Below, in pieces: positions 1 through 64,000 of a stretch of DNA of 64,000 nt; positions within the stretch are counted from its first letter, which is position 1; every line of letters begins with the position of its first letter. The notes beneath the pieces were generated by a model. It searched no databases. It saw only the letters and a program-made list of their open reading frames with translations, and was not told where the DNA came from. The position numbers were made by a program, and so were the translations under genes. This DNA is from Thermococcus pacificus (GTDB lineage Archaea; Methanobacteriota_B; Thermococci; Thermococcales; Thermococcaceae), in contig NZ_CP015102.1 in assembly GCF_002214485.1 (NCBI RefSeq), positions 1,488,001 to 1,552,000 of the forward strand. Reading direction: 5' to 3'.

Positions 1-86
1 CCCTTGAAAAGCACGCCAAAGTCGAATACGTGGGCAAAATAATTGCAGAGTATTTGGAAAAAGGCTACGTTCCAATGACATTTTAA
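1..86 (+). CDS. 3' end of an unidentified protein (partial)
   Basis: An open frame enters from the left edge and stops with TAA at 84-86. It encodes about 27 residues that are charged and helix-like and end in GYVPMTF. Too little is visible to name a family. The frame uses typical codons and is followed by a short gap and a TATA-like stretch before the next gene, so it looks like a genuine gene tail. Confidence 0.55.
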   Translation, partial: LEKHAKVEYVGKIIAEYLEKGYVPMTF

Positions 87-147
87 TGAAAAATCCTTCA
101 AGAAAAGCCTTTTTAACGGCGTTATTGAGCTATTTCGGGTGAACGGG

Positions 148-1446
148 GTGAGGAGAGCGCTCTTAATATTCATGCTATCGCTAATTTTCACGGGGTTCGT
201 CTCTTCCGGTGAGATCTCCTACGGGAGGCTTGAATTCCACGACGTTTCGAGCGAGGAGGAACTTAACGCTCTCATATCCGCCCATGAGGGGGAATACTTC
301 TTCATTTTCTACCACTCCGAGAGCTGTCCGGCCTGTCGCTATATGAAGGAGAACGTTTTTCCAACGCAGAAGGCCAAGGAAGTTCTGAGCGGCATCAACC
401 TGGTGGCTATTGACGTCTATAAAGGGAGAGGGCTCACTACTCTGCAGTACGTTGTTAGGGGGAAGGTTCTCGTAATCCAGCCCGAGAATTCGGGCTATTA
501 CACGCCGAAGAATCCAGGGGAGAAGATAAACGTCGGCGTCCCGGGGACGCCAACGATGGTTCTCTTCAAGGTCGAGAACGGCGAGAAGGTCCTCAAGGGA
601 GTTGCCGTTGGCGCCCTGAATCCAGATGGTTTGGAGTTCTTTATAAAAACGGCAATTGGGGATGAGCTTCAGAACTCAACCACCAACAGTACTCAGACGG
701 AAACCGCAAAAGAAGGAGCATCCGGGGAGGAATCTTCGGGCACAAGGCTGAGCCTCGCGGTTCTTCTCCCCATTTTCTCCGCCGGGGTGCTGAGCGTCTT
801 CTCTCCCTGCGTGCTGCCGGTTATAGCGGGGGCGCTCTCGCTCACCTTCGCGAGGAGGAAGGTAGAGGCCGTAATAGCTGGCATGGTGGCTTCCTTTGCC
901 CTCCTCGGTGCGCTGGTTGGCAGTCTAGGGAGCTATGCTTCCCAAATACAGGGGGCGCTTTACATCATCGGCGGGGTTGGCTTCATACTCATTGGGGCGA
1001 GCTTTGTAAGTGCTGACCTGAGGGCAAGGCTCGAGAGGCTCCTAAGCTTCTCTCCGGCCGAGGGAATAGTCTCAAAGAAGGGCATCGCCTACGACTTCGC
1101 CCTTGGCTCCGCGTTGGGGGCGACGTGGCTCGGCTGTATAGCGCCCTACGTCGGCTTCGCTGTCATTACGGCGGCCCTAACCGGGGAGATCCTCAAGGGC
1201 GTGGTCGTCATGGGCACCTACGGCCTCGGGATGGGCCTTACAGTTTACCTCATCACTATGTCCAAAGACCTGGGCGAGTGGATAAACAGGAAACTGCTCT
1301 CCCGCGGGGTCTCGCTCGGCGGAAAAAGCTCCAGGTGGGAACTGGCTCTCGGGCTCGCCCTCATAGTACTCGGCATGCTGATGCTCACCGAGGTGACCCC
1401 ACTCAAACTCTGGAGCAAGCTCTTTGAATCACTCTCACAGCTTTAA
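148..1446 (+). CDS. CcdA-type membrane thiol-disulfide transporter fused to an extracytoplasmic thioredoxin-like domain
   Basis: About 432 residues. An N-terminal signal segment is followed by a thioredoxin-like domain with a CPAC redox motif near residue 60 and a cis-Pro GTPT further on. A Ser/Thr-rich linker leads to a six-helix CcdA/DsbD-beta domain with the paired cysteines in SPCVLP and LGCIAPY. The CcdA family carries electrons from cytoplasmic thioredoxin across the membrane, so this fusion probably reduces extracytoplasmic disulfides in one polypeptide. I prefer the GTG at 148, which has GGGTGA a few bases upstream, over the in-frame GTG at 139. A DUF302 gene follows at once. Confidence 0.85.
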   Translation: MRRALLIFMLSLIFTGFVSSGEISYGRLEFHDVSSEEELNALISAHEGEYFFIFYHSESCPACRYMKENVFPTQKAKEVLSGINLVAIDVYKGRGLTTLQYVVRGKVLVIQPENSGYYTPKNPGEKINVGVPGTPTMVLFKVENGEKVLKGVAVGALNPDGLEFFIKTAIGDELQNSTTNSTQTETAKEGASGEESSGTRLSLAVLLPIFSAGVLSVFSPCVLPVIAGALSLTFARRKVEAVIAGMVASFALLGALVGSLGSYASQIQGALYIIGGVGFILIGASFVSADLRARLERLLSFSPAEGIVSKKGIAYDFALGSALGATWLGCIAPYVGFAVITAALTGEILKGVVVMGTYGLGMGLTVYLITMSKDLGEWINRKLLSRGVSLGGKSSRWELALGLALIVLGMLMLTEVTPLKLWSKLFESLSQL

Positions 1447-1459
1447 GGGGATGGTAAAA

Positions 1460-1813
1460 ATGTTCAGGTACAGGAGGAAACTCGATATGGGCCTCAAGGA
1501 GGCCGAGGAGAAGTTTAAGGCGAAGCTTGAGGAGAAAGGCTACAAGGTCGTGCTTGAGTTTACGCCGAGCGACGTTGTGAAGGCCAAGCTCGGTATTGAA
1601 ATGGAGCCTTATAGAATCCTCTACGTCTGCAACCCGAAGAAGTTCTACGAGATGACCAGTGTCGAGTACGAGATTGGCTCCTTTGCCCCGTGCCCGGTTC
1701 TCCTCTACGAGAAGGACGGGGAAGTCTACATATCTATAAACACGGCTGAGGACGTGGTTGAAATAATCAAAGACGCGCTCGAAGACGTCAGGTCTGTTAT
1801 TGAGGAGCTTTGA
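1460..1813 (+). CDS. DUF302 family protein
   Basis: 117 residues starting MFRYRRKLDMGL. The pattern resembles DUF302: an early amphipathic helix, the phrase LEEKGYKVV, then CNPKKFYEM and a central strand followed by a C-terminal helix. The molecular function of DUF302 is unknown. The start at ATG 1460 is chosen because GGGGATGG lies about six bases upstream; ATG 1451 sits directly on the purine tract. It follows the CcdA gene by 13 bp and is probably co-transcribed with it, which hints at a redox or envelope role (inference). Confidence 0.65.
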   Translation: MFRYRRKLDMGLKEAEEKFKAKLEEKGYKVVLEFTPSDVVKAKLGIEMEPYRILYVCNPKKFYEMTSVEYEIGSFAPCPVLLYEKDGEVYISINTAEDVVEIIKDALEDVRSVIEEL

Positions 1814-2051
1814 TGACCCGTTTCTTTTTATTATTGCCCGGCTTGAAAATGCAAAGGAGAGAAAAGCTCAGGTCACCCTCTCAAGACCATTCCCTTTTAC
1901 GATGTACGTGTCCTCATGCTTTATTGCTCCTTCGAGAATCATCAGCGGCCTTGGGGGCAGGGCCTTCTGAAGGCTACACCCATGATGAGAGGGTGTATCA
2001 AAAGCCCTCACAAAACAAAAGAAATTAATAAAAAAAAGACTTCCTATCCTT

Positions 2052-2894
2052 TTATAATGAAAACTCCCGAATTATCTTGTAAATAGCTGAGAAGTCAAGC
2101 TCTTCAAGGCCTTTTTCAAAGGCGACCCTGTAAAGCTCCCTAACAACTGCATTCAGAGGGACAGTTTTGTTTGCATCTAAGGCTAGATCATAGGCATAGG
2201 AAAGGTCTTTTACAAGGTTTTTAATCGAGAAGTGCGTTGAATAGTCTTCGCTGAGTATCTTCTCCTTTTTTGCCTTCAGGACTACTGAGTTTCCAGCACC
2301 GTTTTCGAGGACTTCTACGAGTTCTTCCCTTGGTATACCCGCCTTTTCGCCTAGAGCTATTGCCTCCGCAAGAGCCGCCATGAAGGCCCCGAGGACGAAG
2401 TTGTTGATGAGTTTGAGTTTTGTAGCTTTTCCTGGCTCTTCAAAATAGAATATCTTCTTCCCGAGTTTCTCCAGATATGGCAAGGCCTTTTCATAGGCCT
2501 CTTTTTCTCCACTTACGAGAATAGTCAACTGGCCGTTTCTTGCTGGTATGACGCTTCCAATTACTGGGCTCTCAAGATAGTGTGCTCCTGCACTTTTGTA
2601 GAGCTCGTGGAACCTAAGGACCTTCCTGTGGTGGTTTGTGGTAGTATCAACGATGATCTTCCCCTTGATGTCCTTGCTTAGGATTCTCTTTGAAACCTCT
2701 TCAACTGCATTGCTGTCGTAGAGGGAAAGGAACACGATGTCGGCTTTTTCGACTACTTCTTCTGGACTTTTGGCGACGTTCCTGAATCCCTTTGCCTTCT
2801 CCAGAGTTCTATTCCACACTATAAGTTCATACTCCTCCGACAGCCTCTCCGCCATGGCCCTGCCTATGTGGCCAAGGCCTATCCATCCTATCAC
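2052..2894 (-). CDS. NAD(P)-binding beta-hydroxyacid dehydrogenase (3-hydroxyisobutyrate dehydrogenase family)
   Basis: 280 residues from GTG 2894, which follows a strong GGAGGTGA site. The protein opens with VIGWIGLGHIG, the Rossmann GxGxxG motif. The LESPVIGS stretch matches the substrate-binding segment of the family, KLINNF carries the conserved catalytic lysine region, and the C-terminal half is the all-helical dimerisation domain. Such enzymes oxidise or reduce short beta-hydroxyacids such as 3-hydroxyisobutyrate, tartronate semialdehyde or glyoxylate; the substrate cannot be assigned here. It is transcribed away from the sugar operon at 3368. Confidence 0.85.
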   Translation of the reverse strand: MIGWIGLGHIGRAMAERLSEEYELIVWNRTLEKAKGFRNVAKSPEEVVEKADIVFLSLYDSNAVEEVSKRILSKDIKGKIIVDTTTNHHRKVLRFHELYKSAGAHYLESPVIGSVIPARNGQLTILVSGEKEAYEKALPYLEKLGKKIFYFEEPGKATKLKLINNFVLGAFMAALAEAIALGEKAGIPREELVEVLENGAGNSVVLKAKKEKILSEDYSTHFSIKNLVKDLSYAYDLALDANKTVPLNAVVRELYRVAFEKGLEELDFSAIYKIIREFSL

Positions 2895-3313
2895 TGCTTT
2901 CACCTCCAAAATTTTGGATAGGTTCAAGCTCTGAGAGTAGAAAGCCACTATTAACATTTCCCCTATTGACGTTCTTATATTTCTTTGGACTAAGTATCGC
3001 CAACATTGTTGGTTCCATAAATTTCCCTAACAACTCTGTGAGCCCGGGAGCGCGTCTTCATCAACGAGTACTCGGGGCACGGGTAGGCTACTATACCTTC
3101 AGCGGCGTCGGGCGGGAAGGCGTGGGCTACTCGGTTCTACGGCTGACCACAACCAAGAGCACAGTGCACAACTTCAGGGGCACGGGCGTGTAGGAGTACA
3201 TGTGAAGACTTCCCACGGTTTTCATTTTTTGAGGAACTGCCGTTATGGGTGCTCTCGTTAAAACCTTATATTACCCCGGGGTGCCCAAAGGTGCTCTTTT
3301 GTACTGAAAAAAC
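2895..3313. other. Intergenic region with probable gene debris left of the sugar operon
   Basis: No intact gene is visible. The part from about 2960 to 3192 reads in places like decayed coding sequence and finishes in a short peptide HNFRGTGV followed by TAG. A very similar tail, HNFRGRGV plus TAA, lies on the other side of the operon near 10990. The rest, toward 3313, leads into the promoter of the binding-protein gene. Confidence 0.4.
3167..3192 (+). repeat. Left copy of a 26-bp repeat flanking the sugar operon
   Basis: Reads CACAACTTCAGGGGCACGGG and continues CGTGTA. It matches 10970-10995 in the same orientation with one mismatch (C versus G at position 17). In both copies the same frame ends in HNFRG(T/R)GV and a stop codon, so both may be tails of one duplicated gene. 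The pair encloses 7.8 kb holding the whole sugar operon. Confidence 0.7.
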
Positions 3314-3321
3314 TTATATAT
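3314..3321 (+). promoter_or_regulatory. TATA box of the sugar operon
   Basis: TTATATAT preceded by an A-rich BRE-like stretch, about 50 bp before the first gene of the operon. The expected transcript start is 24-27 bp downstream, around 3340-3345, inside the proposed TrmB operator. Confidence 0.7.
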
Positions 3322-3338
3322 CGTGAACCAACTATAGT

Positions 3339-3351
3339 GTACTAGAAGTAC
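3339..3351 (+). promoter_or_regulatory. Probable TrmB operator
   Basis: GTACTAGAAGTAC is a perfect palindrome around AGA and matches the TACTNNNAGTA operator described for TrmB of Thermococcus litoralis and Pyrococcus furiosus. It lies just downstream of the TATA box, over the predicted transcript start, where a bound repressor would block transcription. The operon encodes its own TrmB homologue at 8580. Confidence 0.75.
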
Positions 3352-3367
3352 AATATGGTGATGACCA

Positions 3368-4720
3368 ATGCAGAAAAAACCTCTCTTCGGGATTTTGTTG
3401 TTAGGGGTTTTTATTTTGGGAGTCGTAGCAAGCGGATGCATATCCGGAGAAAAGACCTCCACTGCAACCGCAAGTCAGTCTGGAAGCACTGAAACCGGAA
3501 AAGTAATTGAGTTGGAGTTCTGGCACGGCATTGAATCCCCAGATAACCAGAAGGTTCTGGAAGACCTCGTCAAGAAGTTCGAGGCTGAGCACCCCAACAT
3601 CAAGGTAAAAGTCGTTAACTATGGCGCTCAGGACAAGGCGGTTCCCAAGATCATGGCCGCCGCTCAGGCGGGCACCCCACCGGATCTCGTCTGGCTAAAT
3701 CCGGCCCAGACTGGATTCTTTGCAGAGGCCGGAGTTCTCGCCCCGGTTGAGGACTTCATAAAGAACGACCCTTCCTTTAACAAGGACGACATCTACGCGG
3801 GGCTCTGGGAGCTTGGAACCTACAAGGGCAAGATATACACCGCCCCCTTCGATACCAACAACCTGGCCATCTACTACAACAAGGAGCTCTTCAAGGAGGC
3901 CGGGCTCGACCCCGAGGCTTACATGGGCAAGGCCCTGACCTGGGATGAGTTCAGGGGGCTTGCCAAGAAGCTCACGAAGGATAAGGATGGCGACGGTGAG
4001 ATCGACCAGTATGGGTTCATGGTTCCCTTCGGAAGGCTCGAGTGGACGGTCTGGACATGGGAGGTCTTCCTCTGGTCGGCCGGTGGTGAGCTTCTCTCCG
4101 AGGATCAGAGCAAGCCAACCTTCGCTAGTGACGCCGGCGTAAAGGCCCTCCAGTACTGGGTTGACCTCGTCTACAAGGACAAGGTTGCGAAGCTCAGCGA
4201 GCCCAACGCGGGCTACAAGCTCGACGACTTCTTCGCCGGCAGGGTTGCCATGACCATAAACGGGCCCTGGAACTACCCCGTCCTCAAGGATCAGGGATGG
4301 CTCGAAAAGACTGGAGTTATGCTGATGCCCTACGACAAGAGGATAGCCACCAACATTGGCGGTGAGAACCTCTTCATCTTCAAGACGACGCCCGAAAGGG
4401 AGCAGGCTGCATGGGAGTTTGCCAAGTTCGTCATGAGCCCCGAGTTCCAGGTTACGTGGGCACTCAAGACGGGCTACCTCCCTGTCTGTAAGAGCGCTCT
4501 CGAAGACCCAGAGTACAAGGAGTTCATGGAGGAGAACCCCTTCATAAAGATATACGTTGAGAACCTGCAGTACGGTAAGGCCAGGCCTCCAGTTCCGCAG
4601 TACCCGGACATGTCCGCAGCCATCGGAGAGGCCATTGAGGCAGCCCTGCTTCAGAAGAAGGATCCTGCTACTGCCCTCAAGGAGGCCCAAGCGGAAGTTG
4701 AACCCCTGTTTAAGTCCTGA
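3368..4720 (+). CDS. ABC transporter sugar-binding lipoprotein (trehalose/maltose-binding type)
   Basis: 450 residues. The N-terminus is an archaeal lipoprotein signal with the lipobox ASGC (Cys24), then a Ser/Thr linker, then a family-1 solute-binding fold: LEFWHGI at the mature N-terminus, TPPDLVWL, and the hinge segments AGRVAMTINGPW and ALKTGYLPV. It should capture a di- or oligosaccharide outside the cell and deliver it to the permeases encoded next. The start has GGTGATG just upstream. It is the first gene of the TrmB-controlled operon. A T-rich gap separates it from the permease gene and could lower downstream expression. Confidence 0.9.
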   Translation: MQKKPLFGILLLGVFILGVVASGCISGEKTSTATASQSGSTETGKVIELEFWHGIESPDNQKVLEDLVKKFEAEHPNIKVKVVNYGAQDKAVPKIMAAAQAGTPPDLVWLNPAQTGFFAEAGVLAPVEDFIKNDPSFNKDDIYAGLWELGTYKGKIYTAPFDTNNLAIYYNKELFKEAGLDPEAYMGKALTWDEFRGLAKKLTKDKDGDGEIDQYGFMVPFGRLEWTVWTWEVFLWSAGGELLSEDQSKPTFASDAGVKALQYWVDLVYKDKVAKLSEPNAGYKLDDFFAGRVAMTINGPWNYPVLKDQGWLEKTGVMLMPYDKRIATNIGGENLFIFKTTPEREQAAWEFAKFVMSPEFQVTWALKTGYLPVCKSALEDPEYKEFMEENPFIKIYVENLQYGKARPPVPQYPDMSAAIGEAIEAALLQKKDPATALKEAQAEVEPLFKS

Positions 4721-4723
4721 CAT

Positions 4724-4742
4724 TTTTCTCTCTTTCTTTTAG
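4724..4742 (+). terminator. T-rich gap between binding-protein and permease genes
   Basis: The gap after the binding-protein stop is an almost pure pyrimidine tract (TTTTTCTCTCTTTCTTTT). Archaeal transcription pauses or stops at such tracts, so partial termination here would make the binding protein more abundant than the permeases. This is inference from composition only. Confidence 0.35.
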
Positions 4743-4760
4743 TTTAGGGAGGTGTGGGGA

Positions 4761-5648
4761 ATGGTTTCACTGCCCTCTCGGAGAAAAATGAAATATACAC
4801 TGGAGGCCTACGGCTTCTTGGCTCCTGCACTTGTAATTCTCATCATGTTCATCATATACCCCATACTGAACCTCTTTTATATAAGCTTCTTCGATTGGAG
4901 GGGGCTTGGTGCAAAAGAGTTCGTTTTCCTCAACAACTACAGGATGATCCTCCAGCGCGAGGAGTTCAGACAGGTCTTGAAAAACACTTTCGTATATATC
5001 CTCGGCGTGGTTCCCACGACAATGGTTCTCTCTCTTATAGCAGCCGTTCTATTAAACACCAAAATACGGCTCAAAAGCTTGTATAGAACATCCATTTTCT
5101 CCCCGACCGCCATTTCCTTCGTTGCGACAGGTATTATCTGGGTGTGGATGTTCAACTCGGACTACGGTCTCGTTAACCGCGTCCTCGAGGCCCTAGGGTT
5201 CTCAACCTTGGACTGGCTGAAGAGCACATCCTACGCGATGCTGGCGGTGATAATAGCCACGGTTTGGGCCAGGGTTGGCTACTTCATGGTCATTTACCTC
5301 GCTGGCCTGCAGACAATACCTGAGGAGTACTACGAGGCTGCTGAGGTTGACGGAGCAACGTCCTTCCGGAAGTTCCTCCATATAACCCTCCCGCTCCTCA
5401 AACCAACCCACGTGCTGGTCCTGGTTATGCTCACGATATTCTCCTTCAGGGACTTCGACCAGATCTACACGATGACCGGCGGGGGCCCCCTGATGTCAAC
5501 GACCACCCTAGCGTATTACATCTACGTCCTGAGCTTTGAGAGGTTCAGGTTCTCGGAGGGCGCCACGGTGGCTGTCATCCTGCTGTTCCTCGTGATAGCA
5601 GTCCAGTACCTTCAGAGAAAGGCCTTCGGGGAGGAGGCGATATACTGA
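4761..5648 (+). CDS. Sugar ABC transporter permease, MalF type
   Basis: 295 residues with six hydrophobic segments. The EAA loop reads EYYEAAEVDGATSFRKF, the segment that docks on the ATPase. The start ATG 4761 follows GGAGGTG. The upstream GTG at 4752 lies inside that ribosome site and is less likely. It forms the membrane channel together with the MalG-type permease, whose gene begins 12 bp after this one stops. Confidence 0.9.
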   Translation: MVSLPSRRKMKYTLEAYGFLAPALVILIMFIIYPILNLFYISFFDWRGLGAKEFVFLNNYRMILQREEFRQVLKNTFVYILGVVPTTMVLSLIAAVLLNTKIRLKSLYRTSIFSPTAISFVATGIIWVWMFNSDYGLVNRVLEALGFSTLDWLKSTSYAMLAVIIATVWARVGYFMVIYLAGLQTIPEEYYEAAEVDGATSFRKFLHITLPLLKPTHVLVLVMLTIFSFRDFDQIYTMTGGGPLMSTTTLAYYIYVLSFERFRFSEGATVAVILLFLVIAVQYLQRKAFGEEAIY

Positions 5649-5660
5649 GAGGTGAGAAAG

Positions 5661-6497
5661 ATGTACAGGGTTAGGATACGTACAAAAATCTCGATAAAAA
5701 GCCTGCTAACCCATGCAGTCCTCTGGGTCTTCGTCGGGATAATCCTGGTTCCAATTCTCTGGACGTTCTTCACGTCTCTGAAGACCCCTGTGGAAATAGC
5801 ACGTGGAACTGTCCTCCCGGAAGTCTGGAGGTGGGAAAACTACAAAATAGCATGGGAGCAGGCAGAGTTCCCGAGAAAATTCTTAAACAGCTTTATAGTG
5901 GCGATAACGGTCACCCTCGGCCAGATAGTCACCTCCGCCATGGCCGGCTACGCCCTCGCCAGGATGGAGTTCAGGGGGAGGGACCTCATATTCAACGTCG
6001 CAATAGCCTCAATGCTGATTTCCGAGCAGATCATTATAGTCCCACTCTACGTCATGCTTGCGAAGTTTGGGTGGATAGACTCTTACAAAGGCCTCGCGAT
6101 CCCGTGGTTCTTCAACGGCTTCGGGGTCTTCCTCTTCAGACAGTTCTTCCTCACGATCCCGAAGGACATAGAAGAAGCAGCAATAGTTGACGGGGCATCG
6201 AGGTTCAGAATACTGTGGCAGATCATGCTCCCCCTGGCGACTCCAGCGGTGCTGACGCTCTTCATGTTCACCTTCATAGCGGAGTGGAACTCCCTCTTCA
6301 AGTGGCTGATCATCGTCAAGTCTCCGGAGATGAGGAACGTCCAGCTCGGTCTGACCATATTCCAGGAGCAGTTTATCGCCCAATATAACCTCCTCACGGC
6401 GGCGACTATACTCGTTTCCCTGCCGTCAGTGATACTGTTCCTCATCGGCCAGAGGTACTACATCAAAGGTATTGCCACAACAGGAGTTAAGGGGTGA
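5661..6497 (+). CDS. Sugar ABC transporter permease, MalG type
   Basis: 278 residues with six predicted membrane helices and the EAA loop IEEAAIVDGASRFRI. Start ATG 5661 follows GAGGTGAG. It pairs with the upstream permease, and the MalK-type ATPase at 9602 powers both. The glycosyltransferase gene begins 6 bp after its stop, which shows that enzyme is part of the uptake operon. Confidence 0.9.
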   Translation: MYRVRIRTKISIKSLLTHAVLWVFVGIILVPILWTFFTSLKTPVEIARGTVLPEVWRWENYKIAWEQAEFPRKFLNSFIVAITVTLGQIVTSAMAGYALARMEFRGRDLIFNVAIASMLISEQIIIVPLYVMLAKFGWIDSYKGLAIPWFFNGFGVFLFRQFFLTIPKDIEEAAIVDGASRFRILWQIMLPLATPAVLTLFMFTFIAEWNSLFKWLIIVKSPEMRNVQLGLTIFQEQFIAQYNLLTAATILVSLPSVILFLIGQRYYIKGIATTGVKG

Positions 6498-6503
6498 TGG
6501 AGG

Positions 6504-7706
6504 ATGAAAGTTGCTATGGTAACTCCCCATGGTGACCCGCTCGGGAAGCTCGGCGAGCCCGATACGGGCGGCCAGTGCGTCTACGTTAAGGAGCTGAGCA
6601 GACACTTAGGGGCTTTGGGAGTGAAGGTTGACATATTCACGAGGCAGAGGGGCGGAAGGAAGGAGATAGAGTACATAAACGAGAAAGTCAGAGTTATCAG
6701 GATAGAGTGCGGGCCCGAGGGTTTTATCCCCAAGGAGAAGCTCATGCCTTACCTGCCAGAGTTCACGGACAAGGTTTCCGAGTACTTCGAGAAAGAGGGC
6801 TATGATATTGTTCACACCCACTACTGGGACGGCGGCTTCGTGGGGATGGAGCTCAAGGAGCGGCACGGGGTTAAGATGGTTCACACCTCCCACTCGCTGG
6901 GAATCCTGAAGGCAAAGGCCCTCGGCGACTTCGAGCCCTATAGGGAAAGGATAGATCTCGAGAAGAAGATTTACGAGACGAGCGACGCAATAGTCGCTAC
7001 AACGGAGATCGAAAAGAGGGACATCGCGAGCCTCTACGAGATCGACGAGGGCAAGATACACGTCATCCCCATCGGCGTGGACACAACCTTCTACAGGCCC
7101 ATGGGCAACAAGAAAGAGCTGAAGAGGGAGCTCGGCCTCCCCGAAGTCCCCCTGGTTTTTGCCCTCGCACGGCTCGATCCCAGGAAGGGCCTCGACCTGC
7201 TGATAAAGAGCGTCCCCTACGTAAGGGAGTACTACCAGGGGGACTTCCTCGTGCTCATAAGCACCGGTACCGGGGCGAAGGAAGAAGAAAAGGAGATGAA
7301 CAAGCTCCTAAGCCTCATTGAGAACCTCGGAGTTACGGGGTATGTCAAAATAATCCCCGCAATAGAGCCAGTCAGCATGGTTCCTAAGTACTACTCAGCT
7401 GCGGACGTCTTCGTTCTGCCTTCACCCTACGAGCCCTTCGGGATAGTCATGCTAGAGGCCATGGCGTGCAAGACCCCCATCGTCGCCACGAAGTTCGGAG
7501 GCCCGGCGGAGGTTCTCCAGGACGGCTACGACGGCTTCCTCGTTGATCCGAAGGACTCAAAGGAGATGGGTAAGAAAATAGCTTTCCTGCTTGAGGACGA
7601 AGAGCTCAGGAAGGTCTTCGCCGAGAGAGCCTACAGAAAGGTCACCGAGAAGTACTCATGGGATAGTGTCGCCCGAGAAATGCGGAACCTCTACGAGGGG
7701 CTGTGA
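6504..7706 (+). CDS. GT4 glycosyltransferase, sucrose-phosphate-synthase / mannosylfructose-phosphate-synthase-like
   Basis: 400 residues, two Rossmann domains. The opening TPHGDPLGKLGEPDTGGQ and the following YVKELSRHL are typical of sucrose-phosphate synthase-like enzymes, as are THYWDGG and TSHSLG. The nucleotide-sugar site EPFGIVMLE carries the EX7E pair. In the related Thermococcus litoralis operon this slot holds TreT, which interconverts trehalose and NDP-glucose plus glucose; this protein does not look like TreT. I infer that it splits or makes a fructose-containing disaccharide taken up by the transporter, with the adjacent PfkB kinase handling the released sugar. The actual substrates are unknown. 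Confidence 0.75.
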   Translation: MKVAMVTPHGDPLGKLGEPDTGGQCVYVKELSRHLGALGVKVDIFTRQRGGRKEIEYINEKVRVIRIECGPEGFIPKEKLMPYLPEFTDKVSEYFEKEGYDIVHTHYWDGGFVGMELKERHGVKMVHTSHSLGILKAKALGDFEPYRERIDLEKKIYETSDAIVATTEIEKRDIASLYEIDEGKIHVIPIGVDTTFYRPMGNKKELKRELGLPEVPLVFALARLDPRKGLDLLIKSVPYVREYYQGDFLVLISTGTGAKEEEKEMNKLLSLIENLGVTGYVKIIPAIEPVSMVPKYYSAADVFVLPSPYEPFGIVMLEAMACKTPIVATKFGGPAEVLQDGYDGFLVDPKDSKEMGKKIAFLLEDEELRKVFAERAYRKVTEKYSWDSVAREMRNLYEGL

Positions 7707-7717
7707 GGGAGGAAGAC

Positions 7718-8578
7718 ATGCTGGACGTGCTATCAATCGGGGAAGTGCTGGTGGATCTGAAGATTATAGACGGGAGGATTAGCATGCACACTGGAGGCTC
7801 CTGCCTCAACGTTTCCTTTTATTCCCGGCAAGCAGGGGCAAAGTCCTCATTTATAGGCACGGTAGGGGATGACTTCCTTGGGGCCCATATAAAGAAGGAG
7901 CTCAAGGAATTAGACTTCAAGCCGGCGCTCTCGGTTGTCGATCACAACACAACCCTCGTGCTAATAAAGGCAGAGAGGGAGACCCCAATCCCGATAATCT
8001 ACAGGGGGGCGGACAGGTTCATAAAAAAGGAACAGCTGGAGGAGAAATGGAAGGACGCGAGGATTGTGCACACCTCGGCCTTCGCCCTCTCCCTCTCCCC
8101 GGCCAAGGAAATGATACTGGAGGCGCTGAAGTCCGCCAAAGAGAACGGTGCTTTAATCTCTGTTGATCCCAACTACAGAAGGTGGATATGGAAAAAGTGG
8201 GAGGCGGACGAGAAGGCCCTGCTTGAGGCCATTTCACTGGCAGACTTAGTCAAGCCTTCCCTGGATGATGCCAAGGAGCTCCTAGGAATCGAGGATCCAA
8301 TAGACATTCTGCGGCGCTTCAAGGAAATGGGAGCCAAAAACGTCATCCTGAGCATGGGCTCGAAGGGCGTCATAGCACTCACAGAGGAGGGCAGGTACAT
8401 CAGGGTGCCGGCAGAAAAGGCGGAGCTGGTTGACCCGACCGGGGCAGGGGACTCGCTTCTGGGGACGGTGCTGGCAAAGCTCTCACGGGGCCACGACATG
8501 GAAGAGGCTATAAGGTCCGGGGTAGAAGTCGCCTCAAAGGTAGTCAGTGCGGAGGGAACACTGGTAAAGGTGAGGTAA
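7718..8578 (+). CDS. PfkB-family sugar kinase (fructokinase/ribokinase-like)
   Basis: 286 residues. The ribokinase fold shows in the N-terminal SIGEVLVDL, the GGSCLNV substrate loop, VDPNYR in the middle and DPTGAGDSLLG with the catalytic aspartate. Ser replaces the usual Ala after GAGD. Such enzymes phosphorylate fructose, ribose, 2-keto-3-deoxygluconate or nucleosides. Next to a sucrose-phosphate-synthase-like enzyme, fructose is the most likely substrate (inference). Start ATG 7718 follows GGGAGGA; the GTG at 7703 overlaps the upstream stop and is less likely. Confidence 0.8.
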   Translation: MLDVLSIGEVLVDLKIIDGRISMHTGGSCLNVSFYSRQAGAKSSFIGTVGDDFLGAHIKKELKELDFKPALSVVDHNTTLVLIKAERETPIPIIYRGADRFIKKEQLEEKWKDARIVHTSAFALSLSPAKEMILEALKSAKENGALISVDPNYRRWIWKKWEADEKALLEAISLADLVKPSLDDAKELLGIEDPIDILRRFKEMGAKNVILSMGSKGVIALTEEGRYIRVPAEKAELVDPTGAGDSLLGTVLAKLSRGHDMEEAIRSGVEVASKVVSAEGTLVKVR

Positions 8579-8579
8579 T

Positions 8580-9596
8580 GTGGAGAGCCTGCTGGAACAG
8601 CTCAAGAAGTTTGGGTTCACAAAGTACGAAGCCCTTGCCTATATAACCCTCCTCACATACGGCCCCCTAACCGCTAGGGGTATTTCCCAGAGGGGTCAGA
8701 TTCCATACAACAGAACTTACGACGTCTTAACTTCCCTCAAAGAGAGGGGCTTCGTTGAGGAGCTGGAGGGCAAGGCCAGGACGTTCGTGGCGGTTGAGCC
8801 TGAAGTGGCATTCCACCGCTACAGCAGGTCGCTAAAGGAGCTGATAGACGATATCAAGAAGTTTGCAGAGAGCATGGGCGTCGAGGAACAGAAGCACGTG
8901 ATATGGCGGTTCTCATCCCCCGAGGAAGTCCTCCTGAGCCTGGAAACTATGATGAAGAAGGCAAAGTTCGAGTTCACACTGCTCGCTCCGAAGAGCTTCC
9001 TCCCAAAGGTCGAGGACGGGCTCAGAGAGCTTCTGGAGAAGGGGATCACAGTCTCCATCTACACGAACGGGGAGCCGGGCCTGGCCGCGGGGGGAAACGT
9101 CTTCATAAGACTGACCGACAAGATAGGGCACATAATCGCCATGAGGGACACCACTGAGGTTCTGGTCTCTCCCAGTCTAGTCTTCAACGTTGAGGAAGAG
9201 CTGCCCTCCGGCTTCAAGTCCAATTTCCCGGAGATAATATTCTCCTATTACATTTATCTCAGGGACATCCTCGAAGAATCAAAGCCCGTGGGTTTCGCGT
9301 TGAATGGAAACGGAGAGATGAGGTTCGCAGTGTTCTACCACGCCATTCAGGCAATTGAGAAGTTCCTCACAGGGGGTTTTGACGTGGACGCAGAAGTTCA
9401 CACGACCTCCGGAGAGGTTTTCAATGGGAAGGTTGTGGACTTCACGAACACCAAGATAATAAACAACTTCGTTCTGGACACCGGGGAGAGGAAAGCCCTC
9501 ATCGGAGGACCGTTCTCCATACTTGAGGAGTACGAGGCAGTCGGTGTCGTGCTCTATCCGAAGAAATCTCATCGCAGTGAAGATGTTCAGGGGTGA
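8580..9596 (+). CDS. TrmB-family sugar-responsive transcription regulator
   Basis: 338 residues, the same length as P. furiosus TrmB. An N-terminal winged helix (FTKYEALAYITLL, then IPYNRTYDVLTSL) is followed by a coiled linker and the large C-terminal sugar-binding domain. TrmB represses maltose/trehalose uptake genes and lets go when sugar binds. GTG 8580 lies two bases beyond the kinase stop, with GGTGAGGT upstream. It most likely acts on the palindrome at 3339-3351 in front of its own operon. Confidence 0.88.
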   Translation: MESLLEQLKKFGFTKYEALAYITLLTYGPLTARGISQRGQIPYNRTYDVLTSLKERGFVEELEGKARTFVAVEPEVAFHRYSRSLKELIDDIKKFAESMGVEEQKHVIWRFSSPEEVLLSLETMMKKAKFEFTLLAPKSFLPKVEDGLRELLEKGITVSIYTNGEPGLAAGGNVFIRLTDKIGHIIAMRDTTEVLVSPSLVFNVEEELPSGFKSNFPEIIFSYYIYLRDILEESKPVGFALNGNGEMRFAVFYHAIQAIEKFLTGGFDVDAEVHTTSGEVFNGKVVDFTNTKIINNFVLDTGERKALIGGPFSILEEYEAVGVVLYPKKSHRSEDVQG

Positions 9597-9601
9597 GTGT
9601 G

Positions 9602-10720
9602 ATGGCTGGGGTTAGGCTGGAGAACGTGTGGAAGATATTTGGGGGGTTTGAGGCTGTTAAGGACATGAACCTTGACATTAAGGATGGGGAATTCATGATT
9701 CTCTTGGGCCCGAGTGGGTGTGGTAAAACAACCACGCTTAGGATGATAGCGGGTCTAGAAGAACCCAGCAAGGGGCAAATCTACATCGGCGACAAACTAG
9801 TCGCCGACCCAGAAAAAGGAGTCTTCGTGCCACCCAAAGATAGAGACATTGCCATGGTCTTCCAGAGCTATGCTCTCTACCCGCACATGACGGTTTACGA
9901 CAACATAGCCTTCCCACTAAAACTCAGGAAAGTTCCGAAGAGTGAGATTGACCAGCGTGTTAGAGAAGTTGCGGAAATGCTTGGGTTGAGTGAACTCCTG
10001 AACAGAAAACCCAGAGAGCTCAGTGGAGGTCAAAGGCAGCGTGTGGCTTTGGGGAGGGCTATAGTCAGGCGGCCCAAAGTCTTCCTCATGGACGAGCCGT
10101 TGAGTAACCTGGACGCTAAGTTGAGGGTTAAAATGCGTGCGGAATTGAAGAGACTCCAGAAGCAGCTTGGCGTGACAACGATTTACGTGACTCACGATCA
10201 GGTTGAAGCAATGACAATGGGCGATAGGATAGCAGTAATCAACCAGGGGCAGCTTCAGCAGGTTGGAACGCCGGAAGAGGTTTACGACAGGCCGGCTAAT
10301 ACCTTCGTGGCCGGCTTCATTGGAAGCCCGCCAATGAACTTCATGAGCGCGAGCATTACAGAGGAAGGCTTCGCGGACTTTGGGGAGTTCCAACTTAAAC
10401 TCCTGCCTGATCAGGTTGAAGTCCTCGAGGAGGCCGGCTTGATTGGGAAGGAAGTGATCTTCGGAATCCGCCCGGAGGACGTGTACGATGCGTTCTTCGC
10501 GCAGGTCAAGATTCCTGGGGAGAACATGGTCAGGGCGTTGGTTGAGATTATGGAGAACCTCGGTGGGGAGAAGGTTGTTCACCTGAGGGTTGGGGACGTT
10601 GCCCTCGTGGGTAAGTTCCCTGCGGAGTCGAAGGTCAGTGAGGGCGAGGAAGTGGACATAGTCTTTGATATGAAAAAAATCCACATCTTCGAGAAAGGAA
10701 GTGGAAAAGCGATATTCTGA
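9602..10720 (+). CDS. MalK-type sugar ABC transporter ATPase
   Basis: 372 residues. Walker A GPSGCGKTT, Q-loop VFQSYALYPHM, signature LSGGQRQR, Walker B VFLMDEPLSNLDAK and switch THDQ are all intact, followed by the C-terminal OB-fold regulatory domain (FGIRPEDV). It energises the MalF/MalG-type permeases encoded upstream. Start ATG 9602 follows GGGGTGAG; GTG 9593 overlaps the trmB stop. By eye its codon choice is somewhat different from the flanking genes, with more G/T wobble, consistent with a separate history. Confidence 0.92.
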   Translation: MAGVRLENVWKIFGGFEAVKDMNLDIKDGEFMILLGPSGCGKTTTLRMIAGLEEPSKGQIYIGDKLVADPEKGVFVPPKDRDIAMVFQSYALYPHMTVYDNIAFPLKLRKVPKSEIDQRVREVAEMLGLSELLNRKPRELSGGQRQRVALGRAIVRRPKVFLMDEPLSNLDAKLRVKMRAELKRLQKQLGVTTIYVTHDQVEAMTMGDRIAVINQGQLQQVGTPEEVYDRPANTFVAGFIGSPPMNFMSASITEEGFADFGEFQLKLLPDQVEVLEEAGLIGKEVIFGIRPEDVYDAFFAQVKIPGENMVRALVEIMENLGGEKVVHLRVGDVALVGKFPAESKVSEGEEVDIVFDMKKIHIFEKGSGKAIF

Positions 10721-11085
10721 ATTTCACCGGAAGATCCAGACGCTTTTCTTTCCTATTATCTCCTCCCTGCTCTTCTCTTCCTTTAGATACCGTTGACCAT
10801 TCAGAGGTACCTCATCTTCGCCGTAGCCCACGGATGGTTGTGGCTCTGAAAGCTCCCACACAAGGTCGCGGCCCCTGCATCATTCATAGGGACAAGCAAC
10901 TTCTTTGGGTTGGGTATTGTGGTGGCGATAGCTCTCTTCTTCTCCTGCGAGCGGAGGGCCAGGATAGCACACAACTTCAGGGGCAGGGGCGTGTAATAGC
11001 GCAAGTGAAAACCAGGATTTTGAAAGTTTTTTCACCTAATTTCTTTTAAACCCGGCCCTATCATCTCCGTATGGGGGTGAGGGGC
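10721..11085. other. Intergenic region with gene debris right of the sugar operon
   Basis: Contains short broken reading frames, for example a hydrophobic stretch [15 protein letters not shown] followed by HNFRGRGV and a stop at about 10993-10995. This looks like the C-terminal end of a membrane protein whose front is lost. It carries the right copy of the 26-bp repeat. The promoter of the glutaredoxin-like gene lies near its right end. Confidence 0.4.
10970..10995 (+). repeat. Right copy of a 26-bp repeat flanking the sugar operon
   Basis: Matches 3167-3192 with one mismatch, in the same orientation. It lies 250 bp beyond the stop of the MalK-type gene, inside gene debris ending HNFRGRGV. 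Direct repeats on both sides of the operon would be expected if it was inserted or excised by recombination at duplicated sequence. Confidence 0.7.
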
Positions 11086-11445
11086 ATGGACGAGCTGGAA
11101 ATGATACGGCGCAAGAAGATGCTCGAACTGATGAAAAAGGCGGGAATGATTGAGGTCAAACCCAGGGAACCAAAGGTCGTCATAGAGGTCATAACTTCCC
11201 CCGGCTGTCCTTACTGCCCGATAGCGTGGGCGATGGCCCAGGAACTTGAGAGGAAGTACGAGGGCGTCGTCGCGAGAGAGCTGAGCGTCGCGACGCCGGA
11301 GGGCAGGAGAAAGGCCATAGAGCACAACATAATGGGCACGCCAACGATACTGATAAACAACCGCGTGGAGTTCATAGGCGTCCCGAACTTCGCTGAGTTT
11401 GAGAGGAGGGTTAGGGAATTGCTGAGTGCCAGTAGAAAACCTTAG
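11086..11445 (+). CDS. Glutaredoxin/thioredoxin-like protein with CPYC motif
   Basis: 119 residues. A charged helical N-terminal extension (about 30 residues) precedes one thioredoxin fold with SPGCPYCP and the cis-proline segment MGTPTILIN. Probable cytoplasmic thiol-disulfide exchange protein; no signal peptide. Start ATG 11086 follows GGTGAGGGG; the ATG at 11071 lies before that site. It precedes the rubredoxin reductase gene, which fits a redox neighbourhood. Confidence 0.8.
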   Translation: MDELEMIRRKKMLELMKKAGMIEVKPREPKVVIEVITSPGCPYCPIAWAMAQELERKYEGVVARELSVATPEGRRKAIEHNIMGTPTILINNRVEFIGVPNFAEFERRVRELLSASRKP

Positions 11446-11455
11446 GTTTGAGATT

Positions 11456-11465
11456 CTTTTTTAAC
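11456..11465 (+). promoter_or_regulatory. TATA box of the rubredoxin reductase gene, probable leaderless transcript
   Basis: TTTTTTTAAC lies about 30 bp before ATG 11494. With initiation 24-27 bp downstream the transcript would begin within about 10 bases of the start codon. No purine-rich ribosome site precedes that ATG, which fits a leaderless mRNA. Confidence 0.5.
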
Positions 11466-11493
11466 GTCATCTCCCTAATTCCTATCGATACCT

Positions 11494-12579
11494 ATGAAGG
11501 TCGTTATCGTTGGCAACGGGCCCGGAGGAGTTGAGCTTGCTAAAAACCTGTCCGGGGAGTTTGAGGTCGCGGTAATCGAGAGGGAGGAGCTACCGCACTA
11601 TTCCAAGCCGATGCTGAGCCACTACATAGCAGGTTTTCTGCCCGAGGAGAAGCTCTTCCCCCTTCCCTCTGACTGGTACGAGAAGAGGGGAATTGATCTG
11701 CACCTTGGAACCAGTGCTGTCCTCATAGACCGGGCAAAGAGGGTTCTCGTAACTTCAAAGGGCGCGTTCCCCTACGACGCCCTGGTTCTGGCGACGGGGG
11801 CGAGGGCAAGGGAACCAGCTTTTCAAGGAAAGGAGCATATGCTCACCCTGAGAACCTTCGGCGATGCGAGGAGGATAAAGGAGAAACTTGAGGAAGAGGG
11901 CGAGATGGTAATCCTCGGCGGTGGCTTCATAGCCCTCGAACTTGCGGGCAACGTTGCAAAGGCAGGCTATAAGGTTAAGCTCGTCCACAGAAAGAGGAAC
12001 CTCCTCAGGCTCGATGAGGAGCTCAGCGAGAGGATAAGGGAGGAACTTGAGGGGATTGGCGTTGAATTCCACCTTGAAACGAACGTCCTGAGCGCCAGTG
12101 AGAACGGCCTCAACACGGACAGGGGACATATCCCCGGCAGGCTCAAGGTCTGCGCCTTTGGGATAGTCCCCAACAAAGAGCTCGCCGTCAGGAGCGGGAT
12201 ACACGCGGGACGGGGAATTCTAATAGACGACCGCTTCAGAACTTCTGCAGAGGACGTCTACGCCATAGGCGACTGCGCTGAGTACAATGGAATAATATGC
12301 GGAACGGCGAAGGCCGCGACGGAGCATGCTAAGGTGCTGGCGAACCTTCTGAGGGGTGTTGAGGACCGCTACGACTTCAACTTCCGCTCGACGGTCTTCA
12401 AGTTCGCCGACATGAACATCGCCCTGATAGGCAGAACCCAGGGAGAGGGGAAGTGGCTCGATGAGGAGACTAAGGTATTCTACGAAGATGGGAAGGCCGT
12501 CGGCGCCGTGGTTCTGGGCAACGTCAGGAGGGCTTTCAGGCTCGAAAATGCTATCAGAGAGGGATTACCTATTGACTGA
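11494..12579 (+). CDS. NAD(P)H:rubredoxin oxidoreductase, FAD-dependent
   Basis: 361 residues, close to the 359 of P. furiosus [14 protein letters not shown] near the N-terminus binds FAD, the central [12 protein letters not shown] binds NAD(P)H, and [11 protein letters not shown] is the second FAD contact. It passes electrons from NAD(P)H to rubredoxin, which reduces superoxide reductase and rubrerythrin, all encoded just downstream. Start ATG 11494 has no ribosome site, so leaderless translation is likely. Confidence 0.9.
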
Positions 12580-12615
12580 AGTGAGAAGTTCTCCAAACCT
12601 TTGGTTTGGAAAACT

Positions 12616-12624
12616 GTTATATAC
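12616..12624 (+). promoter_or_regulatory. TATA box of the rubrerythrin gene
   Basis: GTTATATAC lies 50 bp before ATG 12673, after an A/T-rich BRE-like tract. The expected start is near 12645, leaving a leader that includes the GGTGATA ribosome site. Confidence 0.6.
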
Positions 12625-12672
12625 TCTAAGCGGTGAATATATCAGTGCAATGATGTTCTTTGGTGATACGGT

Positions 12673-13188
12673 ATGGTAGTGAAGAGGAAAATGACCCGGA
12701 AGTTTTTGGAGGACGCCTTCGCAGGCGAAAGTATGGCCCACATGAAGTATTTGATTTTCGCAGAGCAGGCCGAGAGGGAAGGATACCCGAACATAGCCAA
12801 GCTCTTCAGGGCTATCGCCCATGCAGAGTTCGTCCACGCGAAGAACCACTTCATAGCCCTCGGAAACCTGGATAAGACCCCCGAAAACCTTCAGGCGGGA
12901 ATAGACGGTGAGACCTTCGAGGTCGAGGAGATGTATCCTGTCTACAAGAACACCGCCGAGTTTCAGGGCGAGAAGGATGCCGTGAGAACGACGCACTATG
13001 CCCTCGAGGCCGAGAAGATACACGCGGAGCTCTACAAGAAGGCTAAGGAGAAGGCCGAGAGCGGTGAGGACATCGAGATAAAGAGGGTCTACATCTGCCC
13101 GGTCTGCGGCTACACCGCGGTCGACGAGGTTCCTGAGTACTGCCCCGTCTGCGGAGCCCCTAGGGATAAGTTCGTGGTCTTCGAATGA
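12673..13188 (+). CDS. rbr: Rubrerythrin
   Basis: 171 residues. A ferritin-like four-helix domain with Glu and ExxH di-iron ligands (AHAEFVHAKNHF, YALEAEKIHAEL) is followed by a rubredoxin domain with YICPVCGY and YCPVCGAPRDKF. Rubrerythrin reduces hydrogen peroxide to water in the cytoplasm using electrons from rubredoxin. GGTGATA precedes the start. It has its own TATA box and lies between the rubredoxin reductase and rubredoxin genes. Confidence 0.95.
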   Translation: MVVKRKMTRKFLEDAFAGESMAHMKYLIFAEQAEREGYPNIAKLFRAIAHAEFVHAKNHFIALGNLDKTPENLQAGIDGETFEVEEMYPVYKNTAEFQGEKDAVRTTHYALEAEKIHAELYKKAKEKAESGEDIEIKRVYICPVCGYTAVDEVPEYCPVCGAPRDKFVVFE

Positions 13189-13268
13189 ACCTTTCGTTTT
13201 TTGATTCTACAAGTTTGAACCGCAAACCTTATAAGGACGACCTAATAACATTAGGATGGTGAAAGAAA

Positions 13269-13430
13269 ATGGCGAAGTGGAAGTGTATAGTCTGTGGATA
13301 CATCTACGACGAGGATGAGGGCGACCCCGACACGGGGGTTGAGCCCGGGACCAAGTTTGAAGACCTTCCGGACGACTGGGTCTGCCCGCTCTGCGGCGCG
13401 CCAAAGGATATGTTTGAGAAGATAGAGTGA
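13269..13430 (+). CDS. rub: Rubredoxin
   Basis: 53 residues, the normal length. Two CxxCG knuckles, [16 protein letters not shown] and [13 protein letters not shown], hold one iron. It shuttles electrons from NAD(P)H:rubredoxin reductase to superoxide reductase and rubrerythrin. GGTGAAAG precedes ATG 13269. The superoxide reductase start lies 10 bp after its stop, so the two are co-transcribed. Confidence 0.95.
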
Positions 13431-13440
13431 GGTGGTCGAG

Positions 13441-13788
13441 ATGCTTAGCGGAACCATAAAGAGTGGAGACTGGAAGGGAGAGAAGCACGTTCCCGTTATA
13501 GAGTACGAGAAGGAAGGAAACCTCGTCAAGGTCGAGGTCAGCGTCGGCAAGGAGATACCCCACCCGAACACCCCGGAGCACCACATCGCTTGGATCGAGC
13601 TCTACTTCCACCCCGAGGGGGAGAACTTCCCCATAATGGTCGGCAGGGTGGCCTTTACAAACCACAGCGACCCGCTCACCGAGCCGAGGGCGGCCTTCTT
13701 CTTCAGGACAGAGAAGAAGGGCAAGCTCTATGCCCTGAGCTACTGTAACATCCACGGCCTCTGGGAGAACGAAGTCACCCTCGAGTGA
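13441..13788 (+). CDS. sor: Superoxide reductase (neelaredoxin type)
   Basis: 115 residues. Ligands of the Fe(His)4Cys site are visible: GEKHVPVIEY (Glu14 and His16), HPNTPEHHI and the C-terminal CNIHGLW. It reduces superoxide to peroxide without making oxygen, with rubredoxin as donor. It is a few residues shorter than the P. furiosus protein because of a loop deletion before TEPRAAFFF. ATG 13441 follows GGTGGTCGAG; GTG 13432 is less likely. Confidence 0.95.
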   Translation: MLSGTIKSGDWKGEKHVPVIEYEKEGNLVKVEVSVGKEIPHPNTPEHHIAWIELYFHPEGENFPIMVGRVAFTNHSDPLTEPRAAFFFRTEKKGKLYALSYCNIHGLWENEVTLE

Positions 13789-13927
13789 CTTCGCGCCCCA
13801 ACTCCCATTCTATACTTTTCTTGTGCAGGCACAGCCCATCTGGTGCGTTTAATCATAGGAAAGTTTATTACAATCCTGCACGTTAGGTTCATTGTTGAAC
13901 TCTAAAGATCGATCGGTGATGTCTGAG

Positions 13928-14533
13928 ATGAACATCTATTTTACGACAATGGCCGCCGGTGGAATGCTGGTGCTTCTGGGAATATTTCTGACGTGGAACC
14001 TTGCTAGAGTTGTTGAGAAGTTCAGAACGGGTAAGAAGAGACTCTCATGGCTGGTTCTCCTCGGGGGCCTTCTGACAGCCATGGGATTCATCCCCGCTGT
14101 TGCCATGGCGGATTCCAGCGTGATTGTATGGGCAGTCATTCTCGGGCCAGTTCTTATAAGCTACGCTCTCTCTGAGAGCGGGCTTGTCAGGGCAAACCTG
14201 GAAATGTTGCTCCAGGTGGGTGTGGTAATCGCTTCTCTTGTGCTCCAGAGTGGAGACTATATCGCCATTGCTGAGTCGTTCTCTGCCGTGTCAATAATTC
14301 TCCTGATAAACGCAGTCGCGTTCTACATTCACACCCCACCCGGAATATCCCGGACTTCGAAGGCTGCAGCTTGGCTCTTCGCCATCTTCGTTCTCCTGAA
14401 CGCGTGGGGGCGGGGAAATCCCTACGTTCTCAGCATCTACATCCTCTCAATGTTTCTGTGGATCTCAGCTCTTGTCAGGCTTCATTTTATCGCAAGGGAC
14501 CGGTTCTACAGAAATGCCCAGGAAGACTTATAA
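13928..14533 (+). CDS. Multi-spanning membrane protein of unknown function
   Basis: About 201 residues with six or seven hydrophobic segments and short charged loops such as KFRTGKKRLSW. I do not recognise a family or catalytic motif. ATG 13928 is chosen because GGTGATG lies seven bases upstream; ATG 13919 overlaps that site. The gene sits alone between the superoxide reductase operon and the MIP18-like pair. Confidence 0.7.
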   Translation: MNIYFTTMAAGGMLVLLGIFLTWNLARVVEKFRTGKKRLSWLVLLGGLLTAMGFIPAVAMADSSVIVWAVILGPVLISYALSESGLVRANLEMLLQVGVVIASLVLQSGDYIAIAESFSAVSIILLINAVAFYIHTPPGISRTSKAAAWLFAIFVLLNAWGRGNPYVLSIYILSMFLWISALVRLHFIARDRFYRNAQEDL

Positions 14534-14565
14534 CCGTACACCCGTAGGAAAGAGTGGTGAGAAAA

Positions 14566-14925
14566 ATGAAGGTTTACATGCCAGACCGCGAGTGGCCCGA
14601 GCACTACAAACCGGTTCTTGAGGAGCTCGCCAAGATAACGGACCCAGTTACAGGGGGCGACATTCTGGATTCTGGTGTTATAGCCGGCCTTGAGGTCTCA
14701 GATGACACCCTGAAGGTCTGGCTCAAATTTGAGAGCCACGCCGAGTACAACATAACGGGTGAGAGCGCGATAGCATACTCCAAGATAATTGGCGACATAA
14801 TGGAGCGCTTCGCCCTCGTGAAGTTCCAGAACGTCTACGTCTACGACCTCAAGAACAACCCTGTTGGTGTCTTCGAGAATAAGAAAGGATATACCATAGA
14901 GGACATAAGCCCGGAGCGGGCCTGA
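14566..14925 (+). CDS. MIP18/DUF59-like (FSCA) protein
   Basis: 119 residues. The stretch ITDPVTGGDILDSGVIAGLEV resembles the MIP18/DUF59 signature (DPE-x-DIVxLGLV), although Thr-Gly replaces the usual Glu-acid pair. Members help load iron-sulfur clusters. The signature is atypical, so function is uncertain. The stop is 1 bp from the next start, which encodes a second family member; the two may form a heteromer (inference). ATG 14566 follows GGTGAGA. Confidence 0.65.
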   Translation: MKVYMPDREWPEHYKPVLEELAKITDPVTGGDILDSGVIAGLEVSDDTLKVWLKFESHAEYNITGESAIAYSKIIGDIMERFALVKFQNVYVYDLKNNPVGVFENKKGYTIEDISPERA

Positions 14926-14926
14926 G

Positions 14927-15307
14927 ATGGGACTTTTGGGCATCTTCAAAAAACCCGCCAAAAGGCCCAAGAAAGGTCCCAGGGAGGACCTTCCGCCCGA
15001 AGTTAGGCGCGTTGTCGAGGTTCTGCGCTCTGTGAAGGACCCCGAGACCGAGCTCAACATCGTGGATGAGGGGCTCCTCTATGGCCTGACGGTCGAGGGG
15101 GATAAAGTTCAAGCCTTCCTACTGCTGGCGCGCTCGACGCCGGAGTGCCACTTCTGCCAGAGCATAGCGGTGAACGTCCAGCGGAGGATTCTGAGAGACA
15201 TCGTTGATGTTCTGAGGAAGGAAGGGTTTAAGAGGATTGAAGTGTATAACGAAATTGGGCTTTTGCTCGAAGAATGGGGTGATAAAGATGGTTCCGCCGG
15301 AACTTGA
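14927..15307 (+). CDS. MIP18/DUF59 family iron-sulfur assembly protein
   Basis: 126 residues. A basic N-terminal tail rich in Lys and Pro precedes a canonical FSCA domain: SVKDPETELNIVDEGLLYGL, then TPECHFCQSIA with two cysteines. The family works in iron-sulfur cluster maturation. It starts just after the stop of its paralogue, without a clear ribosome site, suggesting translational coupling. The last 20 bp overlap the ferritin-like gene that follows. Confidence 0.75.
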   Translation: MGLLGIFKKPAKRPKKGPREDLPPEVRRVVEVLRSVKDPETELNIVDEGLLYGLTVEGDKVQAFLLLARSTPECHFCQSIAVNVQRRILRDIVDVLRKEGFKRIEVYNEIGLLLEEWGDKDGSAGT

Positions 15308-15812
15308 AGAGGGGCTTCCCCTCGAAAGGATTAGGGACTTCTCGCTTGAAGAACTGTTGGGAATGGCCATAAAGGCCGAGATAGGTTCGAGAAAGTTTTA
15401 TGAGAGCCTTGCGGAGAGGATAGACATCCAGGAGCTCAAGAACAAGATAGAGTGGCTCGCCGGAGAGGAAAAGAAGCACGAGGAGCTTTTGAGGAAAATC
15501 TACGCCAACATGTTCCCGGGGAAGGAAATCGTCTTCCCCAATGAGCACATAGGACCTGAGCTCCAGCCAGTTGCCAGACAGCTTCACGGCGTGGAGGACA
15601 TAATAGACTTAATCCGCTGGGCCATGAAGGCAGAGGAGATAGCGGCAAAGTTCTACGCCGAGCTTGAAAAGATGGTGGACACCGAGGAGAAGAAGAGGCT
15701 CATGCGCTACCTCAGCGACATGGAGTGGGGCCACTACTACAACCTCAAGGCCGAGTATGAGCTACTCCTCGACTGGGCCATGTACAGCCAGATGATGAAC
15801 GTCGGGCCGTGA
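15288..15812 (+). CDS. Rubrerythrin-like ferritin-superfamily protein
   Basis: 174 residues, helical. Two similar halves each carry an E..(Y/F)Y and ExxH pattern: AEIGSRKFYESLAE with GEEKKHEELL, then AEEIAAKFYAELE with MEWGHYYNL, giving a di-iron four-helix bundle. There is no rubredoxin domain. Peroxide or iron handling is likely. ATG 15288 follows GGTGATAA and overlaps the upstream gene by 20 bp. Close relatives lie at 28695 and 33533. Confidence 0.75.
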   Translation: MVPPELEEGLPLERIRDFSLEELLGMAIKAEIGSRKFYESLAERIDIQELKNKIEWLAGEEKKHEELLRKIYANMFPGKEIVFPNEHIGPELQPVARQLHGVEDIIDLIRWAMKAEEIAAKFYAELEKMVDTEEKKRLMRYLSDMEWGHYYNLKAEYELLLDWAMYSQMMNVGP

Positions 15813-15866
15813 GCCTTCATACTTCTAATTTTGCTTTAACTCCGGACGTCAAAAGATTTCCTTAGT

Positions 15867-18338
15867 CTATTTGTCCCTTCCCCAAGTTCTGTGCGATGCT
15901 CTTCCAGTGCTCAACGCCAGGAGGAGAATTGCCAGAGCAAGAGAGATAAGGCCCAGGCACCTGAGGAAGGAGAGGGGATCCTTGAATTTCAGCTCAAGAA
16001 CGTGACTTCCCGCTGGAAGAGCAACTTCCATCAGGCCGAACTCCGTGTTTTTCTTTATCTCAACTTTATTTCCGTCAACGTAGCCCTTCCAGTGGGGGTA
16101 ATAGTTCTCGCTCACAACGACTGTGGAAGCACGTGAGAGGTTAAACTCCAGCCTAATATACCCGTCTCCCATATCAATGACATGATAGGAAACCTTTGGC
16201 GGTTTGATGTAGCCAGCCAGTAATCCTTCCAGAATACCTTTTTCATAGCCGTTGTCAGTGTAGGTTGCATGGTAAGGCAGGTTAAGTCCAACGAAGTAAA
16301 CACGCCCCTTTCCATAGTTCTTATATCCGAGCACGGTGTAGTTTTCAAGCTTTATCAGAGGGGTCATATCGCCGTAGTATGCAGTTGCCGTCCAGGGCTG
16401 GCCTTCGTAAGTAAAGTTCGAGAACGCCGAGACGTTGTAGATAGATGATGTAAAGTTCGCCCGTCCGAAGACCCTGACTATCACAGATTTCACGCCAAAG
16501 CGCGTAGCCTCTGCGTCAGGACTTGGAAAAGTGTTGAGCACGAGCGTTCCGCCGTTTTTGACGTAATCTTCCAGCTTGGGCCAAACCAGAGGATCCCGGT
16601 ATTTGTACCCGTTGAGGATAACTAGGGAGTACTCATTCAGCCCGTCCGTGTAATCGTCCACGTATTCACCCCGTTCATAGGAAACGCCAAGGTCAAAGGG
16701 CCAGTTTCCGATAACTAGAATCCCCGTCTTGGGCTGGAGGAAAGTGAAGTTGCTCCAGCGATAGAGGTGGAAGGGGCCGGAGGAGTATATCTCCTCAAAG
16801 CCAAAGCTTCTGAGGTTCCTTATTATATCCGCGTAACCCCTGTAGTTTTCGTCCGTTATAATATACTTCATGGAGTATGCCCTGAGGGCTTTCCTGGCGA
16901 ACCCGGGGTCTTTTTCAATGGCGTAGTTCAGGTAAGAGTGCTGGGGATAAGCGGGATCGCCCTGCCTGTACCACCCGTCTAAAGAGGGCTTTTCCGCGAG
17001 GGCCGGCGTCCAGGATACTCTTGACCCTTGGGTCATCCCGAGGCCCGGCTGATAAAACCTCCAGCCGGTTGAGTTGTCGTTCCCGACGTAATTCAGAACG
17101 GCCAGGTAATCCCCTGGAAAGTCCTCGGCCTTTAATGAGTTAACCTGAAGTCTGATGTCCGAAAGGGAGAGAACAACGAGAAACGCGAGGAGAATTCCAG
17201 CAGCTGCCTTTCTTTTTGCACCGCTTCCGATTTTTTGAGGGATAAGTCCGCTGAGAACTTCAAAGAGGGCGCCGACGCCGGTTGCTCCAGCGAGTGAGAG
17301 ACTATCGAGCCACCTGTAAGGGGGTATCATGTCGAGGAGGGGAAGCCTGTTGAGGAAGGGAGTTGGGCCGTAGTAGCCAAGCGAGAGCAAGATGGCCGTT
17401 AGGGAAGCCCCAAGAAGGCCTGCTCCAAGGGTCCTTTCTGACTTCTCCCCTTTCGCTAGGAGAACTACAATCCCAACGATTCCCATATAGAAGGCCAGTC
17501 CCTGGTAGAATGACCAGGAAGATGTGTGGAACAGTAACTCTCTCAGCCTAACGCTCTGAAACTTGAAAAGGTACTCAATGCTGTTCTCCTTTAGGAAGTG
17601 TGCGTTGCTCTTCTCCAGCAAAAACGGGAGAACCCAGAAAGATGAAATCAAAAGGGCTGTAACGCCGGCTATGAGCAGGTTAAGGGCGATGTCCCTAACG
17701 CCGTTCCTCCTAGTTATCCAGACGTAGGGGAGAAGAAACAGCACCATCAACCCAAAGCTCACGAAAAGGGTGTGGTGAGCTAATCCCACAGCGGCCAGAA
17801 AGAGGCCTGAGAGCACGGCATATCTCCAGTTTTTGCGGGTTATGTAAAGTAATGCCAGGATGAAAAGGGGAGCAAGGTTGATTGCAAAGAACCTTGGAAA
17901 GTTCCCCTCCGGCGAGAGAACCCTCAGGTGGTAGACTGATAAGGCGTAGACGATTCCAGATAGGTATGAAGACGCATCGGAGAAGCCGAGCTCCTTGAGG
18001 AGAATCCTAGTGGATATGGCACCAACTAGGATTGCCAGTAGAACGGTCAGTTTATAGCCCGTTACCGCGGATGAAGCTATTTTACCAAGGAGAGCACCGA
18101 TAAAGTATGAGAGGGGCGGATAAAACCTCAAGAAGGGATAACCGCCGTACCAGTCCTCAATCCATGGGGAGTAACCTTGCATAAGCTTCCATATCTTGAA
18201 GAGGTGGCCGTAGGCGTCGCCTCCCCATGAGGGGGGATAGCCCGAAGAGAGGAACCCCCTTAACACGAAGAGGGATAGGAAGAAAACGGAGAGTATGAAG
18301 AGGGCCTCGCGGGTTCTAGCGCTTCTGATTTCAACCAT
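15867..18338 (-). CDS. Large membrane protein with 6-pyruvoyl-tetrahydropterin-synthase-related (PTPS-related) domain
   Basis: 823 residues. At least ten hydrophobic helices fill the first 370 residues, including GGDAYGHLFKIW and WYGGYPFLRFYPPLSY near the N-terminus, a pattern of GT39/PMT-like membrane enzymes annotated as PTPS-related. A large extracytoplasmic region follows, and the tail ends in one more helix and a basic end. A role in surface polysaccharide or glycoprotein assembly is likely but unproven. ATG 18338 follows GAGGTGAG. It starts 14 bp after the secreted-protein gene at 18352, so the two share an operon. Confidence 0.7.
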   Translation of the reverse strand: MVEIRSARTREALFILSVFFLSLFVLRGFLSSGYPPSWGGDAYGHLFKIWKLMQGYSPWIEDWYGGYPFLRFYPPLSYFIGALLGKIASSAVTGYKLTVLLAILVGAISTRILLKELGFSDASSYLSGIVYALSVYHLRVLSPEGNFPRFFAINLAPLFILALLYITRKNWRYAVLSGLFLAAVGLAHHTLFVSFGLMVLFLLPYVWITRRNGVRDIALNLLIAGVTALLISSFWVLPFLLEKSNAHFLKENSIEYLFKFQSVRLRELLFHTSSWSFYQGLAFYMGIVGIVVLLAKGEKSERTLGAGLLGASLTAILLSLGYYGPTPFLNRLPLLDMIPPYRWLDSLSLAGATGVGALFEVLSGLIPQKIGSGAKRKAAAGILLAFLVVLSLSDIRLQVNSLKAEDFPGDYLAVLNYVGNDNSTGWRFYQPGLGMTQGSRVSWTPALAEKPSLDGWYRQGDPAYPQHSYLNYAIEKDPGFARKALRAYSMKYIITDENYRGYADIIRNLRSFGFEEIYSSGPFHLYRWSNFTFLQPKTGILVIGNWPFDLGVSYERGEYVDDYTDGLNEYSLVILNGYKYRDPLVWPKLEDYVKNGGTLVLNTFPSPDAEATRFGVKSVIVRVFGRANFTSSIYNVSAFSNFTYEGQPWTATAYYGDMTPLIKLENYTVLGYKNYGKGRVYFVGLNLPYHATYTDNGYEKGILEGLLAGYIKPPKVSYHVIDMGDGYIRLEFNLSRASTVVVSENYYPHWKGYVDGNKVEIKKNTEFGLMEVALPAGSHVLELKFKDPLSFLRCLGLISLALAILLLALSTGRASHRTWGRDK

Positions 18339-18351
18339 GCCCTCACCTCTT

Positions 18352-19095
18352 TCACCCGATTACCGAGGAGAGGTAGTCGAAGAGGGGCTTAAGGAACGGG
18401 AATTCGGGAACCTGGGTGCTATCGGTAACTGTTTCACCGCTGTCCTCGTAGGCGTTTCTGCTGATGGTGTGGTCATCTTTATAGTAGTCATCGTTGTTGT
18501 CATCTCCATCCTCGTCTTTCTCGAAGTCTTCACTTGCAACAAGCTGCCCGTTCCAGTACTCCTTGACGTCGTCTATGTACATGTCGTAAGTGCAGTTGTC
18601 ATCCCATGCTCCAGAGTTCACCCGCTGAACCTTTTTTACGTTCGCTGGAAATTCTACCGTCGTAGTGGAATCAATTACGAACCTGACACTTGTCGTGGTC
18701 ATCTCTATTCTATACCTGTGGGGTTTGCTCATGTCCAGAGGAATGGTGGTGGAGTTAGTTGGAGTCTTTAGGAGTACCTCATTCTCTCCATACCAATATA
18801 TCGAGTAAGTATTATCATTGTTATTATTGCTGGTACCCTGAACCTCAAGTAGGGCGACGTAAGCACTTCCAGAGTAGTTAGTGACGAAGACAGTTTGCTC
18901 AACTGCAAAGACGTCGCCGTTTCCTAGTTGTTTGTTACCTTTGTGTATTTCAACGTAGTGACTCTTCATGTCATAGCTCCACACGTGGAGTACATTGCCA
19001 CTCATCTGGGCACCGCTAACGTTACCCAACCCCATAAGGATGAGCATGAGCGCGATTAAGGGAACTGCAACCTTCACTCTCTCAACACCAACCAT
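18352..19095 (-). CDS. Secreted surface protein with acidic, Asn/Asp-rich tail ending in a PEFP motif
   Basis: 247 residues. A signal peptide (VAVPLIALMLILMG, cleavage near VSGAQ) precedes a beta-rich domain with several N-glycosylation sequons (NYSG, NSTT, NCTY). The fold could be concanavalin-like, given DMSKPHRYRIEM, but this is uncertain. A stretch rich in Asp and Asn follows, then VPEFPFLKPLFDYLSSVIG at the end. PEF motifs mark some archaeosortase substrates, but the usual long helix and basic end are missing. ATG 19095 follows GGAGGTGAG. It is the first gene after promoter copy 1. Confidence 0.65.
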   Translation of the reverse strand: MVGVERVKVAVPLIALMLILMGLGNVSGAQMSGNVLHVWSYDMKSHYVEIHKGNKQLGNGDVFAVEQTVFVTNYSGSAYVALLEVQGTSNNNNDNTYSIYWYGENEVLLKTPTNSTTIPLDMSKPHRYRIEMTTTSVRFVIDSTTTVEFPANVKKVQRVNSGAWDDNCTYDMYIDDVKEYWNGQLVASEDFEKDEDGDDNNDDYYKDDHTISRNAYEDSGETVTDSTQVPEFPFLKPLFDYLSSVIG

Positions 19096-19124
19096 GTCTC
19101 TCACCTCCATAATCAATAGACAGT

Positions 19125-19185
19125 TTTGACTTTAAATAATCTTTAGTCAGACCTTCGAACGACCTATGTTAGGTTACCCTTATAA
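19125..19185 (-). promoter_or_regulatory. 61-bp conserved promoter/operator, copy 1
   Basis: Matches 21214-21274 at 55 of 61 positions, far above what unrelated intergenic DNA would show. Read on the minus strand it has a TTAGG-like element (TAAGGGTAACCTAA), TTCGAA, then the interrupted repeat GACT-N13-AGTC spanning a TATA-like TTATTTAAA. It lies 30 bp upstream of the secreted-protein start at 19095. Confidence 0.75.
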
Positions 19186-19264
19186 TCTTTTATCCCCAAA
19201 ATTGTCCAGTTTGTCCTCAAATCTGTCGAACCGCTTGAAAGGAAAATTACATGGGGGGACACAG

Positions 19265-20038
19265 TCAATCCCCGTAGAACTTCTCCTCGAAAACGTCTAT
19301 CCCGACCTCAAGGCTTTCCAGCCAGTCGAGGAACTTCCCGACGTTCTCGTCACTGAAGATGGCCCCATGCTGGGGTGCTATGACCTTCGGGTTTAGCTTT
19401 CTCACATGCCTCGCCCACGCCCTCAGTGCCTTTGTGGAGCTCATATAGCGCTTGTGAAAGCCCTCCATGTATTTGGCATGCTCATCGAAGTCTTCCACAA
19501 AGAGATACCACTCGCCCTCGGGAAAAGCCGCCGCACCTATGTCTGCACTGAACAGTATCCCGCTCTTCTCGTCGTAGAATGAGAAGTTCCCCGGACTGTG
19601 GAGGTAGTGGCTTGGAACGGCCTTTATCGTTGAGTTTCCGAGATTGAAACTCGAACCCTTGTCCGGAATACCTATCGTCCTCCCCGCGCTGAGAACTGCA
19701 AGGTGCGGGAGGAAACGAACCCAGAGTTCTGAGATGACGAACTTCGCCAGCGGGGCGTACTCGAACCAGAGATTTAGACCTGCTATGACGTCCGGATCCT
19801 GGTGGGAGTACATGAGGTACTTTATCCGGGTCGGCGGGACTATCGATGAGACGTTTTTAAGAACCCTGGAGAAGACGAAAAAGCCTCCGGGCTCGATCAG
19901 AGCGGCTTCGTTACCATCGACTACCAGATACTGATTGGTGAGAATCCCCTTCTCGTCCTCGGCTTCCTCTATGCCAAGCCAGTAGACCCTGTGTTCACCA
20001 TCATCATACAGGGGATAGCTGTTCATGTTCCTTATCAT
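19265..20038 (-). CDS. Metallo-beta-lactamase-fold di-iron protein (ODP/flavodiiron-like, no flavodoxin domain)
   Basis: 257 residues. HQDPDV is the H-x-D-x-D metal motif seen in oxygen-binding di-iron proteins, and VPSHYLHSPGNF, SADIGAA and APQHGA supply the remaining ligand positions. It lacks the C-terminal flavodoxin domain of flavodiiron oxygen reductases, so it may sense or bind oxygen or use a separate flavodoxin. AGGAGGTG precedes ATG 20038. It is the last gene of a three-gene operon under promoter copy 2. Confidence 0.8.
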   Translation of the reverse strand: MIRNMNSYPLYDDGEHRVYWLGIEEAEDEKGILTNQYLVVDGNEAALIEPGGFFVFSRVLKNVSSIVPPTRIKYLMYSHQDPDVIAGLNLWFEYAPLAKFVISELWVRFLPHLAVLSAGRTIGIPDKGSSFNLGNSTIKAVPSHYLHSPGNFSFYDEKSGILFSADIGAAAFPEGEWYLFVEDFDEHAKYMEGFHKRYMSSTKALRAWARHVRKLNPKVIAPQHGAIFSDENVGKFLDWLESLEVGIDVFEEKFYGD

Positions 20039-20845
20039 TCAAACACCTCCTATCGGGACCCACACGTTCACCATATAAGCTCCCTTTATCCCGGACGCTA
20101 TCTCAAGGGCCCTTCTCGCGTCCTCATCGTTTTCCACCTTCACGACCTCCACGCCTTCTGAAGTCCTGTGCTCTATCGCCAGTATTCTGCTCCCGTCAAG
20201 GAGAACCTTAAAGGAACTGCTTCCGTCGCTGGTTATTCCGGAAATGTAAAGGATTCTGTCCGGTATCGTGGCCCTGAGTTCACTTATGATGTCGAAGAGG
20301 CCCTTTTCGCCGATGATGTGGAGCCCGCTCTGAACCATTCTTGACCTGGAGAGGAAGCTCGCGACGCTCATTGGGTCTGCAAAGTCCACGTTTACCGCTA
20401 TGCTCTCTTTGGTACCCGCTGGAACTTGAACCTGCTCCTGAACCGGCCGGTTCTCGGCCATTTCCTTGAGTACTGACCCTATCTTCTCGACGAAGTCCTG
20501 GAGGGTCTTCCCGAGCCAGAACTCACCTTTTCCCTTGTAGGAGAGCTCGAGGACTGCGCTTGTGTTCTTCCGCCATTCTTTCAGCGTGACCACGAGGGAT
20601 ATGTGCCCCTTCTCACCTGTTCCGTCGTATATGTGGCTGTTGTAGTCCGAGTGGTATTCAAAGCGATAAACGTCCCTGAACTTGAAGATGAACCTGGGGA
20701 GCATTATCTCTGCCTTCAGGCCGTCCTTCATGCTCACTCTTACCACGTAGGGCCAATTGGTTATGAATGATGGAGCGTCGTTGAGAACCGCTTCAACTGC
20801 TTCCTTGGGGGCAGCTATCTCCACAGTGGTGTTTTTTCTTTTCAT
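20039..20845 (-). CDS. Two-domain protein with SRPBCC-like N-terminus, function unknown
   Basis: 268 residues. The first 140 read like a START/SRPBCC lipid-binding fold (TTVEIAAPKEAVEAVL, then alternating strands and a long helix ending VLKEMAENR). After a Pro/Val/Gln linker, the second part is an alpha/beta domain I do not recognise (FDIISELRATIPDRIL). The start overlaps the stop of the upstream gene (ATGA), and the di-iron protein gene begins right after its stop, so the three products probably work together. Confidence 0.6.
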   Translation of the reverse strand: MKRKNTTVEIAAPKEAVEAVLNDAPSFITNWPYVVRVSMKDGLKAEIMLPRFIFKFRDVYRFEYHSDYNSHIYDGTGEKGHISLVVTLKEWRKNTSAVLELSYKGKGEFWLGKTLQDFVEKIGSVLKEMAENRPVQEQVQVPAGTKESIAVNVDFADPMSVASFLSRSRMVQSGLHIIGEKGLFDIISELRATIPDRILYISGITSDGSSSFKVLLDGSRILAIEHRTSEGVEVVKVENDEDARRALEIASGIKGAYMVNVWVPIGGV

Positions 20846-21156
20846 AGCTGTTCCTCCAGAGCATTTTGAAGTTTAAGATATATCCCTTCTGGGCCTTCCC
20901 TTGGTTCAACGGGAACGATGAAGCTTACCTCGTTCCCCTCCCTGATGATAAGGGGCCTCTCTTCCGTGTGCAGAACCACGTCCATCTCGACCAGAGAAGC
21001 CACTCCGTTCAGGATCCTTGCCCTGCCAACGAGGTGCGGCACAGCCAGCTGTGAACCCTCGACTATCTTCCCCCACATTGAGTATATTGCCTCGAACGCT
21101 TTTGGTGCTAATATCGGCTTGCTCTTCAATCCAAATGAGTTTGTAACTACCTCCAT
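20842..21156 (-). CDS. Small hypothetical protein, first gene of the SRPBCC/di-iron operon
   Basis: 104 residues, alpha/beta, no membrane segment or cysteine. I do not recognise the family. It has strands such as IREGNEVSFIVPVEP and a C-terminal helix LQNALEEQL. ATG 21156 follows GGAGGTGAG; the ATG at 21171 precedes that site. Promoter copy 2 lies 58 bp upstream. Confidence 0.6.
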   Translation of the reverse strand: MEVVTNSFGLKSKPILAPKAFEAIYSMWGKIVEGSQLAVPHLVGRARILNGVASLVEMDVVLHTEERPLIIREGNEVSFIVPVEPREGPEGIYLKLQNALEEQL

Positions 21157-21213
21157 CCCACTCACCTCCATACGATCTCTCCTGGGAGATCGTTCCTAGT
21201 TATATCCACTATG

Positions 21214-21274
21214 TTTGACTTTAAATTATCTTTAGTCAGATCTTCGAACGACTCATGTTAGGTTGGCCTTATAA
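21214..21274 (-). promoter_or_regulatory. 61-bp conserved promoter/operator, copy 2
   Basis: Matches 19125-19185 at 55 of 61 positions and has the same order of elements: TTAGG-type element (TTAGGTTGGCCTTA on the plus strand), TTCGAA, and GACT-N13-AGTC around the TATA region. It stands between the archaeosortase stop and the three-gene operon starting at 21156. Confidence 0.75.
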
Positions 21275-21301
21275 GTATTTCCCAAAAAAATGGAAAAATC
21301 C

Positions 21302-21820
21302 TCAAAATTTGCTGGGTTTTGTTGAAGACCTCAGGCCCAGCAAAAATACATGGGCTATGAGAATAACTACGAGCAGGAACAGGAGGATGGGACCGACCGT
21401 GTAATGAAACGTATTGAATGCCCCCTCCCCGAATTCGTAGTAGAGATATATCGAGAAGAACACGCGAAGGATGTTCGCGATGTATATCGCTGAAACCCCA
21501 AACAGCCATTCCATTGGTTTCTTCTTAAGTCCTGGAAGGAGGAGGTATATGAGCGTGTAAAGCGTCATGCTGAAAGCTCCGCTGCACTGCCACGTTATCT
21601 CAAAGGACATCCTATCGGCGGGAACATAAATCTGCCCCCCAACGAGGTGGTTCTCTATCCCGAAGGTCTCCAGGAGTAAGTGTATGTTTGAAGCCTCAAT
21701 CCTTATGAGGGGCTTCCCCACCGCGAAGCCAATCAGCAATGTTACTATGGGAAACACCGTGAGATAGGCTGCCAGTATCAGAAGGTTTTTCCTCTCCCCC
21801 GACAACTTCATAGGTTCCAT
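21302..21820 (-). CDS. Archaeosortase/exosortase family protein
   Basis: 172 residues with five or six helices. The family's Cys-Arg-His triad is visible: WQCSGAFSMTLYT, YIANILRVFFSIYL and FNTFHYTVGPILLF. Exosortase-type enzymes cut C-terminal sorting signals of exported proteins in the membrane and attach the protein to a lipid or glycan. ATG 21820 follows GGGAGG and the N-terminus overlaps the upstream regulator gene by 125 bp, which is unusual. It is the last gene of a four-gene operon. Confidence 0.88.
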   Translation of the reverse strand: MEPMKLSGERKNLLILAAYLTVFPIVTLLIGFAVGKPLIRIEASNIHLLLETFGIENHLVGGQIYVPADRMSFEITWQCSGAFSMTLYTLIYLLLPGLKKKPMEWLFGVSAIYIANILRVFFSIYLYYEFGEGAFNTFHYTVGPILLFLLVVILIAHVFLLGLRSSTKPSKF

Positions 21821-22982
21821 CCTCCCGTTTCCTTACGAGGCCGTAGTTCTCCATTATAGTGCAGTTGTGATGAACCGTGGACTTGCTCAGGTTAAGCAGA
21901 CGGGCAAGCTCACTTACTCCCCTCGGCCTTTCCTTGAGGAGCTCGTAAATCCTTCTCCGCGTCTCGTTTTCCAGGAGGAAAAGTTTAATCGCCTCTTCTC
22001 TCTTTCCAACCGGGTAGAAGATTATAGTGTTGCCCACGGAGATTTCTTCGAGAAGCTTTGCCCTCGTGAGGACACGCAGGTGCCATCTTGCATTGGTCCT
22101 CGATATGCCAAATGTAGATGTCACATCTGTAAGAGTCGAATAACCCCTCGCCTTTATGTATCCGTATATTCCCTTTCTCGTGGTGTTCTGCAGAACCTGC
22201 CCGGGGGGTGTAAGAAAGCGGCCAATGACGATTATCGGGAGGGATTTAACCAGTTCCCGGAACTTTTGTACCTGGGGATTGTTTGAGGTTGCCACATATC
22301 CAGCCAGCGCAAGCGCTCCAAGGGCACCACCCACCAAAATAGCCTTCGATGGGCCTGCGTGTGAATAGTGCTTTATGAGTGCAACAACGAATTCGGGCAC
22401 GGCGGGGTTGAGGGTGTCTAGGTAGTAGGCCGATGGATTAATCCCCACCACCACGAGCTTTCCCCTTCCAAGGGGAATCTCCGTTACTATTGGAATTCCA
22501 TCCGATTCGAGGAGAACCTTTGATTTCCTGGCCTTTACAATTACAAGCCCGTACCTGTCGGAATCGTACCCGAACTCCTTAAACTTTAGGATATCGTTGG
22601 GCTCGACTGGTATTATCCCGGCCGATGTGTAATTTAAATGTATTCCAGCCAATTCTAAAATACCCTGGTTCCCCATTTCAACTGCCCTCAACGTGTTCAG
22701 TCCAACTATAACGGTTCTTCCATCTTTGGCGTCCCGAATGAGACTGGACGGGAGGTCTCTGTTGCTCTCATTTAAAAAAGCATAATTGATGTCAAGTGCA
22801 ACTATTAGATCCCCATCTGGTTCATTACTGAGGACAATTCCAGTACTATTTGAGATGGCGCGGTAAAGCGGGATATCCCCCGGATCTGAGGGAATGTAAA
22901 CTGCCGTAACGGCCGCAACCAGTGGTGAAAGGGTGAAGATGGCGACTGCAACAAGCACGAACAGGTGTGAGGCCTTTACCAT
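21696..22982 (-). CDS. Membrane-spanning regulator: extracytoplasmic GATase-like domain, TM helix, tandem winged helices
   Basis: 428 residues. An N-terminal signal/anchor is followed by a DUF4350/GATase-like region (GRTVIVGLNTLRAV, GRGKLVVVGINPSAYYLDTL) with N-glycosylation sequons. A TM helix ILVGGALGALALAGYVA near residue 220 comes next. The C-terminal half has two winged helices: TLTDVTSTFGISRTNARWHL, and SELARLLNLSKSTVHHNC with the wing REDGTYEVV. It looks like a one-component signal transducer reading an outside cue and binding DNA. The gene overlaps the archaeosortase gene at its 3' end and the GT2 gene by 7 bp at its 5' end. Confidence 0.75.
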   Translation of the reverse strand: MVKASHLFVLVAVAIFTLSPLVAAVTAVYIPSDPGDIPLYRAISNSTGIVLSNEPDGDLIVALDINYAFLNESNRDLPSSLIRDAKDGRTVIVGLNTLRAVEMGNQGILELAGIHLNYTSAGIIPVEPNDILKFKEFGYDSDRYGLVIVKARKSKVLLESDGIPIVTEIPLGRGKLVVVGINPSAYYLDTLNPAVPEFVVALIKHYSHAGPSKAILVGGALGALALAGYVATSNNPQVQKFRELVKSLPIIVIGRFLTPPGQVLQNTTRKGIYGYIKARGYSTLTDVTSTFGISRTNARWHLRVLTRAKLLEEISVGNTIIFYPVGKREEAIKLFLLENETRRRIYELLKERPRGVSELARLLNLSKSTVHHNCTIMENYGLVRKREDGTYEVVGGEEKPSDTGSLSHGVSHSNIADWLRGGEAPHKD

Positions 22983-24334
22983 CCCTGAGCCACCCCCCTG
23001 AGAAACCTCAACGTGGCATCCAGTTTTGCAAGAGAGAGTAGGGGGTTGTAGAAGAGGTAGTACAAGAAAATCGTGGGGATGTTTCTCAAAGCTTCCTTGG
23101 AACCCCTCTCAATGACCATAAGAGTACCACTCATGAAGACGCCTGGTATATACTGGATGAAGAATACAAAGAGAAACAGGAACACCATAATGTCTGGTGG
23201 CAGGTTTATGTCGGTTATCGATATTCCCAGGTAGTGTCTAAAAAGGACGATAACTGGCAGGAGAATTATTCCTGTGATCTGGATAACCGCCAGAACGTAT
23301 TCCAGCACAATTGAATGCAGGAACATGAAAATACCCTTCTCCCCATATTTTGGGTTTAGGATAAGGTCATCGTGCTTCCTTAAAACCTGAAGGCCGCCAT
23401 AGTACCAGCGTATCCTCTGCCTGTACAGTCTCCTCCAGCTCTGCTCCGGCTCAGTGTAAACCACGGCACCCGGTTCAAAATTTGAGTCAAGACCTGCTCT
23501 AAATGCTATAACCGTGAGGTCAAAATCCTCCGCCAGAGTGTCCTTTGGAATGGCCGGAAGTGATTTTATGAAATAGCCCTTGAACGCTGAGAATGCGCCG
23601 GGAATCACCAGCAGCCAGCCCAGGTAGCCTTGAATCCTTCTCCCTAACTCAAACGAATGGAGGAACTCTATCTCCTGGAATTTTTCAATCCAGTTTCCAA
23701 ATCGCCGCTCTATTCGTATAACTCCTGTTGAAATACCTACGAGGGAGCGTTCATAGAGGCTCTCCACTATTCTGCGCAGGGAATACCCGTTCCCAAAATA
23801 TGAATCCGCGTCCATCGTTATTATAACGTCCCCCTTCGCGGATTTTATGCCGTCTTCCAGAGATTGAGCCTTTCCGAGGTTCTTCTCGTGCCGGATTACC
23901 TTCACTCCATACCTCGACGCTATCTCGCCAGTCCCGTCCTCACTCCCGTCATCAACGATTATAACCTCCACAAGGTTGTAGGGATAGTCCTGATACTCTA
24001 TGCTCTCTATGAGCCGCTCTATGGTAAGGGCTTCATTGTGGGCGGGCACTACTATTGACACGCGGGGGTAGAAGCGGGGCGGTTTGATAAGTCCTTCATT
24101 CGACCGGTAATAGAGATAGAATATGAAATACGCAGTGTAGAGGAATATAATGAAAGCCCCCGTAAGGTAGAACAGATAACGAACGAATGAATAGACTGAG
24201 TATCTATCAACCGCACGTCCAAAAATGAACAGAACGGCCCTCCAACTGCTCCACTGGAGGAAAGAATAATCCAAATAGACAACATACGCGGAGATTATAA
24301 ACGCCGAGAGGTACGAAAGAACTTTTCTTCTCAT
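22976..24334 (-). CDS. Processive GT2 glycosyltransferase (polysaccharide synthase type)
   Basis: 452 residues. Two N-terminal helices, a GT-A domain and three or more C-terminal helices. Catalytic motifs of processive synthases are present: VPAHNEA, IIVDDGSEDGT, DADSYF (DXD-like), AEDFDLT (the TED-type Asp) and QRIRWYYGG (QxxRW). Related enzymes make cellulose, hyaluronan, chitin or poly-GlcNAc and push the chain through the membrane. The polymer here is unknown. Starts in an ATGA overlap with the upstream regulator and sits between two membrane regulators. Confidence 0.85.
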   Translation of the reverse strand: MRRKVLSYLSAFIISAYVVYLDYSFLQWSSWRAVLFIFGRAVDRYSVYSFVRYLFYLTGAFIIFLYTAYFIFYLYYRSNEGLIKPPRFYPRVSIVVPAHNEALTIERLIESIEYQDYPYNLVEVIIVDDGSEDGTGEIASRYGVKVIRHEKNLGKAQSLEDGIKSAKGDVIITMDADSYFGNGYSLRRIVESLYERSLVGISTGVIRIERRFGNWIEKFQEIEFLHSFELGRRIQGYLGWLLVIPGAFSAFKGYFIKSLPAIPKDTLAEDFDLTVIAFRAGLDSNFEPGAVVYTEPEQSWRRLYRQRIRWYYGGLQVLRKHDDLILNPKYGEKGIFMFLHSIVLEYVLAVIQITGIILLPVIVLFRHYLGISITDINLPPDIMVFLFLFVFFIQYIPGVFMSGTLMVIERGSKEALRNIPTIFLYYLFYNPLLSLAKLDATLRFLRGVAQGW

Positions 24335-25647
24335 ACTTCAAACCACCTCAACAAGGCACGAGTGGAATAAACTTCGTAGTCAAAGGGCATTTTTCTTATC
24401 TCAACGACACCATACCTTGACATTTCCCTGAGGAGCTGTAGAACTTCATAGGGCGGCATGTTCGAGGAACGAGCAAGGTCGAGGATTGTAACTCCTGGAT
24501 GAAGGGCAATTCTCTCCATCAAGCGGGGGTACATCTCCACTGCCCACGCTGCAACACCCTCCGATTCAAGTCCATGGAGCGTTATCAGGTAATCTCTACC
24601 ACCAAGACGGGAGATGTCAAGTATGCTAATCTTCCTCTTTAGCTTGAGGATGGCTATGCAGAACTTTAGGCGCCGGACTTTCTCCCCCATCTCATTTGAA
24701 AGCTCAGAAAGGGTAACACCCCTCATCATCGAGATGATTTCAAGAACGCTGGTACACCTCTTTCTCCGCTTAATGATGCCCCAGAATGGAATAAATGGAG
24801 CCGCGAAGAAAACCGTAAGTCCCAGGGGCATTAAGCCGAGATAAGCAAGGATTTCGAGGAGAATAAAAACAAGCAATCCCAGAGTAATTGGGTGCAGGAT
24901 AACCCTCTTCAGGAGAATAAGAGTCTTTTTTGTATTGCTGATTGTGGGTGGGTTTTTTCTCTCCTTCAAAGCTTCGCTGGAAACTTCCCGATATAGATCC
25001 ACAAAAGAGGGATTCCCCTCGACGTAGGCCTTTACCGGGTTGAACGTCATCAAAACTGCAACCCCCGAGCCATACGAGTTCAGAGTTATAGCGGGGTTGC
25101 CATTCCTATACCTCGCGATGACCTTCGCTCCTTCCGGTCTGATGATCACCGCCTGGTAGGTATCATTGTACGGATACACCCTTTCATTAAACACTATGTC
25201 CAAGTCTTCCCCGTCCTCGATAGGACTTTCCAGGCGCAATACTCTGACACCAAGAAGGGCATCTAGCTTTCTGCTCCAGCTCTGAGTGTAGGTGTTGAGG
25301 CCAATAACCAGAACGCCACCACTCTGAACGTACTCCGTTAATGCCCCTATCTCTCCTTCGCTCAGTCTTCCCCCCTCCGTCCACTGGACGTTGAGGTCAG
25401 GAATCCAGATTTCATCGTATTTGGAGAGATAAAGAATATCGGAAAGGGGAGAGCGGTCATCCGGGAGGTCTTTGCCAAGGTAGAGGATATCACCGTTATT
25501 ACCGAAGGAATTGGCCAGAGTAACGTCTTCCAGGTCGCTACAGACAAACAGGATTCTATAGCTTTGATTCTGAGGAGTGTTTGAGCTAACTAAGCCCGAG
25601 GACATCAGGAGGATTATTATCAGCACTATTGAAGCTCTCCGATTCAA
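24331..25647 (-). CDS. Membrane-spanning regulator: extracytoplasmic GATase-like domain, TM helices, C-terminal winged helix
   Basis: 438 residues. A signal peptide, then a ThuA/GATase-like domain (YRILFVCSDLEDV, YVQSGGVLVIGLNTY), two TM helices (ITLGLLVFILLEILAYL and GLTVFFAAPFIPFW), a basic KRRKR stop, then helices that look like winged-helix units (SMMRGVTLSELSNEMG; ITLDLARSS-like VTILDLARSSNMPPYEVLQL). The architecture repeats that of the protein at 21696. TTG 25647 follows GGGGGAAAG. It is the first gene of the archaeosortase operon and a candidate regulator of it. Confidence 0.7.
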   Translation of the reverse strand: MNRRASIVLIIILLMSSGLVSSNTPQNQSYRILFVCSDLEDVTLANSFGNNGDILYLGKDLPDDRSPLSDILYLSKYDEIWIPDLNVQWTEGGRLSEGEIGALTEYVQSGGVLVIGLNTYTQSWSRKLDALLGVRVLRLESPIEDGEDLDIVFNERVYPYNDTYQAVIIRPEGAKVIARYRNGNPAITLNSYGSGVAVLMTFNPVKAYVEGNPSFVDLYREVSSEALKERKNPPTISNTKKTLILLKRVILHPITLGLLVFILLEILAYLGLMPLGLTVFFAAPFIPFWGIIKRRKRCTSVLEIISMMRGVTLSELSNEMGEKVRRLKFCIAILKLKRKISILDISRLGGRDYLITLHGLESEGVAAWAVEMYPRLMERIALHPGVTILDLARSSNMPPYEVLQLLREMSRYGVVEIRKMPFDYEVYSTRALLRWFEV

Positions 25648-25742
25648 CTTCTTTCCCCCAGAGACTTTTGTTTCAAAGGATTAAAGGAATGCCCTTTAAA
25701 AACTTCTCCAGCTCGAAGAAACAAAAATGAAAATTGAAAAGT

Positions 25743-26555
25743 TCACTTTGGCATTTCCTTGATGTGGACGTCCATCTGCGGGAACGGAATCTCGATGCCT
25801 TCCTTCGTGTAGAGCTCGTATATGCCCTTCGTGAGGTCGCCCTTGACCGCCCAGTAGTCTTCGGTCTTTACCCATGCCCTCAACTGCAGATTGATTGACG
25901 AGTCAGCCAAAGCCGTTATAACAACGCTCGGCTCCGGATCCTTGAGAACCTTGGGGTGGTTCTTCATGAGGTCCATTGCCAGCTTTATCGCCCTGTCGAG
26001 GTCTGTGCCGTAGGCAACACCAACGTCAACGTCCACCCTCCTGGTCGGCATCCTGGTGTAGTTGGTTATGACGTTCCCCCAGACGAGCTTGTTCGGTATC
26101 GTAATCAGCACGTTGTCCGGTGTTAAGAGCTCGGTGCTCATTATGCCGACGCCGTTGACCTTGCCGGTTTTTCCCGCCACTTCAACGACTTCGCCCATGT
26201 CTATTGGCCTTAGAGCTGCAATCCACACGCCAGCTGCCAGGTTGGTGAGCGTGTCCTGCATGCCAAAGCCCAGGATGAGGCCTATCACCGCCGACAGGCC
26301 CATCACAACCGAGCCAACTTCAATCCCAAGCGCCCTGACCGCGAGCAGTATCACTGCAACGTAGAGGAGCGCGCTGAGGAACCTCCCAAGGAACTCCACG
26401 ACGAGGTCTGGAAGCTTTGTCTTCTTCAGCCCGCGCTTGAAGGAAGTAACGACTATCTTTGCCACGATCCAACCAACGACGAGGACTACAACCGCCGTGA
26501 TAATCTGAAGCGGCGTTATCCCGACGTACGGGAGCGGTTCATCAAACCCTACCAT
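25743..26555 (-). CDS. MscS-family small-conductance mechanosensitive channel
   Basis: 270 residues. Three N-terminal helices, the last rich in Gly and Ala (MGLSAVIGLILGFGMQDTLTN), which lines the pore, followed by the beta domain (IDMGEVVEVAGKTGKVNGVG) and the alpha/beta C-terminal domain. It releases solutes when turgor rises. ATG 26555 follows GGGGGGTGAT; the TTG at 26570 is less likely. It stands alone. Confidence 0.92.
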   Translation of the reverse strand: MVGFDEPLPYVGITPLQIITAVVVLVVGWIVAKIVVTSFKRGLKKTKLPDLVVEFLGRFLSALLYVAVILLAVRALGIEVGSVVMGLSAVIGLILGFGMQDTLTNLAAGVWIAALRPIDMGEVVEVAGKTGKVNGVGIMSTELLTPDNVLITIPNKLVWGNVITNYTRMPTRRVDVDVGVAYGTDLDRAIKLAMDLMKNHPKVLKDPEPSVVITALADSSINLQLRAWVKTEDYWAVKGDLTKGIYELYTKEGIEIPFPQMDVHIKEMPK

Positions 26556-26741
26556 GCCATCACCCCCCAATGTCTGCTATTTCATTATATACTTCATCAA
26601 CGTTTATATCCTTTCCCAAACTTAAAGCATTATTAGCCAGTTCTTCGAACGGAAACCAAGTGGAAAGGTATAAGTACGTAAAAAGGCAAGGAAGTATAAC
26701 CGGCTGGTATAAGCCGGAACTGTAGCCGTGGGGGTGGTCCG

Positions 26742-26939
26742 ATGCCGACCATTATAGTTGAGGGCCCAAAGGCTGATAAGGAGACGAAGAGGGAGCTTGT
26801 TAAGAGACTCACCGAGGTTGTTAGGGAAGTTTACGGCGTCCACCACGTCAGCGTGATAATCCACGAGAACGAGACCGAGAATGTCGGCGTTGACGGGGAG
26901 CTTCTCTCCGATATTCTGGAGAGGAGGCGCGGTAAGTGA
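26742..26939 (+). CDS. 4-oxalocrotonate tautomerase family protein
   Basis: 65 residues, the normal subunit size. Starts MPTIIVEGP, leaving Pro1 as general base once Met is removed, followed by the helix KRELVKRLTEVVREV and HVSVIIHE. The family shifts enol/keto protons, mostly in hexamers. The physiological substrate is unknown. Its stop overlaps the GTG start of the flavodoxin gene. Confidence 0.88.
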   Translation: MPTIIVEGPKADKETKRELVKRLTEVVREVYGVHHVSVIIHENETENVGVDGELLSDILERRRGK

Positions 26940-27397
26940 AGGCCCTGGTGGTCTACTACTCGAGGGACGGGCACACGAGGGAGGCCGCCCGGAGGATTGC
27001 CGAAGCTCTGGGGGCGGACCTTGACGAGGTCATTGACAGGAAGAACCGGAAGGGCATACTAGGCTTTCTCAGGGCCGGCTACGACGCGACCAGAGGTAAA
27101 ACGACGGAAATAGCGTTCGAGAAAGACCCCGCCGAGTACGACCTCGTGGTCGTTGGCAGCCCGGTGTGGAACGGCAGGGTTACACCGGCCATAAGGACTT
27201 ACCTCCTCAAAAACAGGGAGAAAATAAAGAAAGCGGCCTTTTTTGCCACCTGCGCTGGGAGGAAGGGCAAAATCCTCGAACAGATGAGGGAGCTCTACGG
27301 CGGTGAGGTCATCGCTGAAACTATAATGAAGCGGGACGAAATTGAAGAGGGAGCAAAAGAGTTCGTTGAGGCATTGAAAAGTGCCGTCCATTCCTGA
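26936..27397 (+). CDS. Flavodoxin-like protein
   Basis: 153 residues. YYSRDGHTREAA is the phosphate-binding loop for FMN, and VVVGSPVWNGRVTPAIRTYL is the second FMN loop. It is a small electron carrier or quinone-type reductase module in the cytoplasm. GTG 26936 overlaps the tautomerase stop by 4 bp, so the two are translated together. Confidence 0.88.
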   Translation: MKALVVYYSRDGHTREAARRIAEALGADLDEVIDRKNRKGILGFLRAGYDATRGKTTEIAFEKDPAEYDLVVVGSPVWNGRVTPAIRTYLLKNREKIKKAAFFATCAGRKGKILEQMRELYGGEVIAETIMKRDEIEEGAKEFVEALKSAVHS

Positions 27398-27521
27398 AGC
27401 GGGATGAGTTGGTTGGGCTTCTCCCATTTAATCTGGATCATCTATTTTATTCCGCACCGGATGGCGGGAAGTTTTTATAAAAACCTTTTCAGAGTTTCTG
27501 TCCAGATTGGAGGGATGCATT

Positions 27522-28217
27522 GTGTCCGAAGGAAGAAAGACCTACGACCCCACCACATGGAAGCCCGGGCGTCTCGACCTAATTCTGTCGGTTGTGATTA
27601 CGCTTTCACTCCCTCCTCTGGCGGGCTGGCTGTACGATAAAAAGGGCGCGCTCATCCCAATGTTAATCTACTACGGGCTCGCCTGGGGCCTCGTAAAGCT
27701 CCGCCGGGGGGTTATAGGCTACCGCACCCCCATGCCTGAGAAGCCGCCCGTGTGGTTCTACATCAACGTGGCCGTTATCATCATCGCCCTCGCCTTCGCC
27801 TACATGTCCCCGATTAAGGTGGAAAATCCCTGGCTCCCCGGAGTTGTGCTCACAGCCCTCCTCTGGGCACCCGCGAACGCATCCTCCGAGCAGATACTCT
27901 GGCTCTACATCTTTGACTCGTGGGACCTATACCCAAGGGAGAGGCGCATTGGCTACCGGATAGTGGGACTGCTGCTGTTTGCGGCCTTCGTGGGAATGAT
28001 ACACGCGATGTTCTGGACGAAGTTCCTCCAGGTGGCCAGGCCCGACACGGTCTTTGGAGCTCTTTTTGTCCTCGCAACAGCTATTTCAGGGTTCCTCCAC
28101 ATCCCTGTGTGGCGCCGCTCGGGTCAGATGGTGTTTACATTCCTACCCCACTTTCTGCTCAATTTGGGCCCCCTGCTCTGGACAGGGTACAGCATACTGC
28201 CCTATCTCTGGAAATGA
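27522..28217 (+). CDS. Polytopic membrane protein, possible degenerate CPBP-type intramembrane protease
   Basis: 231 residues with about six helices. The order of motifs recalls CPBP/Abi proteins: ASSEQILWLY where the family has EExxxR, GMIHAMFW where it has FxxxH, and SGFLHIP and PHFLLNLG for the later conserved positions. The double Glu is reduced to Ser-Glu, so protease activity is doubtful. GTG 27522 follows GGAGGG. A TATA-like TTTTTATAAAA lies near 27475. Confidence 0.55.
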   Translation: MSEGRKTYDPTTWKPGRLDLILSVVITLSLPPLAGWLYDKKGALIPMLIYYGLAWGLVKLRRGVIGYRTPMPEKPPVWFYINVAVIIIALAFAYMSPIKVENPWLPGVVLTALLWAPANASSEQILWLYIFDSWDLYPRERRIGYRIVGLLLFAAFVGMIHAMFWTKFLQVARPDTVFGALFVLATAISGFLHIPVWRRSGQMVFTFLPHFLLNLGPLLWTGYSILPYLWK

Positions 28218-28391
28218 GGGCAGTAATTTTCTATTTTTCTCCGAGAGCCAAAAGAAGGGTCCGACAAAAGCAAGAGCTCTTGGCGGCAAAATAGGAATAC
28301 TGGTTGGCCAGCATTATGTCAAGAGAACAGAGGCGTTCCCGAGGACGATGAAAATCCAAATAGAAGTGAGAGAAGACCAAAAGCCCAAAGC

Positions 28392-28694
28392 TCACAGCTC
28401 GACCTTTATCCCCGTCTCTTCTTCGACTTCCTCGAACCCTTTCTTCATGTATTTCGCCAGTTCTTCATCGACCTCGAAGAGGGCCGCGAGGAACTCGCCA
28501 AAGTGCTCCTTCTCCTCGTTGGCCACATCGAGGAAAATGTGCTTTATCCTCTCGTCTTCAATTCCAGCGGCAAGCTGCTCGTAGATGTTTATCGCATCGA
28601 GCTCCGCCTCAATCGCCCAGCGGAGGGCCTGTGCTATCTCAGTCTTGGTCAGGGGCCTATCCTTCGGGAGCTCAAAGGGGTATTTGGCAAGCAT
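28392..28694 (-). CDS. Stand-alone encapsulin-cargo-type ferritin-like protein (Flp-like)
   Basis: 100 residues. It resembles the ferritin-like N-terminal domain fused to the P. furiosus encapsulin shell: RWAIEAELDAINIYEQLA, then ANEEKEHFGEFLAALF with the ExxH iron site, and the closing GFEEVEEETGI. Those domains oxidise and store iron inside the shell. Here it is a separate polypeptide with no shell gene beside it. ATG 28694 follows directly on the stop of the upstream ferritin-like gene, so the two are one operon. Confidence 0.8.
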   Translation of the reverse strand: MLAKYPFELPKDRPLTKTEIAQALRWAIEAELDAINIYEQLAAGIEDERIKHIFLDVANEEKEHFGEFLAALFEVDEELAKYMKKGFEEVEEETGIKVEL

Positions 28695-29174
28695 TCAGTC
28701 CACCTCCAGGCTGGAGTCCTGGTAGTCCATCCAGATGCCTGTCTTCATGACGGCATCGTACTGTGCCTTCAGCAGCTCGTAGTGGGCCTTCTCCACCTTA
28801 GCCAGCTCCTCAAAAGTTCTTCTGACGCTCTCGTGTTGGGCTTCTTTTGCGGCCTTCTCGTAGAACTCCCAGGTCAGCTTTTCCTGCTCCATACCGATCT
28901 TAACCGCGTCAACCTCGCTTAGGTTCTCTTCATAAACCTGAACAACCAGCTTTTCCAGGAGCTCCTTGTCCACCACAGGGAGTTCACACTTCTCGACCAG
29001 CGCCTCAACGAATTTCTCCTCAAAGATGTCCCAGTGCTCCGCCTCTTCCCCAGCGAGGAAAAGGAACATCTTCTTCGCCCTCTCGTCCTTGGCCTTTTTC
29101 GCAAGCTTAATGTAGAACTTAAGCTCGGCCTTTTCAACTTCAAGGGCAAGGGCCAAAGCCTCAAGCTCGTTCAT
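28695..29174 (-). CDS. Rubrerythrin-like ferritin-superfamily protein
   Basis: 159 residues, all helical. Di-iron ligands are seen as LEVEKAELKFYIKLA with GEEAEHWDIF and MEQEKLTWEFYEKAA with VEKAHYELL. No rubredoxin domain. Probable peroxide or iron-handling enzyme. ATG 29174 follows GGTGA. Its stop abuts the start of the Flp-like gene. Confidence 0.75.
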   Translation of the reverse strand: MNELEALALALEVEKAELKFYIKLAKKAKDERAKKMFLFLAGEEAEHWDIFEEKFVEALVEKCELPVVDKELLEKLVVQVYEENLSEVDAVKIGMEQEKLTWEFYEKAAKEAQHESVRRTFEELAKVEKAHYELLKAQYDAVMKTGIWMDYQDSSLEVD

Positions 29175-29232
29175 AATGTTCACCGAATAGTATTTATCCG
29201 GTGGGTAATATATAACCTTCGGTGAGCGTTCG

Positions 29233-29757
29233 ATGGATATTGAGCGTGTGCAAAGGCCGCTTGAGCTAAAGAACGAGCTTGTACGGTTCGTCTTTCGAGT
29301 TTACCAAGGTACCGGTGGGGCTTACCCTGCACTCGAATGGGTGGAGAAAAAACCCTCAACGGACGACTTCGAAGGCTTCAAAAGGGTCTACGAGCCCTTT
29401 CTGGAGTTCAGACTCGGTGAGGAGTTTGACGAGCTCTACGTCCTGAGGGAAAATGGACGAATAATCGGAACCGTCGCGCTAGTCTACAACCTTAAAGGCA
29501 AGGACGTCTGGTGGGTACCTGAGGAGATAAAAAACGAGAAGACCGGCCTCATCGAGTTCTTCATGGTGGATCCAGCTTACAGGGGTAAAGGCTACGGTTC
29601 AAGGCTCCTTGAGTTCGCGGTGGAGAGGCTGAAGGAGTTAGGTAAGGAGGCCTACGTGATAACCTTCCCCAACCTTGAGGCTTATTCATACTATATGAGA
29701 AAGGGCTTCACCAAGGTCATGGACTACAAGGAGTTTGTGGTGCTGAAAAAGGAATAA
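29233..29757 (+). CDS. GNAT-family N-acetyltransferase
   Basis: 174 residues. The acetyl-CoA site is FFMVDPAYRGKGYGSRLLEFA, followed by YVITFPNLEAYSYYMRKGF at the C-terminus. The substrate is unknown. The first 70 residues carry an unusual Tyr/Trp-rich lead-in. It is divergent from the ferritin-like operon, with a shared 58-bp promoter gap. Confidence 0.85.
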   Translation: MDIERVQRPLELKNELVRFVFRVYQGTGGAYPALEWVEKKPSTDDFEGFKRVYEPFLEFRLGEEFDELYVLRENGRIIGTVALVYNLKGKDVWWVPEEIKNEKTGLIEFFMVDPAYRGKGYGSRLLEFAVERLKELGKEAYVITFPNLEAYSYYMRKGFTKVMDYKEFVVLKKE

Positions 29758-30022
29758 CCGCCCCTCAAATCTGCCCACAAACCCTTTTATACATCCACGG
29801 GTAGAGTCATAAGAGCAAATTCGACTGTGAGACCATGAGAAAAGGCGTTTTTGTACTACTTCTGACCTCCTCTGGGCGTAAAGCCCGCTCAGACTTTCTT
29901 CATGGCAAGAAGGTGAAAGACGGACGATTAAGGGCCAAGAGAGTATGCAACTCTGGCCTTCCTGATATAAGTGGCATGGGTGGCACTCAACGGAGAGTTT
30001 GGAGGGTAAAAAACAGAGGGCT
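29758..30022. other. Intergenic region without a recognisable gene
   Basis: A TATA-like CTTTTATACATCC lies near 29785, but the open frames beyond it are short, unlike any family I know and off in codon use. I see no gene here. Confidence 0.4.
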
Positions 30023-30718
30023 TTACTCAGTGGCAACCGACGGCGGCCGGAACATGGCCTCCACGTCATCCCTTATGTCGACAAACGGACCCTCTAGGTA
30101 GACCTTCCCGCCGCTGATGACCACGCCGTAGTCGGCCAGGTTCTCGAAGGGCTCCCATAGGTGGCTTATGATCACGAAGCTCTTTCCCCAACCCTTCCAC
30201 TTCCCAATGACGCCGACTATTTCAGCGACGCTCTCAAAGTCCACGTTGGCAAGGGGCTCATCGAGGAAGATGACATCAGGCTCTCCAACGAATGCCTGGG
30301 CGAGGCTCAGCCTCTTTAGCATTCCCGAGGAGTAGCCCTCTATCCTCCTGTCGAGGGCGTCCTCGATGCCGAACAGCCCGGCGGCCTTCTCGACGTCCCC
30401 CGCACTGGCCCCCCTGCCCCGCGCTATGAACTCCAGCCACTCCCGCCCGGTCGTCAGCTTGGGGAACCTCCCGGGGTCGAAGGCGACGCCGACGCCCTTC
30501 CTTGCCTCGGGACTTTTCCAGGGGTCTTTTCCCAGGAGCCTCACGCTACCCTTCGTCGGCCTGTAGAGCCCGAGGGCAACCTTCATGAACGTGCTCTTCC
30601 CCCCGCCGTTCGGGCCGAGGATGAGCGTTAAGCCCTCCGGAATTTCAACGGTCACCCCCTGGAGGGCCTTTATAGGGCCAAAGTACTTGTGCAGGTTTTC
30701 CGCCCGGATTACGGTCAT
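30023..30718 (-). CDS. ABC transporter ATP-binding protein (ABC-2 exporter type)
   Basis: 231 residues. Walker A GPNGGGKST, signature YSSGMLKRLSLAQAF, Walker B DVIFLDEPLANVD and a switch histidine in IISHLWEPF are present. It should drive the ABC-2 permease encoded at 31149. ATG 30718 overlaps the stop of the upstream gene, and is chosen over a start at 30778 because the conserved domain begins MTVIRAENLHKYF. Confidence 0.85.
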   Translation of the reverse strand: MTVIRAENLHKYFGPIKALQGVTVEIPEGLTLILGPNGGGKSTFMKVALGLYRPTKGSVRLLGKDPWKSPEARKGVGVAFDPGRFPKLTTGREWLEFIARGRGASAGDVEKAAGLFGIEDALDRRIEGYSSGMLKRLSLAQAFVGEPDVIFLDEPLANVDFESVAEIVGVIGKWKGWGKSFVIISHLWEPFENLADYGVVISGGKVYLEGPFVDIRDDVEAMFRPPSVATE

Positions 30719-31152
30719 CTCCTGCCACCCCCGAGGAGCGTTACGGCCAGCAGCCCGCCGAAGAGGACAGCTATCCACAGGTGCATCGTCTTCTGTTTCC
30801 CGGGAAAGCCGACGTCGACGGGCGTTATCGTTATCGTAATGCCCTGGCTGGAGTTTCCGCTGAACTCGTAGAAGCCGGGGTGGGGGAACACCACCGCGAA
30901 GGCCCCGTTGCCGTTAACCCTTCCAGAGAATATCACCTCATCGGTCTGAACGTCCCTCACCCTGAATTCCCCGATGCCAACGGCGTAGAGCTTTGCTGAG
31001 GATGTTGAGGAGATGTAAACCGCCGTCGCCTCCCTCCCGGCCACGAACGCGTTGTGGTAGTGGACGTCGCTGGGTTCGAGGCCCGACTGCAGGCCCAGGC
31101 TCAGGAGCGAGACCAGCATCAGGGTGAGGAGGAGAACCCGAAAGAGTCTCAT
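30715..31152 (-). CDS. Exported single-domain protein anchored by a C-terminal helix, ABC cassette subunit
   Basis: 145 residues: signal peptide (VLLLTLMLVSLLSLG), a beta-rich extracytoplasmic domain, then a TM helix HLWIAVLFGGLLAVTLLGG ending in RR. No known family recognised. It overlaps the permease gene by 4 bp (ATGA) on one side and the ATPase gene on the other, so it is an integral part of the transporter operon. Confidence 0.65.
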   Translation of the reverse strand: MRLFRVLLLTLMLVSLLSLGLQSGLEPSDVHYHNAFVAGREATAVYISSTSSAKLYAVGIGEFRVRDVQTDEVIFSGRVNGNGAFAVVFPHPGFYEFSGNSSQGITITITPVDVGFPGKQKTMHLWIAVLFGGLLAVTLLGGGRR

Positions 31153-31901
31153 CTCACGTCCCTCCAGTTGCCGACGAGGAGGTAGAGAGCCGTGAGGACG
31201 AGGGCGGGGAGGAGTGATGCTTTGATGAACTCCCAGCCAAAGACCGGGTCCATGCTCAGGGATATCGTGGCCCACTTGTAGTTGCCCAGTGCGTCCCTCC
31301 ACTTCAGGAGCCAGAACCACCCGGCGCCTAGGAACTCGGGGAGGTAGAGGAGCACGAAGCCGCCGAAGATTGAAACGTAGGTGTTGGGTGAGGCTATTGC
31401 AACAACGGCCGCAACTGAAACCATAAAGAGAAGGGCCGAGAGGTAGAAGAAAGCCATTGGTATGGCTTGAACTTTCAGCACCCCGATAACGGCTTTGGGG
31501 GTGTCCGCGAAGTGGAGGTAGAAGAGCAGCAGGTGCACCGAGAAGACGAAGATGAAGAGCACAAGGAAAGCCGCCAAGAACTTGGCGAGGAGGATTCTGA
31601 CCCTTGAAACCGGGAGGGAGTAGACGGAAAGCGCGACCCCCTCGTCTCTTTCAAGCCTCACCGCCAGTGTGACGAGGAAGGGCACGAGGAGGGCCAGGAG
31701 GAGGTAGACGTCACCGGTGAACGCGTCGCGAAAGATGGAACCCAGTATGTCAACCCCGTACGGCCCCCCGTGAGAGCTCGCACTCCAGGTCATGTAGTAC
31801 CGCTTCATGACCAGCCCTATCAGAACCGCACCCCCGGAGGTCATGGCAAGGTTTAAGGGGGAGCGGAGCTCCCAGCGGAGGACTTCCTTCAACGCCCCCA
31901 C
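31149..31901 (-). CDS. ABC-2 type transporter permease
   Basis: 250 residues with six predicted helices and the ABC-2 layout: N-terminal cytoplasmic WELRSPLNLAM, a conserved loop ERDEGVALSVYSLPVSR between helices 2 and 3. The start may be GTG 31901 or TTG 31892; the latter has GGAGGTG at better spacing. Its 5' end overlaps the preceding gene. Its partner ATPase is encoded two genes downstream. Confidence 0.8.
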   Translation of the reverse strand: MGALKEVLRWELRSPLNLAMTSGGAVLIGLVMKRYYMTWSASSHGGPYGVDILGSIFRDAFTGDVYLLLALLVPFLVTLAVRLERDEGVALSVYSLPVSRVRILLAKFLAAFLVLFIFVFSVHLLLFYLHFADTPKAVIGVLKVQAIPMAFFYLSALLFMVSVAAVVAIASPNTYVSIFGGFVLLYLPEFLGAGWFWLLKWRDALGNYKWATISLSMDPVFGWEFIKASLLPALVLTALYLLVGNWRDVR

Positions 31902-32938
31902 CTCCAGAGGACGAGAGCTACGAGGATTGCTGCCACTCCAACCGCCGCCGCTATGGCGGTCTTTGAGGGCCCCTCGTCGGGAAGCTCAGCAGGCTTCGTG
32001 AAGTCTATGTTGGTCTCGGCCAGTACGAGGCCAAAGGGAGGCATCTTGTTGCCTTCCTTTATCTCCTTCGCATGCTCCCTGGCAAACTCGGTGTCCTGAA
32101 TCATGGCACTGCTCACGCCAAGGGCCTTCCACAGCGGGCTGAAGGGCGTGTAGAGGGCTATCGCCAGGCCGCTTGAGCCATCGTAGAGGATAACGTCCTT
32201 TCCAACAACCCATTTCAGGTTCAGCATGTTCGTGTGGGTCATGTAAACCGGGGCGTTGAAGTCTCCGTAGTATGTCATCGCGGTCGAGTTTATCATCTTG
32301 ACCGTCTCGATTTTCAGCCCGGGAAGTATCTCAAGTCCTGTCACGTTGGCCGGGTTCTCGGCCCAGAGGAAGTTTCCCCCAACAGGGGTTCCGTTCACGT
32401 GGATTTCTCCCGTGGTCAGATCGATTTCAACAACCCCTGCCCTGCTGAAGTTCTCCGGTACGTAGGACTTGTTGAACAGCCTGCCCTTCCCGTCCGTGAT
32501 CATCAGGCCAAAGGAGCCCTGTGCCGTCTGTTCAGAGTAACTCTCCTCGCACACGGTAACGTTGCCCCCCGCTACGGGCACCTCAAGGCAACCCCCGCCC
32601 GTGAAGTTGTAACGCTCCTGGTACTTCCGGAGAAGGGTCGTCGCCTCCTCCAGGCTGAGGGTGGAGTAAGCCTCCCGGGTGCAATTGAACCCGAGGAGAA
32701 GGAGTGATACCCGGCCTATATCGCCGGAAACGTTGAGGACGCGCCACGTGAACTCCACCCTAGGACAGTAGTAGGTCACGTTCCCAGTAGAGGTGTTCAG
32801 GTCGATTGATAGCCAGCCTCTGGCGACGTACTTGGCGTATATTCCTTCCTTGAACCAGTAGGGCGTTGCCGAGACGGGCGGGCTTAGAACCAAAAGAACA
32901 AAAAAGAGAAGAACGAAGAGCTTAGAAACCCTCTCCAT
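31889..32938 (-). CDS. Exported protein with C-terminal membrane anchor, ABC cassette
   Basis: 349 residues. Signal peptide (LFVLLFFVLLVLSPPVSA), a long extracytoplasmic domain with several N-glycosylation sequons and four cysteines, then PSKTAIAAAVGVAAILVALV and WRWGR at the end. Family not recognised. It precedes the permease gene with a 13-bp overlap, and may be a receptor, chaperone or immunity component for the exporter (inference). Confidence 0.65.
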   Translation of the reverse strand: MERVSKLFVLLFFVLLVLSPPVSATPYWFKEGIYAKYVARGWLSIDLNTSTGNVTYYCPRVEFTWRVLNVSGDIGRVSLLLLGFNCTREAYSTLSLEEATTLLRKYQERYNFTGGGCLEVPVAGGNVTVCEESYSEQTAQGSFGLMITDGKGRLFNKSYVPENFSRAGVVEIDLTTGEIHVNGTPVGGNFLWAENPANVTGLEILPGLKIETVKMINSTAMTYYGDFNAPVYMTHTNMLNLKWVVGKDVILYDGSSGLAIALYTPFSPLWKALGVSSAMIQDTEFAREHAKEIKEGNKMPPFGLVLAETNIDFTKPAELPDEGPSKTAIAAAVGVAAILVALVLWRWGR

Positions 32939-32963
32939 ATGATTCCCCCCGATTCCGATTCAC

Positions 32964-33378
32964 TCAACTTTCTTCAGCCGTGCTTGTATAGGTAATTCCC
33001 GGAACCCAGGTTATCTCGGCGTAGATGGTCTTGGGCCAGAAGGGGCACCAGCCGGTGGCGGCCACCTGGGCAGAGTCCCAGGCGTATCCGGCCGGTGGGG
33101 GTTGCGGTGGACGGACTGAACTTCTTGGTCCACAGATCGCAGACTCCAGTCGAACCAGCGTTACCGTATATGTTGTAGAGGTAACCGGGCTGGCTCTGGC
33201 TTGCGTACCCGCTTATCCAGCAGTAGAGGCTTCCATCTTCCGTGGGCGCGTAGGTGTTCTCGTCATGGACAAGAGGATCCCTAGTTATTGCCTCTGGCTC
33301 TTTTCCGTTCAGTGCTACGGCCACTCCTGCAAAGAACAAAACTCCCAGCAGGAACAGGGCCAACACCTTCCTGGGCAT
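32964..33378 (-). pseudogene. Frameshifted small secreted Cys-containing protein
   Basis: ATG 33378 opens a signal peptide (VLALFLLGVLFFAGVAVA) and a Tyr/Gly/Ser-rich chain with SLYCWISGYA and GVCDLWTKKF. The frame then derails at a run of five G (33097-33101; C on the coding strand). Removing one base restores PPAGYAWDSAQVAATGWC, then PFWPKTIYAEITWVPG, to a stop at 32964-32966, about 137 residues. As written it would end in an unrelated Arg/Leu tail at 32974. It may be a real inactivation, a phase-variable tract or a sequencing error. It heads the ABC exporter operon. Confidence 0.7.
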
Positions 33379-33532
33379 CGCCCCCCCCAACGGGGTTTTG
33401 CACTTAAAGTTACGTTGTAGCCATTTATTAGTCTTTCGGTGTTCTAAAGTTCACAGCAAACAACTTATAGGGGCAACAGTAAACACCTAAAAATCCGGAT
33501 AATCCAAAATACAAAGGAAGGTAAGAAAGCCG

Positions 33533-34057
33533 TCAGAAGTTGAAGTTTATGTCCTTCATGAGCTGGTCGTAGAACTCCTCCTTGTAGATCTCGGGATAGC
33601 GGGTTATGTAGTCGTACTGCTTTTTGAGGATGTTGTAGTGGTTCCTCTCCATGTCGGCGAGCATGTTGAGAAGAACCTTCGTCTTCTCGGTGGCGGCGTA
33701 CTTCGCCAGTTCGTTGTAGAGCTTCTCGCTGACGAGCTCCGCCTCCATGGCTATCTCGTATACCTCGTCAAGGTTGAGGTCGGGCTTTTTGATGGCCTCC
33801 GCCATCTTCTCCGCTATGATCTTGAACTCAGCCATAACGTCTATCTCCACCTTCTTCGGCTCACCCTCACCGCTCTGGAAGCGCTCAGCCATTTTTTCAA
33901 TTATTTCCCTGTGTTTGTCTTCCTCCCTTGCCAAGAAGAGCAGTTCATCCCTTATGATGTCACTCTTAACCGCGGAGGCAAGCTTTTCATAGGCCTCCTT
34001 GGCCCTAATCTCCGCGTTTCTTGCTATCTCAAAAACCTCTTTGTCCGTTATCTCCAC
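33533..34057 (-). CDS. Rubrerythrin-like ferritin-superfamily protein
   Basis: 174 residues, helical. Ligand patterns are RNAEIRAKEAYEKLA with REEDKHREII, and AMEAELVSEKLYNELA with MERNHYNIL. No rubredoxin domain. Similar in size and layout to the proteins at 15288 and 28695, so this is a dispersed paralogous set. GTG 34057 follows GGTGAT at ideal spacing; a GTG at 34075 is less likely. Confidence 0.75.
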   Translation of the reverse strand: MEITDKEVFEIARNAEIRAKEAYEKLASAVKSDIIRDELLFLAREEDKHREIIEKMAERFQSGEGEPKKVEIDVMAEFKIIAEKMAEAIKKPDLNLDEVYEIAMEAELVSEKLYNELAKYAATEKTKVLLNMLADMERNHYNILKKQYDYITRYPEIYKEEFYDQLMKDINFNF

Positions 34058-34157
34058 AGAAATCACCACTAACACTTACGCCTGAACATATATTAACCTT
34101 TCTGGGTAGAAATGCCCACCGGGCAAGGCTTAAAAACCTCGCTGAAAAGCTGAAACC

Positions 34158-35156
34158 ATGCTCTACCTCGAGATACTCGGAAACCTCCCGGAGATGGCAA
34201 GGGACGAAGTTAGGGCCATGCTGGAGCTGGCCGGCGGAGAGATAGTTGGTCAGGACTACCTGTTTCTGAAGATAGACGCGGATGAAAAATCCTTCCACTA
34301 CCTCAACAGACTCGGCCTAGCACACGAGTATGGGGAACTGATCGTTGAGGCGGATTCCATCGAAGAACTCCTCGAGAAGGCGGGAGAAGTCGAGTGGCCG
34401 ATCAAAGGAACCTTCAAGGTTGACACCGAGACAATGGCCAACTGCCGCTTTAACGTTTTGGACCTGCCGAGGAAGCTCGGAGCAGTTATACACGCGCAGG
34501 GGTTTAAAGTGAACCTCTCAAAGCCGGACACGCTCGTGAGAGTCTACTGCGGCGAGAGGCTCTACGCCGGAATAAGGCTGAAGTTCTTCGACCCCAAGGA
34601 CTTTGAAAAAAGGAAGGCCCACCACAGGCCCTTCTTCAGACCCATCTCACTCCACCCGAGGGTTTCCAGGGCCCTGGTGAACCTCACCAAAGCGAAGAGG
34701 GAAATCCTTGACCCCTTCATGGGCGCCGGCGGGATTCTGATGGAGGCCGGCCTAATCGGCCTGAAGGTCTATGGCGTTGACATAAAGCCCGAGATGGTTG
34801 AAGGGGCTGAGATGAACCTCAGGCACTACGGCATCAAAGACTACGAGCTGAAGCTCGGAGATGCAACGAAGCTGGAGGAGCTGTTTCCCAACAAGAGGTT
34901 CGAGGCGATAGCGACGGATCCACCCTACGGCACTTCGGCGACCCTCGCGGGAAGGAAGAGAGACGAGCTCTACAGGAAAGCCTTGGAGAGCATGTACAAC
35001 GTGCTTAAACCGGGAGGAAGGCTGGCGATAGCGTTTCCGGCCGACTTCGACGGTAGAACCGAAGCCGAAAGAATAGGATTTAAGCTCCTCGCGAGGTACT
35101 ACCAACGCGTCCATAAAAGCCTTGAACGGTACTTCTACGTGTTCGAAAGGCCCTAA
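34158..35156 (+). CDS. tRNA (guanine10-N2)-dimethyltransferase Trm-G10
   Basis: 332 residues. N-terminal THUMP region, then a class I methyltransferase with [15 protein letters not shown] for SAM and DPPYGTSA as the amino-methylating motif. Archaeal Trm-G10 makes N2,N2-dimethylguanosine at position 10 of tRNA. Stands alone with a TATA-like TTAAAAAC about 30 bp before the start, and no strong ribosome site, so leaderless translation is possible. Confidence 0.88.
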
Positions 35157-35221
35157 CCCTGGGAATAGTCTTCTAGAAAAGCTTTTATCCAGCTTTGGCT
35201 ATATTGTTATGGTGAGAATCG

Positions 35222-35881
35222 ATGTGCGATAATCGAACTATAACATTGGAAGAATTTCTGTCACGCTTGGTGAGGGGGGAAGACGTCATCATTGAGTATC
35301 ACTCGGATGAACCTGTCCACATTCTCCTCCTGGAACTGCTCAGGGAGACGGAGAGAAAAGGAGGCGCTGTTATAATAGATGAACTCGACCAGCTTCACGT
35401 TTTCAGGGTCCACTTGGAACTCTCTGGGTTGAAGACTTCCCCAATAGACCACTCACCGGTCATCAAGATGGGCGGCATCATCGATACCGGAAACGTCATC
35501 GGGAAGATAGACATGAGCAAAGAGCCAGCCGTACGGAAGAGATACTACGAGGAACTTCTCCAGAAGACCGGAAATCCTCCTTTCAGGGTTATAGTCGGCT
35601 TTGATAAAGTTCTTCTCAGGTATGAAAACGACCCCAAGGAAAGGGAGAAGATATTCGGCCACATGGTTAGGCCTCACATTGGGAGCAGCGAAAGGGTTGC
35701 CATTTACATCGTCAACAGGGATCTGGTAAATGAGACCACGATAAAAGAGCTGCGGGAGCACGCCACCCGTGTCCTCAAAAGCGAGTTCAATGGAGAGGGG
35801 TTCACTTTGAGGGTCGTCAAGTCCATCTTTCCAGGGGAGTACGGGTGGACGGTGAGTGTCCCAATAAAGGGGAACGAATAA
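35222..35881 (+). CDS. DUF257 family protein
   Basis: 219 residues. The layout VLV-like VIIEYHSDEPVHILLLELL, then AVIIDELDQLHVFRVHLEL and KMGGIIDTGNVIGKID matches DUF257, a family nearly confined to Thermococcales whose core resembles RecA-like P-loop folds but lacks a Walker A motif. No function is established. It converges with the alaX gene. Confidence 0.8.
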   Translation: MCDNRTITLEEFLSRLVRGEDVIIEYHSDEPVHILLLELLRETERKGGAVIIDELDQLHVFRVHLELSGLKTSPIDHSPVIKMGGIIDTGNVIGKIDMSKEPAVRKRYYEELLQKTGNPPFRVIVGFDKVLLRYENDPKEREKIFGHMVRPHIGSSERVAIYIVNRDLVNETTIKELREHATRVLKSEFNGEGFTLRVVKSIFPGEYGWTVSVPIKGNE

Positions 35882-35887
35882 AAGGGC

Positions 35888-36526
35888 TCACTCAAGCCAT
35901 ATCTCAATCCTCTGTTTCCCTTTTCCGAGGCTGGAGCGCTTGAGCTTCTTCAGGTGCCCTATCTCCTTTATGTCCCTCACGTGGGTCCCGCCGCAGGGAA
36001 TGACCTCGAAGTCCCTTATCTGGGTGTAGCGCGTCTCCCCTTCCCACCATATCTTCATCTCGCCGCCCTCGTCGACGTAGCGGTTGAAGGTCTCGATTAT
36101 CTGTTCCTTGTACTGGTTGACGTTCTCGGGATAGACTATGTCGTAGCGGCCCTTCTCGGCGCTCATTCCACTGCCGTAAAGCTCCCACTCCCCCGGAAGG
36201 ACTTCGTTGAGGACGTGCTCCAGCAGGTGCATCGCGCTGTGGATCCTCATCAACCTGTACCTGTAGTCCCAGTCGATTTTGAGCTCGACTTCATCCCCAA
36301 CCTTGAACCTCTCAGGCTCGGCAACGACGTGCCAGACGTTTCCGGCATCGTCCTTGTAGACGTCAAGGACTTCGACCCCGTTTATCGTCCCCTTGTCGTG
36401 GGGCTGGCCACCGCCGGTCGGGTAGAAAATCGTCTGGTCGAGCAGGAGGGCATTCTCCCTGACTTCCAGAACCTTTGCTTTGGCCTCCTTCAGGTAGGCG
36501 TCCTCGTAGTAGAGCTTCCTCGTCAC
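35888..36526 (-). CDS. alaX: Alanyl-tRNA editing protein AlaX
   Basis: 212 residues. IFYPTGGGQPHDKG marks the Gly-rich motif, and zinc ligands lie in HSAMHLLEHV and CGGTHVRDI. AlaX removes serine or glycine wrongly attached to tRNA-Ala. GTG 36526 is chosen since GGTGAT stands 4 bases upstream and it begins at TRKLYYEDAYL, the usual family N-terminus; an ATG at 36532 lies inside that ribosome site. Confidence 0.88.
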   Translation of the reverse strand: MTRKLYYEDAYLKEAKAKVLEVRENALLLDQTIFYPTGGGQPHDKGTINGVEVLDVYKDDAGNVWHVVAEPERFKVGDEVELKIDWDYRYRLMRIHSAMHLLEHVLNEVLPGEWELYGSGMSAEKGRYDIVYPENVNQYKEQIIETFNRYVDEGGEMKIWWEGETRYTQIRDFEVIPCGGTHVRDIKEIGHLKKLKRSSLGKGKQRIEIWLE

Positions 36527-36596
36527 TTTCATCACCTCAGAATAGTTGGTGGACATCATTTAAATGGATATCGAAAAGGGAACAAAAAGGAAAAGC

Positions 36597-38066
36597 TCAG
36601 CGCCTCTTCCAGAAGGCTATGGCCCCTACTATGAGCAGGGCCGCGACGACAGTTGCTATAACCTTCTGGGTGCTGCTCATTCCGCCCCCGGTTCCCTCAG
36701 CCGGCAGGGTGTATCTGACGGTGGCACTGGTGTAGTTGGCCAGGAGCTCCTTCACGTCCTCCGGCTGGGCCCCGTAGCGTAGGTAAACGTTCGAGGTTAT
36801 CCTGAGGATGTTGCCGTTCCTGACCACGGTCATTGTGAAGCGGTTGCCCTTCACCTCGCGGCTTATGTTGGAGGGTATCTCCAGGAAATCGCCTCCCTCA
36901 GAGAGGTTGAGCGTCAGGTATAGGGTGTTGTTCACCTCGTACTCGACCCTGGAGGTCAGGCCGTTAGCCATTCCGAGGGTGGGGTCGAAGGTGTAGACGT
37001 AGGAGCCGTTCTCGTACTTGGTGAAGTTTCTGAGGGTGTACTCGGCGTCGATGACTAGGGGCGCGGTGGTCTCGTTGAGTCCGAGAATGGTGACCTTGCC
37101 ACCGTCCACTATGGCACCCTGGTATCCAAGGGCCAGGGAGTAGGTCCTCAGTATGTACTCCGTCACGTTCTTGACGCCGTAGGAGACTATCTCTGCCTTC
37201 CTGGTGATAACGTCCCTGAGAGGCTCAACGTACTCGTCCTTCATGTGGAGCCTCACGGTGCCGTTGGAGTAGATGTTGAGGGTAACGTACTCGTTGGTTA
37301 CACTCTTATCGTAGTGTTCGACTCCCTCGTAGGGGGTCTCATAGCGGATGTAGTAGTCATTGTAATCTCCAAAGAGTGTTTTGTAGCCGTCCGGGGTCAG
37401 CCAGGGCTCTATGTATATGTGGGAGCGCACGACGACGGTGTTCCCCTCTACACTCGACCCGACCACGAAGCGGCTCTGGTTGTACTGCTTGACGAAGGGC
37501 TTTGGGTAACTGAGTAGCGTGGCGTTAGGCGGGAGGACGACGATGAAGGTGTTGTTTGACTCTATACCAAAGGGAAAGCCCGTGTCGGGAACCATCATGG
37601 AGGCGTAGCCCCTCGTTGGATCAACCCAGACCTCCCAGTGATGATCGTAGGAATAGTACTTGGCGTAGTCCAGGGCTATCGCGTTGAAGACAAGGGTTAT
37701 GTTGTTGCCCTCTTCTATGCCGTATGACTTCATGCTCTCGTTCACCAGTTTGACGCCCGCCTGGGTGAGACCCTGGATGTACCTGGCCAGCTGCTCCTGC
37801 TCGAACTTCTTTATGGCCTCTTCGATCGTCATGTTGCCGTTCTGAGTCTCGTTGAGTATAGTCTCCCTCTGCTTGTCAATAGCTTCCTTCGGGCCAAGCA
37901 GGACACTGGTCATGGTTATGTTGGCGCTGCCGTTGGGCATAAGGGCTATCTTGAGGGTGAAGCCCTGCTTGTAAACCTGAACCTCGTCCCCGGCCGAGAC
38001 GAAACCCGGCCCAACGAAGGACGTCAGGAGAATCGCGGCGAATATGGCCGCAAGGACTTTTTTCAT
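36597..38066 (-). CDS. Exported glycoprotein-like protein with C-terminal membrane anchor
   Basis: 489 residues. Signal peptide (VLAAIFAAILLTSFVG), a long beta-rich extracytoplasmic region with about 15 N-glycosylation sequons, then a short Gly-rich linker GTGGGMSSTQ and the helix VIATVVAALLIVGAIAF ending WKRR. The helix plus basic tail resembles a sorting signal or simple anchor. I do not recognise the extracytoplasmic domain. Confidence 0.7.
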   Translation of the reverse strand: MKKVLAAIFAAILLTSFVGPGFVSAGDEVQVYKQGFTLKIALMPNGSANITMTSVLLGPKEAIDKQRETILNETQNGNMTIEEAIKKFEQEQLARYIQGLTQAGVKLVNESMKSYGIEEGNNITLVFNAIALDYAKYYSYDHHWEVWVDPTRGYASMMVPDTGFPFGIESNNTFIVVLPPNATLLSYPKPFVKQYNQSRFVVGSSVEGNTVVVRSHIYIEPWLTPDGYKTLFGDYNDYYIRYETPYEGVEHYDKSVTNEYVTLNIYSNGTVRLHMKDEYVEPLRDVITRKAEIVSYGVKNVTEYILRTYSLALGYQGAIVDGGKVTILGLNETTAPLVIDAEYTLRNFTKYENGSYVYTFDPTLGMANGLTSRVEYEVNNTLYLTLNLSEGGDFLEIPSNISREVKGNRFTMTVVRNGNILRITSNVYLRYGAQPEDVKELLANYTSATVRYTLPAEGTGGGMSSTQKVIATVVAALLIVGAIAFWKRR

Positions 38067-38191
38067 TATACACTACCTCCATTCTATCTGTGCCGGTAAT
38101 TAGCGCCACGGTGGAGTATTTAACTTTATCCCAAAGGGAAAGGGAAGAAGGGGAAGCAAAAACTGGAGAGAAAAGGCCTGAAAATGGAAGC

Positions 38192-39475
38192 TCAGTCCTT
38201 CCACGCGGACTCGTCGAGTTCGCCCTCGGTCTTTGCAACTATCGTCGTTCCGGTCAGGTCGCCAGTGACGTTGACCATGGTCCTGCCCATGTCGAGGATG
38301 GCGTCGATTCCGAGTATCATGGCATACGCTAGAGCCACCGGACTTCCCGCGGTGAGGTCGAGACCGACGCTCTGGAGAACCATCGCGAGCATTATGGCTC
38401 CGGCACCGGGGACGCCGGCGGTCCCTATTGAAGCGAGAACCGCTGTGAGGACAACCGTAAGCTGCTGGCCGAGCGTGAGCGGGTAGCCTATGGCGTTTGC
38501 CACAAAGAGGACTGTGACACCCTGGTAGAGTGCCGTTCCGTCCATGTTTATCGTCGCACCGAGCGGCAGGGTGAAGGAGAAGATTCCCCTGTCAATACCC
38601 ATCTCTTCCGCAACGCGCATCGTAACGGGCAGGGCTCCGCTTGAACTCCTTGTGACGAAAGCGGTGAGCATCGCATCCTTGGCCTTCTTTAGGAACTTGA
38701 GCGGGTCGATGCCGAACACTTTGAGCAGGACGAAGTAGACGAGGACTATCTGGAGGATGAGGCCGATGTAAACCGCAACCACGACCTTTGCCAGCGGGCC
38801 AACGACCTTGGTTCCTTGCTCAGCCATGACGTAGGCTATAAGGGCGAAGACACCTATGGGAGCGTACTGCATTACACCCGCGACGATGAGGTACATGGCC
38901 TCGGCGAGTCCATCAAACGCCCTGAGGAGAGTGGTTCCGGCTGTTCTGACCCTCTCGTCATCCCTGTTTATCAGGTAGGTCAGCGCTATGCCCAGGATTA
39001 TGGCGAAGAAGATAACAGGGAGAACCTCGCCGTTTGAGAGGGATGCAAAGGGGTTCGTTGGCACTATGTTGAGCAGTGTCGTCACGAGCGATGGCCGGGT
39101 TGCCTCTATAGCCTTCCCCTCTCCGGTGCCGAGGCTTATGCCCGTGCCGACCCTGAAGAGGTTGCCCATCAGCAGGCCGAAGAACACGGCGAAGGCCGAC
39201 GTGAGGAGGTAGTAGAGCACTATCTTCACGCCGACCCTTCCGAGCCTTGCCGGGCTTATGCTCGCCGCACCGACGACGAGAGAGGCCAGCACTATCGGCA
39301 TCACTAACATCTTCAACAGGCGGACAAAGAGGTCACCAAAGGGTTTGATGTACACCTTAACTGCATCGGCGTAACCTGCCTTTCCAAGGGCTAGACCAAC
39401 GATGGCACCGAGGATAAGGCCCCAGAGTATCTTCCACAGAACCGGATAGTCCAGGTATTTTCTCAAGAGCCCCAT
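38192..39475 (-). CDS. Sodium:aspartate symporter, GltPh/GltTk type
   Basis: 427 residues. Highly similar by eye to the T. kodakarensis transporter GltTk: [20 protein letters not shown], the HP1 loop [20 protein letters not shown] (NMDGT motif), the HP2 loop [11 protein letters not shown] and [12 protein letters not shown]. It imports aspartate with three sodium ions. ATG 39475 follows GGGGGTG; GTG 39484 is less likely. Confidence 0.93.
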
Positions 39476-39574
39476 TGAGCACACCCCCTAGGAATTTAAG
39501 CGACAGCGATAAAATGGTGAAAACCGTAACTATATTAATTTTCTGGGTAAGATTATGAAGGATTGACAAAAAAC

Positions 39575-40279
39575 TTAAACTAACCTTAACGAAACATCGC
39601 CGTACAGGATTCTCTTTAGCTGTCCGGCAGCATCCAGCAGTAATGAGCCATCATCAAGAACGTCCATTGCCCGCCCGATAAGCTCTCTCCCATCCCGAAT
39701 AACCCTGACGGTTCTGCCGAGGATGAAGGTTTTCTCACGCACCTTGGCCATCAGTAAGTCCGGCCTCTCCAAGAAAACCCTGTACCAGCCGCTGAGGTGG
39801 AAGAGGAGTCTCTCAAGGACTTTCTCCAGCGGAACCTCCCTCCCCAAAAGCTGGAACATCGAGGTAGCGCTTTCCCTCAGTTCCTCCGGAATGGGATTGT
39901 TCACGTTAATGCCTATCCCCATGATGGTGTACTCGTTTCCCTTTCCCTCCGTCAGAATGCCAGCTATTTTCCTCTCGCCCGCCCAGACGTCGTTGGGCCA
40001 CTTGATCCCTGAGGCGATTCCAAAGTCGACCAGCGTGTCGACGACCGCCAGGGCGCCGACGAAGACAAACCTCGGGTCGAGCCGGGGGGGCTTGAAAACG
40101 ACGCTGAGCCAGAGGCCACCCTCTGGAGAGGCCCAGGAGCGCCCTTTCCTTCCTTTTCCAGCGGTCTGGCGCTTCGCAACGACCACGGTTCCCTCGGGAG
40201 AATCTGCCGCGATGCGCTTGGCGTACTCGTTGGTCGAGTCAACCTCATTGAGATGGATGATTTTCCATTTGATATCCAT
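39575..40279 (-). CDS. Biotin-protein ligase
   Basis: 234 residues. GKGRKGRSWASPEGGLWLSV is the biotinyl-AMP loop, KWPNDV and KIAGILTE complete the active site, and a short C-terminal domain follows. It lacks the N-terminal HTH of E. coli BirA, so it is an enzyme only. The substrate is likely the biotin carrier domain encoded at 41906. ATG 40279 lies in GGGTGATG. Confidence 0.92.
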   Translation of the reverse strand: MDIKWKIIHLNEVDSTNEYAKRIAADSPEGTVVVAKRQTAGKGRKGRSWASPEGGLWLSVVFKPPRLDPRFVFVGALAVVDTLVDFGIASGIKWPNDVWAGERKIAGILTEGKGNEYTIMGIGINVNNPIPEELRESATSMFQLLGREVPLEKVLERLLFHLSGWYRVFLERPDLLMAKVREKTFILGRTVRVIRDGRELIGRAMDVLDDGSLLLDAAGQLKRILYGDVSLRLV

Positions 40280-40342
40280 CACCCTTTTGATATATCCAGA
40301 AGGGATTTAAACTGATTCTGCTAAACTAACATAGGTGGTAAC

Positions 40343-40900
40343 GTGGCGCTGCACTCTAGACCAGACGGTTTCGTCTATGATGACGACACGGGAAAGGGAA
40401 TAATCTTCACGGGCTCAAAGAGAGGTTCAACGATCGCAGTAAACTTTGTGGCTTACCTGAAGATGTCGGCAGTGGAAAATGCCAGACCTCTCTACGCTGC
40501 GGTAGGGATAGAAAAGCTACGTGAGGAACCTTCGGAGTTCTGGACAGAGGATCTTCTAACGGACGTTATACGGGGTCGTGGGATAAAGGTTCATAGCCTC
40601 GAAATCCATAACGGCAAAGAAATTATAACTGCCACCCTAAAGTTGGAGATGGGAGTCATAGCCCACGGAAGACCTAGCAGTTATGACGTAAAGGAGCTTA
40701 GCGATGCCGTTCTCGGGCTTATCATGGATATCGTGGATGAGATAATCTATTGGGACCACTACGTACCTGAAGAAGATGACTTTGGGGATGGTCTCACGTG
40801 GGAGTTCACCGACAGCTGGAAGAGTGAGGATCAAAGTGTGGACATCTTTGGCAGCATAGAGTTCTGGTGGGAACAGTTCCACGGTGAGGAAAAACCTTAA
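40343..40900 (+). CDS. Hypothetical protein, alpha/beta with acidic tail
   Basis: 185 residues, not recognised. Opens with strands [21 protein letters not shown], has a middle helix [17 protein letters not shown], and ends in an acidic, Trp-rich tail ([12 protein letters not shown]). GTG 40343 follows GGTGGT. Its stop lies at the edge of the TATA box of the aldolase gene. No functional hint beyond position. Confidence 0.6.
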
Positions 40901-40902
40901 AT
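40897..40902 (+). promoter_or_regulatory. TATA box of the aldolase gene
   Basis: TTAAAT overlaps the stop codon of the upstream gene. Initiation 24-27 bp downstream would fall near 40924, in the middle of the TGM-like palindrome, and leave a leader of about 10 bases. Confidence 0.55.
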
Positions 40903-40914
40903 CCTCTCGGGATA

Positions 40915-40931
40915 TATCACTCCCGGTGATT
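40915..40931 (+). promoter_or_regulatory. TGM operator for the glycolytic regulator (TrmBL1/Tgr)
   Basis: TATCACTCCCGGTGATT matches TATCAC-N5-GTGATA at 11 of 12 fixed positions. TGM sites downstream of the TATA box repress glycolytic genes when TrmBL1/Tgr is sugar-free, as known in T. kodakarensis and P. furiosus. The right arm GGTGAT doubles as the ribosome site for ATG 40935. Confidence 0.8.
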
Positions 40932-40934
40932 AGT

Positions 40935-41780
40935 ATGGACGCATACCAGAGCGTTGGCATTAGGAGGAGGATGAAGAGGTTCTTCCGCAGGGACGGGAGG
41001 GCCTTAATATTTGCGATGGACCACGGCTTCGAGCACGGGCCGACCGACTTCGAGGAGCACTGGGAGCACGTTGACCCGAGGATAATCATGAGGAAGGTCG
41101 TCAGAGCCGGCATAGACGGCGTTATGATGCTTCCTGGAGTTGCCAGGCTGGCCGTTGACGAGCTCAAGCCCGACACGGGGCTCATGATAAAGCTCACCAG
41201 CAAGACGGAGCTCAGGCCGAAGGATGACCAGCTCCTCCAGAGCCAGCTGGGTTTTGTTGAAGACGCGGTGAAGCTCGGCGCCGACGCGATAGCGGCAACC
41301 GTCTACTGGGGTTCACCCCAGGAGGACGTCATGATGCGCCAGTTCGCGGAGATAGCGAGCTACGCCCATGATCTGGGCTTCCCTGTTGTCCAGTTCGCCT
41401 ACCCGCGCGGCCCCTACATCAACGAGCGCTATGGTAAAAAGGAGGATTACCGCGTCGTCATGTACGGAGCAAGGGCCGCCGTTGAGAGCGGTGCAGACAT
41501 GATAAAGACCTACTGGACGGGCTCTAAGGAGACCTTCGCCAAGGTGGTCGAAGCCGCCGCCGGAGTTCCCGTCCTACTCAGCGGCGGGGCGAAGACCGAC
41601 AACCCGGTTGACTTCCTCAAGCTCGTCTGGGAGGTCATAGAGGCCGGAGGCGCTGGGGCCGTCGTCGGCAGAAACATCTTCCAGCGCGAGAACCCGGAGC
41701 CCTTCATAAAGGCCCTCCTCAAGGTCGTACACAGGAACGAGGACCCTGAGGAGGCGGCGAAGGCAGAGGGGCTTCTTTAA
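40935..41780 (+). CDS. Fructose-bisphosphate aldolase, archaeal class I
   Basis: 281 residues, equal to P. furiosus Fba. [11 protein letters not shown] and the Schiff-base lysine in DMIKTYWTG are in place, with phosphate-binding SGGAKT and [11 protein letters not shown]. It interconverts fructose 1,6-bisphosphate with two triose phosphates in the modified Embden-Meyerhof pathway and in gluconeogenesis. ATG 40935 is the start; the earlier in-frame ATG lies inside the upstream gene. Confidence 0.95.
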
Positions 41781-41905
41781 TCCCTGTTTTCCATTTTACC
41801 GGGGTTATCCATTGGGGTTGTTTTCGACTATAGACGAATGTTTTTTCCTCAAACGTCGTTAGACTTTTAAACCCGCAGGCTTAGCCCTGGATAGAGGTGG
41901 GAAAA

Positions 41906-43723
41906 ATGGCGAGGGTTGAAATTATTGACACAACCTTCAGGGACGCTCACCAGTCGCTCATAGCGACGCGCCTGCAAACGGAGGATATGTTAGCCATAGC
42001 CGAGAAGATGGACAGAATCGGATTCTACTCCATGGAAGTCTGGGGAGGGGCGACTTTCGACGTCTGCATCCGCTACCTCAACGAGGATCCCTGGGAGAGG
42101 CTTAGGCTCCTCAGAGAGCACATAAAAAAGACCAAGCTCCAGATGCTGCTGAGAGGCCAGAACGTCGTCGGTTATAAGCACTACCCCGACGACGTGGTTG
42201 GGCGCTTTGTGGAACTGGCCCATAAGAACGGGATAGACATATTCAGGGTTTTTGATGCCCTCAACGACGTCCGGAATATGGAGGTTGCTATACGAAAGGC
42301 CAAGGAAGTGGGAGCGGAGGTTCAGGGCGCAATAGCCTACACGACAGGGAAGGTTTTCACGCTCGAGTACTACATGAAGAAGGTCGAGGAGCTTCTTGCC
42401 CTCGACGTCGACGTCATAACTATAAAGGACATGGCGGGCCTTCTGACGCCTCGGAAGGCCTACGAGCTTGTCAGCGAGATAAAGGAGACCTATGGAGTTC
42501 CGGTCAACGTCCACACTCACTCCACAACTGGAATGGCCGTCGCGACCTACCTCAAGGCTGTGGAAGCGGGGGCAGATTTCATAGACACTGCCATAAGCCC
42601 GCTCGCCTTTGGAACGGCCCAGCCGGGCATACAGACGATATGGCACGCACTTCCTGAGGCCGTTGGCTCTCATCTCGACCGAGAGTTGATTCACGAGGTC
42701 TCACGCTACCTCAAAAAGCTCTTGGACGAGAAGTACTCTGGATTACTCCACAAAGAGGCCCTCATGGTCAACCCCTACGTCCTCAAGTACCAGGTTCCCG
42801 GTGGGATGTACTCCAACCTGATAAGCCAGTTAAAGGAGATGAAGGCCTTAGACAGGCTCCAGGAGGTTTTGGAGGAGATACCGCGCGTGAGGGAAGACCT
42901 CGGCTGGCCGCCGCTGGTCACTCCAACAAGCCAGATTGTGGGCACCCAGGCGGTCCTCAACGTCCTCTTCGGCAGGTACGAGCGCATAACTGAAGAGGTC
43001 AAGAACTACATCAAGGGCCTCTACGGGAGGCCGCCAGCAGAGGTAAACCCGGAGCTAAGGAAGCGCGTCCTTGGTGATGACGAGCCGATAACAGTTAGGC
43101 CCGGTGAGCTCCTTGAACCCATGCTGGAGACGTGCAGGGAAGAGCTTGAGAAACTCGGCTACCTTGAGAAGGAGGAGGACGTTCTGACCTACTGCCTCTT
43201 CCCGCAGATTGCTAAGGAGTTCTTTGAGAGGAGAAAAAGAGGAATAAAGACTCCCTCAATGTCGCCCAGCGCTCAGACGTTCAAGCTCTACGTAAACGGC
43301 GTCGAGTTCGAGGTGGGGGTTGAGGGAGTTGACCTAAGCGCGCTGAAGTACCTGCCCCAGATAGCGAGTTCGGCTCAGGCTCCCACAACGGCCCCATCCA
43401 CTGGCACGGCGCTGGTTTCTGTTCCGAGTGTTCCGACTGCAGCTCCAACTCCAGCACCGGCCCCGGTTGCTCCTGTGGTGCCAGCGGCACCGACTCCAGC
43501 CCCAGCCGGGGAGGGTGTTGTGACAGCCCCAATGCCGGGCAAAATCCTGAGAATACTCGTTAAGGAAGGCGATAGTGTTAAAACGGGACAGGGATTACTC
43601 GTCTTAGAAGCAATGAAGATGGAGAACGAGATTCCAGCGCCGAAAGATGGCGTGGTCAAGAAGATTCTCGTGAAGGAAGGCGACACCGTCGACACCGGAC
43701 AGGCACTAATGGAGCTGGGCTGA
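41906..43723 (+). CDS. Biotin-dependent carboxyltransferase with fused biotin carrier (pyruvate carboxylase B / oxaloacetate decarboxylase alpha type)
   Basis: 605 residues. A carboxyltransferase TIM barrel opens with DTTFRDAHQSLIATR, with metal and substrate residues in VNVHTHSTTGMA and KDMAGLL. A PYC-OADA region follows, then a linker of Ala and Pro around residues 490-535, and the biotinyl domain with EAMKMENE, whose lysine takes biotin. It moves carboxyl groups between oxaloacetate and biotin. Neither a biotin carboxylase nor a decarboxylase beta subunit is in the window, so direction is open. ATG 41906 follows GAGGTGGG. Confidence 0.9.
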   Translation: MARVEIIDTTFRDAHQSLIATRLQTEDMLAIAEKMDRIGFYSMEVWGGATFDVCIRYLNEDPWERLRLLREHIKKTKLQMLLRGQNVVGYKHYPDDVVGRFVELAHKNGIDIFRVFDALNDVRNMEVAIRKAKEVGAEVQGAIAYTTGKVFTLEYYMKKVEELLALDVDVITIKDMAGLLTPRKAYELVSEIKETYGVPVNVHTHSTTGMAVATYLKAVEAGADFIDTAISPLAFGTAQPGIQTIWHALPEAVGSHLDRELIHEVSRYLKKLLDEKYSGLLHKEALMVNPYVLKYQVPGGMYSNLISQLKEMKALDRLQEVLEEIPRVREDLGWPPLVTPTSQIVGTQAVLNVLFGRYERITEEVKNYIKGLYGRPPAEVNPELRKRVLGDDEPITVRPGELLEPMLETCREELEKLGYLEKEEDVLTYCLFPQIAKEFFERRKRGIKTPSMSPSAQTFKLYVNGVEFEVGVEGVDLSALKYLPQIASSAQAPTTAPSTGTALVSVPSVPTAAPTPAPAPVAPVVPAAPTPAPAGEGVVTAPMPGKILRILVKEGDSVKTGQGLLVLEAMKMENEIPAPKDGVVKKILVKEGDTVDTGQALMELG

Positions 43724-43779
43724 AAACGAACCTTATACCACCTTCTTTCTTTTAACTATGCACCCAAAAAGATGCTTTT

Positions 43780-43794
43780 CGCCGGAGGACGGCG
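43780..43794 (+). repeat. Inverted repeat after the carboxyltransferase gene
   Basis: CGCCGGAGGACGGCG forms a 5-bp G/C stem with a 5-base loop. It may aid termination of the upstream transcript or bind a regulator of cstA. Nothing more can be said. Confidence 0.35.
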
Positions 43795-43828
43795 GAGTTT
43801 CCAACCTTTAGTTTAAAAACGAAAAAGC

Positions 43829-43845
43829 TTCGGCCTATCGCCGAA
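43829..43845 (+). promoter_or_regulatory. Inverted repeat upstream of the cstA TATA box
   Basis: TTCGGCCTATCGCCGAA has perfect 6-bp arms and stands 5 bp before TTTAAATATC (43851-43860), the likely TATA box. That is the place for an activator or for a repressor that blocks TBP/TFB. The cognate factor is unknown. Confidence 0.45.
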
Positions 43846-43903
43846 AGGCATTTAAATATCTAAAGTGTACGTTAGTGTGCAGAACCTAAATGGAGGTGCA
43901 AAA

Positions 43904-45658
43904 ATGAACTCCTCGGTAGTTATTTTGCTAGCGGCTGTCATTTATTTAGGTATGTACTTTACTTACGGCAAGGGCCTTCAGAACAAGGTCGTTAAGGCCG
44001 ACCCCAACAGACCAACACCTGCCCACAGGCTCTACGACGGAGTCGACTACGTTCCGGCACACCCGCTCGTCCTCTACGGCCACAACTTCGCATCAATAGC
44101 AGGCGCGGGCCCGATAACCGGCCCTGCAATCGCAATGGCATGGGGATGGCTTCCGGGACTCATATGGGTCTGGTTCGGAAACGTCTTCATTGGTGCCGTC
44201 CATGACTATCTAGCGCTGATGTCATCGGTTCGCTACGATGGTAAGTCTGTCCAGTGGATTGCAGGAAAGCTAATGAGCAGGAGGACTGGTGTAGCCTTCG
44301 AGCTTTACGTATGGTTTACTCTCCTGCTGGTTGTGGCCGCTTTCGTTGCGGTCACGGCAAAGCTGCTGACAACCACTCCAGAAGCGGCAACGGCAACGCT
44401 GCTCTTCCTCGTGGTGGCCGTTATACTCGGCTGGCTACTCTACAAGATGAAGATGGAGTTCAAACTTGCGACCCTGGTAGGCCTCATCCTTCTGGCGATA
44501 GCAGTTTGGCTTGGCCTCAAGTATCCGCTGGTCTTTGTTAATGGACAGACCGACGCAACTTCCGCCGCTTACACCACCGCGTATCACTACTGGAACATAA
44601 TCCTCATGGTGTATATCATCATAGCGGCCTCCCTTCCGGTCTGGGTACTCCTCCAGCCCAGGGACTACCTGAACGCCTACATCCTCTGGTTCGGTCTTCT
44701 CTTCGGAGGCATCGCCCTCACACTCCTAGCCAAGAACTTTACGGCACCCGCATACACCACTTGGAGCGCCCACGTCGTCACGGGGGTAACCAGCGAGGGG
44801 TCGAAAGCGGTAGCATCACCGTTCTGGCCTACGATACCGCTCATAATAGCATGCGGTTCCCTGAGCGGCTTCCACTCCCTGGTCGGTTCCGGAACAACTT
44901 CAAAACAGCTCGACAACGAGATCCACGGCCTCCTCGTGGGCTACGGCGGAATGTTCACAGAGGGCTTCCTCGCGACCGTAGTCATAACCTCCATAGCCGT
45001 CTACGGCGTCCAGCTCACCGGTCTCCAGCCAGACCAGTGGGGACTCCATTACATTGAGAAGGGCGGCCTTGGAGCCTTCATTGGAAGCTACGCTAAGGCT
45101 GTCAGCGAGTTTTACGGCGTAAGTGAGACCTTCGGAAAGACCTTCGCGACCCTCTGGGTCTCAGCCTTCACCCTGACCTCCCTCGACACCGCAACGAGGC
45201 TCGGAAGGTTTGCCTGGCAGGAGCTCTTCGGAATGGTCGCAGACACGAGCAAGGGGGCCGTGAAGTTTATAACCAACAAGTGGGTCGCCTCGATAATAAT
45301 CGCCGGTCTCGGAACCTACCTCGCATGGGGGGCCAGCTACAAGGTCATCTGGCCTGCCTTCAGCGCCATGAACCAGATGCTTGCCAGCATAGCCCTTATG
45401 ACAGGGGCTCTTTGGGTCGCCAAGGTACAGAGGGCAGGCTCATGGAGCTGGGCCGTCCTCATACCGGCGATCTTCCTCTGGATTACAGTGACCGCCGCAA
45501 TGATATGGTACATCATCTACGTCCCGATGGTCGGGAGGTACCTAATAGCGGTCAAGGGTGCCCTAGTGGTAAGCCTGCTCCTGAACTTCCTCCTGGCATG
45601 GGACTTCTGGGTCGCGTGGAAGAGGCCCGAAGAGGAGTACGCCGCGAGCGCGGCCTGA
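43904..45658 (+). CDS. cstA: Carbon starvation protein CstA family transporter
   Basis: 584 residues with about 16 helices. Family landmarks are HNFASIAGAGPITGPAIA near the N-terminus, the FIGAVHDY loop, and FHSLVGSGTTSKQL. CstA proteins import pyruvate or peptides. ATG 43904 follows GGAGGTG. It lies downstream of the carboxyltransferase gene, so pyruvate metabolism may be a shared theme (inference). Confidence 0.92.
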   Translation: MNSSVVILLAAVIYLGMYFTYGKGLQNKVVKADPNRPTPAHRLYDGVDYVPAHPLVLYGHNFASIAGAGPITGPAIAMAWGWLPGLIWVWFGNVFIGAVHDYLALMSSVRYDGKSVQWIAGKLMSRRTGVAFELYVWFTLLLVVAAFVAVTAKLLTTTPEAATATLLFLVVAVILGWLLYKMKMEFKLATLVGLILLAIAVWLGLKYPLVFVNGQTDATSAAYTTAYHYWNIILMVYIIIAASLPVWVLLQPRDYLNAYILWFGLLFGGIALTLLAKNFTAPAYTTWSAHVVTGVTSEGSKAVASPFWPTIPLIIACGSLSGFHSLVGSGTTSKQLDNEIHGLLVGYGGMFTEGFLATVVITSIAVYGVQLTGLQPDQWGLHYIEKGGLGAFIGSYAKAVSEFYGVSETFGKTFATLWVSAFTLTSLDTATRLGRFAWQELFGMVADTSKGAVKFITNKWVASIIIAGLGTYLAWGASYKVIWPAFSAMNQMLASIALMTGALWVAKVQRAGSWSWAVLIPAIFLWITVTAAMIWYIIYVPMVGRYLIAVKGALVVSLLLNFLLAWDFWVAWKRPEEEYAASAA

Positions 45659-45676
45659 TTTTAATTTCTCTTTTTT
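45659..45676 (+). terminator. T-rich terminator after cstA
   Basis: A tract TTTTAATTTCTCTTTTTT follows the cstA stop at once, the pattern at which archaeal RNA polymerase ends transcription. The next gene starts 32 bp later. Confidence 0.45.
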
Positions 45677-45707
45677 AATCGGTTCTGAAATTTCTGGAGG
45701 GTGTAGG

Positions 45708-45989
45708 ATGCCCAGGAGAATCTTAGAGAGCATCCAGGACTTCCTGAAGGGCATTGAACAGTCGTTTCGGGAGCAGTCAACCGAGTACGTAGAATTCGAG
45801 CTGAGGGAGCTTGAGAACGTCTTCGCGCTCCTCCTAATGGGGTCCTTCGTCGGGCTTCCGAGCCCGCCGACAACCCTCACCATGAGGTTGCTTCCCCATA
45901 TGGCGAGGGAGCTGTACGTGATGCAGAGGAGAGCTGAGGATATGGACGACATCCTCGGAGAGCTCGCGGGGCTCTTCGACATAACGTGA
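45708..45989 (+). CDS. Small conserved-looking protein, partner of a Get3/ArsA-type ATPase
   Basis: 93 residues, helical, with a hydrophobic centre (VFALLLMGSFVGLPSPPTTL) that might be membrane-proximal, and a charged C-terminal helix. I do not recognise it. GGAGGGTG precedes ATG 45708. The ATPase gene begins 10 bp after its stop, so it may be an adaptor of that enzyme (inference). Confidence 0.65.
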   Translation: MPRRILESIQDFLKGIEQSFREQSTEYVEFELRELENVFALLLMGSFVGLPSPPTTLTMRLLPHMARELYVMQRRAEDMDDILGELAGLFDIT

Positions 45990-45999
45990 GGTGGTGGAT

Positions 46000-46992
46000 A
46001 TGAGGGAATACCTTCTGCCCAAGAAGGACTACCGCGTCCTGTTCGTCATAGGGAAAGGCGGCGTGGGAAAGACCACGACTTCCGCTTCCATAGCCGTTGC
46101 GCTGGCTGAAAAGAGGTACAAAACGCTCATCGTCTCACTTGATCCGGCTCACAACCTCGGCGACGTCTTCATGACTAAGCTGGGTGACAGGCCGAAGAAG
46201 CTTGCCGAGAACCTCTACGCGAGTGAGCTCGACATGGAGAAGCTCATCAAGGGCTACCTTGAACACCTGGAGAAAAACCTAAAGCACACCTACCGCTATC
46301 TGACCGTCATAAACCTCGATAAGTACTTCGAGGTTCTGAGGTACTCACCGGGGATAGAGGAGTACGCCACGCTTGAAGCCATAAGGGACATCCTAATGAA
46401 AGGGGACGAGTGGGATGTGATAGTCTTCGACACCCCGCCCACCGGCCTCACACTCCGCGTTCTGGCGCTCCCCAAGATATCCCTTATCTGGGCGGACAAA
46501 CTCATAGACGTCAGGAGGAAAATATTGGAGAAGCGCGCCGCCATAGCCAACATCCAGGGGCCGTTAAAGTTCAAGGCGGGTGAGGAAGAGGCTGAGCTGC
46601 CCACGGAGGAGAGCAGGGATGAGGTAATGAACGAGCTCAAAAAATACCGCTCAGAGGTCCAGTTCGTCGATGGCGTTATAACTGACCCCGAGAAGACGAG
46701 CGTCGTTGCGGTGATGAACCCCGAGGCACTGCCCCTGTACGAGACCATCAGGGCAAGGGATACACTGAAGAAATTCAGGGTTCCGTTCAGGCTCATCGTT
46801 GTGAACAAGGTTATCAACGTGTCCGGAGAAATCCCCGAGCTGAAGGTGAAGCTCGATGCCCAGAAGAAGGTGCTGGAGCAGATAAAGGGAGAGTTCCGTG
46901 GGGTAGAAGTACTCAAAATCCCCATGTTCGCGGAGGAGCCCCGGGGCATGGAGTGGCTTAAGAGGCTTGGGGGAATGATAGTTGGGGATTGA
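46000..46992 (+). CDS. ArsA/Get3-family ATPase
   Basis: 330 residues. The deviant Walker A GKGGVGKTTTSA, switch I SLDPAHNLGD and switch II FDTPPTGLTLRVL are in place. The CxxC zinc motif of Get3 is missing, and the client-binding helical region is shorter. It may insert tail-anchored proteins or handle a metal. ATG 46000 follows GGTGGTGG. The MIP18-like gene that follows overlaps its 3' end. Confidence 0.85.
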   Translation: MREYLLPKKDYRVLFVIGKGGVGKTTTSASIAVALAEKRYKTLIVSLDPAHNLGDVFMTKLGDRPKKLAENLYASELDMEKLIKGYLEHLEKNLKHTYRYLTVINLDKYFEVLRYSPGIEEYATLEAIRDILMKGDEWDVIVFDTPPTGLTLRVLALPKISLIWADKLIDVRRKILEKRAAIANIQGPLKFKAGEEEAELPTEESRDEVMNELKKYRSEVQFVDGVITDPEKTSVVAVMNPEALPLYETIRARDTLKKFRVPFRLIVVNKVINVSGEIPELKVKLDAQKKVLEQIKGEFRGVEVLKIPMFAEEPRGMEWLKRLGGMIVGD

Positions 46993-47269
46993 GGAAGAGG
47001 CAATCAAACGGCTGAGGAACGTAAAAGATCCTGTAACGGAGGAGAACATAGTGGATCTGGGTATGGTCGTCTCGATCGTTGAGGATGAGGATGGAGTAAG
47101 ACTTTACCTCGACCTCTCCAGGGGGACCCACGGGCCTTTTATGGATGCACTCACCTGGCCTGTCCGGGCCAAGATAGTGAGGGACGCGGTTGCAGTTCTC
47201 TCGGATTTGGGAAAGGTTGAAATACTTGACGCGAAGAGCTTCCAGAGGTACTATCCGGAGGATGATTGA
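46982..47269 (+). CDS. MIP18/DUF59 family protein
   Basis: 95 residues. Signature: NVKDPVTEENIVDLGMVVSI, followed by TWPVRAKIVRDAVAVL. No cysteine. The family assists iron-sulfur cluster assembly. It uses a TTG start 11 bases before the ATPase stop, indicating translational coupling with the ArsA/Get3-type ATPase. Third such protein in the window. Confidence 0.75.
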   Translation: MGIEEEAIKRLRNVKDPVTEENIVDLGMVVSIVEDEDGVRLYLDLSRGTHGPFMDALTWPVRAKIVRDAVAVLSDLGKVEILDAKSFQRYYPEDD

Positions 47270-47270
47270 G

Positions 47271-47924
47271 ATGGACAATCAGTTGCTGATGGCAATTATA
47301 ATCTTCTTGGCTGGAATCGCAACGCTTCAGTACTTCAGGGGCAGGAAGCTCAACCTCCTCCTGATGCAGCACTACATAAGGTCAGTAAAGGACGTGGTAA
47401 AGCCGGAGGACGAGATTTACACCTGGCTTGGCGGTTACATCGGATTCAGAGCGGAGTACAAGATAAACCGCGACAACCTGAGAAAGCTCGAGTACACACT
47501 CACTCTCCTCCCGAGGCATAGCCTCCTCTACTTTCCGATATCACTGCTCACCAGCAGGCACGACAAGCTCTACTTTGTTTTCAAGCCATTTGCCCAGATA
47601 AAGAGGGAAGCCCATCTCATCCAGAAGGGTTACTATCGGCTCAAGCCCGACATCGAGAACGCCGACCTCCTGCAGAGGGAGGAGATAGAGATATCCGGGA
47701 AGAAATACGAGGCCCTCTTTGAGAAGAGGAGGGACATGGAAAAGCTCAAATCGCTCATTGAAAGCATGTCAACGCCCCGAAATATCAAGCACGTGGCACT
47801 GACCCCAAAGACCAACGTCCTCTACATCCAGATGAAGCCAGAGCCCGAGACCATTGAGGAAGATGTCAGGAAGATGGTGGAGTTCATCAACAGGGAGATA
47901 AAGGAGAGCCCGTTTTCTCAATGA
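47271..47924 (+). CDS. Membrane-anchored protein of unknown function
   Basis: 217 residues. One N-terminal helix (LLMAIIIFLAGIATLQYF) then a soluble cytoplasmic domain that I do not recognise, with HSLLYFPISLLTSRHDKLYF and a C-terminal helix. ATG 47271 follows GGAGGATGAT; an ATG at 47262 overlaps the upstream stop. It is the last gene of the operon that begins at 45708. Confidence 0.65.
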   Translation: MDNQLLMAIIIFLAGIATLQYFRGRKLNLLLMQHYIRSVKDVVKPEDEIYTWLGGYIGFRAEYKINRDNLRKLEYTLTLLPRHSLLYFPISLLTSRHDKLYFVFKPFAQIKREAHLIQKGYYRLKPDIENADLLQREEIEISGKKYEALFEKRRDMEKLKSLIESMSTPRNIKHVALTPKTNVLYIQMKPEPETIEEDVRKMVEFINREIKESPFSQ

Positions 47925-47994
47925 CTCATCTCCCCCTTTCCATTGAGAAAACGTTAAATCCTCTTCTCATTTATTCTATGGCCAGGGGATTGTC

Positions 47995-48774
47995 GTGGAG
48001 GTCTACAAGGCCAAGTTTGGAACCCCTGAAAGGGGTTGGGTTGTGCTCGTCCACGGTCTTGGGGAGCACAGCGGAAGATATGGAAAGCTGATAGGGATGC
48101 TGAACGAAGCCGGCTTCGCTGTCTACACTTTTGACTGGCCCGGACACGGGAAAAGCCCGGGCAAGAGGGGGCACACGAGCGTCGAGGAGGCTATGGAAAT
48201 AATCGATTCCATAATTGCAGAATTAGGTGAAAACCCCTTTCTCTTCGGCCACAGCCTCGGCGGTTTGACGGTTGTAAGGTACGCCGAGACGAGGCCCGAC
48301 AAAATCAGGGGTGTAGTAGCTTCTTCGCCCGCCCTCGCCAAGAGCCCTGAAACGCCGGGCTTCATGGTGGCTCTGGCGAAGTTCCTCGGGAGGGTTGCTC
48401 CAGGCCTGACGCTCTCTAACGGCATAAAGCCCGAACTCCTCTCAAGGAACCCAGAGGCCGTTAAGGCCTACGTGGAAGACCCGCTTGTCCACGACAGAAT
48501 CTCGTCGAAGCTTGGGAGGAGTATCTTCGAGAACATGGAGAAGGCCCACAGAGAGGCAGAGAGAATAAAAGTCCCGGTTCTGCTCCTCGTTGGGACTGGG
48601 GATGTTATCACTCCCCCAGAAGGCTCAAGGAGGCTCTTCGAGGAGCTCAAGGTAGAAGACAAAGAGCTAAAGGAGTTCCCAGGAGCTTACCACGAGATAT
48701 TTGAGGACCCCGAGTGGGGGAAGGCCTTACATAAGAAAATAATTGAGTGGTTGCTGGAGCACTCTGGAGCTTAG
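47995..48774 (+). CDS. Alpha/beta hydrolase (monoglyceride lipase / lysophospholipase-like)
   Basis: 259 residues. Oxyanion region [11 protein letters not shown], nucleophile [10 protein letters not shown], acid in [12 protein letters not shown] and the catalytic histidine in [10 protein letters not shown]. Such enzymes cleave acyl esters in the cytoplasm. The actual ester is unknown. GTG 47995 has AGGGGAT upstream. TATA-like AACGTTAAATCC lies near 47950. It converges with purA, overlapping by 4 bp. Confidence 0.85.
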
Positions 48775-49790
48775 ATGTTCTCCCTTCTATCTATTATGTG
48801 CTCCAGCTCTGGTCCGGTCTTTATTAATGCAACTGGAACTCCTGTCCTTTCTTCTATTTCTTCCACGAACTCCTTTGCCTTCTTTGGGAGCTTATCGTAG
48901 TCAGTGACGCCGAAAGCCCCTTTGTCGTACTTGTCGAGCATTGTCAAAGCGAGCATAGTAGCGCCGTTGATTCTGGCAGAATAGCGGGCAAACTCGAAGT
49001 CAAACCAACCAACGCGGCGCCTCCTTCCGGTCACTGTACCATACTCAATGAGACCCATCCTTTCAGCCTCTTCTTCGCTCATCTCCGTCGGGAACGGGCC
49101 AGCTCCAACCCTAGTCGGAAAGCTCTTGAAGACGACGATAACATCGTCCACCCTCGTAGGCCCGATTCCAACGTCGCTCGCGATGGCTGAGGCCGTTGTG
49201 TCCTTTGATGTCACGTAGGGGTAGGTCCCGTAGTAGAGGCTCAGCCCGAAGCCCTGGGTTCCCTCAACGAGAACGAGCTTACCCTCATCCAGGGCGTCGT
49301 TGACCTCAGCGGCAACGTCTGTAAGGTAGGGTTCAAGCTCCGGGATGTCTTTGGCAAGTTTTGCCCTTCTCATTACCCTGTCCGCGTTCGCCGGCCCGCA
49401 ACCGCTGCCGGTCGTTCCTATCTTTTCGTGGAGGTGGCCGTTCGTCCTGTCAAGCTGTTTGTGCTTCTCCTCGATTATCGCACAGCGGTAGTCAATGCCG
49501 ACCCTCTCGGCAACTTTGAACTCCTGCAGATGCTCAAGTTCGTGGAAAAACACTTCGGGGTCGACTAGAACGCCGGCACCAACTAAAAGCCGCGCCTTCG
49601 TCTGCATGAAGCCCGTTGGAAGCTGCCTCACCGCGTACTTCCTGCCGTCTATAAAAACGCTGTGCCCTGCGTTCGTTCCGACGCCGCCGCGCGCTATAAC
49701 GTCCGGTTTGTCCTTCAGGGCAAGGTACGCTATGACTGAGCCCTTGCCCTCGTCTCCCCATTGACCGCCAACAACAATGTAGCTCGGCAT
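48771..49790 (-). CDS. purA: Adenylosuccinate synthetase
   Basis: 339 residues, the short form found in Thermococcales compared with about 430 in bacteria. [11 protein letters not shown] binds GTP/IMP, GTNAGHS and TTGSGCGPA form the active site, and [10 protein letters not shown] is conserved. It joins aspartate to IMP on the way to AMP. purB, the next enzyme, is at the right edge of the window. Confidence 0.95.
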
Positions 49791-49922
49791 GGCTCCTTAC
49801 CCATGTTTAAGTCAAGAGGGGGCTTATAACGGTTTCGAATTAAACAAAAATCTGTCAATAAGACTCCCACAGACCGGCAAAAGGTTAAAACCCGTGACAA
49901 AAACCAAAGGTGGAGGGGGAAC

Positions 49923-50855
49923 ATGAGGAACAAGCTGGTGGTTGTCACGGGCGGTGCGGGCTTCATAGGCTCCCATATAGCCTGGGAGCTGGTCAGGGAC
50001 AACGATGTAATCATAATCGACAGCCTCTACACCGGAAAGGAGGAGAACGTCCCGCCCGGGGCGAAGCTGGTAAAGGCGGACATAAGGGACTACGAGGCGA
50101 TAGCCGAGCTGATAAGCAACGCGGACTACGTCTTCCACGAGGCTGCACAGGTAAGCGTCGTCGAGAGCGTTCGCGATCCGATCTTTACCGAGGAGGTCAA
50201 TGTCGTAGGGACGCTCAACATCCTCAAAGCCCTTCTTGAGGGCCACGGGAAGCTGATATTTGCCTCTTCTGCGGCAGTTTATGGGGACAACCCAAACCTA
50301 CCACTTAAAGAAACGGAGAGACCGAGGCCTCTCTCGCCCTACGGTGTGACCAAGGCCACTGCTGAGGAGTACCTCAGGGTCTTCCACGAGCTCTACGGTT
50401 TACCCGTTGTGGCCCTCCGCTACTTCAACGTCTTCGGGCCAAGACAGAGTGCCAATCAGTACGCTGGAGTTATAAGCATCTTCATAAACCGGGCCCTGGC
50501 TGGGGAGCCCCTTGTCATCTTCGGCGACGGGAAGCAGACGCGCGATTTCATCTACGTCAAGGACGTCGTTAAGGCAAACATTCTCGCCGCAGAGAGCAGG
50601 AAGGCCAACGGCAGGGTTTTCAACGTGGCAACGGGTAAGCAGACGAGCATCCTGGAGCTGGCGACCAAGGTAATCGAGATAACCGGCGCCAGCACCTCGA
50701 TAATCTTCGATAAGCCGAGACCCGGCGACATAAGGCACAGCCTCGCGGACATAAGCGAGATCCGGAAGCTTGGCTTCGAACCCGAGTGGCCGCTGGAAGA
50801 GGGACTCAAGAAGACGGTGGAGTGGTACGCTAGGACCCATTCTCAGCAGGAGTGA
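49923..50855 (+). CDS. NDP-sugar epimerase/dehydratase, UDP-glucose 4-epimerase-like
   Basis: 310 residues, extended SDR. NAD site TGGAGFIGSHIA, catalytic YGVTK with Ser in ASSAAVYGD, and the substrate segment RPGDIRHSLADIS. It probably makes UDP-galactose or a related sugar for surface glycans. GGAGGGGG precedes ATG 49923. It diverges from purA. Confidence 0.9.
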   Translation: MRNKLVVVTGGAGFIGSHIAWELVRDNDVIIIDSLYTGKEENVPPGAKLVKADIRDYEAIAELISNADYVFHEAAQVSVVESVRDPIFTEEVNVVGTLNILKALLEGHGKLIFASSAAVYGDNPNLPLKETERPRPLSPYGVTKATAEEYLRVFHELYGLPVVALRYFNVFGPRQSANQYAGVISIFINRALAGEPLVIFGDGKQTRDFIYVKDVVKANILAAESRKANGRVFNVATGKQTSILELATKVIEITGASTSIIFDKPRPGDIRHSLADISEIRKLGFEPEWPLEEGLKKTVEWYARTHSQQE

Positions 50856-51157
50856 AGTTGGAAACTAGTTTCTTTTATTCTTTTATTCTCTCTTCCGTGC
50901 TGTTGCTTATCTGAATCGACAGTGCACTGTTAGAAGACACTTCAGGGGGATCGGTAGCCGGAGACAATCCTTTTTGTCGCGGGCAAGCGCTGTTTAAGCC
51001 CTGGATATATAGGGGTGAAACTGCTCCAGCAGGTGACAGGGCCACCGAAGAGGAAGCGTTTGCAGTGGTCGAGGGTTGCGGGTGGAAGACGAGTTTTAAA
51101 AAGTTCTCCTCGGTTACTCGGGCTCCAGCCCACAAAAATAGGCATGAGAGAAGGGGA
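50856..51157. other. Intergenic region with possible decayed coding sequence
   Basis: Between two 3' ends. About 51013-51130 reads on the plus strand as a G/C-wobble stretch (DRATEEEAFAVVEGCGWKTS) with no start in frame, which may be a gene remnant. A T-rich tract at 50871-50886 is a likely terminator for the epimerase gene. No intact gene. Confidence 0.35.
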
Positions 51158-51601
51158 TCAATTCTTCACGCTGAAGCCCATCGCCTGCCTCTGCTGGAGC
51201 TCCTGAGCTTTCTGGGCGAGCTCCCCGAGCTGGGCCTCCAGTTTCTTAAGACCGTCCTGGGTTTTGGCGATCGCCTCTTCGTACTCTCTAATCCTGGCGT
51301 CGATGTATGCTATGGCATCGTCGAGGCTCTTCTCGACGGCATAGCCTGCCCCAACGCTGACGATGGCGTTTTCCTTGTCAACTATGACCCCCTTAAGGAA
51401 CGAGCCCGCGCCGATCGGCACGAGAATCTCCGGCTTCTCGTCCTCGACCTTCTTGAGTTCCTCGAGCGTCTCCTTAACAGCCTGGAACTCGTTCCTTCCG
51501 AGGGTGAGGAGCTCAAGGTTTTGGGCCAGGAGCTGGGCCTGGGCCTGCAGGAGCTGGTACTCGTAAGCGAGCCTCTCAAGCTGTTCGTTCGTCTCCGCCA
51601 T
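51158..51601 (-). CDS. pfdA: Prefoldin alpha subunit
   Basis: 147 residues. Two long coiled-coil helices flank a beta hairpin region ([33 protein letters not shown]), the alpha-class pattern. Two alpha and four beta subunits make a jellyfish-shaped chaperone that holds unfolded proteins for the thermosome. GGTGTG precedes the start. Confidence 0.92.
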
Positions 51602-51667
51602 TTCACACCACCGGAACCACTTGGAGAGGGAGCTTTTAAGGTTTGGGTTAGAGAAGGGAGGAGAAAG

Positions 51668-52558
51668 TCAGCCGATTATCTCCCCTTTTATCCTCTCGGC
51701 TATCTCCCTGAGAGCTTTGGCCGCCTTTGACTCGGGGAACGCCTCGACCACCGGCTTCAGCATCACCATGCTCTCTGGAATGGCCCTATCGTAGGGCACC
51801 TCGCCGAGTATCGGGATACCCTCTGCCTCAGCCCACTCTCTCAGCTTTGTAAAGCCTGGGTTGATGTCTGCCTTGTTGATTATGAGATAGGCCGGCTCCC
51901 TGAAGTGCTGGACGACTTTATAAGCCCTCTGAACGTCGCTCAGCGATGCTGGAGTGGGCTCTGCTATTAGTATCGCGACGTCTGCTCCTCCAAGGCTTGC
52001 TATCACCTGACAGCCGATTCCAGCGGCGGAGTCAACGACCATGTGCTCCAGGTTGAGCTCCTCCATTATCTTCTTTGCCCACTCCTTCTCCTCCGTGACT
52101 AGCTTCCCACTCTCCGGCCTGCCAACGTCGAGCTGGGCGGAGATTATCGGGAAGCCGTACTTGGTGGTGGCTTTCCTCACGACGCCCGAGCGCACCTCTT
52201 CGAGGGCTATGGTTCCCGGGACAGGGCAGACCAGGCCGCAGACGTTGCAGCCCTCGCAGGTTAGCTCGTTAACCACGTAGTTGCCCTCATCGTCGATGTA
52301 GATGCTGTCGTAGGGGCAGCGCTCCATACAGATGCCGCACCTTATGCAGCTCTCGGTGTTTATCCTGGCAACCTTCGCACCTATGTGCTCCCGCTCCTCC
52401 TCCCACTCGATGACCCCGAGGAGTAGACCGAGGTTTGGCGCTTCCGCGTCGGCATCGACCGCGATGAGTTTATACTCGTCCTTGAGGAAGTAGAGGAGCG
52501 AGGCCGTTATCGTGCTCTTTCCAACGCCGCCCTTACCGCTCGCTATTGCTATCTGCAT
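51668..52558 (-). CDS. MinD/Mrp-type ATPase with inserted [4Fe-4S] ferredoxin domain (second of a pair)
   Basis: 296 residues. Deviant Walker A SGKGGVGKST, then near residue 70 two cluster motifs, CIRCGICMERCPYD and CEGCNVCGLVCPVPG, then DSAAGIGCQV as the switch region. Related proteins occur beside NifX/NifB-like genes in many anaerobes and are thought to help metal-cluster assembly; no reaction is known. ATG 52558 overlaps the stop of its paralogue. It lacks the C-terminal Mrp CxxC. Confidence 0.82.
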   Translation of the reverse strand: MQIAIASGKGGVGKSTITASLLYFLKDEYKLIAVDADAEAPNLGLLLGVIEWEEEREHIGAKVARINTESCIRCGICMERCPYDSIYIDDEGNYVVNELTCEGCNVCGLVCPVPGTIALEEVRSGVVRKATTKYGFPIISAQLDVGRPESGKLVTEEKEWAKKIMEELNLEHMVVDSAAGIGCQVIASLGGADVAILIAEPTPASLSDVQRAYKVVQHFREPAYLIINKADINPGFTKLREWAEAEGIPILGEVPYDRAIPESMVMLKPVVEAFPESKAAKALREIAERIKGEIIG

Positions 52559-53430
52559 CACTCACCACCCCCGATGAACTTGAGAACCCTCTCAGCGAGC
52601 CCTTCAAAGATTTCCGCCTCGGGATAGTTCGTCAGGACTATCGGCTTCCCCTCGACGTAGCTCTTCACGATGTTCTCGCTGTAGGGTATCTCCGCGACCA
52701 CTTCAGCACCGTACTTTTTGGCTAACTCGTAGACCTTCTCCTTCTCGCCGAGGTCGGCCCTGTTGATGACCACCCACGTGGGCATCTCCATTAGCTTTCC
52801 AAGCTCGAGGATGAGCTCGGTGTCGTGGATTCCGAGGGGAGTGGGCTCGGTGACCGCTATGAGCAGGTCAGAGAACTCGACGGCCTTCGAAACGGTGTTT
52901 CCGGTCCCTGCAGCAGTATCGATGAAGAGGAGCCCCTTCCTCACTTCCAGTGCCTTCTTCTTGGCGGCTACAACCAGAGGCATCGAGCGCTCCTCCCCTT
53001 CCCTCAGCTTTCCGGTGACGAGGGTGAACCCGTAGGGGGTCGGTGTGATGTATGTGTGGCCGATGAGCCTCTGACCTTCGAGTATCGCCCCCGGCACCGG
53101 GCAGACTATCTCGCACGCGCGGCAGCCTGAACAGAGGTTTGGCATGAGGAACGGTGTCCCGTCCTTCAAGGTGATTATGGCGTGCTCCTCGCAGACCTCG
53201 GCGCACTTCCTGCACTTGGTGCACTTCGAGTAGTCAAAGCGCGGCATGAACTGCACCACCGGCTCCTCGTTAGCGAGTTCAACCCCGAGGAGAAGGTGGT
53301 CGTTTGGAGCCTCGACGTCGAGGTCAGCAAAAGTAAGCTCCGTTCCAAGCTGTTTGAGCGCAATTGCAAGGTTTACAGCAACAGTTGACTTTCCAGTTCC
53401 TCCCTTTCCACCGCTCACGGCTATCTGCAA
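52558..53430 (-). CDS. MinD/Mrp-type ATPase with inserted [4Fe-4S] ferredoxin domain (first of a pair)
   Basis: 290 residues. SGGKGGTGKST at the N-terminus, CTKCRKCAEVC and CSGCRACEIVCPVPG for two clusters, and DTAAGTGNTV as switch. TTG 53430 follows GGAGGTGAG. It shares a promoter region with the divergent NifX-like gene at 53502, containing both proposed operators. The two ATPases probably form a heterodimer, since the genes overlap and the domains match. Confidence 0.82.
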   Translation of the reverse strand: MQIAVSGGKGGTGKSTVAVNLAIALKQLGTELTFADLDVEAPNDHLLLGVELANEEPVVQFMPRFDYSKCTKCRKCAEVCEEHAIITLKDGTPFLMPNLCSGCRACEIVCPVPGAILEGQRLIGHTYITPTPYGFTLVTGKLREGEERSMPLVVAAKKKALEVRKGLLFIDTAAGTGNTVSKAVEFSDLLIAVTEPTPLGIHDTELILELGKLMEMPTWVVINRADLGEKEKVYELAKKYGAEVVAEIPYSENIVKSYVEGKPIVLTNYPEAEIFEGLAERVLKFIGGGE

Positions 53431-53446
53431 GCTCTCACCTCCGGAA

Positions 53447-53460
53447 TTAGGCTAACCTAA
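53447..53460 (+). promoter_or_regulatory. TTAGG-CCTAA box in the divergent MinD/NifX promoter
   Basis: TTAGGCTAACCTAA. The arms TTAGG and CCTAA are perfect and the whole fits the half of the DtxR-family consensus TWAGGTWAGSCTWACCTWA. It lies 16 bp upstream of the minus-strand MinD start and just before the TATA-like CTTTTAAG of the plus-strand gene. Confidence 0.6.
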
Positions 53461-53473
53461 AAGCTTTTAAGCT

Positions 53474-53489
53474 TTGTGCATACGCTCAA
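53474..53489 (+). promoter_or_regulatory. TTGTGCA-type palindrome, MinD/NifX promoter
   Basis: TTGTGCATACGCTCAA matches the perfect palindrome at 56880 in 14 of 16 positions. It follows the TATA-like stretch of the NifX-like gene, near the expected transcript start. Confidence 0.55.
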
Positions 53490-53501
53490 AACGGTGGTAA
53501 C

Positions 53502-53918
53502 ATGAGGTGCCTGAAGGTCGCGTTTGGAATGGAGGACGATGAACACCTCATAGATGCCCACTACGGCGACTCGGAGTTCTTCGCGATTTATGAAGTCTGC
53601 GAAGACGGTAGCGTTAAACTCCTGGAAAAGAGGCCGAATAAAGCTAAGGACTTCGAAGAGGAACATGACGAGGGCCACGGCAACCCGCGGAAGTTCAAAG
53701 CCGTTGTCAGCCAGCTCCTCGACGTTGACGTCCTTGCGGCGTTCAGGATGGGCCCGAACTTTCTCAGAATAAGGGACAAAACCAACAAGGTGGCTTTCTT
53801 TACCAGAACTAGGGACCTAAAGCTCGCCCTCCAGAGGATTGTTGAGAACTTCGACGAGCTGTGGGAGCAGGTGCAGGAGAAGAAGAGAGCCATCGAAAAG
53901 CCGATCGTCGAGGAGTGA
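53502..53918 (+). CDS. NifX/NafY-like protein (dinitrogenase FeMo-cofactor biosynthesis domain)
   Basis: 138 residues. The RNase H-like FeMo-co domain is seen in CLKVAFGMEDDEHLIDAHYG, then SEFFAIYEV and the His-rich loop EEEHDEGHGNPRKF, followed by a C-terminal charged helix. NifX-type proteins carry metal-cluster precursors in nitrogenase maturation. No nitrogenase genes are in the window, so the cofactor is probably another. GGTGGT precedes ATG 53502. Divergent from the MinD pair. Confidence 0.8.
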   Translation: MRCLKVAFGMEDDEHLIDAHYGDSEFFAIYEVCEDGSVKLLEKRPNKAKDFEEEHDEGHGNPRKFKAVVSQLLDVDVLAAFRMGPNFLRIRDKTNKVAFFTRTRDLKLALQRIVENFDELWEQVQEKKRAIEKPIVEE

Positions 53919-53982
53919 CCATCCACTTCACTTTATTTGACCCGCGCTAGAGGGGAAACTTCCCATCCCAAAGGTGCCGCCC

Positions 53983-54465
53983 ATGAAGTTCTGGGGAATT
54001 GTGCCAAAGGTAGCTGTTCTCTCCGCCCCGTACGCGGCGGCCGCTTTTTATTTAAACGGCCGATTTAACGCGACTTCTATTCAGCTTGTTAAGCCGGGTA
54101 TCTTCCTGATGGCAATCGGCGTAGTCCTGTGGCTTCTCTGCTACCTGGAAGTTTCAAGGGCCCACGCGAGGGGCGAACTCCTGACCACGGGGTGCTACTC
54201 AATGGTCAGACACCCGATATACTCGATCTGGGGCTTCCTAATCCTTCCCGGCTTCTCGCTCGTAGTCGGTGGCTTTATGCTCGCTCTCCCAATCGTCTAT
54301 TGATTATCCGTTCTTGTCTTCATAGGCGAAGAGGAACAGGCGTTGGAGGAGAGGTTCGGCGATGAGTGGAGGAAATACGCGGAAAGAACTGGCAGGTTTC
54401 TTCGCGCCGAGCCGGCTGTTAGACCTCCACAACATACTTCCTGTTCCCCTCTTCAAATCCCCTGA
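53983..54465 (+). pseudogene. Isoprenylcysteine-carboxyl-methyltransferase/PEMT-like gene with internal TGA
   Basis: ATG 53983 follows AAGGTG. Helices and the family signature GCYSMVRHPIYSIWG are intact. TGA at 54301-54303 then interrupts between IVY and LSVLVFIGEEEQ. The same frame continues through FGDEWRKYAERTGRF, typical of the family C-terminus, to a TGA at 54463-54465 that overlaps the DUF364 gene. One base change (TGG to TGA) would explain it. Without the tail, the SAM-binding part is lost. Sequencing error is possible. Confidence 0.75.
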
Positions 54466-55162
54466 AGGAGCCTAGCTTCAAGCCCAAAAGGGCCTTTTCG
54501 ATATCAACCACCTTCATAGCGGCGAGGTGCGTTACCCCAGTGCCCTTCAAAAACTCTGGCAAAAGCTGGCCCGTCGGGCCCGTCAGCACGAAGAGCCTCG
54601 CCCTCTTAGCCCTCTCGAGGAGCATGTCTATTGTGCCGTTAACAAGACAGCTCGCGCTCGCTATAACGGCGTCCATCTCGGGAAGGAGGTGGTACTCAAG
54701 GGCATCGCTGTAGGTGTCCCTGTCCCAGAGCTTGGCGTTCCTCTCGAAGACGAAGACTTCAAAGTCCCTCTCGCGCAGTTTCTTTGCGAGCGGTGGCATG
54801 TTGCCTATCAAAGCCACTCTGCCAGCATCTTCCGACAGAAGCTCAAGCACGTCAACCCACTCGGCGTTGCTAAGGTCTATGTGGTACTGCGAGACCGCGT
54901 TGATTGCTGCCAATCCCAAAGTGCGCTCGATGGCGTTCAGGCTGTCGGCCCTCTCGATGAACGCTTTGAGGGAAGGCTCGCTTATCGAGTTCCTGTATCT
55001 CTGCACTTCCTCTGGAAGGGTCATCGCAACTCCCAAGGCTTTTCCTTCTGGGCCTTCAGCCAAAACCCACGTGTAGGGCAGTGCGAAGCCGAAATCCACC
55101 AGCTCAAGTCCCTCGGCCAGTTTCAGGGCCTCTTTCTTTATCCTTGAGAGCAGCATAACCAT
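54419..55162 (-). CDS. DUF364/DUF4213 putative heavy-metal-chelation protein
   Basis: 247 residues. An N-terminal DUF4213-like part (LVDFGFALPYTWVLA) precedes a Rossmann-like DUF364 domain (RVALIGNMPPLAKKL, MDAVIASASCLVNGTID, LTGPTGQLLPEF). These proteins are linked to metal chelation by structure only. The start may be ATG 55162, overlapping the methyltransferase stop, or ATG 55156, with AGTGAT upstream. It lies within the MinD/NifX/radical SAM cluster. Confidence 0.75.
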   Translation of the reverse strand: MVMLLSRIKKEALKLAEGLELVDFGFALPYTWVLAEGPEGKALGVAMTLPEEVQRYRNSISEPSLKAFIERADSLNAIERTLGLAAINAVSQYHIDLSNAEWVDVLELLSEDAGRVALIGNMPPLAKKLRERDFEVFVFERNAKLWDRDTYSDALEYHLLPEMDAVIASASCLVNGTIDMLLERAKRARLFVLTGPTGQLLPEFLKGTGVTHLAAMKVVDIEKALLGLKLGSFRGFEEGNRKYVVEV

Positions 55163-55791
55163 CACTTCACGGCCTTTATAACCACAAAGCTCCCCTCACC
55201 GTAGCCGGGCTTAGCGGGTTCTACTTCTTTTATCTCGTCAAGCCTGTGGAAGAGAGTCTGAACGATCTCAAACTTTCTAAATCCAACCTTTTTGAGCAGT
55301 TCGAGGAGTTCTTCCGTAGAAAAGAACCTCGCGTCCCTGTAAAAGACGCTCTCCCCCCTGTGCTCTTCGTAGTATCTTCCTATCAGGCTGTTTCTATCAA
55401 CGAAGCCTATTATTAGGGCCCCACTCGGTTTCAGCACGCGGTAGGCCTCGCGCAGGGCCTTTTCGGGGTCGTCAACGAAGCAAATCGTCGTGACCATCAG
55501 AAGGTAGTCAAGGCTCTCATCGGTAAAAGGAAGGTTTTCCGCAACGCCTTCAATGACCTCTATGCCTCGCTTCCTCGCTATCTCTGCCATCGCTTTGGAG
55601 GGCTCGACTCCAAGCTTTATTCCGAGCGGTGCCGCAAAGCGACCAGTCCCCACGCCTATCTCGGCTCCTTTTCCCTCCTTTGGCAAAAGCGTCCTGACGG
55701 CTTCAAGCTCCGAGAGGTAAGCATAGCGGTGCCTCTCAAACCAGTTCTCATAGCGGTCGCGGTGCTTCTCGAAGGGCTCCACCTTGGGCAT
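55162..55791 (-). CDS. SAM-dependent methyltransferase, class I (UbiE-like)
   Basis: 209 residues. AEIGVGTGRFAAPLG binds SAM, VEGVAENLPFTDESLDYL gives motifs II-III, and EAYRVLKPSGALII is motif IV. Substrate unknown. ATG 55791 is preferred because GAGGTGGGG stands at normal spacing, and the conserved region follows soon. Divergent from the radical SAM gene over a shared symmetric promoter. Confidence 0.8.
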   Translation of the reverse strand: MPKVEPFEKHRDRYENWFERHRYAYLSELEAVRTLLPKEGKGAEIGVGTGRFAAPLGIKLGVEPSKAMAEIARKRGIEVIEGVAENLPFTDESLDYLLMVTTICFVDDPEKALREAYRVLKPSGALIIGFVDRNSLIGRYYEEHRGESVFYRDARFFSTEELLELLKKVGFRKFEIVQTLFHRLDEIKEVEPAKPGYGEGSFVVIKAVK

Positions 55792-55858
55792 TACCATCCC
55801 CACCTCTCGATAGGCTTTGTCCCTTATCACCTTTGGGGCAGGAAACGTTTATACGCTT

Positions 55859-55872
55859 TTAGGTTAACCTAA
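55859..55872 (+). promoter_or_regulatory. Perfect palindrome TTAGGTTAACCTAA upstream of the radical SAM gene
   Basis: A perfect 14-bp palindrome that starts immediately after the near-symmetric TATA sequence GTTTATAC, and 14 bp before ATG 55886. It covers the expected transcript start, so binding there should repress. It fits the DtxR-family box halves. Confidence 0.7.
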
Positions 55873-55885
55873 TCCCGGTGGTGGT

Positions 55886-56833
55886 ATGATAGCCTTTGGG
55901 CCAGTTCCTTCGAGAAGGCTCGGGAAGAGCCTTGGGGTAAACAACATTCCCGATAAGGTCTGCTCCTTCGCCTGCGTCTACTGCCAGATTGGAAAGACCA
56001 TAAGGATGGAACTTGAGAGGAGGCCCTTTTACGAGCCTGAGCTAATATTTAAGGAGGTCAGAAAGAAAGTCGAAGAGGCCAGAGAACGGGGCGAGAGGAT
56101 AGATTACATAACCTTCGTCCCCGATGGTGAACCGACGCTTGACGCAAACCTCGGAAGGGAGGCCGAGCTGTTGAAAACGCTCGGAATTCCGCTCGCGATA
56201 CTCACCAACTCCTCCCTGATCTGGCGCGAGGACGTGAGGGAAGACCTCCTCAAGTTCGACTTTGTTTCCCTCAAGGTCGATGCCGTCAGCGAGAACCTAT
56301 GGCGGAGAATCGACAGACCCCACAAGAGCCTGAGCCTTGAGAGAATCCTCGAGGGAATGCTTGAGTTCAGGAAGACCTTCAGGGGGAAAGTGGTCACCGA
56401 AACAATGCTGATTGATGGTATAGACTACGGCAACGAGTTTGAGGAAATAGCGGAATTCTTAGCTGAACTTAAGCCCGATGTTGCTTATATAGCGATCCCG
56501 ACAAGGCCCCCGGCCGAGGGGTGGGTTAAACCTGCTGGGGAAGATGTGATAAACCATGCCTTCCAGACCTTTGTCGAGAAGCTTGGAGAAGACCGCGTTG
56601 AGTACCTGATAGGCTATGAAGGCAACGCCTTCGCCTTCACCGGCAACGTTGAGAATGATTTATTGAGCATCACCTCGGTTCACCCGATGAGGGAAGACGC
56701 CGTTGATGAGTTTCTCCGAAAAGCCAACGCCGACTGGAGCGTTGTTGAGAGGCTTTTAAGGGAAGGAAAGCTCATAGAGCTCGAATACAACGGGAAGAAG
56801 TTCTATATGAGACGGCTGAAGAGCAGGGAGTAG
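55886..56833 (+). CDS. Radical SAM protein
   Basis: 315 residues. PVPSRRLGKSLGVNNIP leads to CSFACVYCQIG, the CxxxCxxC cluster site, then FVPDGEPTLD. A C-terminal alpha/beta tail (SITSVHPMREDAVDEFL) follows. The N-terminal layout is that of a conserved radical SAM family found in anaerobes. Its product is unknown; position suggests a role in metal-cofactor synthesis. GGTGGTGG precedes the start. Confidence 0.85.
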   Translation: MIAFGPVPSRRLGKSLGVNNIPDKVCSFACVYCQIGKTIRMELERRPFYEPELIFKEVRKKVEEARERGERIDYITFVPDGEPTLDANLGREAELLKTLGIPLAILTNSSLIWREDVREDLLKFDFVSLKVDAVSENLWRRIDRPHKSLSLERILEGMLEFRKTFRGKVVTETMLIDGIDYGNEFEEIAEFLAELKPDVAYIAIPTRPPAEGWVKPAGEDVINHAFQTFVEKLGEDRVEYLIGYEGNAFAFTGNVENDLLSITSVHPMREDAVDEFLRKANADWSVVERLLREGKLIELEYNGKKFYMRRLKSRE

Positions 56834-56854
56834 CCCCGCGTCCCCTCAAGATTG

Positions 56855-56868
56855 TTAGGTGAACCGAA
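56855..56868 (+). promoter_or_regulatory. TTAGG box upstream of the second NifX-like gene
   Basis: TTAGGTGAACCGAA, 12 of 14 identical to the perfect palindrome at 55859. It directly precedes the TATA-like CTTTAAATC (56871-56879). Confidence 0.55.
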
Positions 56869-56879
56869 AACTTTAAATC

Positions 56880-56895
56880 TTGTGCATATGCACAA
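56880..56895 (+). promoter_or_regulatory. Perfect palindrome TTGTGCATATGCACAA
   Basis: A perfect 16-bp palindrome directly downstream of the TATA box of the gene at 56927. Its partner TTAGG box sits directly upstream of the same TATA box, so two factors, or one, can bracket the core promoter. A 14/16 match occurs at 53474. Confidence 0.7.
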
Positions 56896-56926
56896 AATAA
56901 TGAATGAGAAAACGGAGGTGGTTGGT

Positions 56927-57538
56927 ATGAGGATCGCAATCCCAACCAACGGTGGGGGACTTAACGACACGGTTGCGCCCGTGTTCGCGCGCGCTCCTGC
57001 GTTTTACATAGCGGACGTTGACGAGAATGGAAACGTAATCAGCGAGAAGGTCATCCAGAACGGAGCGGCCATGGCCGGCGGTGGAGCCGGCCCGATGGCG
57101 GTTCAGACACTCATCAACGAGGGAGTTGAGGCTATAGTGGCACCACAGGTCGGCCCGAACGCCCTTGGAGCCATACAGGCCGCGGGCATAAGGCTCTACC
57201 AGGTTGCACCCGGAACGCCTGTTGAGGAAGCCATAAAGGCCGTCACCAGCGGAAGCGTTGGACAGTTCACGGCGCCAACACCGGCCGCACCCGTTGTCCC
57301 ATCAACCCCAACGACTCCAGCTCCAGCGTACGGCCCGTATCCAACTGCGCCGGCTTACCCGCCATACCCGGCCTATGGCTACGGCCCCAGAGGCCGCGGA
57401 AGAGGTGGAAGAGGCCGCGGCTGGGGCCGTGGATGGGGCAGAGGTGGCAGAGGCTGGGGAGCGAGGCTCGGCTACTGCCCGTGGACCGGCCAGCCAAGCA
57501 GGAGGGCCTGGCTCGCCAGGTTCTTCGGCTGGTGGTGA
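56927..57538 (+). CDS. NifX-like protein with Pro-rich linker and Gly/Arg-rich tail
   Basis: 203 residues. Residues 1-110 are a FeMo-co biosynthesis domain (RIAIPTNGGGLNDTVAPVF, AGPMAVQTLINEGVEA, GPNALGAIQAAGI). Then comes an Ala/Pro/Tyr linker of about 60 residues, and a run of GRG repeats from about residue 160 with GYCPWTGQPSRRAW at the end. The tail resembles DUF5320 proteins and may bind nucleic acid or metal. ATG 56927 follows GGAGGTGG. Confidence 0.8.
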   Translation: MRIAIPTNGGGLNDTVAPVFARAPAFYIADVDENGNVISEKVIQNGAAMAGGGAGPMAVQTLINEGVEAIVAPQVGPNALGAIQAAGIRLYQVAPGTPVEEAIKAVTSGSVGQFTAPTPAAPVVPSTPTTPAPAYGPYPTAPAYPPYPAYGYGPRGRGRGGRGRGWGRGWGRGGRGWGARLGYCPWTGQPSRRAWLARFFGWW

Positions 57539-57598
57539 AGCCCCCTCTGGCTTCTTGCCCTTTTATTTTGGAGCATGAATTATAAAGGAGGAAAAGCC

Positions 57599-57817
57599 AT
57601 GCCACGGGGAATGGGAAGAGGTTACGGAAGGGGACGCGGGTTCTACCCGCTCGGAGGGGCCTACGGAATCATTGAGCTGCTGATACTCGTAGGTATACTC
57701 TACTTCCTGATCAAGCTTTTCCTGGTGGCTCTCCCGTACGCCCTCGGCCTGCTGGTGCTCCTCATAATCAGGGAGCTCATCCGGCCGCGCCCGAGAACCT
57801 GGTTCAGACCATTCTGA
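57599..57817 (+). CDS. Small membrane protein with Gly/Arg-rich N-terminus
   Basis: 72 residues. PRGMGRGYGRGRGFYP at the N-terminus matches the style of the tails of both neighbouring NifX-like proteins and of the DUF134 regulator. A long hydrophobic stretch (IIELLILVGILYFLIKLFLV and on) gives one or two helices. AGGAGG precedes ATG 57599. It might anchor its neighbours at the membrane (inference). Confidence 0.7.
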   Translation: MPRGMGRGYGRGRGFYPLGGAYGIIELLILVGILYFLIKLFLVALPYALGLLVLLIIRELIRPRPRTWFRPF

Positions 57818-57828
57818 GCTTATGCAAA
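57815..57828 (+). promoter_or_regulatory. Weak TGTGCATATGCACA-like site before the third NifX-like gene
   Basis: TGAGCTTATGCAAA agrees with the core of the palindrome at 56880 in 11 of 14 positions and stands immediately upstream of the TATA-like CTTTTTTAAG. Weak on its own, but its place beside a TTAGG-type box repeats the arrangement seen at the other promoters. Confidence 0.35.
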
Positions 57829-57838
57829 CTTTTTTAAG

Positions 57839-57852
57839 TTCGGTTTTCCTAA
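57839..57852 (+). promoter_or_regulatory. TTAGG-like box before the third NifX-like gene
   Basis: TTCGGTTTTCCTAA agrees with TTAGGTTAACCTAA in 11 of 14 positions and follows the TATA-like stretch, covering the expected transcript start. Confidence 0.4.
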
Positions 57853-57869
57853 TTTCAGCGGAGGTGGTT

Positions 57870-58304
57870 ATGATGAGGATAATCGTTTCAACCGTTAATG
57901 GGGGTCTCGACGATAGGGTGAACCCAGCGTTCGGGAGGACCCCAACCTTCACGATAGTCGATGTCGAGAACGGGGAGATAGTGAACGTCCAGGTGCTCCC
58001 CAACCCCGGCTACTCCCAACCAAGGGGCGCCGGAGTTACAGCGGCCCAGTTCGCCATCGATCAGGGCGCAGATGTTGTCATAGCAGGCCAGTTCGGCCCC
58101 AACTCCTACGGCGTCCTCCAGGCGGCCGGGATAAGGATGGTCTCCGCGCCGGCAAACATGACCGTCCGCGAGGCCGTTGAGGCCTTCCTCCGCGGAGAGC
58201 TTTCAGGCCCGGTCATGGGTCCCGAAGGTGGTGGAATGGGCCGCGGAAGAGGAGCCGGCGGTGGAATGGGAAGAGGCCACGGTAGAGGCAGGGGCGGCTG
58301 GTAA
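57870..58304 (+). CDS. NifX-like protein with Gly/Arg-rich tail
   Basis: 144 residues. FeMo-co domain (RIIVSTVNGGLDDRVNPAFG, AAQFAIDQGADVVIAGQFG, GVLQAAGIRMVSAPA) followed directly by a GRG-rich tail with two His (GRGHGRGRGGW). Paralogue of the protein at 56927 without the Pro-rich linker. ATG 57870 follows GGAGGTGG. Last intact gene of the cluster before the pseudogene. Confidence 0.8.
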   Translation: MMRIIVSTVNGGLDDRVNPAFGRTPTFTIVDVENGEIVNVQVLPNPGYSQPRGAGVTAAQFAIDQGADVVIAGQFGPNSYGVLQAAGIRMVSAPANMTVREAVEAFLRGELSGPVMGPEGGGMGRGRGAGGGMGRGHGRGRGGW

Positions 58305-58748
58305 GCTCTCCCATCACAACCCTTTAAATCAGATCTACACGCGCCATAGTGGCGTGCACTACAACGCCCCATTCTCCCTGACCAGAAGGGTTCTGGCAAA
58401 GGCCGGAGCCGATGTAATACTCATCTCGCGGAGCGAGGAGAAACTGAGGAAGGAGAGGGAGACGATAAGGCCAAGAGCGATGTGGAAGTTAACTACATCG
58501 TTGCAGACCTGACGAAGCGCGAAGACCTTGAAAGAATGGTGAAAGAGCTTGAAAACATCGGTGAGCCAGATATTTTCTTCTCCACCGGTGGGCCAAAGCC
58601 AGGCTACTTCATGGTGATGAGCATAGAGGACTGGAAGGCGCCGTAAAGCTCCTCCGAGTGTCCACCAAGGAAGAAGCAAAAGTCCCCACTTTCGTAGGGG
58701 TGAAACCTTAAAATACCTTGAAGGGTAAGAACGAACGGGTGCCGTGAT
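58305..58748. other. Intergenic region holding the SDR remnant
   Basis: Apart from the SDR fragment there is a TATA-like CTTTAAATC near 58322, a GCGCCATAGTGGCG inverted repeat at about 58341-58354, and the promoter of the next small gene (CTTAAAATACC near 58710). No intact gene. Confidence 0.5.
58385..58660 (+). pseudogene. Short-chain dehydrogenase fragment with frameshifts
   Basis: Frame 1 (about 58385-58470) reads RRVLAKAGADVILISRSEEK, the beta2 region of an SDR. The following part lies in another frame: SDVEVNYIVADLTKREDLER, and FFSTGGPKPGYFMVMSIEDW. After about 58637 a second shift would restore AVKLL. The N-terminal NAD loop and the catalytic YxxxK are absent. It is a decayed remnant of a Thermococcales-type SDR. 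Confidence 0.8.
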
Positions 58749-58940
58749 ATGGTTCGTGGTGTGATTCCTGATCAAACTACAATAAAGCGTTCTGAGATGC
58801 TGGCAAAGGAAAAGACCGAGCGCTACAAGCACGAAGCTAGAGAAGTAAATGATTATTCAAAGCTTGAGACGGCAATAGTGCTTGTGCTTGGGATAATCGT
58901 CATCGGCTTTGTAATATTCGTGCTAAGTCACTACCTGTGA
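58749..58940 (+). CDS. Small tail-anchored membrane protein
   Basis: 63 residues: a charged N-terminal helix rich in Lys and Glu, then one C-terminal helix (TAIVLVLGIIVIGFVIFVLS) ending HYL, so the tail-anchored topology is clear. GTGAT stands close to ATG 58749. Function unknown. A tail-anchored protein of this kind is a natural client type for the Get3/ArsA-type ATPase at 46000, although no link is shown. Confidence 0.65.
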   Translation: MVRGVIPDQTTIKRSEMLAKEKTERYKHEAREVNDYSKLETAIVLVLGIIVIGFVIFVLSHYL

Positions 58941-59014
58941 GGGATTCATTTCCCGCAACAGTCCTGAAGGGCAACCTTATTATAATCTGTGACAAAACCT
59001 TCTGAGGTGATACC

Positions 59015-59323
59015 ATGGCGATTATGAGGCTCTGGCACGGGAGGGTGCCGAGGGAGAAGGGCGACGCATACGAGCGCTTTTTGATAGAGAGGGCCGTTCC
59101 CGACTACAGCTCCGTTGATGGCCTTCTAAAGCTCTACTTCACAAGGCGGGACGAGGAAAAGGAGACCCACTTCCTCCTGGTGACCATATGGGACTCGTGG
59201 GAGTCAATCAAGAAGTTCGCTGGCGAGAACCCCGAGCTGGCCAAATACTACCCCGAGGACGACGACTTCCTCATCGAAAAGGAAAAGTACGTCCAGCACT
59301 ACGAGATCTTCTACGAGAAGTGA
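59015..59323 (+). CDS. Antibiotic-biosynthesis-monooxygenase-like (ABM fold) protein
   Basis: 102 residues. The dimeric ferredoxin-like ABM fold is suggested by MRLWHGRVPREKGDAYERFL, then HFLLVTIWDSWESIKKF. Members include monooxygenases, haem-degrading enzymes and uncharacterised proteins. No catalytic assignment can be made. GAGGTGATA precedes ATG 59015. Confidence 0.7.
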   Translation: MAIMRLWHGRVPREKGDAYERFLIERAVPDYSSVDGLLKLYFTRRDEEKETHFLLVTIWDSWESIKKFAGENPELAKYYPEDDDFLIEKEKYVQHYEIFYEK

Positions 59324-59364
59324 AGGTTTTAATACTCCCTTCCAACTTTTAATTGGTGATGCCC

Positions 59365-59928
59365 ATGAGACGATCCCAGTTCTGGGCGGGGCTAATTGCA
59401 CCTTTGATTGCCTACTCAGGAATACTAACCGCGATATACGTCAACCGCTCTTGGTGGAGGCTTACCGACAACGCGATAAGCGACCTCGGAAAGGTTGGCC
59501 TCCAGCACAACTGGCTCCTCAACGTCCCACTGGTCCTTACGGCCGTTCTAGCCATTTACTACGCGGCGGGACTGCTTGAAAAGGCCAGAAACAAAGTAGA
59601 AAAGATTGGGATATGGGTCTTTATAGCGGGCTTCGTTTTCCTGGCCCTGATAGGCATCTTCCCGGAGGGAACTTCGCCGCACTACTACGTCAGCTGGGGC
59701 TTCTTTCTGACGGCGAGCCTTGGGCTGCTTATAGCGGGTGTAGGAATGGGTCTCGCCGGAGAAAGGGAAATGCTCTACTTTACGGTGGCTCTCTTCGTCC
59801 TGGCTTGGATTCTCACCATCTGGGCGATGAGGACCTTCAAAGGGGTCGCCATCCCTGAGTTCATTGGAGCTATTGCAATAACGGTCTGGCACTATGCTAT
59901 ACTTCTAAAGATCAAGCCCGACCAATAG
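59365..59928 (+). CDS. DUF998 family membrane protein
   Basis: 187 residues with six helices. DNAISDLG after the first helix and IGIFPEGTSPHYYVSW in the middle are the DUF998 landmarks. Function unknown. ATG 59365 is chosen with GGTGAT at ideal spacing; ATG 59359 overlaps that site. Confidence 0.8.
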   Translation: MRRSQFWAGLIAPLIAYSGILTAIYVNRSWWRLTDNAISDLGKVGLQHNWLLNVPLVLTAVLAIYYAAGLLEKARNKVEKIGIWVFIAGFVFLALIGIFPEGTSPHYYVSWGFFLTASLGLLIAGVGMGLAGEREMLYFTVALFVLAWILTIWAMRTFKGVAIPEFIGAIAITVWHYAILLKIKPDQ

Positions 59929-59930
59929 CT

Positions 59931-60353
59931 TCAGATTCCCTCAGAGTCCCACAGCACCAGCCCATTTTCCTGTTTTTTCCGCTCCAGGGGTTCTCCAAGA
60001 AGCTCCTGGATAAAGACCTCCGCCACAAATACCGCTCCCTTTATGAGGTGTCCACCGAAGACGTCGCCGTTTGCGTTCCCGAGGGTAACGTGGAGGTGTG
60101 CGAAGGGCTTGCCGTCCTTAATGCTTATGTTTCCGAGTAGGGTTAGCAGTTCGAACGTTCCAACGAGCTCTATTTTCTTGTAGGATTTGGTCTCCTCAGA
60201 GTAATAACCGACGACAGGGTTCCTAAGCGAGCCAATGCCCTTGACAATTGCCGTGTTTATCCCATTCTTTTCGGCAAAACTGTTCACAAACTCAAGCAGG
60301 TCAACACCTTCAGGGGCCCTCATCAGGAAGACTTTACCCGGCTTGAACTCCAT
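59931..60353 (-). CDS. PPC/DUF296 domain protein
   Basis: 140 residues. AIVKGIGSLRNPVVGYY and FAHLHVTLGNANGDVFGGHL are the PPC signature with the metal-binding histidines. In plants PPC domains belong to AT-hook DNA-binding proteins, but the stand-alone prokaryotic versions have no known role. GGTGGG precedes ATG 60353. Converges with the DUF998 gene. Confidence 0.82.
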   Translation of the reverse strand: MEFKPGKVFLMRAPEGVDLLEFVNSFAEKNGINTAIVKGIGSLRNPVVGYYSEETKSYKKIELVGTFELLTLLGNISIKDGKPFAHLHVTLGNANGDVFGGHLIKGAVFVAEVFIQELLGEPLERKKQENGLVLWDSEGI

Positions 60354-60407
60354 AGTCCCACCTCAAAACTAATAAAACAGTCCCCCTTTAACGCTTTGGG
60401 TGGTTTA

Positions 60408-60977
60408 ATGAGAGTTAAAGAGGCAATAATGGCAATACTCCCCGAGCTTGAAGAGTTGGGGGAAGTTGAATTCGGACAATACTCACCTCCATATCCCAAC
60501 CTTTTATTTGCCTTCCTGGGAAGTGGAAAAAGGGGCCTCCCAGAATTCGAGAGGTTCGCGGAAAAAACTGTAGGCAAGGACGCCGTTGGACAGATCTTGC
60601 TCTCGCTCCTCCAGTACCTTCTAATCCGCTACCGCCGCTATGGGGAGTATTCCGTCGTCAAACCCACAATCAAGGTGTTCCTAACCCTAAATGGGTGGCT
60701 CAACGAAAAGGGCTTCGAGAGTGAGTGGAAGCTCCTCCTCCACAACTTCATAGGTTACCTTGTGGACATGGCAGCAAAAATTGAGGAAAGAGAAGACTGC
60801 GAAACCGCGCTGTCGTATCTGACCGTTGTTTACAGACTGACCAAAGAAGCCAGTGAAGACTTCACCGAAGAGTACTTCAGAAAGCTCTCAGAGACAGTCG
60901 GGGAGAAACTAGACTCCCTCCGCGAAAGTTGTGGAGAGATAGGGCATAAGTTCAAAAAGGACGCTCAGGGCTGTTAA
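60408..60977 (+). CDS. Helical hypothetical protein
   Basis: 189 residues, nearly all helix, with Arg/Tyr-rich LLIRYRRYGEYSVV. I do not recognise it. ATG 60408 follows GGTGGT. Its stop overlaps the end of the convergent PTPS gene by 4 bp. Confidence 0.6.
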   Translation: MRVKEAIMAILPELEELGEVEFGQYSPPYPNLLFAFLGSGKRGLPEFERFAEKTVGKDAVGQILLSLLQYLLIRYRRYGEYSVVKPTIKVFLTLNGWLNEKGFESEWKLLLHNFIGYLVDMAAKIEEREDCETALSYLTVVYRLTKEASEDFTEEYFRKLSETVGEKLDSLRESCGEIGHKFKKDAQGC

Positions 60978-61435
60978 GACCTTTCCAGGGCTACTTCAGC
61001 ATAGCTCCTCGGGTCCTCCCATACCTTAACCCTTATCTTTCTTACGTTGTCCCCTGCTTTCTCGGCTATCTTCTCCGCGAACCACTCGGCTATGTATTCA
61101 GCTGTAACGTTTGGCTTGTTGAGAACTACCGCCTCGTTTTCAGGGAGTTCTATCCTCTTCCCGTTCTTCTCGATGACGAGCCTTCCGCCCCCGCTCTCCG
61201 CCACCCAGTTCTCACTCACAAGGATCCTGTGGTCGAGGAGCTTCACGAGGTTGCTGAGGTGGTTGAAGTCGAATATCATGCCGTTTTCGTTCAGGTCGCC
61301 CCATATCTCCACGTCAACGTTGTAGGTGTGGCCGTGGATCCTGAGGCACTTGCTCTCGTAGGGCAGGGCAAGAAAGTGTGAGCTGTCAAAGTCCTTGTGC
61401 CAGCCTATCTTTCTCTCGGAGATTCTAAACGCCAT
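60974..61435 (-). CDS. 6-pyruvoyl-tetrahydropterin synthase / QueD family enzyme
   Basis: 153 residues. Zinc histidines: DFDSSHFLALP and CLRIHGHTYNVDV, with the catalytic Cys before HGH. Later DFNHLSNLVKLLDHRIL and PNVTAEYIAEWFAE complete the fold. In archaea such enzymes make 6-carboxy-tetrahydropterin for archaeosine or pterin compounds. ATG 61435 follows GGTGAG. The region upstream of that start, although open, is promoter DNA shared with the DUF134 gene. Confidence 0.88.
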   Translation of the reverse strand: MAFRISERKIGWHKDFDSSHFLALPYESKCLRIHGHTYNVDVEIWGDLNENGMIFDFNHLSNLVKLLDHRILVSENWVAESGGGRLVIEKNGKRIELPENEAVVLNKPNVTAEYIAEWFAEKIAEKAGDNVRKIRVKVWEDPRSYAEVALERS

Positions 61436-61549
61436 CTTTCTCACCAAGTCAACTTGGAGTGGAAGGGTTATAACCGTTACTGGGCGGATTCGTGAAGGCA
61501 AGGGGGAAGGAAAACCTATAAAAAGGCCACCGTAGGGTATCCGATAGCC

Positions 61550-61906
61550 ATGCCAAGGGGAATGGGACAGGGCTGGGGCCGCGGAAGGGGCAGAAAAAGG
61601 AAGATGAGGATGATAGGCTTCATTCCTCAGGTTAGGCATTTCTATCCAGCACTGCCGCCCCTCGGACAGCCGAAGCCACCCATCTTCATGACGTACGAGG
61701 AGTTTGAGGCCCTTAGACTTGTCGATTACGAGGGTTTAACCCAGGAAGAGGCGGCAAAGAGGATGGGAGTCTCACGCGGCACCGTATGGAGGGCCCTCAG
61801 CTCCGCCAGAAAGAAAGTGGCCCAAATGATCGTCGAAGGCAGGGAGCTCGTGATCCTCCCGCAGGGCAACGAGGTTCTCAAGGAGACCACAAACGACGGG
61901 AAATGA
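61550..61906 (+). CDS. DUF134 family predicted DNA-binding protein
   Basis: 118 residues. A Gly/Arg-rich start (PRGMGQGWGRGRGRKRK) is followed by FYPALPPLGQP and a sigma-70 region 4-like HTH (LTQEEAAKRMGVSRGTVWRA). DUF134 genes sit beside NifX-like genes in many anaerobes and probably regulate them. Here it lies 3.2 kb from that cluster and is a candidate reader of one of the two palindromes. No strong ribosome site; TATA-like CCTATAAAAAG lies near 61517, so a short or absent leader is likely. Confidence 0.82.
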   Translation: MPRGMGQGWGRGRGRKRKMRMIGFIPQVRHFYPALPPLGQPKPPIFMTYEEFEALRLVDYEGLTQEEAAKRMGVSRGTVWRALSSARKKVAQMIVEGRELVILPQGNEVLKETTNDGK

Positions 61907-61981
61907 GTACTTGAATCTCAGAATTATGCGCCGATAGTTGTTCTTTGGACGAGTGAAGCCGTTGTGGCCCGCAATCGATTT

Positions 61982-61995
61982 TTAGGTTCCCCTAA
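61982..61995 (+). promoter_or_regulatory. Orphan TTAGG-CCTAA box downstream of the DUF134 gene
   Basis: TTAGGTTCCCCTAA has both outer arms exact and matches TTAGGTTAACCTAA at 12 of 14. No gene starts after it, so it is either the relic of a promoter or a chance match. Confidence 0.35.
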
Positions 61996-62094
61996 TTCCA
62001 TGTCGGATTGTATCTCTCGAATTTTTGAGTGAATTGTAACTCTTTTAAAAAGTTATTCAGATAAAGATATAAAACGTTAAAATATAACCATGAA

Positions 62095-62120
62095 TTAAAA
62101 TTTTAAACGTTAAAATTTTA
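62095..62120 (+). repeat. A/T palindromic repeat
   Basis: Two copies of TTAAAATTTTA separated by AACG-like bases, each self-complementary. A related AAACGTTAAAAT occurs at 62072 and 62105. It marks the most A/T-rich part of the window. Confidence 0.5.
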
Positions 62121-62736
62121 GTTTTTAATATAACTTCAGAAATATAATTGAAAACAAAAATACTCTTTAAATAGGTAAAAAATTCAAAAAACCTACTATT
62201 CCAGGAAATAAATTTTTGTCAAAATGTGCACAAACAGGCACCTAGTGGCCTTTAAAGCGGACCATCAGAGGATGTCGAGGAGAACAGACAATCCACTCAT
62301 AGACCCGATCCCGATCACACAGACCAAAAATGAATTACAACTAAAGGTGTTATTTGGGTGGGTGTGGGGGGCTGCAGGGGTTGTATGCCAGAGCCTCTGG
62401 GGAAAGCCCTGAAAGTCACAGAAAACTCCAGTTACTGGACCCCCATAGAGAGAAGCACCCTCCTGCCGAGTGGACAGTTCTATGAATCAGTGCATGCAAG
62501 CACCAGCAGGCGACGCTTCATGACCCTGCTCACACAGGGCATGTGAGCACGAGATCGCCAAAGGCTGCGTGCTGAAATCCTAGTCAAGAAAGAGGGCAGT
62601 ATGAGGAGAGCCAATGTGGCACATCTTCCGAGGCGGATAGCCGCGGGGATTAATTACGCTTACATATAGTTTTTGCATACTTGCAATATGCGTATTTCAG
62701 GGGGCGCCCCAGTTAAATGAGCAACTTTGTACGTAA

Positions 62737-62768
62737 GAATTAGATATAAGGCACATTATATCTAATTC
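62737..62768 (+). repeat. Perfect 13-bp inverted repeat with 6-base loop
   Basis: Arms GAATTAGATATAA and TTATATCTAATTC enclose GGCACA. A 13-bp perfect stem is unlikely by chance. It follows GGGGCGCCCC at 62701-62710 and a GCATA/TATGC repeat near 62675-62691, so three inverted repeats lie within 95 bp. Confidence 0.7.
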
Positions 62769-63183
62769 TCGCGAACATAAAAGTACATTAAATCGGGAGG
62801 AGGTGAACGCAAGCTCGAAAGCTGATTGCAGTAATTCTGACTATCTAAGCCGCAACCTCTTGTCATGACTTAGAAGACCACACTTGCAAAGAGCCAGCAG
62901 GTGGTAAATCAGTGTCCCATTAGCTTGAGGTGAACCCTCGTGTCTTTGTGTCAACGCCAAAACAGTGCAGGTGGGCAACATCTCCCGTGTGAAGGGAAGA
63001 TATTATAAATCGCTGCCGATGACTGGAATATAAAAAGATTAACTCAGTTTGTGATGTTGAGAGTTAGTCTCTGGTATAGGTCACAGACAGGGAACTAGTA
63101 AAGGGGTCTAGTAAAATGCCGCTGACTCGGCCAGTCGGTAGAGGATCCAGGAAGTATTAACACACTGGAGCCGAGGGAATACA

Positions 63184-63405
63184 TTAACGTGCAATCTCAG
63201 CATTCACACATAGTTTTGTCTTGAGGTACTCGTTAGACATCTTATCGGCACACACCAACCACATCATGACCACCTTTAATTGTAACCCAATTTTGCGATA
63301 AAGATGCCGGCTCTCACAGTTCAAAAGCCAGTATCCTGAAAAGTTCAAGTGTTCCTTATTTTGGACACCCTGAACGGGGTTCTTCATCCGAATAATTATA
63401 TGCAT
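63184..63405 (-). CDS. Doubtful small open frame in the non-coding region
   Basis: 73 residues, starting at an ATG without a clear ribosome site. The mixed, plausible composition (HLNFSGYWLLNCESRHLYRK, KMSNEYLKTKLCVNAEIAR) hints at a real or former protein, perhaps the tail of a transposase-like gene. I do not recognise it, and codon use differs from that of the surrounding genes. Confidence 0.25.
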   Translation of the reverse strand: MHIIIRMKNPVQGVQNKEHLNFSGYWLLNCESRHLYRKIGLQLKVVMMWLVCADKMSNEYLKTKLCVNAEIAR

Positions 63406-63678
63406 TGTACGAATATTACTATCAAAAACAGTTGAAAAATAGAAAATGCTAATATTATCAGTAGTGATTTTAACATATCCAAATCCATATAATATAGTTA
63501 ATGTTCAGAAGTTGTATTGACAGCGGCTTATTAAGATGTGTAGAAATAGATTCATTAAAAGTAATTCCATCAAAATCTCAAGAAGTCAAAAATCATTGAA
63601 AATTCTGAGAGTCGATCCGCACATGAATGTAGAATGAGTAAAAGAGAAGGAAAAGGCTAGAAAAAGATATTAAAGCCC

Positions 63679-64000
63679 TTAACTATCTTCTTCGCGCTCT
63701 TTCCCCTCTATGAAAGCAATTACACTATCCACTATCTGCGGCGCCAGCCCAATGTAGTTCTCAGGCTTTAGGGAGGCTATATCATCATCGCTGAGGAACT
63801 TCCTAACTTCCTCGCTCTCCTTTACGACCTCGAGGAGGTCCCTCCCCTCGCGGAAGGCCTTCATAGCTAATCTCCTCACGAGTTCATGCGCCTCCTGCCT
63901 CCCCATGCCCTTCTCAGCGAGCTTGAGCATCAGTGGTTCGGCCATTATCAGGTTGTTCGTCATGTAAAGGTTGCGCTCTATGTTCTCGGGGAAGAACTCA
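63679..64000 (-). CDS. purB: Adenylosuccinate lyase, C-terminal part (gene runs off the window)
   Basis: 107 C-terminal residues are visible: FFPENIERNLYMTNNLIMAE, then GMGRQEAHELVRRLAMKA, typical of domain 3 of PurB. The enzyme releases fumarate from adenylosuccinate and from SAICAR in purine synthesis. The stop is at 63679; the start lies beyond 64000. Confidence 0.92.
   Translation of the reverse strand, partial: EFFPENIERNLYMTNNLIMAEPLMLKLAEKGMGRQEAHELVRRLAMKAFREGRDLLEVVKESEEVRKFLSDDDIASLKPENYIGLAPQIVDSVIAFIEGKEREEDS

Follow-up and report, generated by a model that had tools for sequence, protein, structure and literature searches.

A conserved ArtF archaeosortase cassette of Thermococcales with a single candidate substrate

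The six-gene cassette

The window, a stretch of 64,000 nucleotides of Thermococcus pacificus, contains an archaeosortase gene (artF) and the features listed in Table 1. Every ORF lay at the coordinates and on the strand given in the original prediction for this DNA.

Table 1. Features of the artF locus in the window
Feature	Position	Strand	Remarks
PTPS_related (PF10131), multi-pass membrane protein	15867..18338	-	Pfam match; YfhO in orthologues
SEC, secreted laminin-G/concanavalin-like protein, putative sole ArtF substrate	18352..19095	-	ORF extends to 19116
Codons for the VPEFPF motif of SEC	18394..18411	-	Sole such codon pattern in the genome
Promoter element TCGTTCGAAGGTCTGACTAAAGATTATTTAAAG upstream of SEC	19130..19162	-	
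ODP-type di-iron metallo-beta-lactamase-fold protein of the inserted module	19265..20038	-	5.7e-73
'SRPBCC' protein of the inserted module	20039..20845	-	No family match
P104, first gene of the inserted module	20842..21156	-	Outside the core
Promoter element upstream of the inserted P104 module	21219..21251	-	
ArtF archaeosortase (TIGR04293)	21302..21820	-	Cys79/Arg119/His139; profile score and alignment
HTH2, HTH1 paralogue with strong ArsR-type winged helix	21696..22982	-	Profile matches
GT2, processive-type membrane glycosyltransferase, PgaC/IcaA-like	22976..24334	-	DxD, ED, QxxRW; profile matches
HTH1: N-terminal signal/anchor, GATase/Glyco_hydro_42M-like ectodomain, membrane segment(s) 242-293, C-terminal winged-helix region	24331..25647	-	
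MscS channel, directly upstream of HTH1	25743..26570	-	Carries the same promoter element
Promoter element upstream of MscS	26620..26652	-	

The core genes form a six-gene unit with the fixed order HTH1–GT2–HTH2–ArtF–SEC–PTPS, which recurs in nine Thermococcales genomes, and the arrangement is thus far beyond chance. HTH1, GT2, HTH2 and ArtF, which had been predicted to form a system, co-occur in the same order in the nine genomes rather than being routinely scattered in relatives. SEC and PTPS, on the other hand, had been assigned to a nearby extra operon and are instead both core genes. Altogether, the system exceeds the original prediction in size and is more sharply delimited. Judging from the encoded proteins, the cassette appears to combine a protein-sorting enzyme, a pair of membrane glycosyltransferases, a pair of membrane-bound regulators and a secreted protein that resembles sugar-binding ones. 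PTPS is absent from one cassette copy (G014), and both GT2 and PTPS are frameshifted in another (G036), so the two genes may be dispensable or these copies may be decaying. An HTH1-GT2 pair without ArtF was found in G129 and G133:C222.

GT2 and PTPS

The DXD, ED and QxxRW motifs expected in GT2 are intact, and the residues D175-A-D177, E269-D270 and Q306-xx-R309-W310 are invariant among nine orthologues. With transmembrane (TM) helices on both sides, as in processive synthases, GT2 looks like a synthase of this type. Its best NCBIfam match was the PgaC/IcaA model TIGR03937 (E 1.3e-40), albeit with 139.7 bits, far under the equivalog cut-off of 422. The XrtG-associated model TIGR03111 gave 99.7 bits (cut-off 363.95), marking GT2 as a relative of that family and not a member, and the generic PgaC/IcaA model is the nearer of the two. 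The predicted 823-residue PTPS-related membrane protein was recovered with PF10131 (1e-64); three of seven PTPS orthologues matched YfhO (up to 6e-10), and the C-terminal regions are GATase-like and beta-sandwich. PTPS is probably a GT-C-type glycosyltransferase on these profile matches, the AlphaFold model (mean pLDDT of 42.7) being too poor to judge a GT-C fold.

The surface polymer of the original prediction agrees with the appearance of GT2, but no polymer-export, deacetylase or other polysaccharide gene was found within the conserved cassette, and a polymer is a putative product. That gene content, together with the YfhO matches of the PTPS orthologues, would also suit a two-enzyme glycosylation of the CsbB/YfhO sort, in which GT2 would charge polyprenyl phosphate, PTPS would decorate SEC or the S-layer, no polymer would be made and ArtF would only anchor SEC. 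We regard this alternative as somewhat unlikely, set against the QxxRW motif, the TM helices on both sides and the best match to PgaC/IcaA in GT2.

ArtF and the C-terminal tail of SEC

ArtF scored 171.8 bits against TIGR04293 (curated cut-off 150) and is a member of this family; the gene set had been taken as undescribed, but its archaeosortase part thus carries a name already. The same cut-off was exceeded in eight genomes in the search of relatives, plus G133. No ArtF above the cut-off was detected outside Thermococcales among the 121 relatives searched, and in 115 genomes of the phylum ArtF was confined to the nine and one weak match. Cys79, Arg119 and His139 are invariant in the alignment of nine ArtF orthologues, in line with the residues first read from the window; Cys-Arg-His is also the catalytic triad of ArtA. 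After its own family, the next best specific family for ArtF was XrtG (9.4e-9), but the score against the XrtG model TIGR03110 was 35.4 bits, below the cut-off of 102.75, and ArtF is not XrtG. The ArtC model gave 28 bits only. While the score and the three catalytic residues agree with the ArtF family, the family model is silent on target and neighbours, and we know of no described ArtF target. What is added here to the knowledge of ArtF is its cassette, a candidate substrate and the promoter element described below.

SEC is the next core gene after artF in every cassette. Its likely start is the ATG at 19095, downstream of GGAGGTGA, and the fold is predicted to be a jelly-roll. The window protein ends in VPEFPFLKPLFDYLSSVIG, confirming the secreted protein with a PEFP end, and all SEC copies end with VPEFPFL and a short tail. 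VPEFPFL is invariant among the nine SEC proteins and is the longest invariant run, with seven residues in a row being reached in 17 of 100,000 column shuffles. The SEC core is swappable: in its core, the window SEC shares 50-54% identity with one type and 23-28% with the second, whereas its signal peptide (72-75% against the closest copies) and its tail (71-86%) go with the second type. Thus, the two ends are kept whatever the core. Each ArtF genome has a single instance of the VPEFPF codon pattern, located without exception at the C-terminus of SEC and varying synonymously among genomes. We rejected VPEFPF as a multi-protein sorting tag, as it is found in one place per genome and the codon match in G129 is out of frame. 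Since the pattern occurs once per ArtF genome and always there, SEC is the best candidate for the sole substrate of ArtF, and its invariant tail is probably the only target.

A short conserved motif near the C-terminus, as in PEP/PEF/PGF-CTERM substrates, is present in SEC. After PEFP, the tail has 14-17 residues with a mean hydropathy of 0.75-1.19 and a net charge of -2 to +1 without a basic cluster; it is predicted as a short helix, and no C-terminal TM helix was predicted after the motif. With E values of up to 10 allowed, none of the nine SEC proteins matched an NCBIfam sorting-signal model, and SEC was rejected as a PEF-CTERM member. A short helix without the TM segment and the basic residues that known signals have could also be a docking helix or a binding motif for another envelope protein, with ArtF acting on another protein or a lipid-linked glycan. 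We consider this unlikely against the restriction of VPEFPF to SEC in every ArtF genome, the resemblance of PEFP to the known PEF-type motif and the constant position of SEC next to artF among the core genes. Holding to SEC as the candidate substrate, we tentatively suggest that ArtF may read a minimal signal (VPEFPFL and a short helix, with neither TM anchor nor basic tail) on a single dedicated lectin-like substrate, the sortase half and the glycosyltransferase half of the cassette each being served by a membrane-bound winged-helix sensor.

HTH1, HTH2 and the promoter element

Two GATase-like/TM/HTH proteins had been predicted, and both were recovered. HTH2 has a clear C-terminal winged helix (HTH_20, 1.8e-18), and its final ~40 residues, which overlap artF, are not conserved. 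The ectodomain of HTH1 matches Glyco_hydro_42M (5.3e-10); its HTH is weak in the window, with HTH_24 being matched in four of ten HTH1 orthologues, and hhalign gave 94.6% (E 6.9e-8) for its homology to HTH2 across 343 columns. The hydrophobic stretch of HTH1 spans 52 residues and is compatible with more than one topology. Of 94 Thermococcales genomes, precisely the nine with ArtF possess HTH2, while HTH1 orthologues occur in all nine cassettes and beside GT2 alone in G129 and G133:C222. These features suggest membrane-bound winged-helix putative regulators with an extracytoplasmic domain outside, HTH2 being the clearer case.

The sequence GTTCGAAnnnnnGnCTAA adjoining the TATA box is a new promoter element. 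All nine cassettes carry it at SEC, and two (L051 and L052) also at HTH1, a distribution that would suit autoregulation through HTH1 and/or HTH2 binding, as originally predicted. However, in four genomes with neither HTH1 nor HTH2 (G010, G029, G042 and G069) the element is retained at the gene for the pressure-relief channel MscS, while G129 possesses HTH1 and its MscS lacks the element; MscS adjoins HTH1 in five of the nine cassettes and also in G129. Simple self-regulation via the only conserved promoter element found is therefore unsupported, and we regard the element as quite improbable as an HTH1 or HTH2 site. Of the self-regulated surface-polymer and anchoring system first envisaged, the gene co-occurrence and the catalytic residues stand, but its extent has been corrected and the self-regulation is unsupported as stated. 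The element predicts a small envelope/osmotic regulon with a putative separate factor.

In another alternative, which we consider very improbable, ArtF would trim HTH2 (or HTH1) and free the winged helix, so that regulated proteolysis would act as the switch of a surface glycan locus. The HTH2 and artF genes lie side by side, overlap in the window and are strictly co-inherited (9/9), and G129, without either, keeps HTH1-GT2, but no conserved sorting-like motif was found at the HTH2 TM boundary, where VPEF, rejected as a second ArtF site, occurs in only three of nine copies, and the unique VPEFPF tail of SEC would be left unexplained.

Proposed mechanism and comparison with known systems

We propose an archaeal dedicated-substrate archaeosortase cassette as the best explanation, and give this scheme as a whole about an even chance (roughly 0.5). 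Weighing against it are the short SEC tail, the incomplete copies in G014 and G036, the HTH1-GT2 pairs that lack ArtF and the greater closeness of GT2 to PgaC/IcaA than to the XrtG-associated model. The signal peptide would export SEC, leaving the laminin-G-like domain facing outward. ArtF, as a membrane Cys-Arg-His protease/transpeptidase, would recognise VPEFPFL at the extreme C-terminus of SEC, cut there and join SEC to a carrier, either a lipid or a glycan. GT2 on the cytosolic face and the GT-C-type PTPS/YfhO protein outside would make and transfer a glycan, which may be what SEC is joined to, carries or binds. HTH1 and HTH2, each with an ectodomain resembling sugar enzymes, a membrane anchor and a winged helix in the cytoplasm, may relay the condition of the product and tune expression, HTH1 being paired with the GT2 module and HTH2 with the ArtF/SEC module. 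A separate candidate factor at GTTCGAAnnnnnGnCTAA would place the cassette and MscS in one envelope/osmotic regulon.

Among known systems, the XrtG system of Gram-positive bacteria comes nearest to the cassette, and the parallel speaks for the proposed mechanism, which is inferred. In Lactiplantibacillus plantarum, the XrtG set comprises one protein with a Firmicu-CTERM sorting signal, XrtG and two associated glycosyltransferases (PMC12854382). One substrate, one sortase and two glycosyltransferases would likewise be represented by SEC, ArtF, GT2 and PTPS, which are adjacent core genes, a likeness that depends on the SEC tail being a sorting signal and PTPS a glycosyltransferase. In contrast, ArtF belongs to another exosortase family, GT2 falls under the TIGR03111 cut-off, SEC lacks the Firmicu-CTERM signal, and the cassette adds two membrane-bound HTH proteins and a PF10131 protein. 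Three lactobacillus/enterococcus plasmid loci inspected as XrtG comparators were set aside, two holding PgaC/IcaA-type genes and one an isolated glycosyltransferase among metal-resistance genes.

The PEF-CTERM/archaeosortase C pair shares a PEFP-like motif close to the C-terminus of the secreted protein but differs in the SEC tail and in the ArtC score described above. ArtA acts on many substrates with tripartite signals, whereas ArtF has one candidate substrate with a truncated signal; both are archaeal Cys-Arg-His membrane enzymes, with action on C-terminal signals being proposed in the case of ArtF. The haloarchaeal ArtA/PGF-CTERM system, in which a membrane enzyme acts on C-terminal signals, is tied to lipid anchoring (PMC7157517). 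The PgaC/IcaA poly-GlcNAc synthase and the CsbB/YfhO-type pairs resemble the cassette in GT2 architecture and the YfhO-like partner, but the cassette is archaeal, lacks ica/pga partners and is coupled to an archaeosortase.

With a single co-inherited protein bearing an invariant tail as the candidate target, the question of what ArtF cuts is reduced to one gene, SEC, in a culturable hyperthermophile group. Processing of this tail, if it occurs, would mean that the exosortase class needs neither a TM helix nor a basic tail to recognise a signal, and the minimal-signal reading, if true, would broaden the range of substrates open to enzymes of the exosortase family. By its likeness to XrtG, the archaeal cassette would point to a design that recurs in both domains, namely a dedicated surface protein coupled to two glycosyltransferases.

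The inserted P104 module

An SRPBCC and di-iron pair had been predicted at the locus. The di-iron member stands as a protein of the ODP-type metallo-beta-lactamase fold, but the SRPBCC label was unsupported by any Pfam or NCBIfam match. This operon was rejected as a part of the system: it belongs to a separate widespread module that was found in 34 of 94 genomes and lies within the cassette locus in two of the nine copies.

Conservation of the archaeosortase cassette

All of the genes described in the original prediction were found, with the positions and strand it had assigned to them (see the table). We searched for the processive-type membrane glycosyltransferase GT2 across the order (94 genomes) and, for its close orthologues, retrieved the surrounding sequence to a length of up to 20 kb. 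In nine genomes, GT2 lay in the same order, HTH1–GT2–HTH2–ArtF–SEC–PTPS, where HTH1 and HTH2 are membrane-bound winged-helix proteins, ArtF the archaeosortase, SEC a secreted laminin-G-like protein and PTPS an 823-residue membrane protein. The conserved unit, the anatomy of which is read directly from these loci, is of six genes. PTPS is absent from the cassette of G014, and GT2 and PTPS are frameshifted in that of G036, where the split frames represent decay, phase variation or sequencing error. Some of the genomes compared are incomplete or slightly contaminated MAGs (e.g., G133, 79% complete; G060, 6% contamination).

Among the 94 genomes, HTH2 occurred in exactly the nine genomes with ArtF. 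When 115 genomes from the phylum were searched with a profile, ArtF was again recovered from these nine, and the only further match was weak and distant. As the genes are linked, their co-occurrence reflects inheritance as a block and is not independent evidence of function. HTH1–GT2 was found without the other cassette genes in G129 and at a second locus of G133. This pair, convergent with a hydrogenase/complex I-like operon in both and adjoining the channel gene MscS in G129, represents the glycosyltransferase half on its own. Thus, the cassette seems to comprise two halves, HTH1–GT2 and HTH2–ArtF–SEC(–PTPS), each with its own HTH protein.

Features of the window and of the loci compared
Feature	Sequence	Positions	Strand	Observation
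PTPS	window	15867..18338	-	PF10131
SEC	window	18352..19095	-	
Inverted repeat in P104 leader	window	21170-21200		
ArtF	window	21302-21820		TIGR04293, 171.8 bits (cut-off 150)
GT2	window	22976-24334		DxD, ED and QxxRW present
MscS	window	25743..26570	-	directly upstream of HTH1
Non-coding stretch	window	61900-63680		
GT2 and PTPS	L052 (G036)	9632-10983 and 4730-7128		each broken into two frames
HTH1–GT2 pair	L055 (G129)	9446-12171		no ArtF
HTH1–GT2 pair	L057 (G133)	2858-4893		no ArtF
Sequence similar to the inverted repeat	L051	near 10690		
P104–SRPBCC–ODP	L093/L138 (G042:C1)	~164600		

The cassette proteins and the candidate substrate

The GT2 motifs were invariant across nine orthologues. Its top NCBIfam match was the poly-GlcNAc synthase PgaC/IcaA, with a score far under the model cut-off, followed by the XrtG-associated glycosyltransferase TIGR03111. 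HTH1 and HTH2 are homologous over most of their length; the winged helix is strong in HTH2 and weak in HTH1, yet present in several HTH1 orthologues. Since PTPS belongs to PF10131 and three of seven orthologues also match YfhO, it is likely a GT-C-type glycosyltransferase.

SEC begins with a signal/anchor segment, continues with a jelly roll of the laminin-G/concanavalin type and ends in a tail, in which VPEFPFL is invariant (9/9 copies). This is the longest invariant run of SEC, matched by 17 of 100,000 shuffles of the conserved columns. The VPEFPF codon pattern occurred once per ArtF genome, each time in the SEC tail and with differing synonymous codons; the single match in G129 was out of frame. 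Counting against a processing signal, the tail has neither a transmembrane helix nor basic residues, and no sorting-signal model matched; SEC falls outside the usual definition of a PEP/PEF-CTERM protein, although it may work like one. We regard SEC as the likely substrate of ArtF.

Two types of SEC core exist (L048-L050 and L051-L054). The core of the window SEC is 50-54% identical to one type and 23-28% to the other, and its ends match the latter (signal peptide up to 75%, tail 71-86%). The window SEC is a mosaic, which suggests recombination of the surface-exposed domain; the ends were thus retained when the core was exchanged, the behaviour that signals for export and processing should show.

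The best-supported mechanism, each enzymatic and sensory step of which we infer, is that ArtF would process SEC at VPEFPFL and anchor it, GT2 and the PTPS/YfhO-type protein would supply the glycan, HTH1 and HTH2 would sense the product or the envelope state, and a factor other than these two would couple the cassette to MscS.

A promoter element shared with MscS

The two copies of TCGTTCGAAGNTCTGACTAAAG in the window are the sole copies in the genome at ≤3 mismatches, and none is expected in window shuffles. A shorter exact pattern was found at 14 sites in the 94 genomes, upstream of MscS (seven), SEC (four), P104 (two) and elsewhere (one). A profile built from 22 sites yielded 25 sites at E < 1e-3, and after these came a gap to background. 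With the exception of the weakest, each site precedes MscS, SEC, P104 or HTH1. Most of the 25 belonged to the training set, whereas those at MscS in G005 and G029 did not. The element abuts what is presumably the BRE/TATA box, a position that would suit the site of an activator. Where the cassette adjoins MscS, HTH1–ArtF may also be transcribed from the promoter of that gene; in two genomes with the cassette located elsewhere, HTH1 carries its own element. In four genomes that lack both HTH proteins, the element is present at MscS, and therefore another factor must read it there.

The inserted module

The SRPBCC and di-iron genes, listed from nearby operons in the original prediction, are not part of the cassette. 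Among the cassette loci, only those of the window and G003 have P104–SRPBCC–ODP between ArtF and SEC, and we regard it as a separate module because relatives of its middle gene occur in 34 of the 94 genomes. G042, which lacks the ArtF cassette, bears the module with the same promoter element; the element may thus have been brought in by the insert, or both may already have had it. Immediately before the ribosome-binding site of P104 is a perfect inverted repeat, ACGATCTC-CCAG-GAGAGATCGT (one extra base), possibly a leader hairpin of the module.

Comparison with the XrtG system

In L. plantarum, the published XrtG system (PMC12854382) groups XrtG with a Firmicu-CTERM protein and two associated glycosyltransferases. 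The cassette appears to follow the same logic, and XrtG is the second-best specific family of ArtF (9.4e-9), but neither ArtF nor GT2 belongs to the respective XrtG-system family. A literature search, not exhaustive for ArtF targets, found no use of the name artF for this archaeosortase. As the ArtF family is already named, what is new is the cassette, together with a probable substrate whose signal is truncated, the pair of membrane-bound HTH proteins and the predicted regulon.

Elsewhere in the window, a non-coding stretch of ~1.7 kb, in which no ORF of ≥80 aa, tRNA or Rfam match was detected, has A+T-rich edges and a single weak two-copy repeat.
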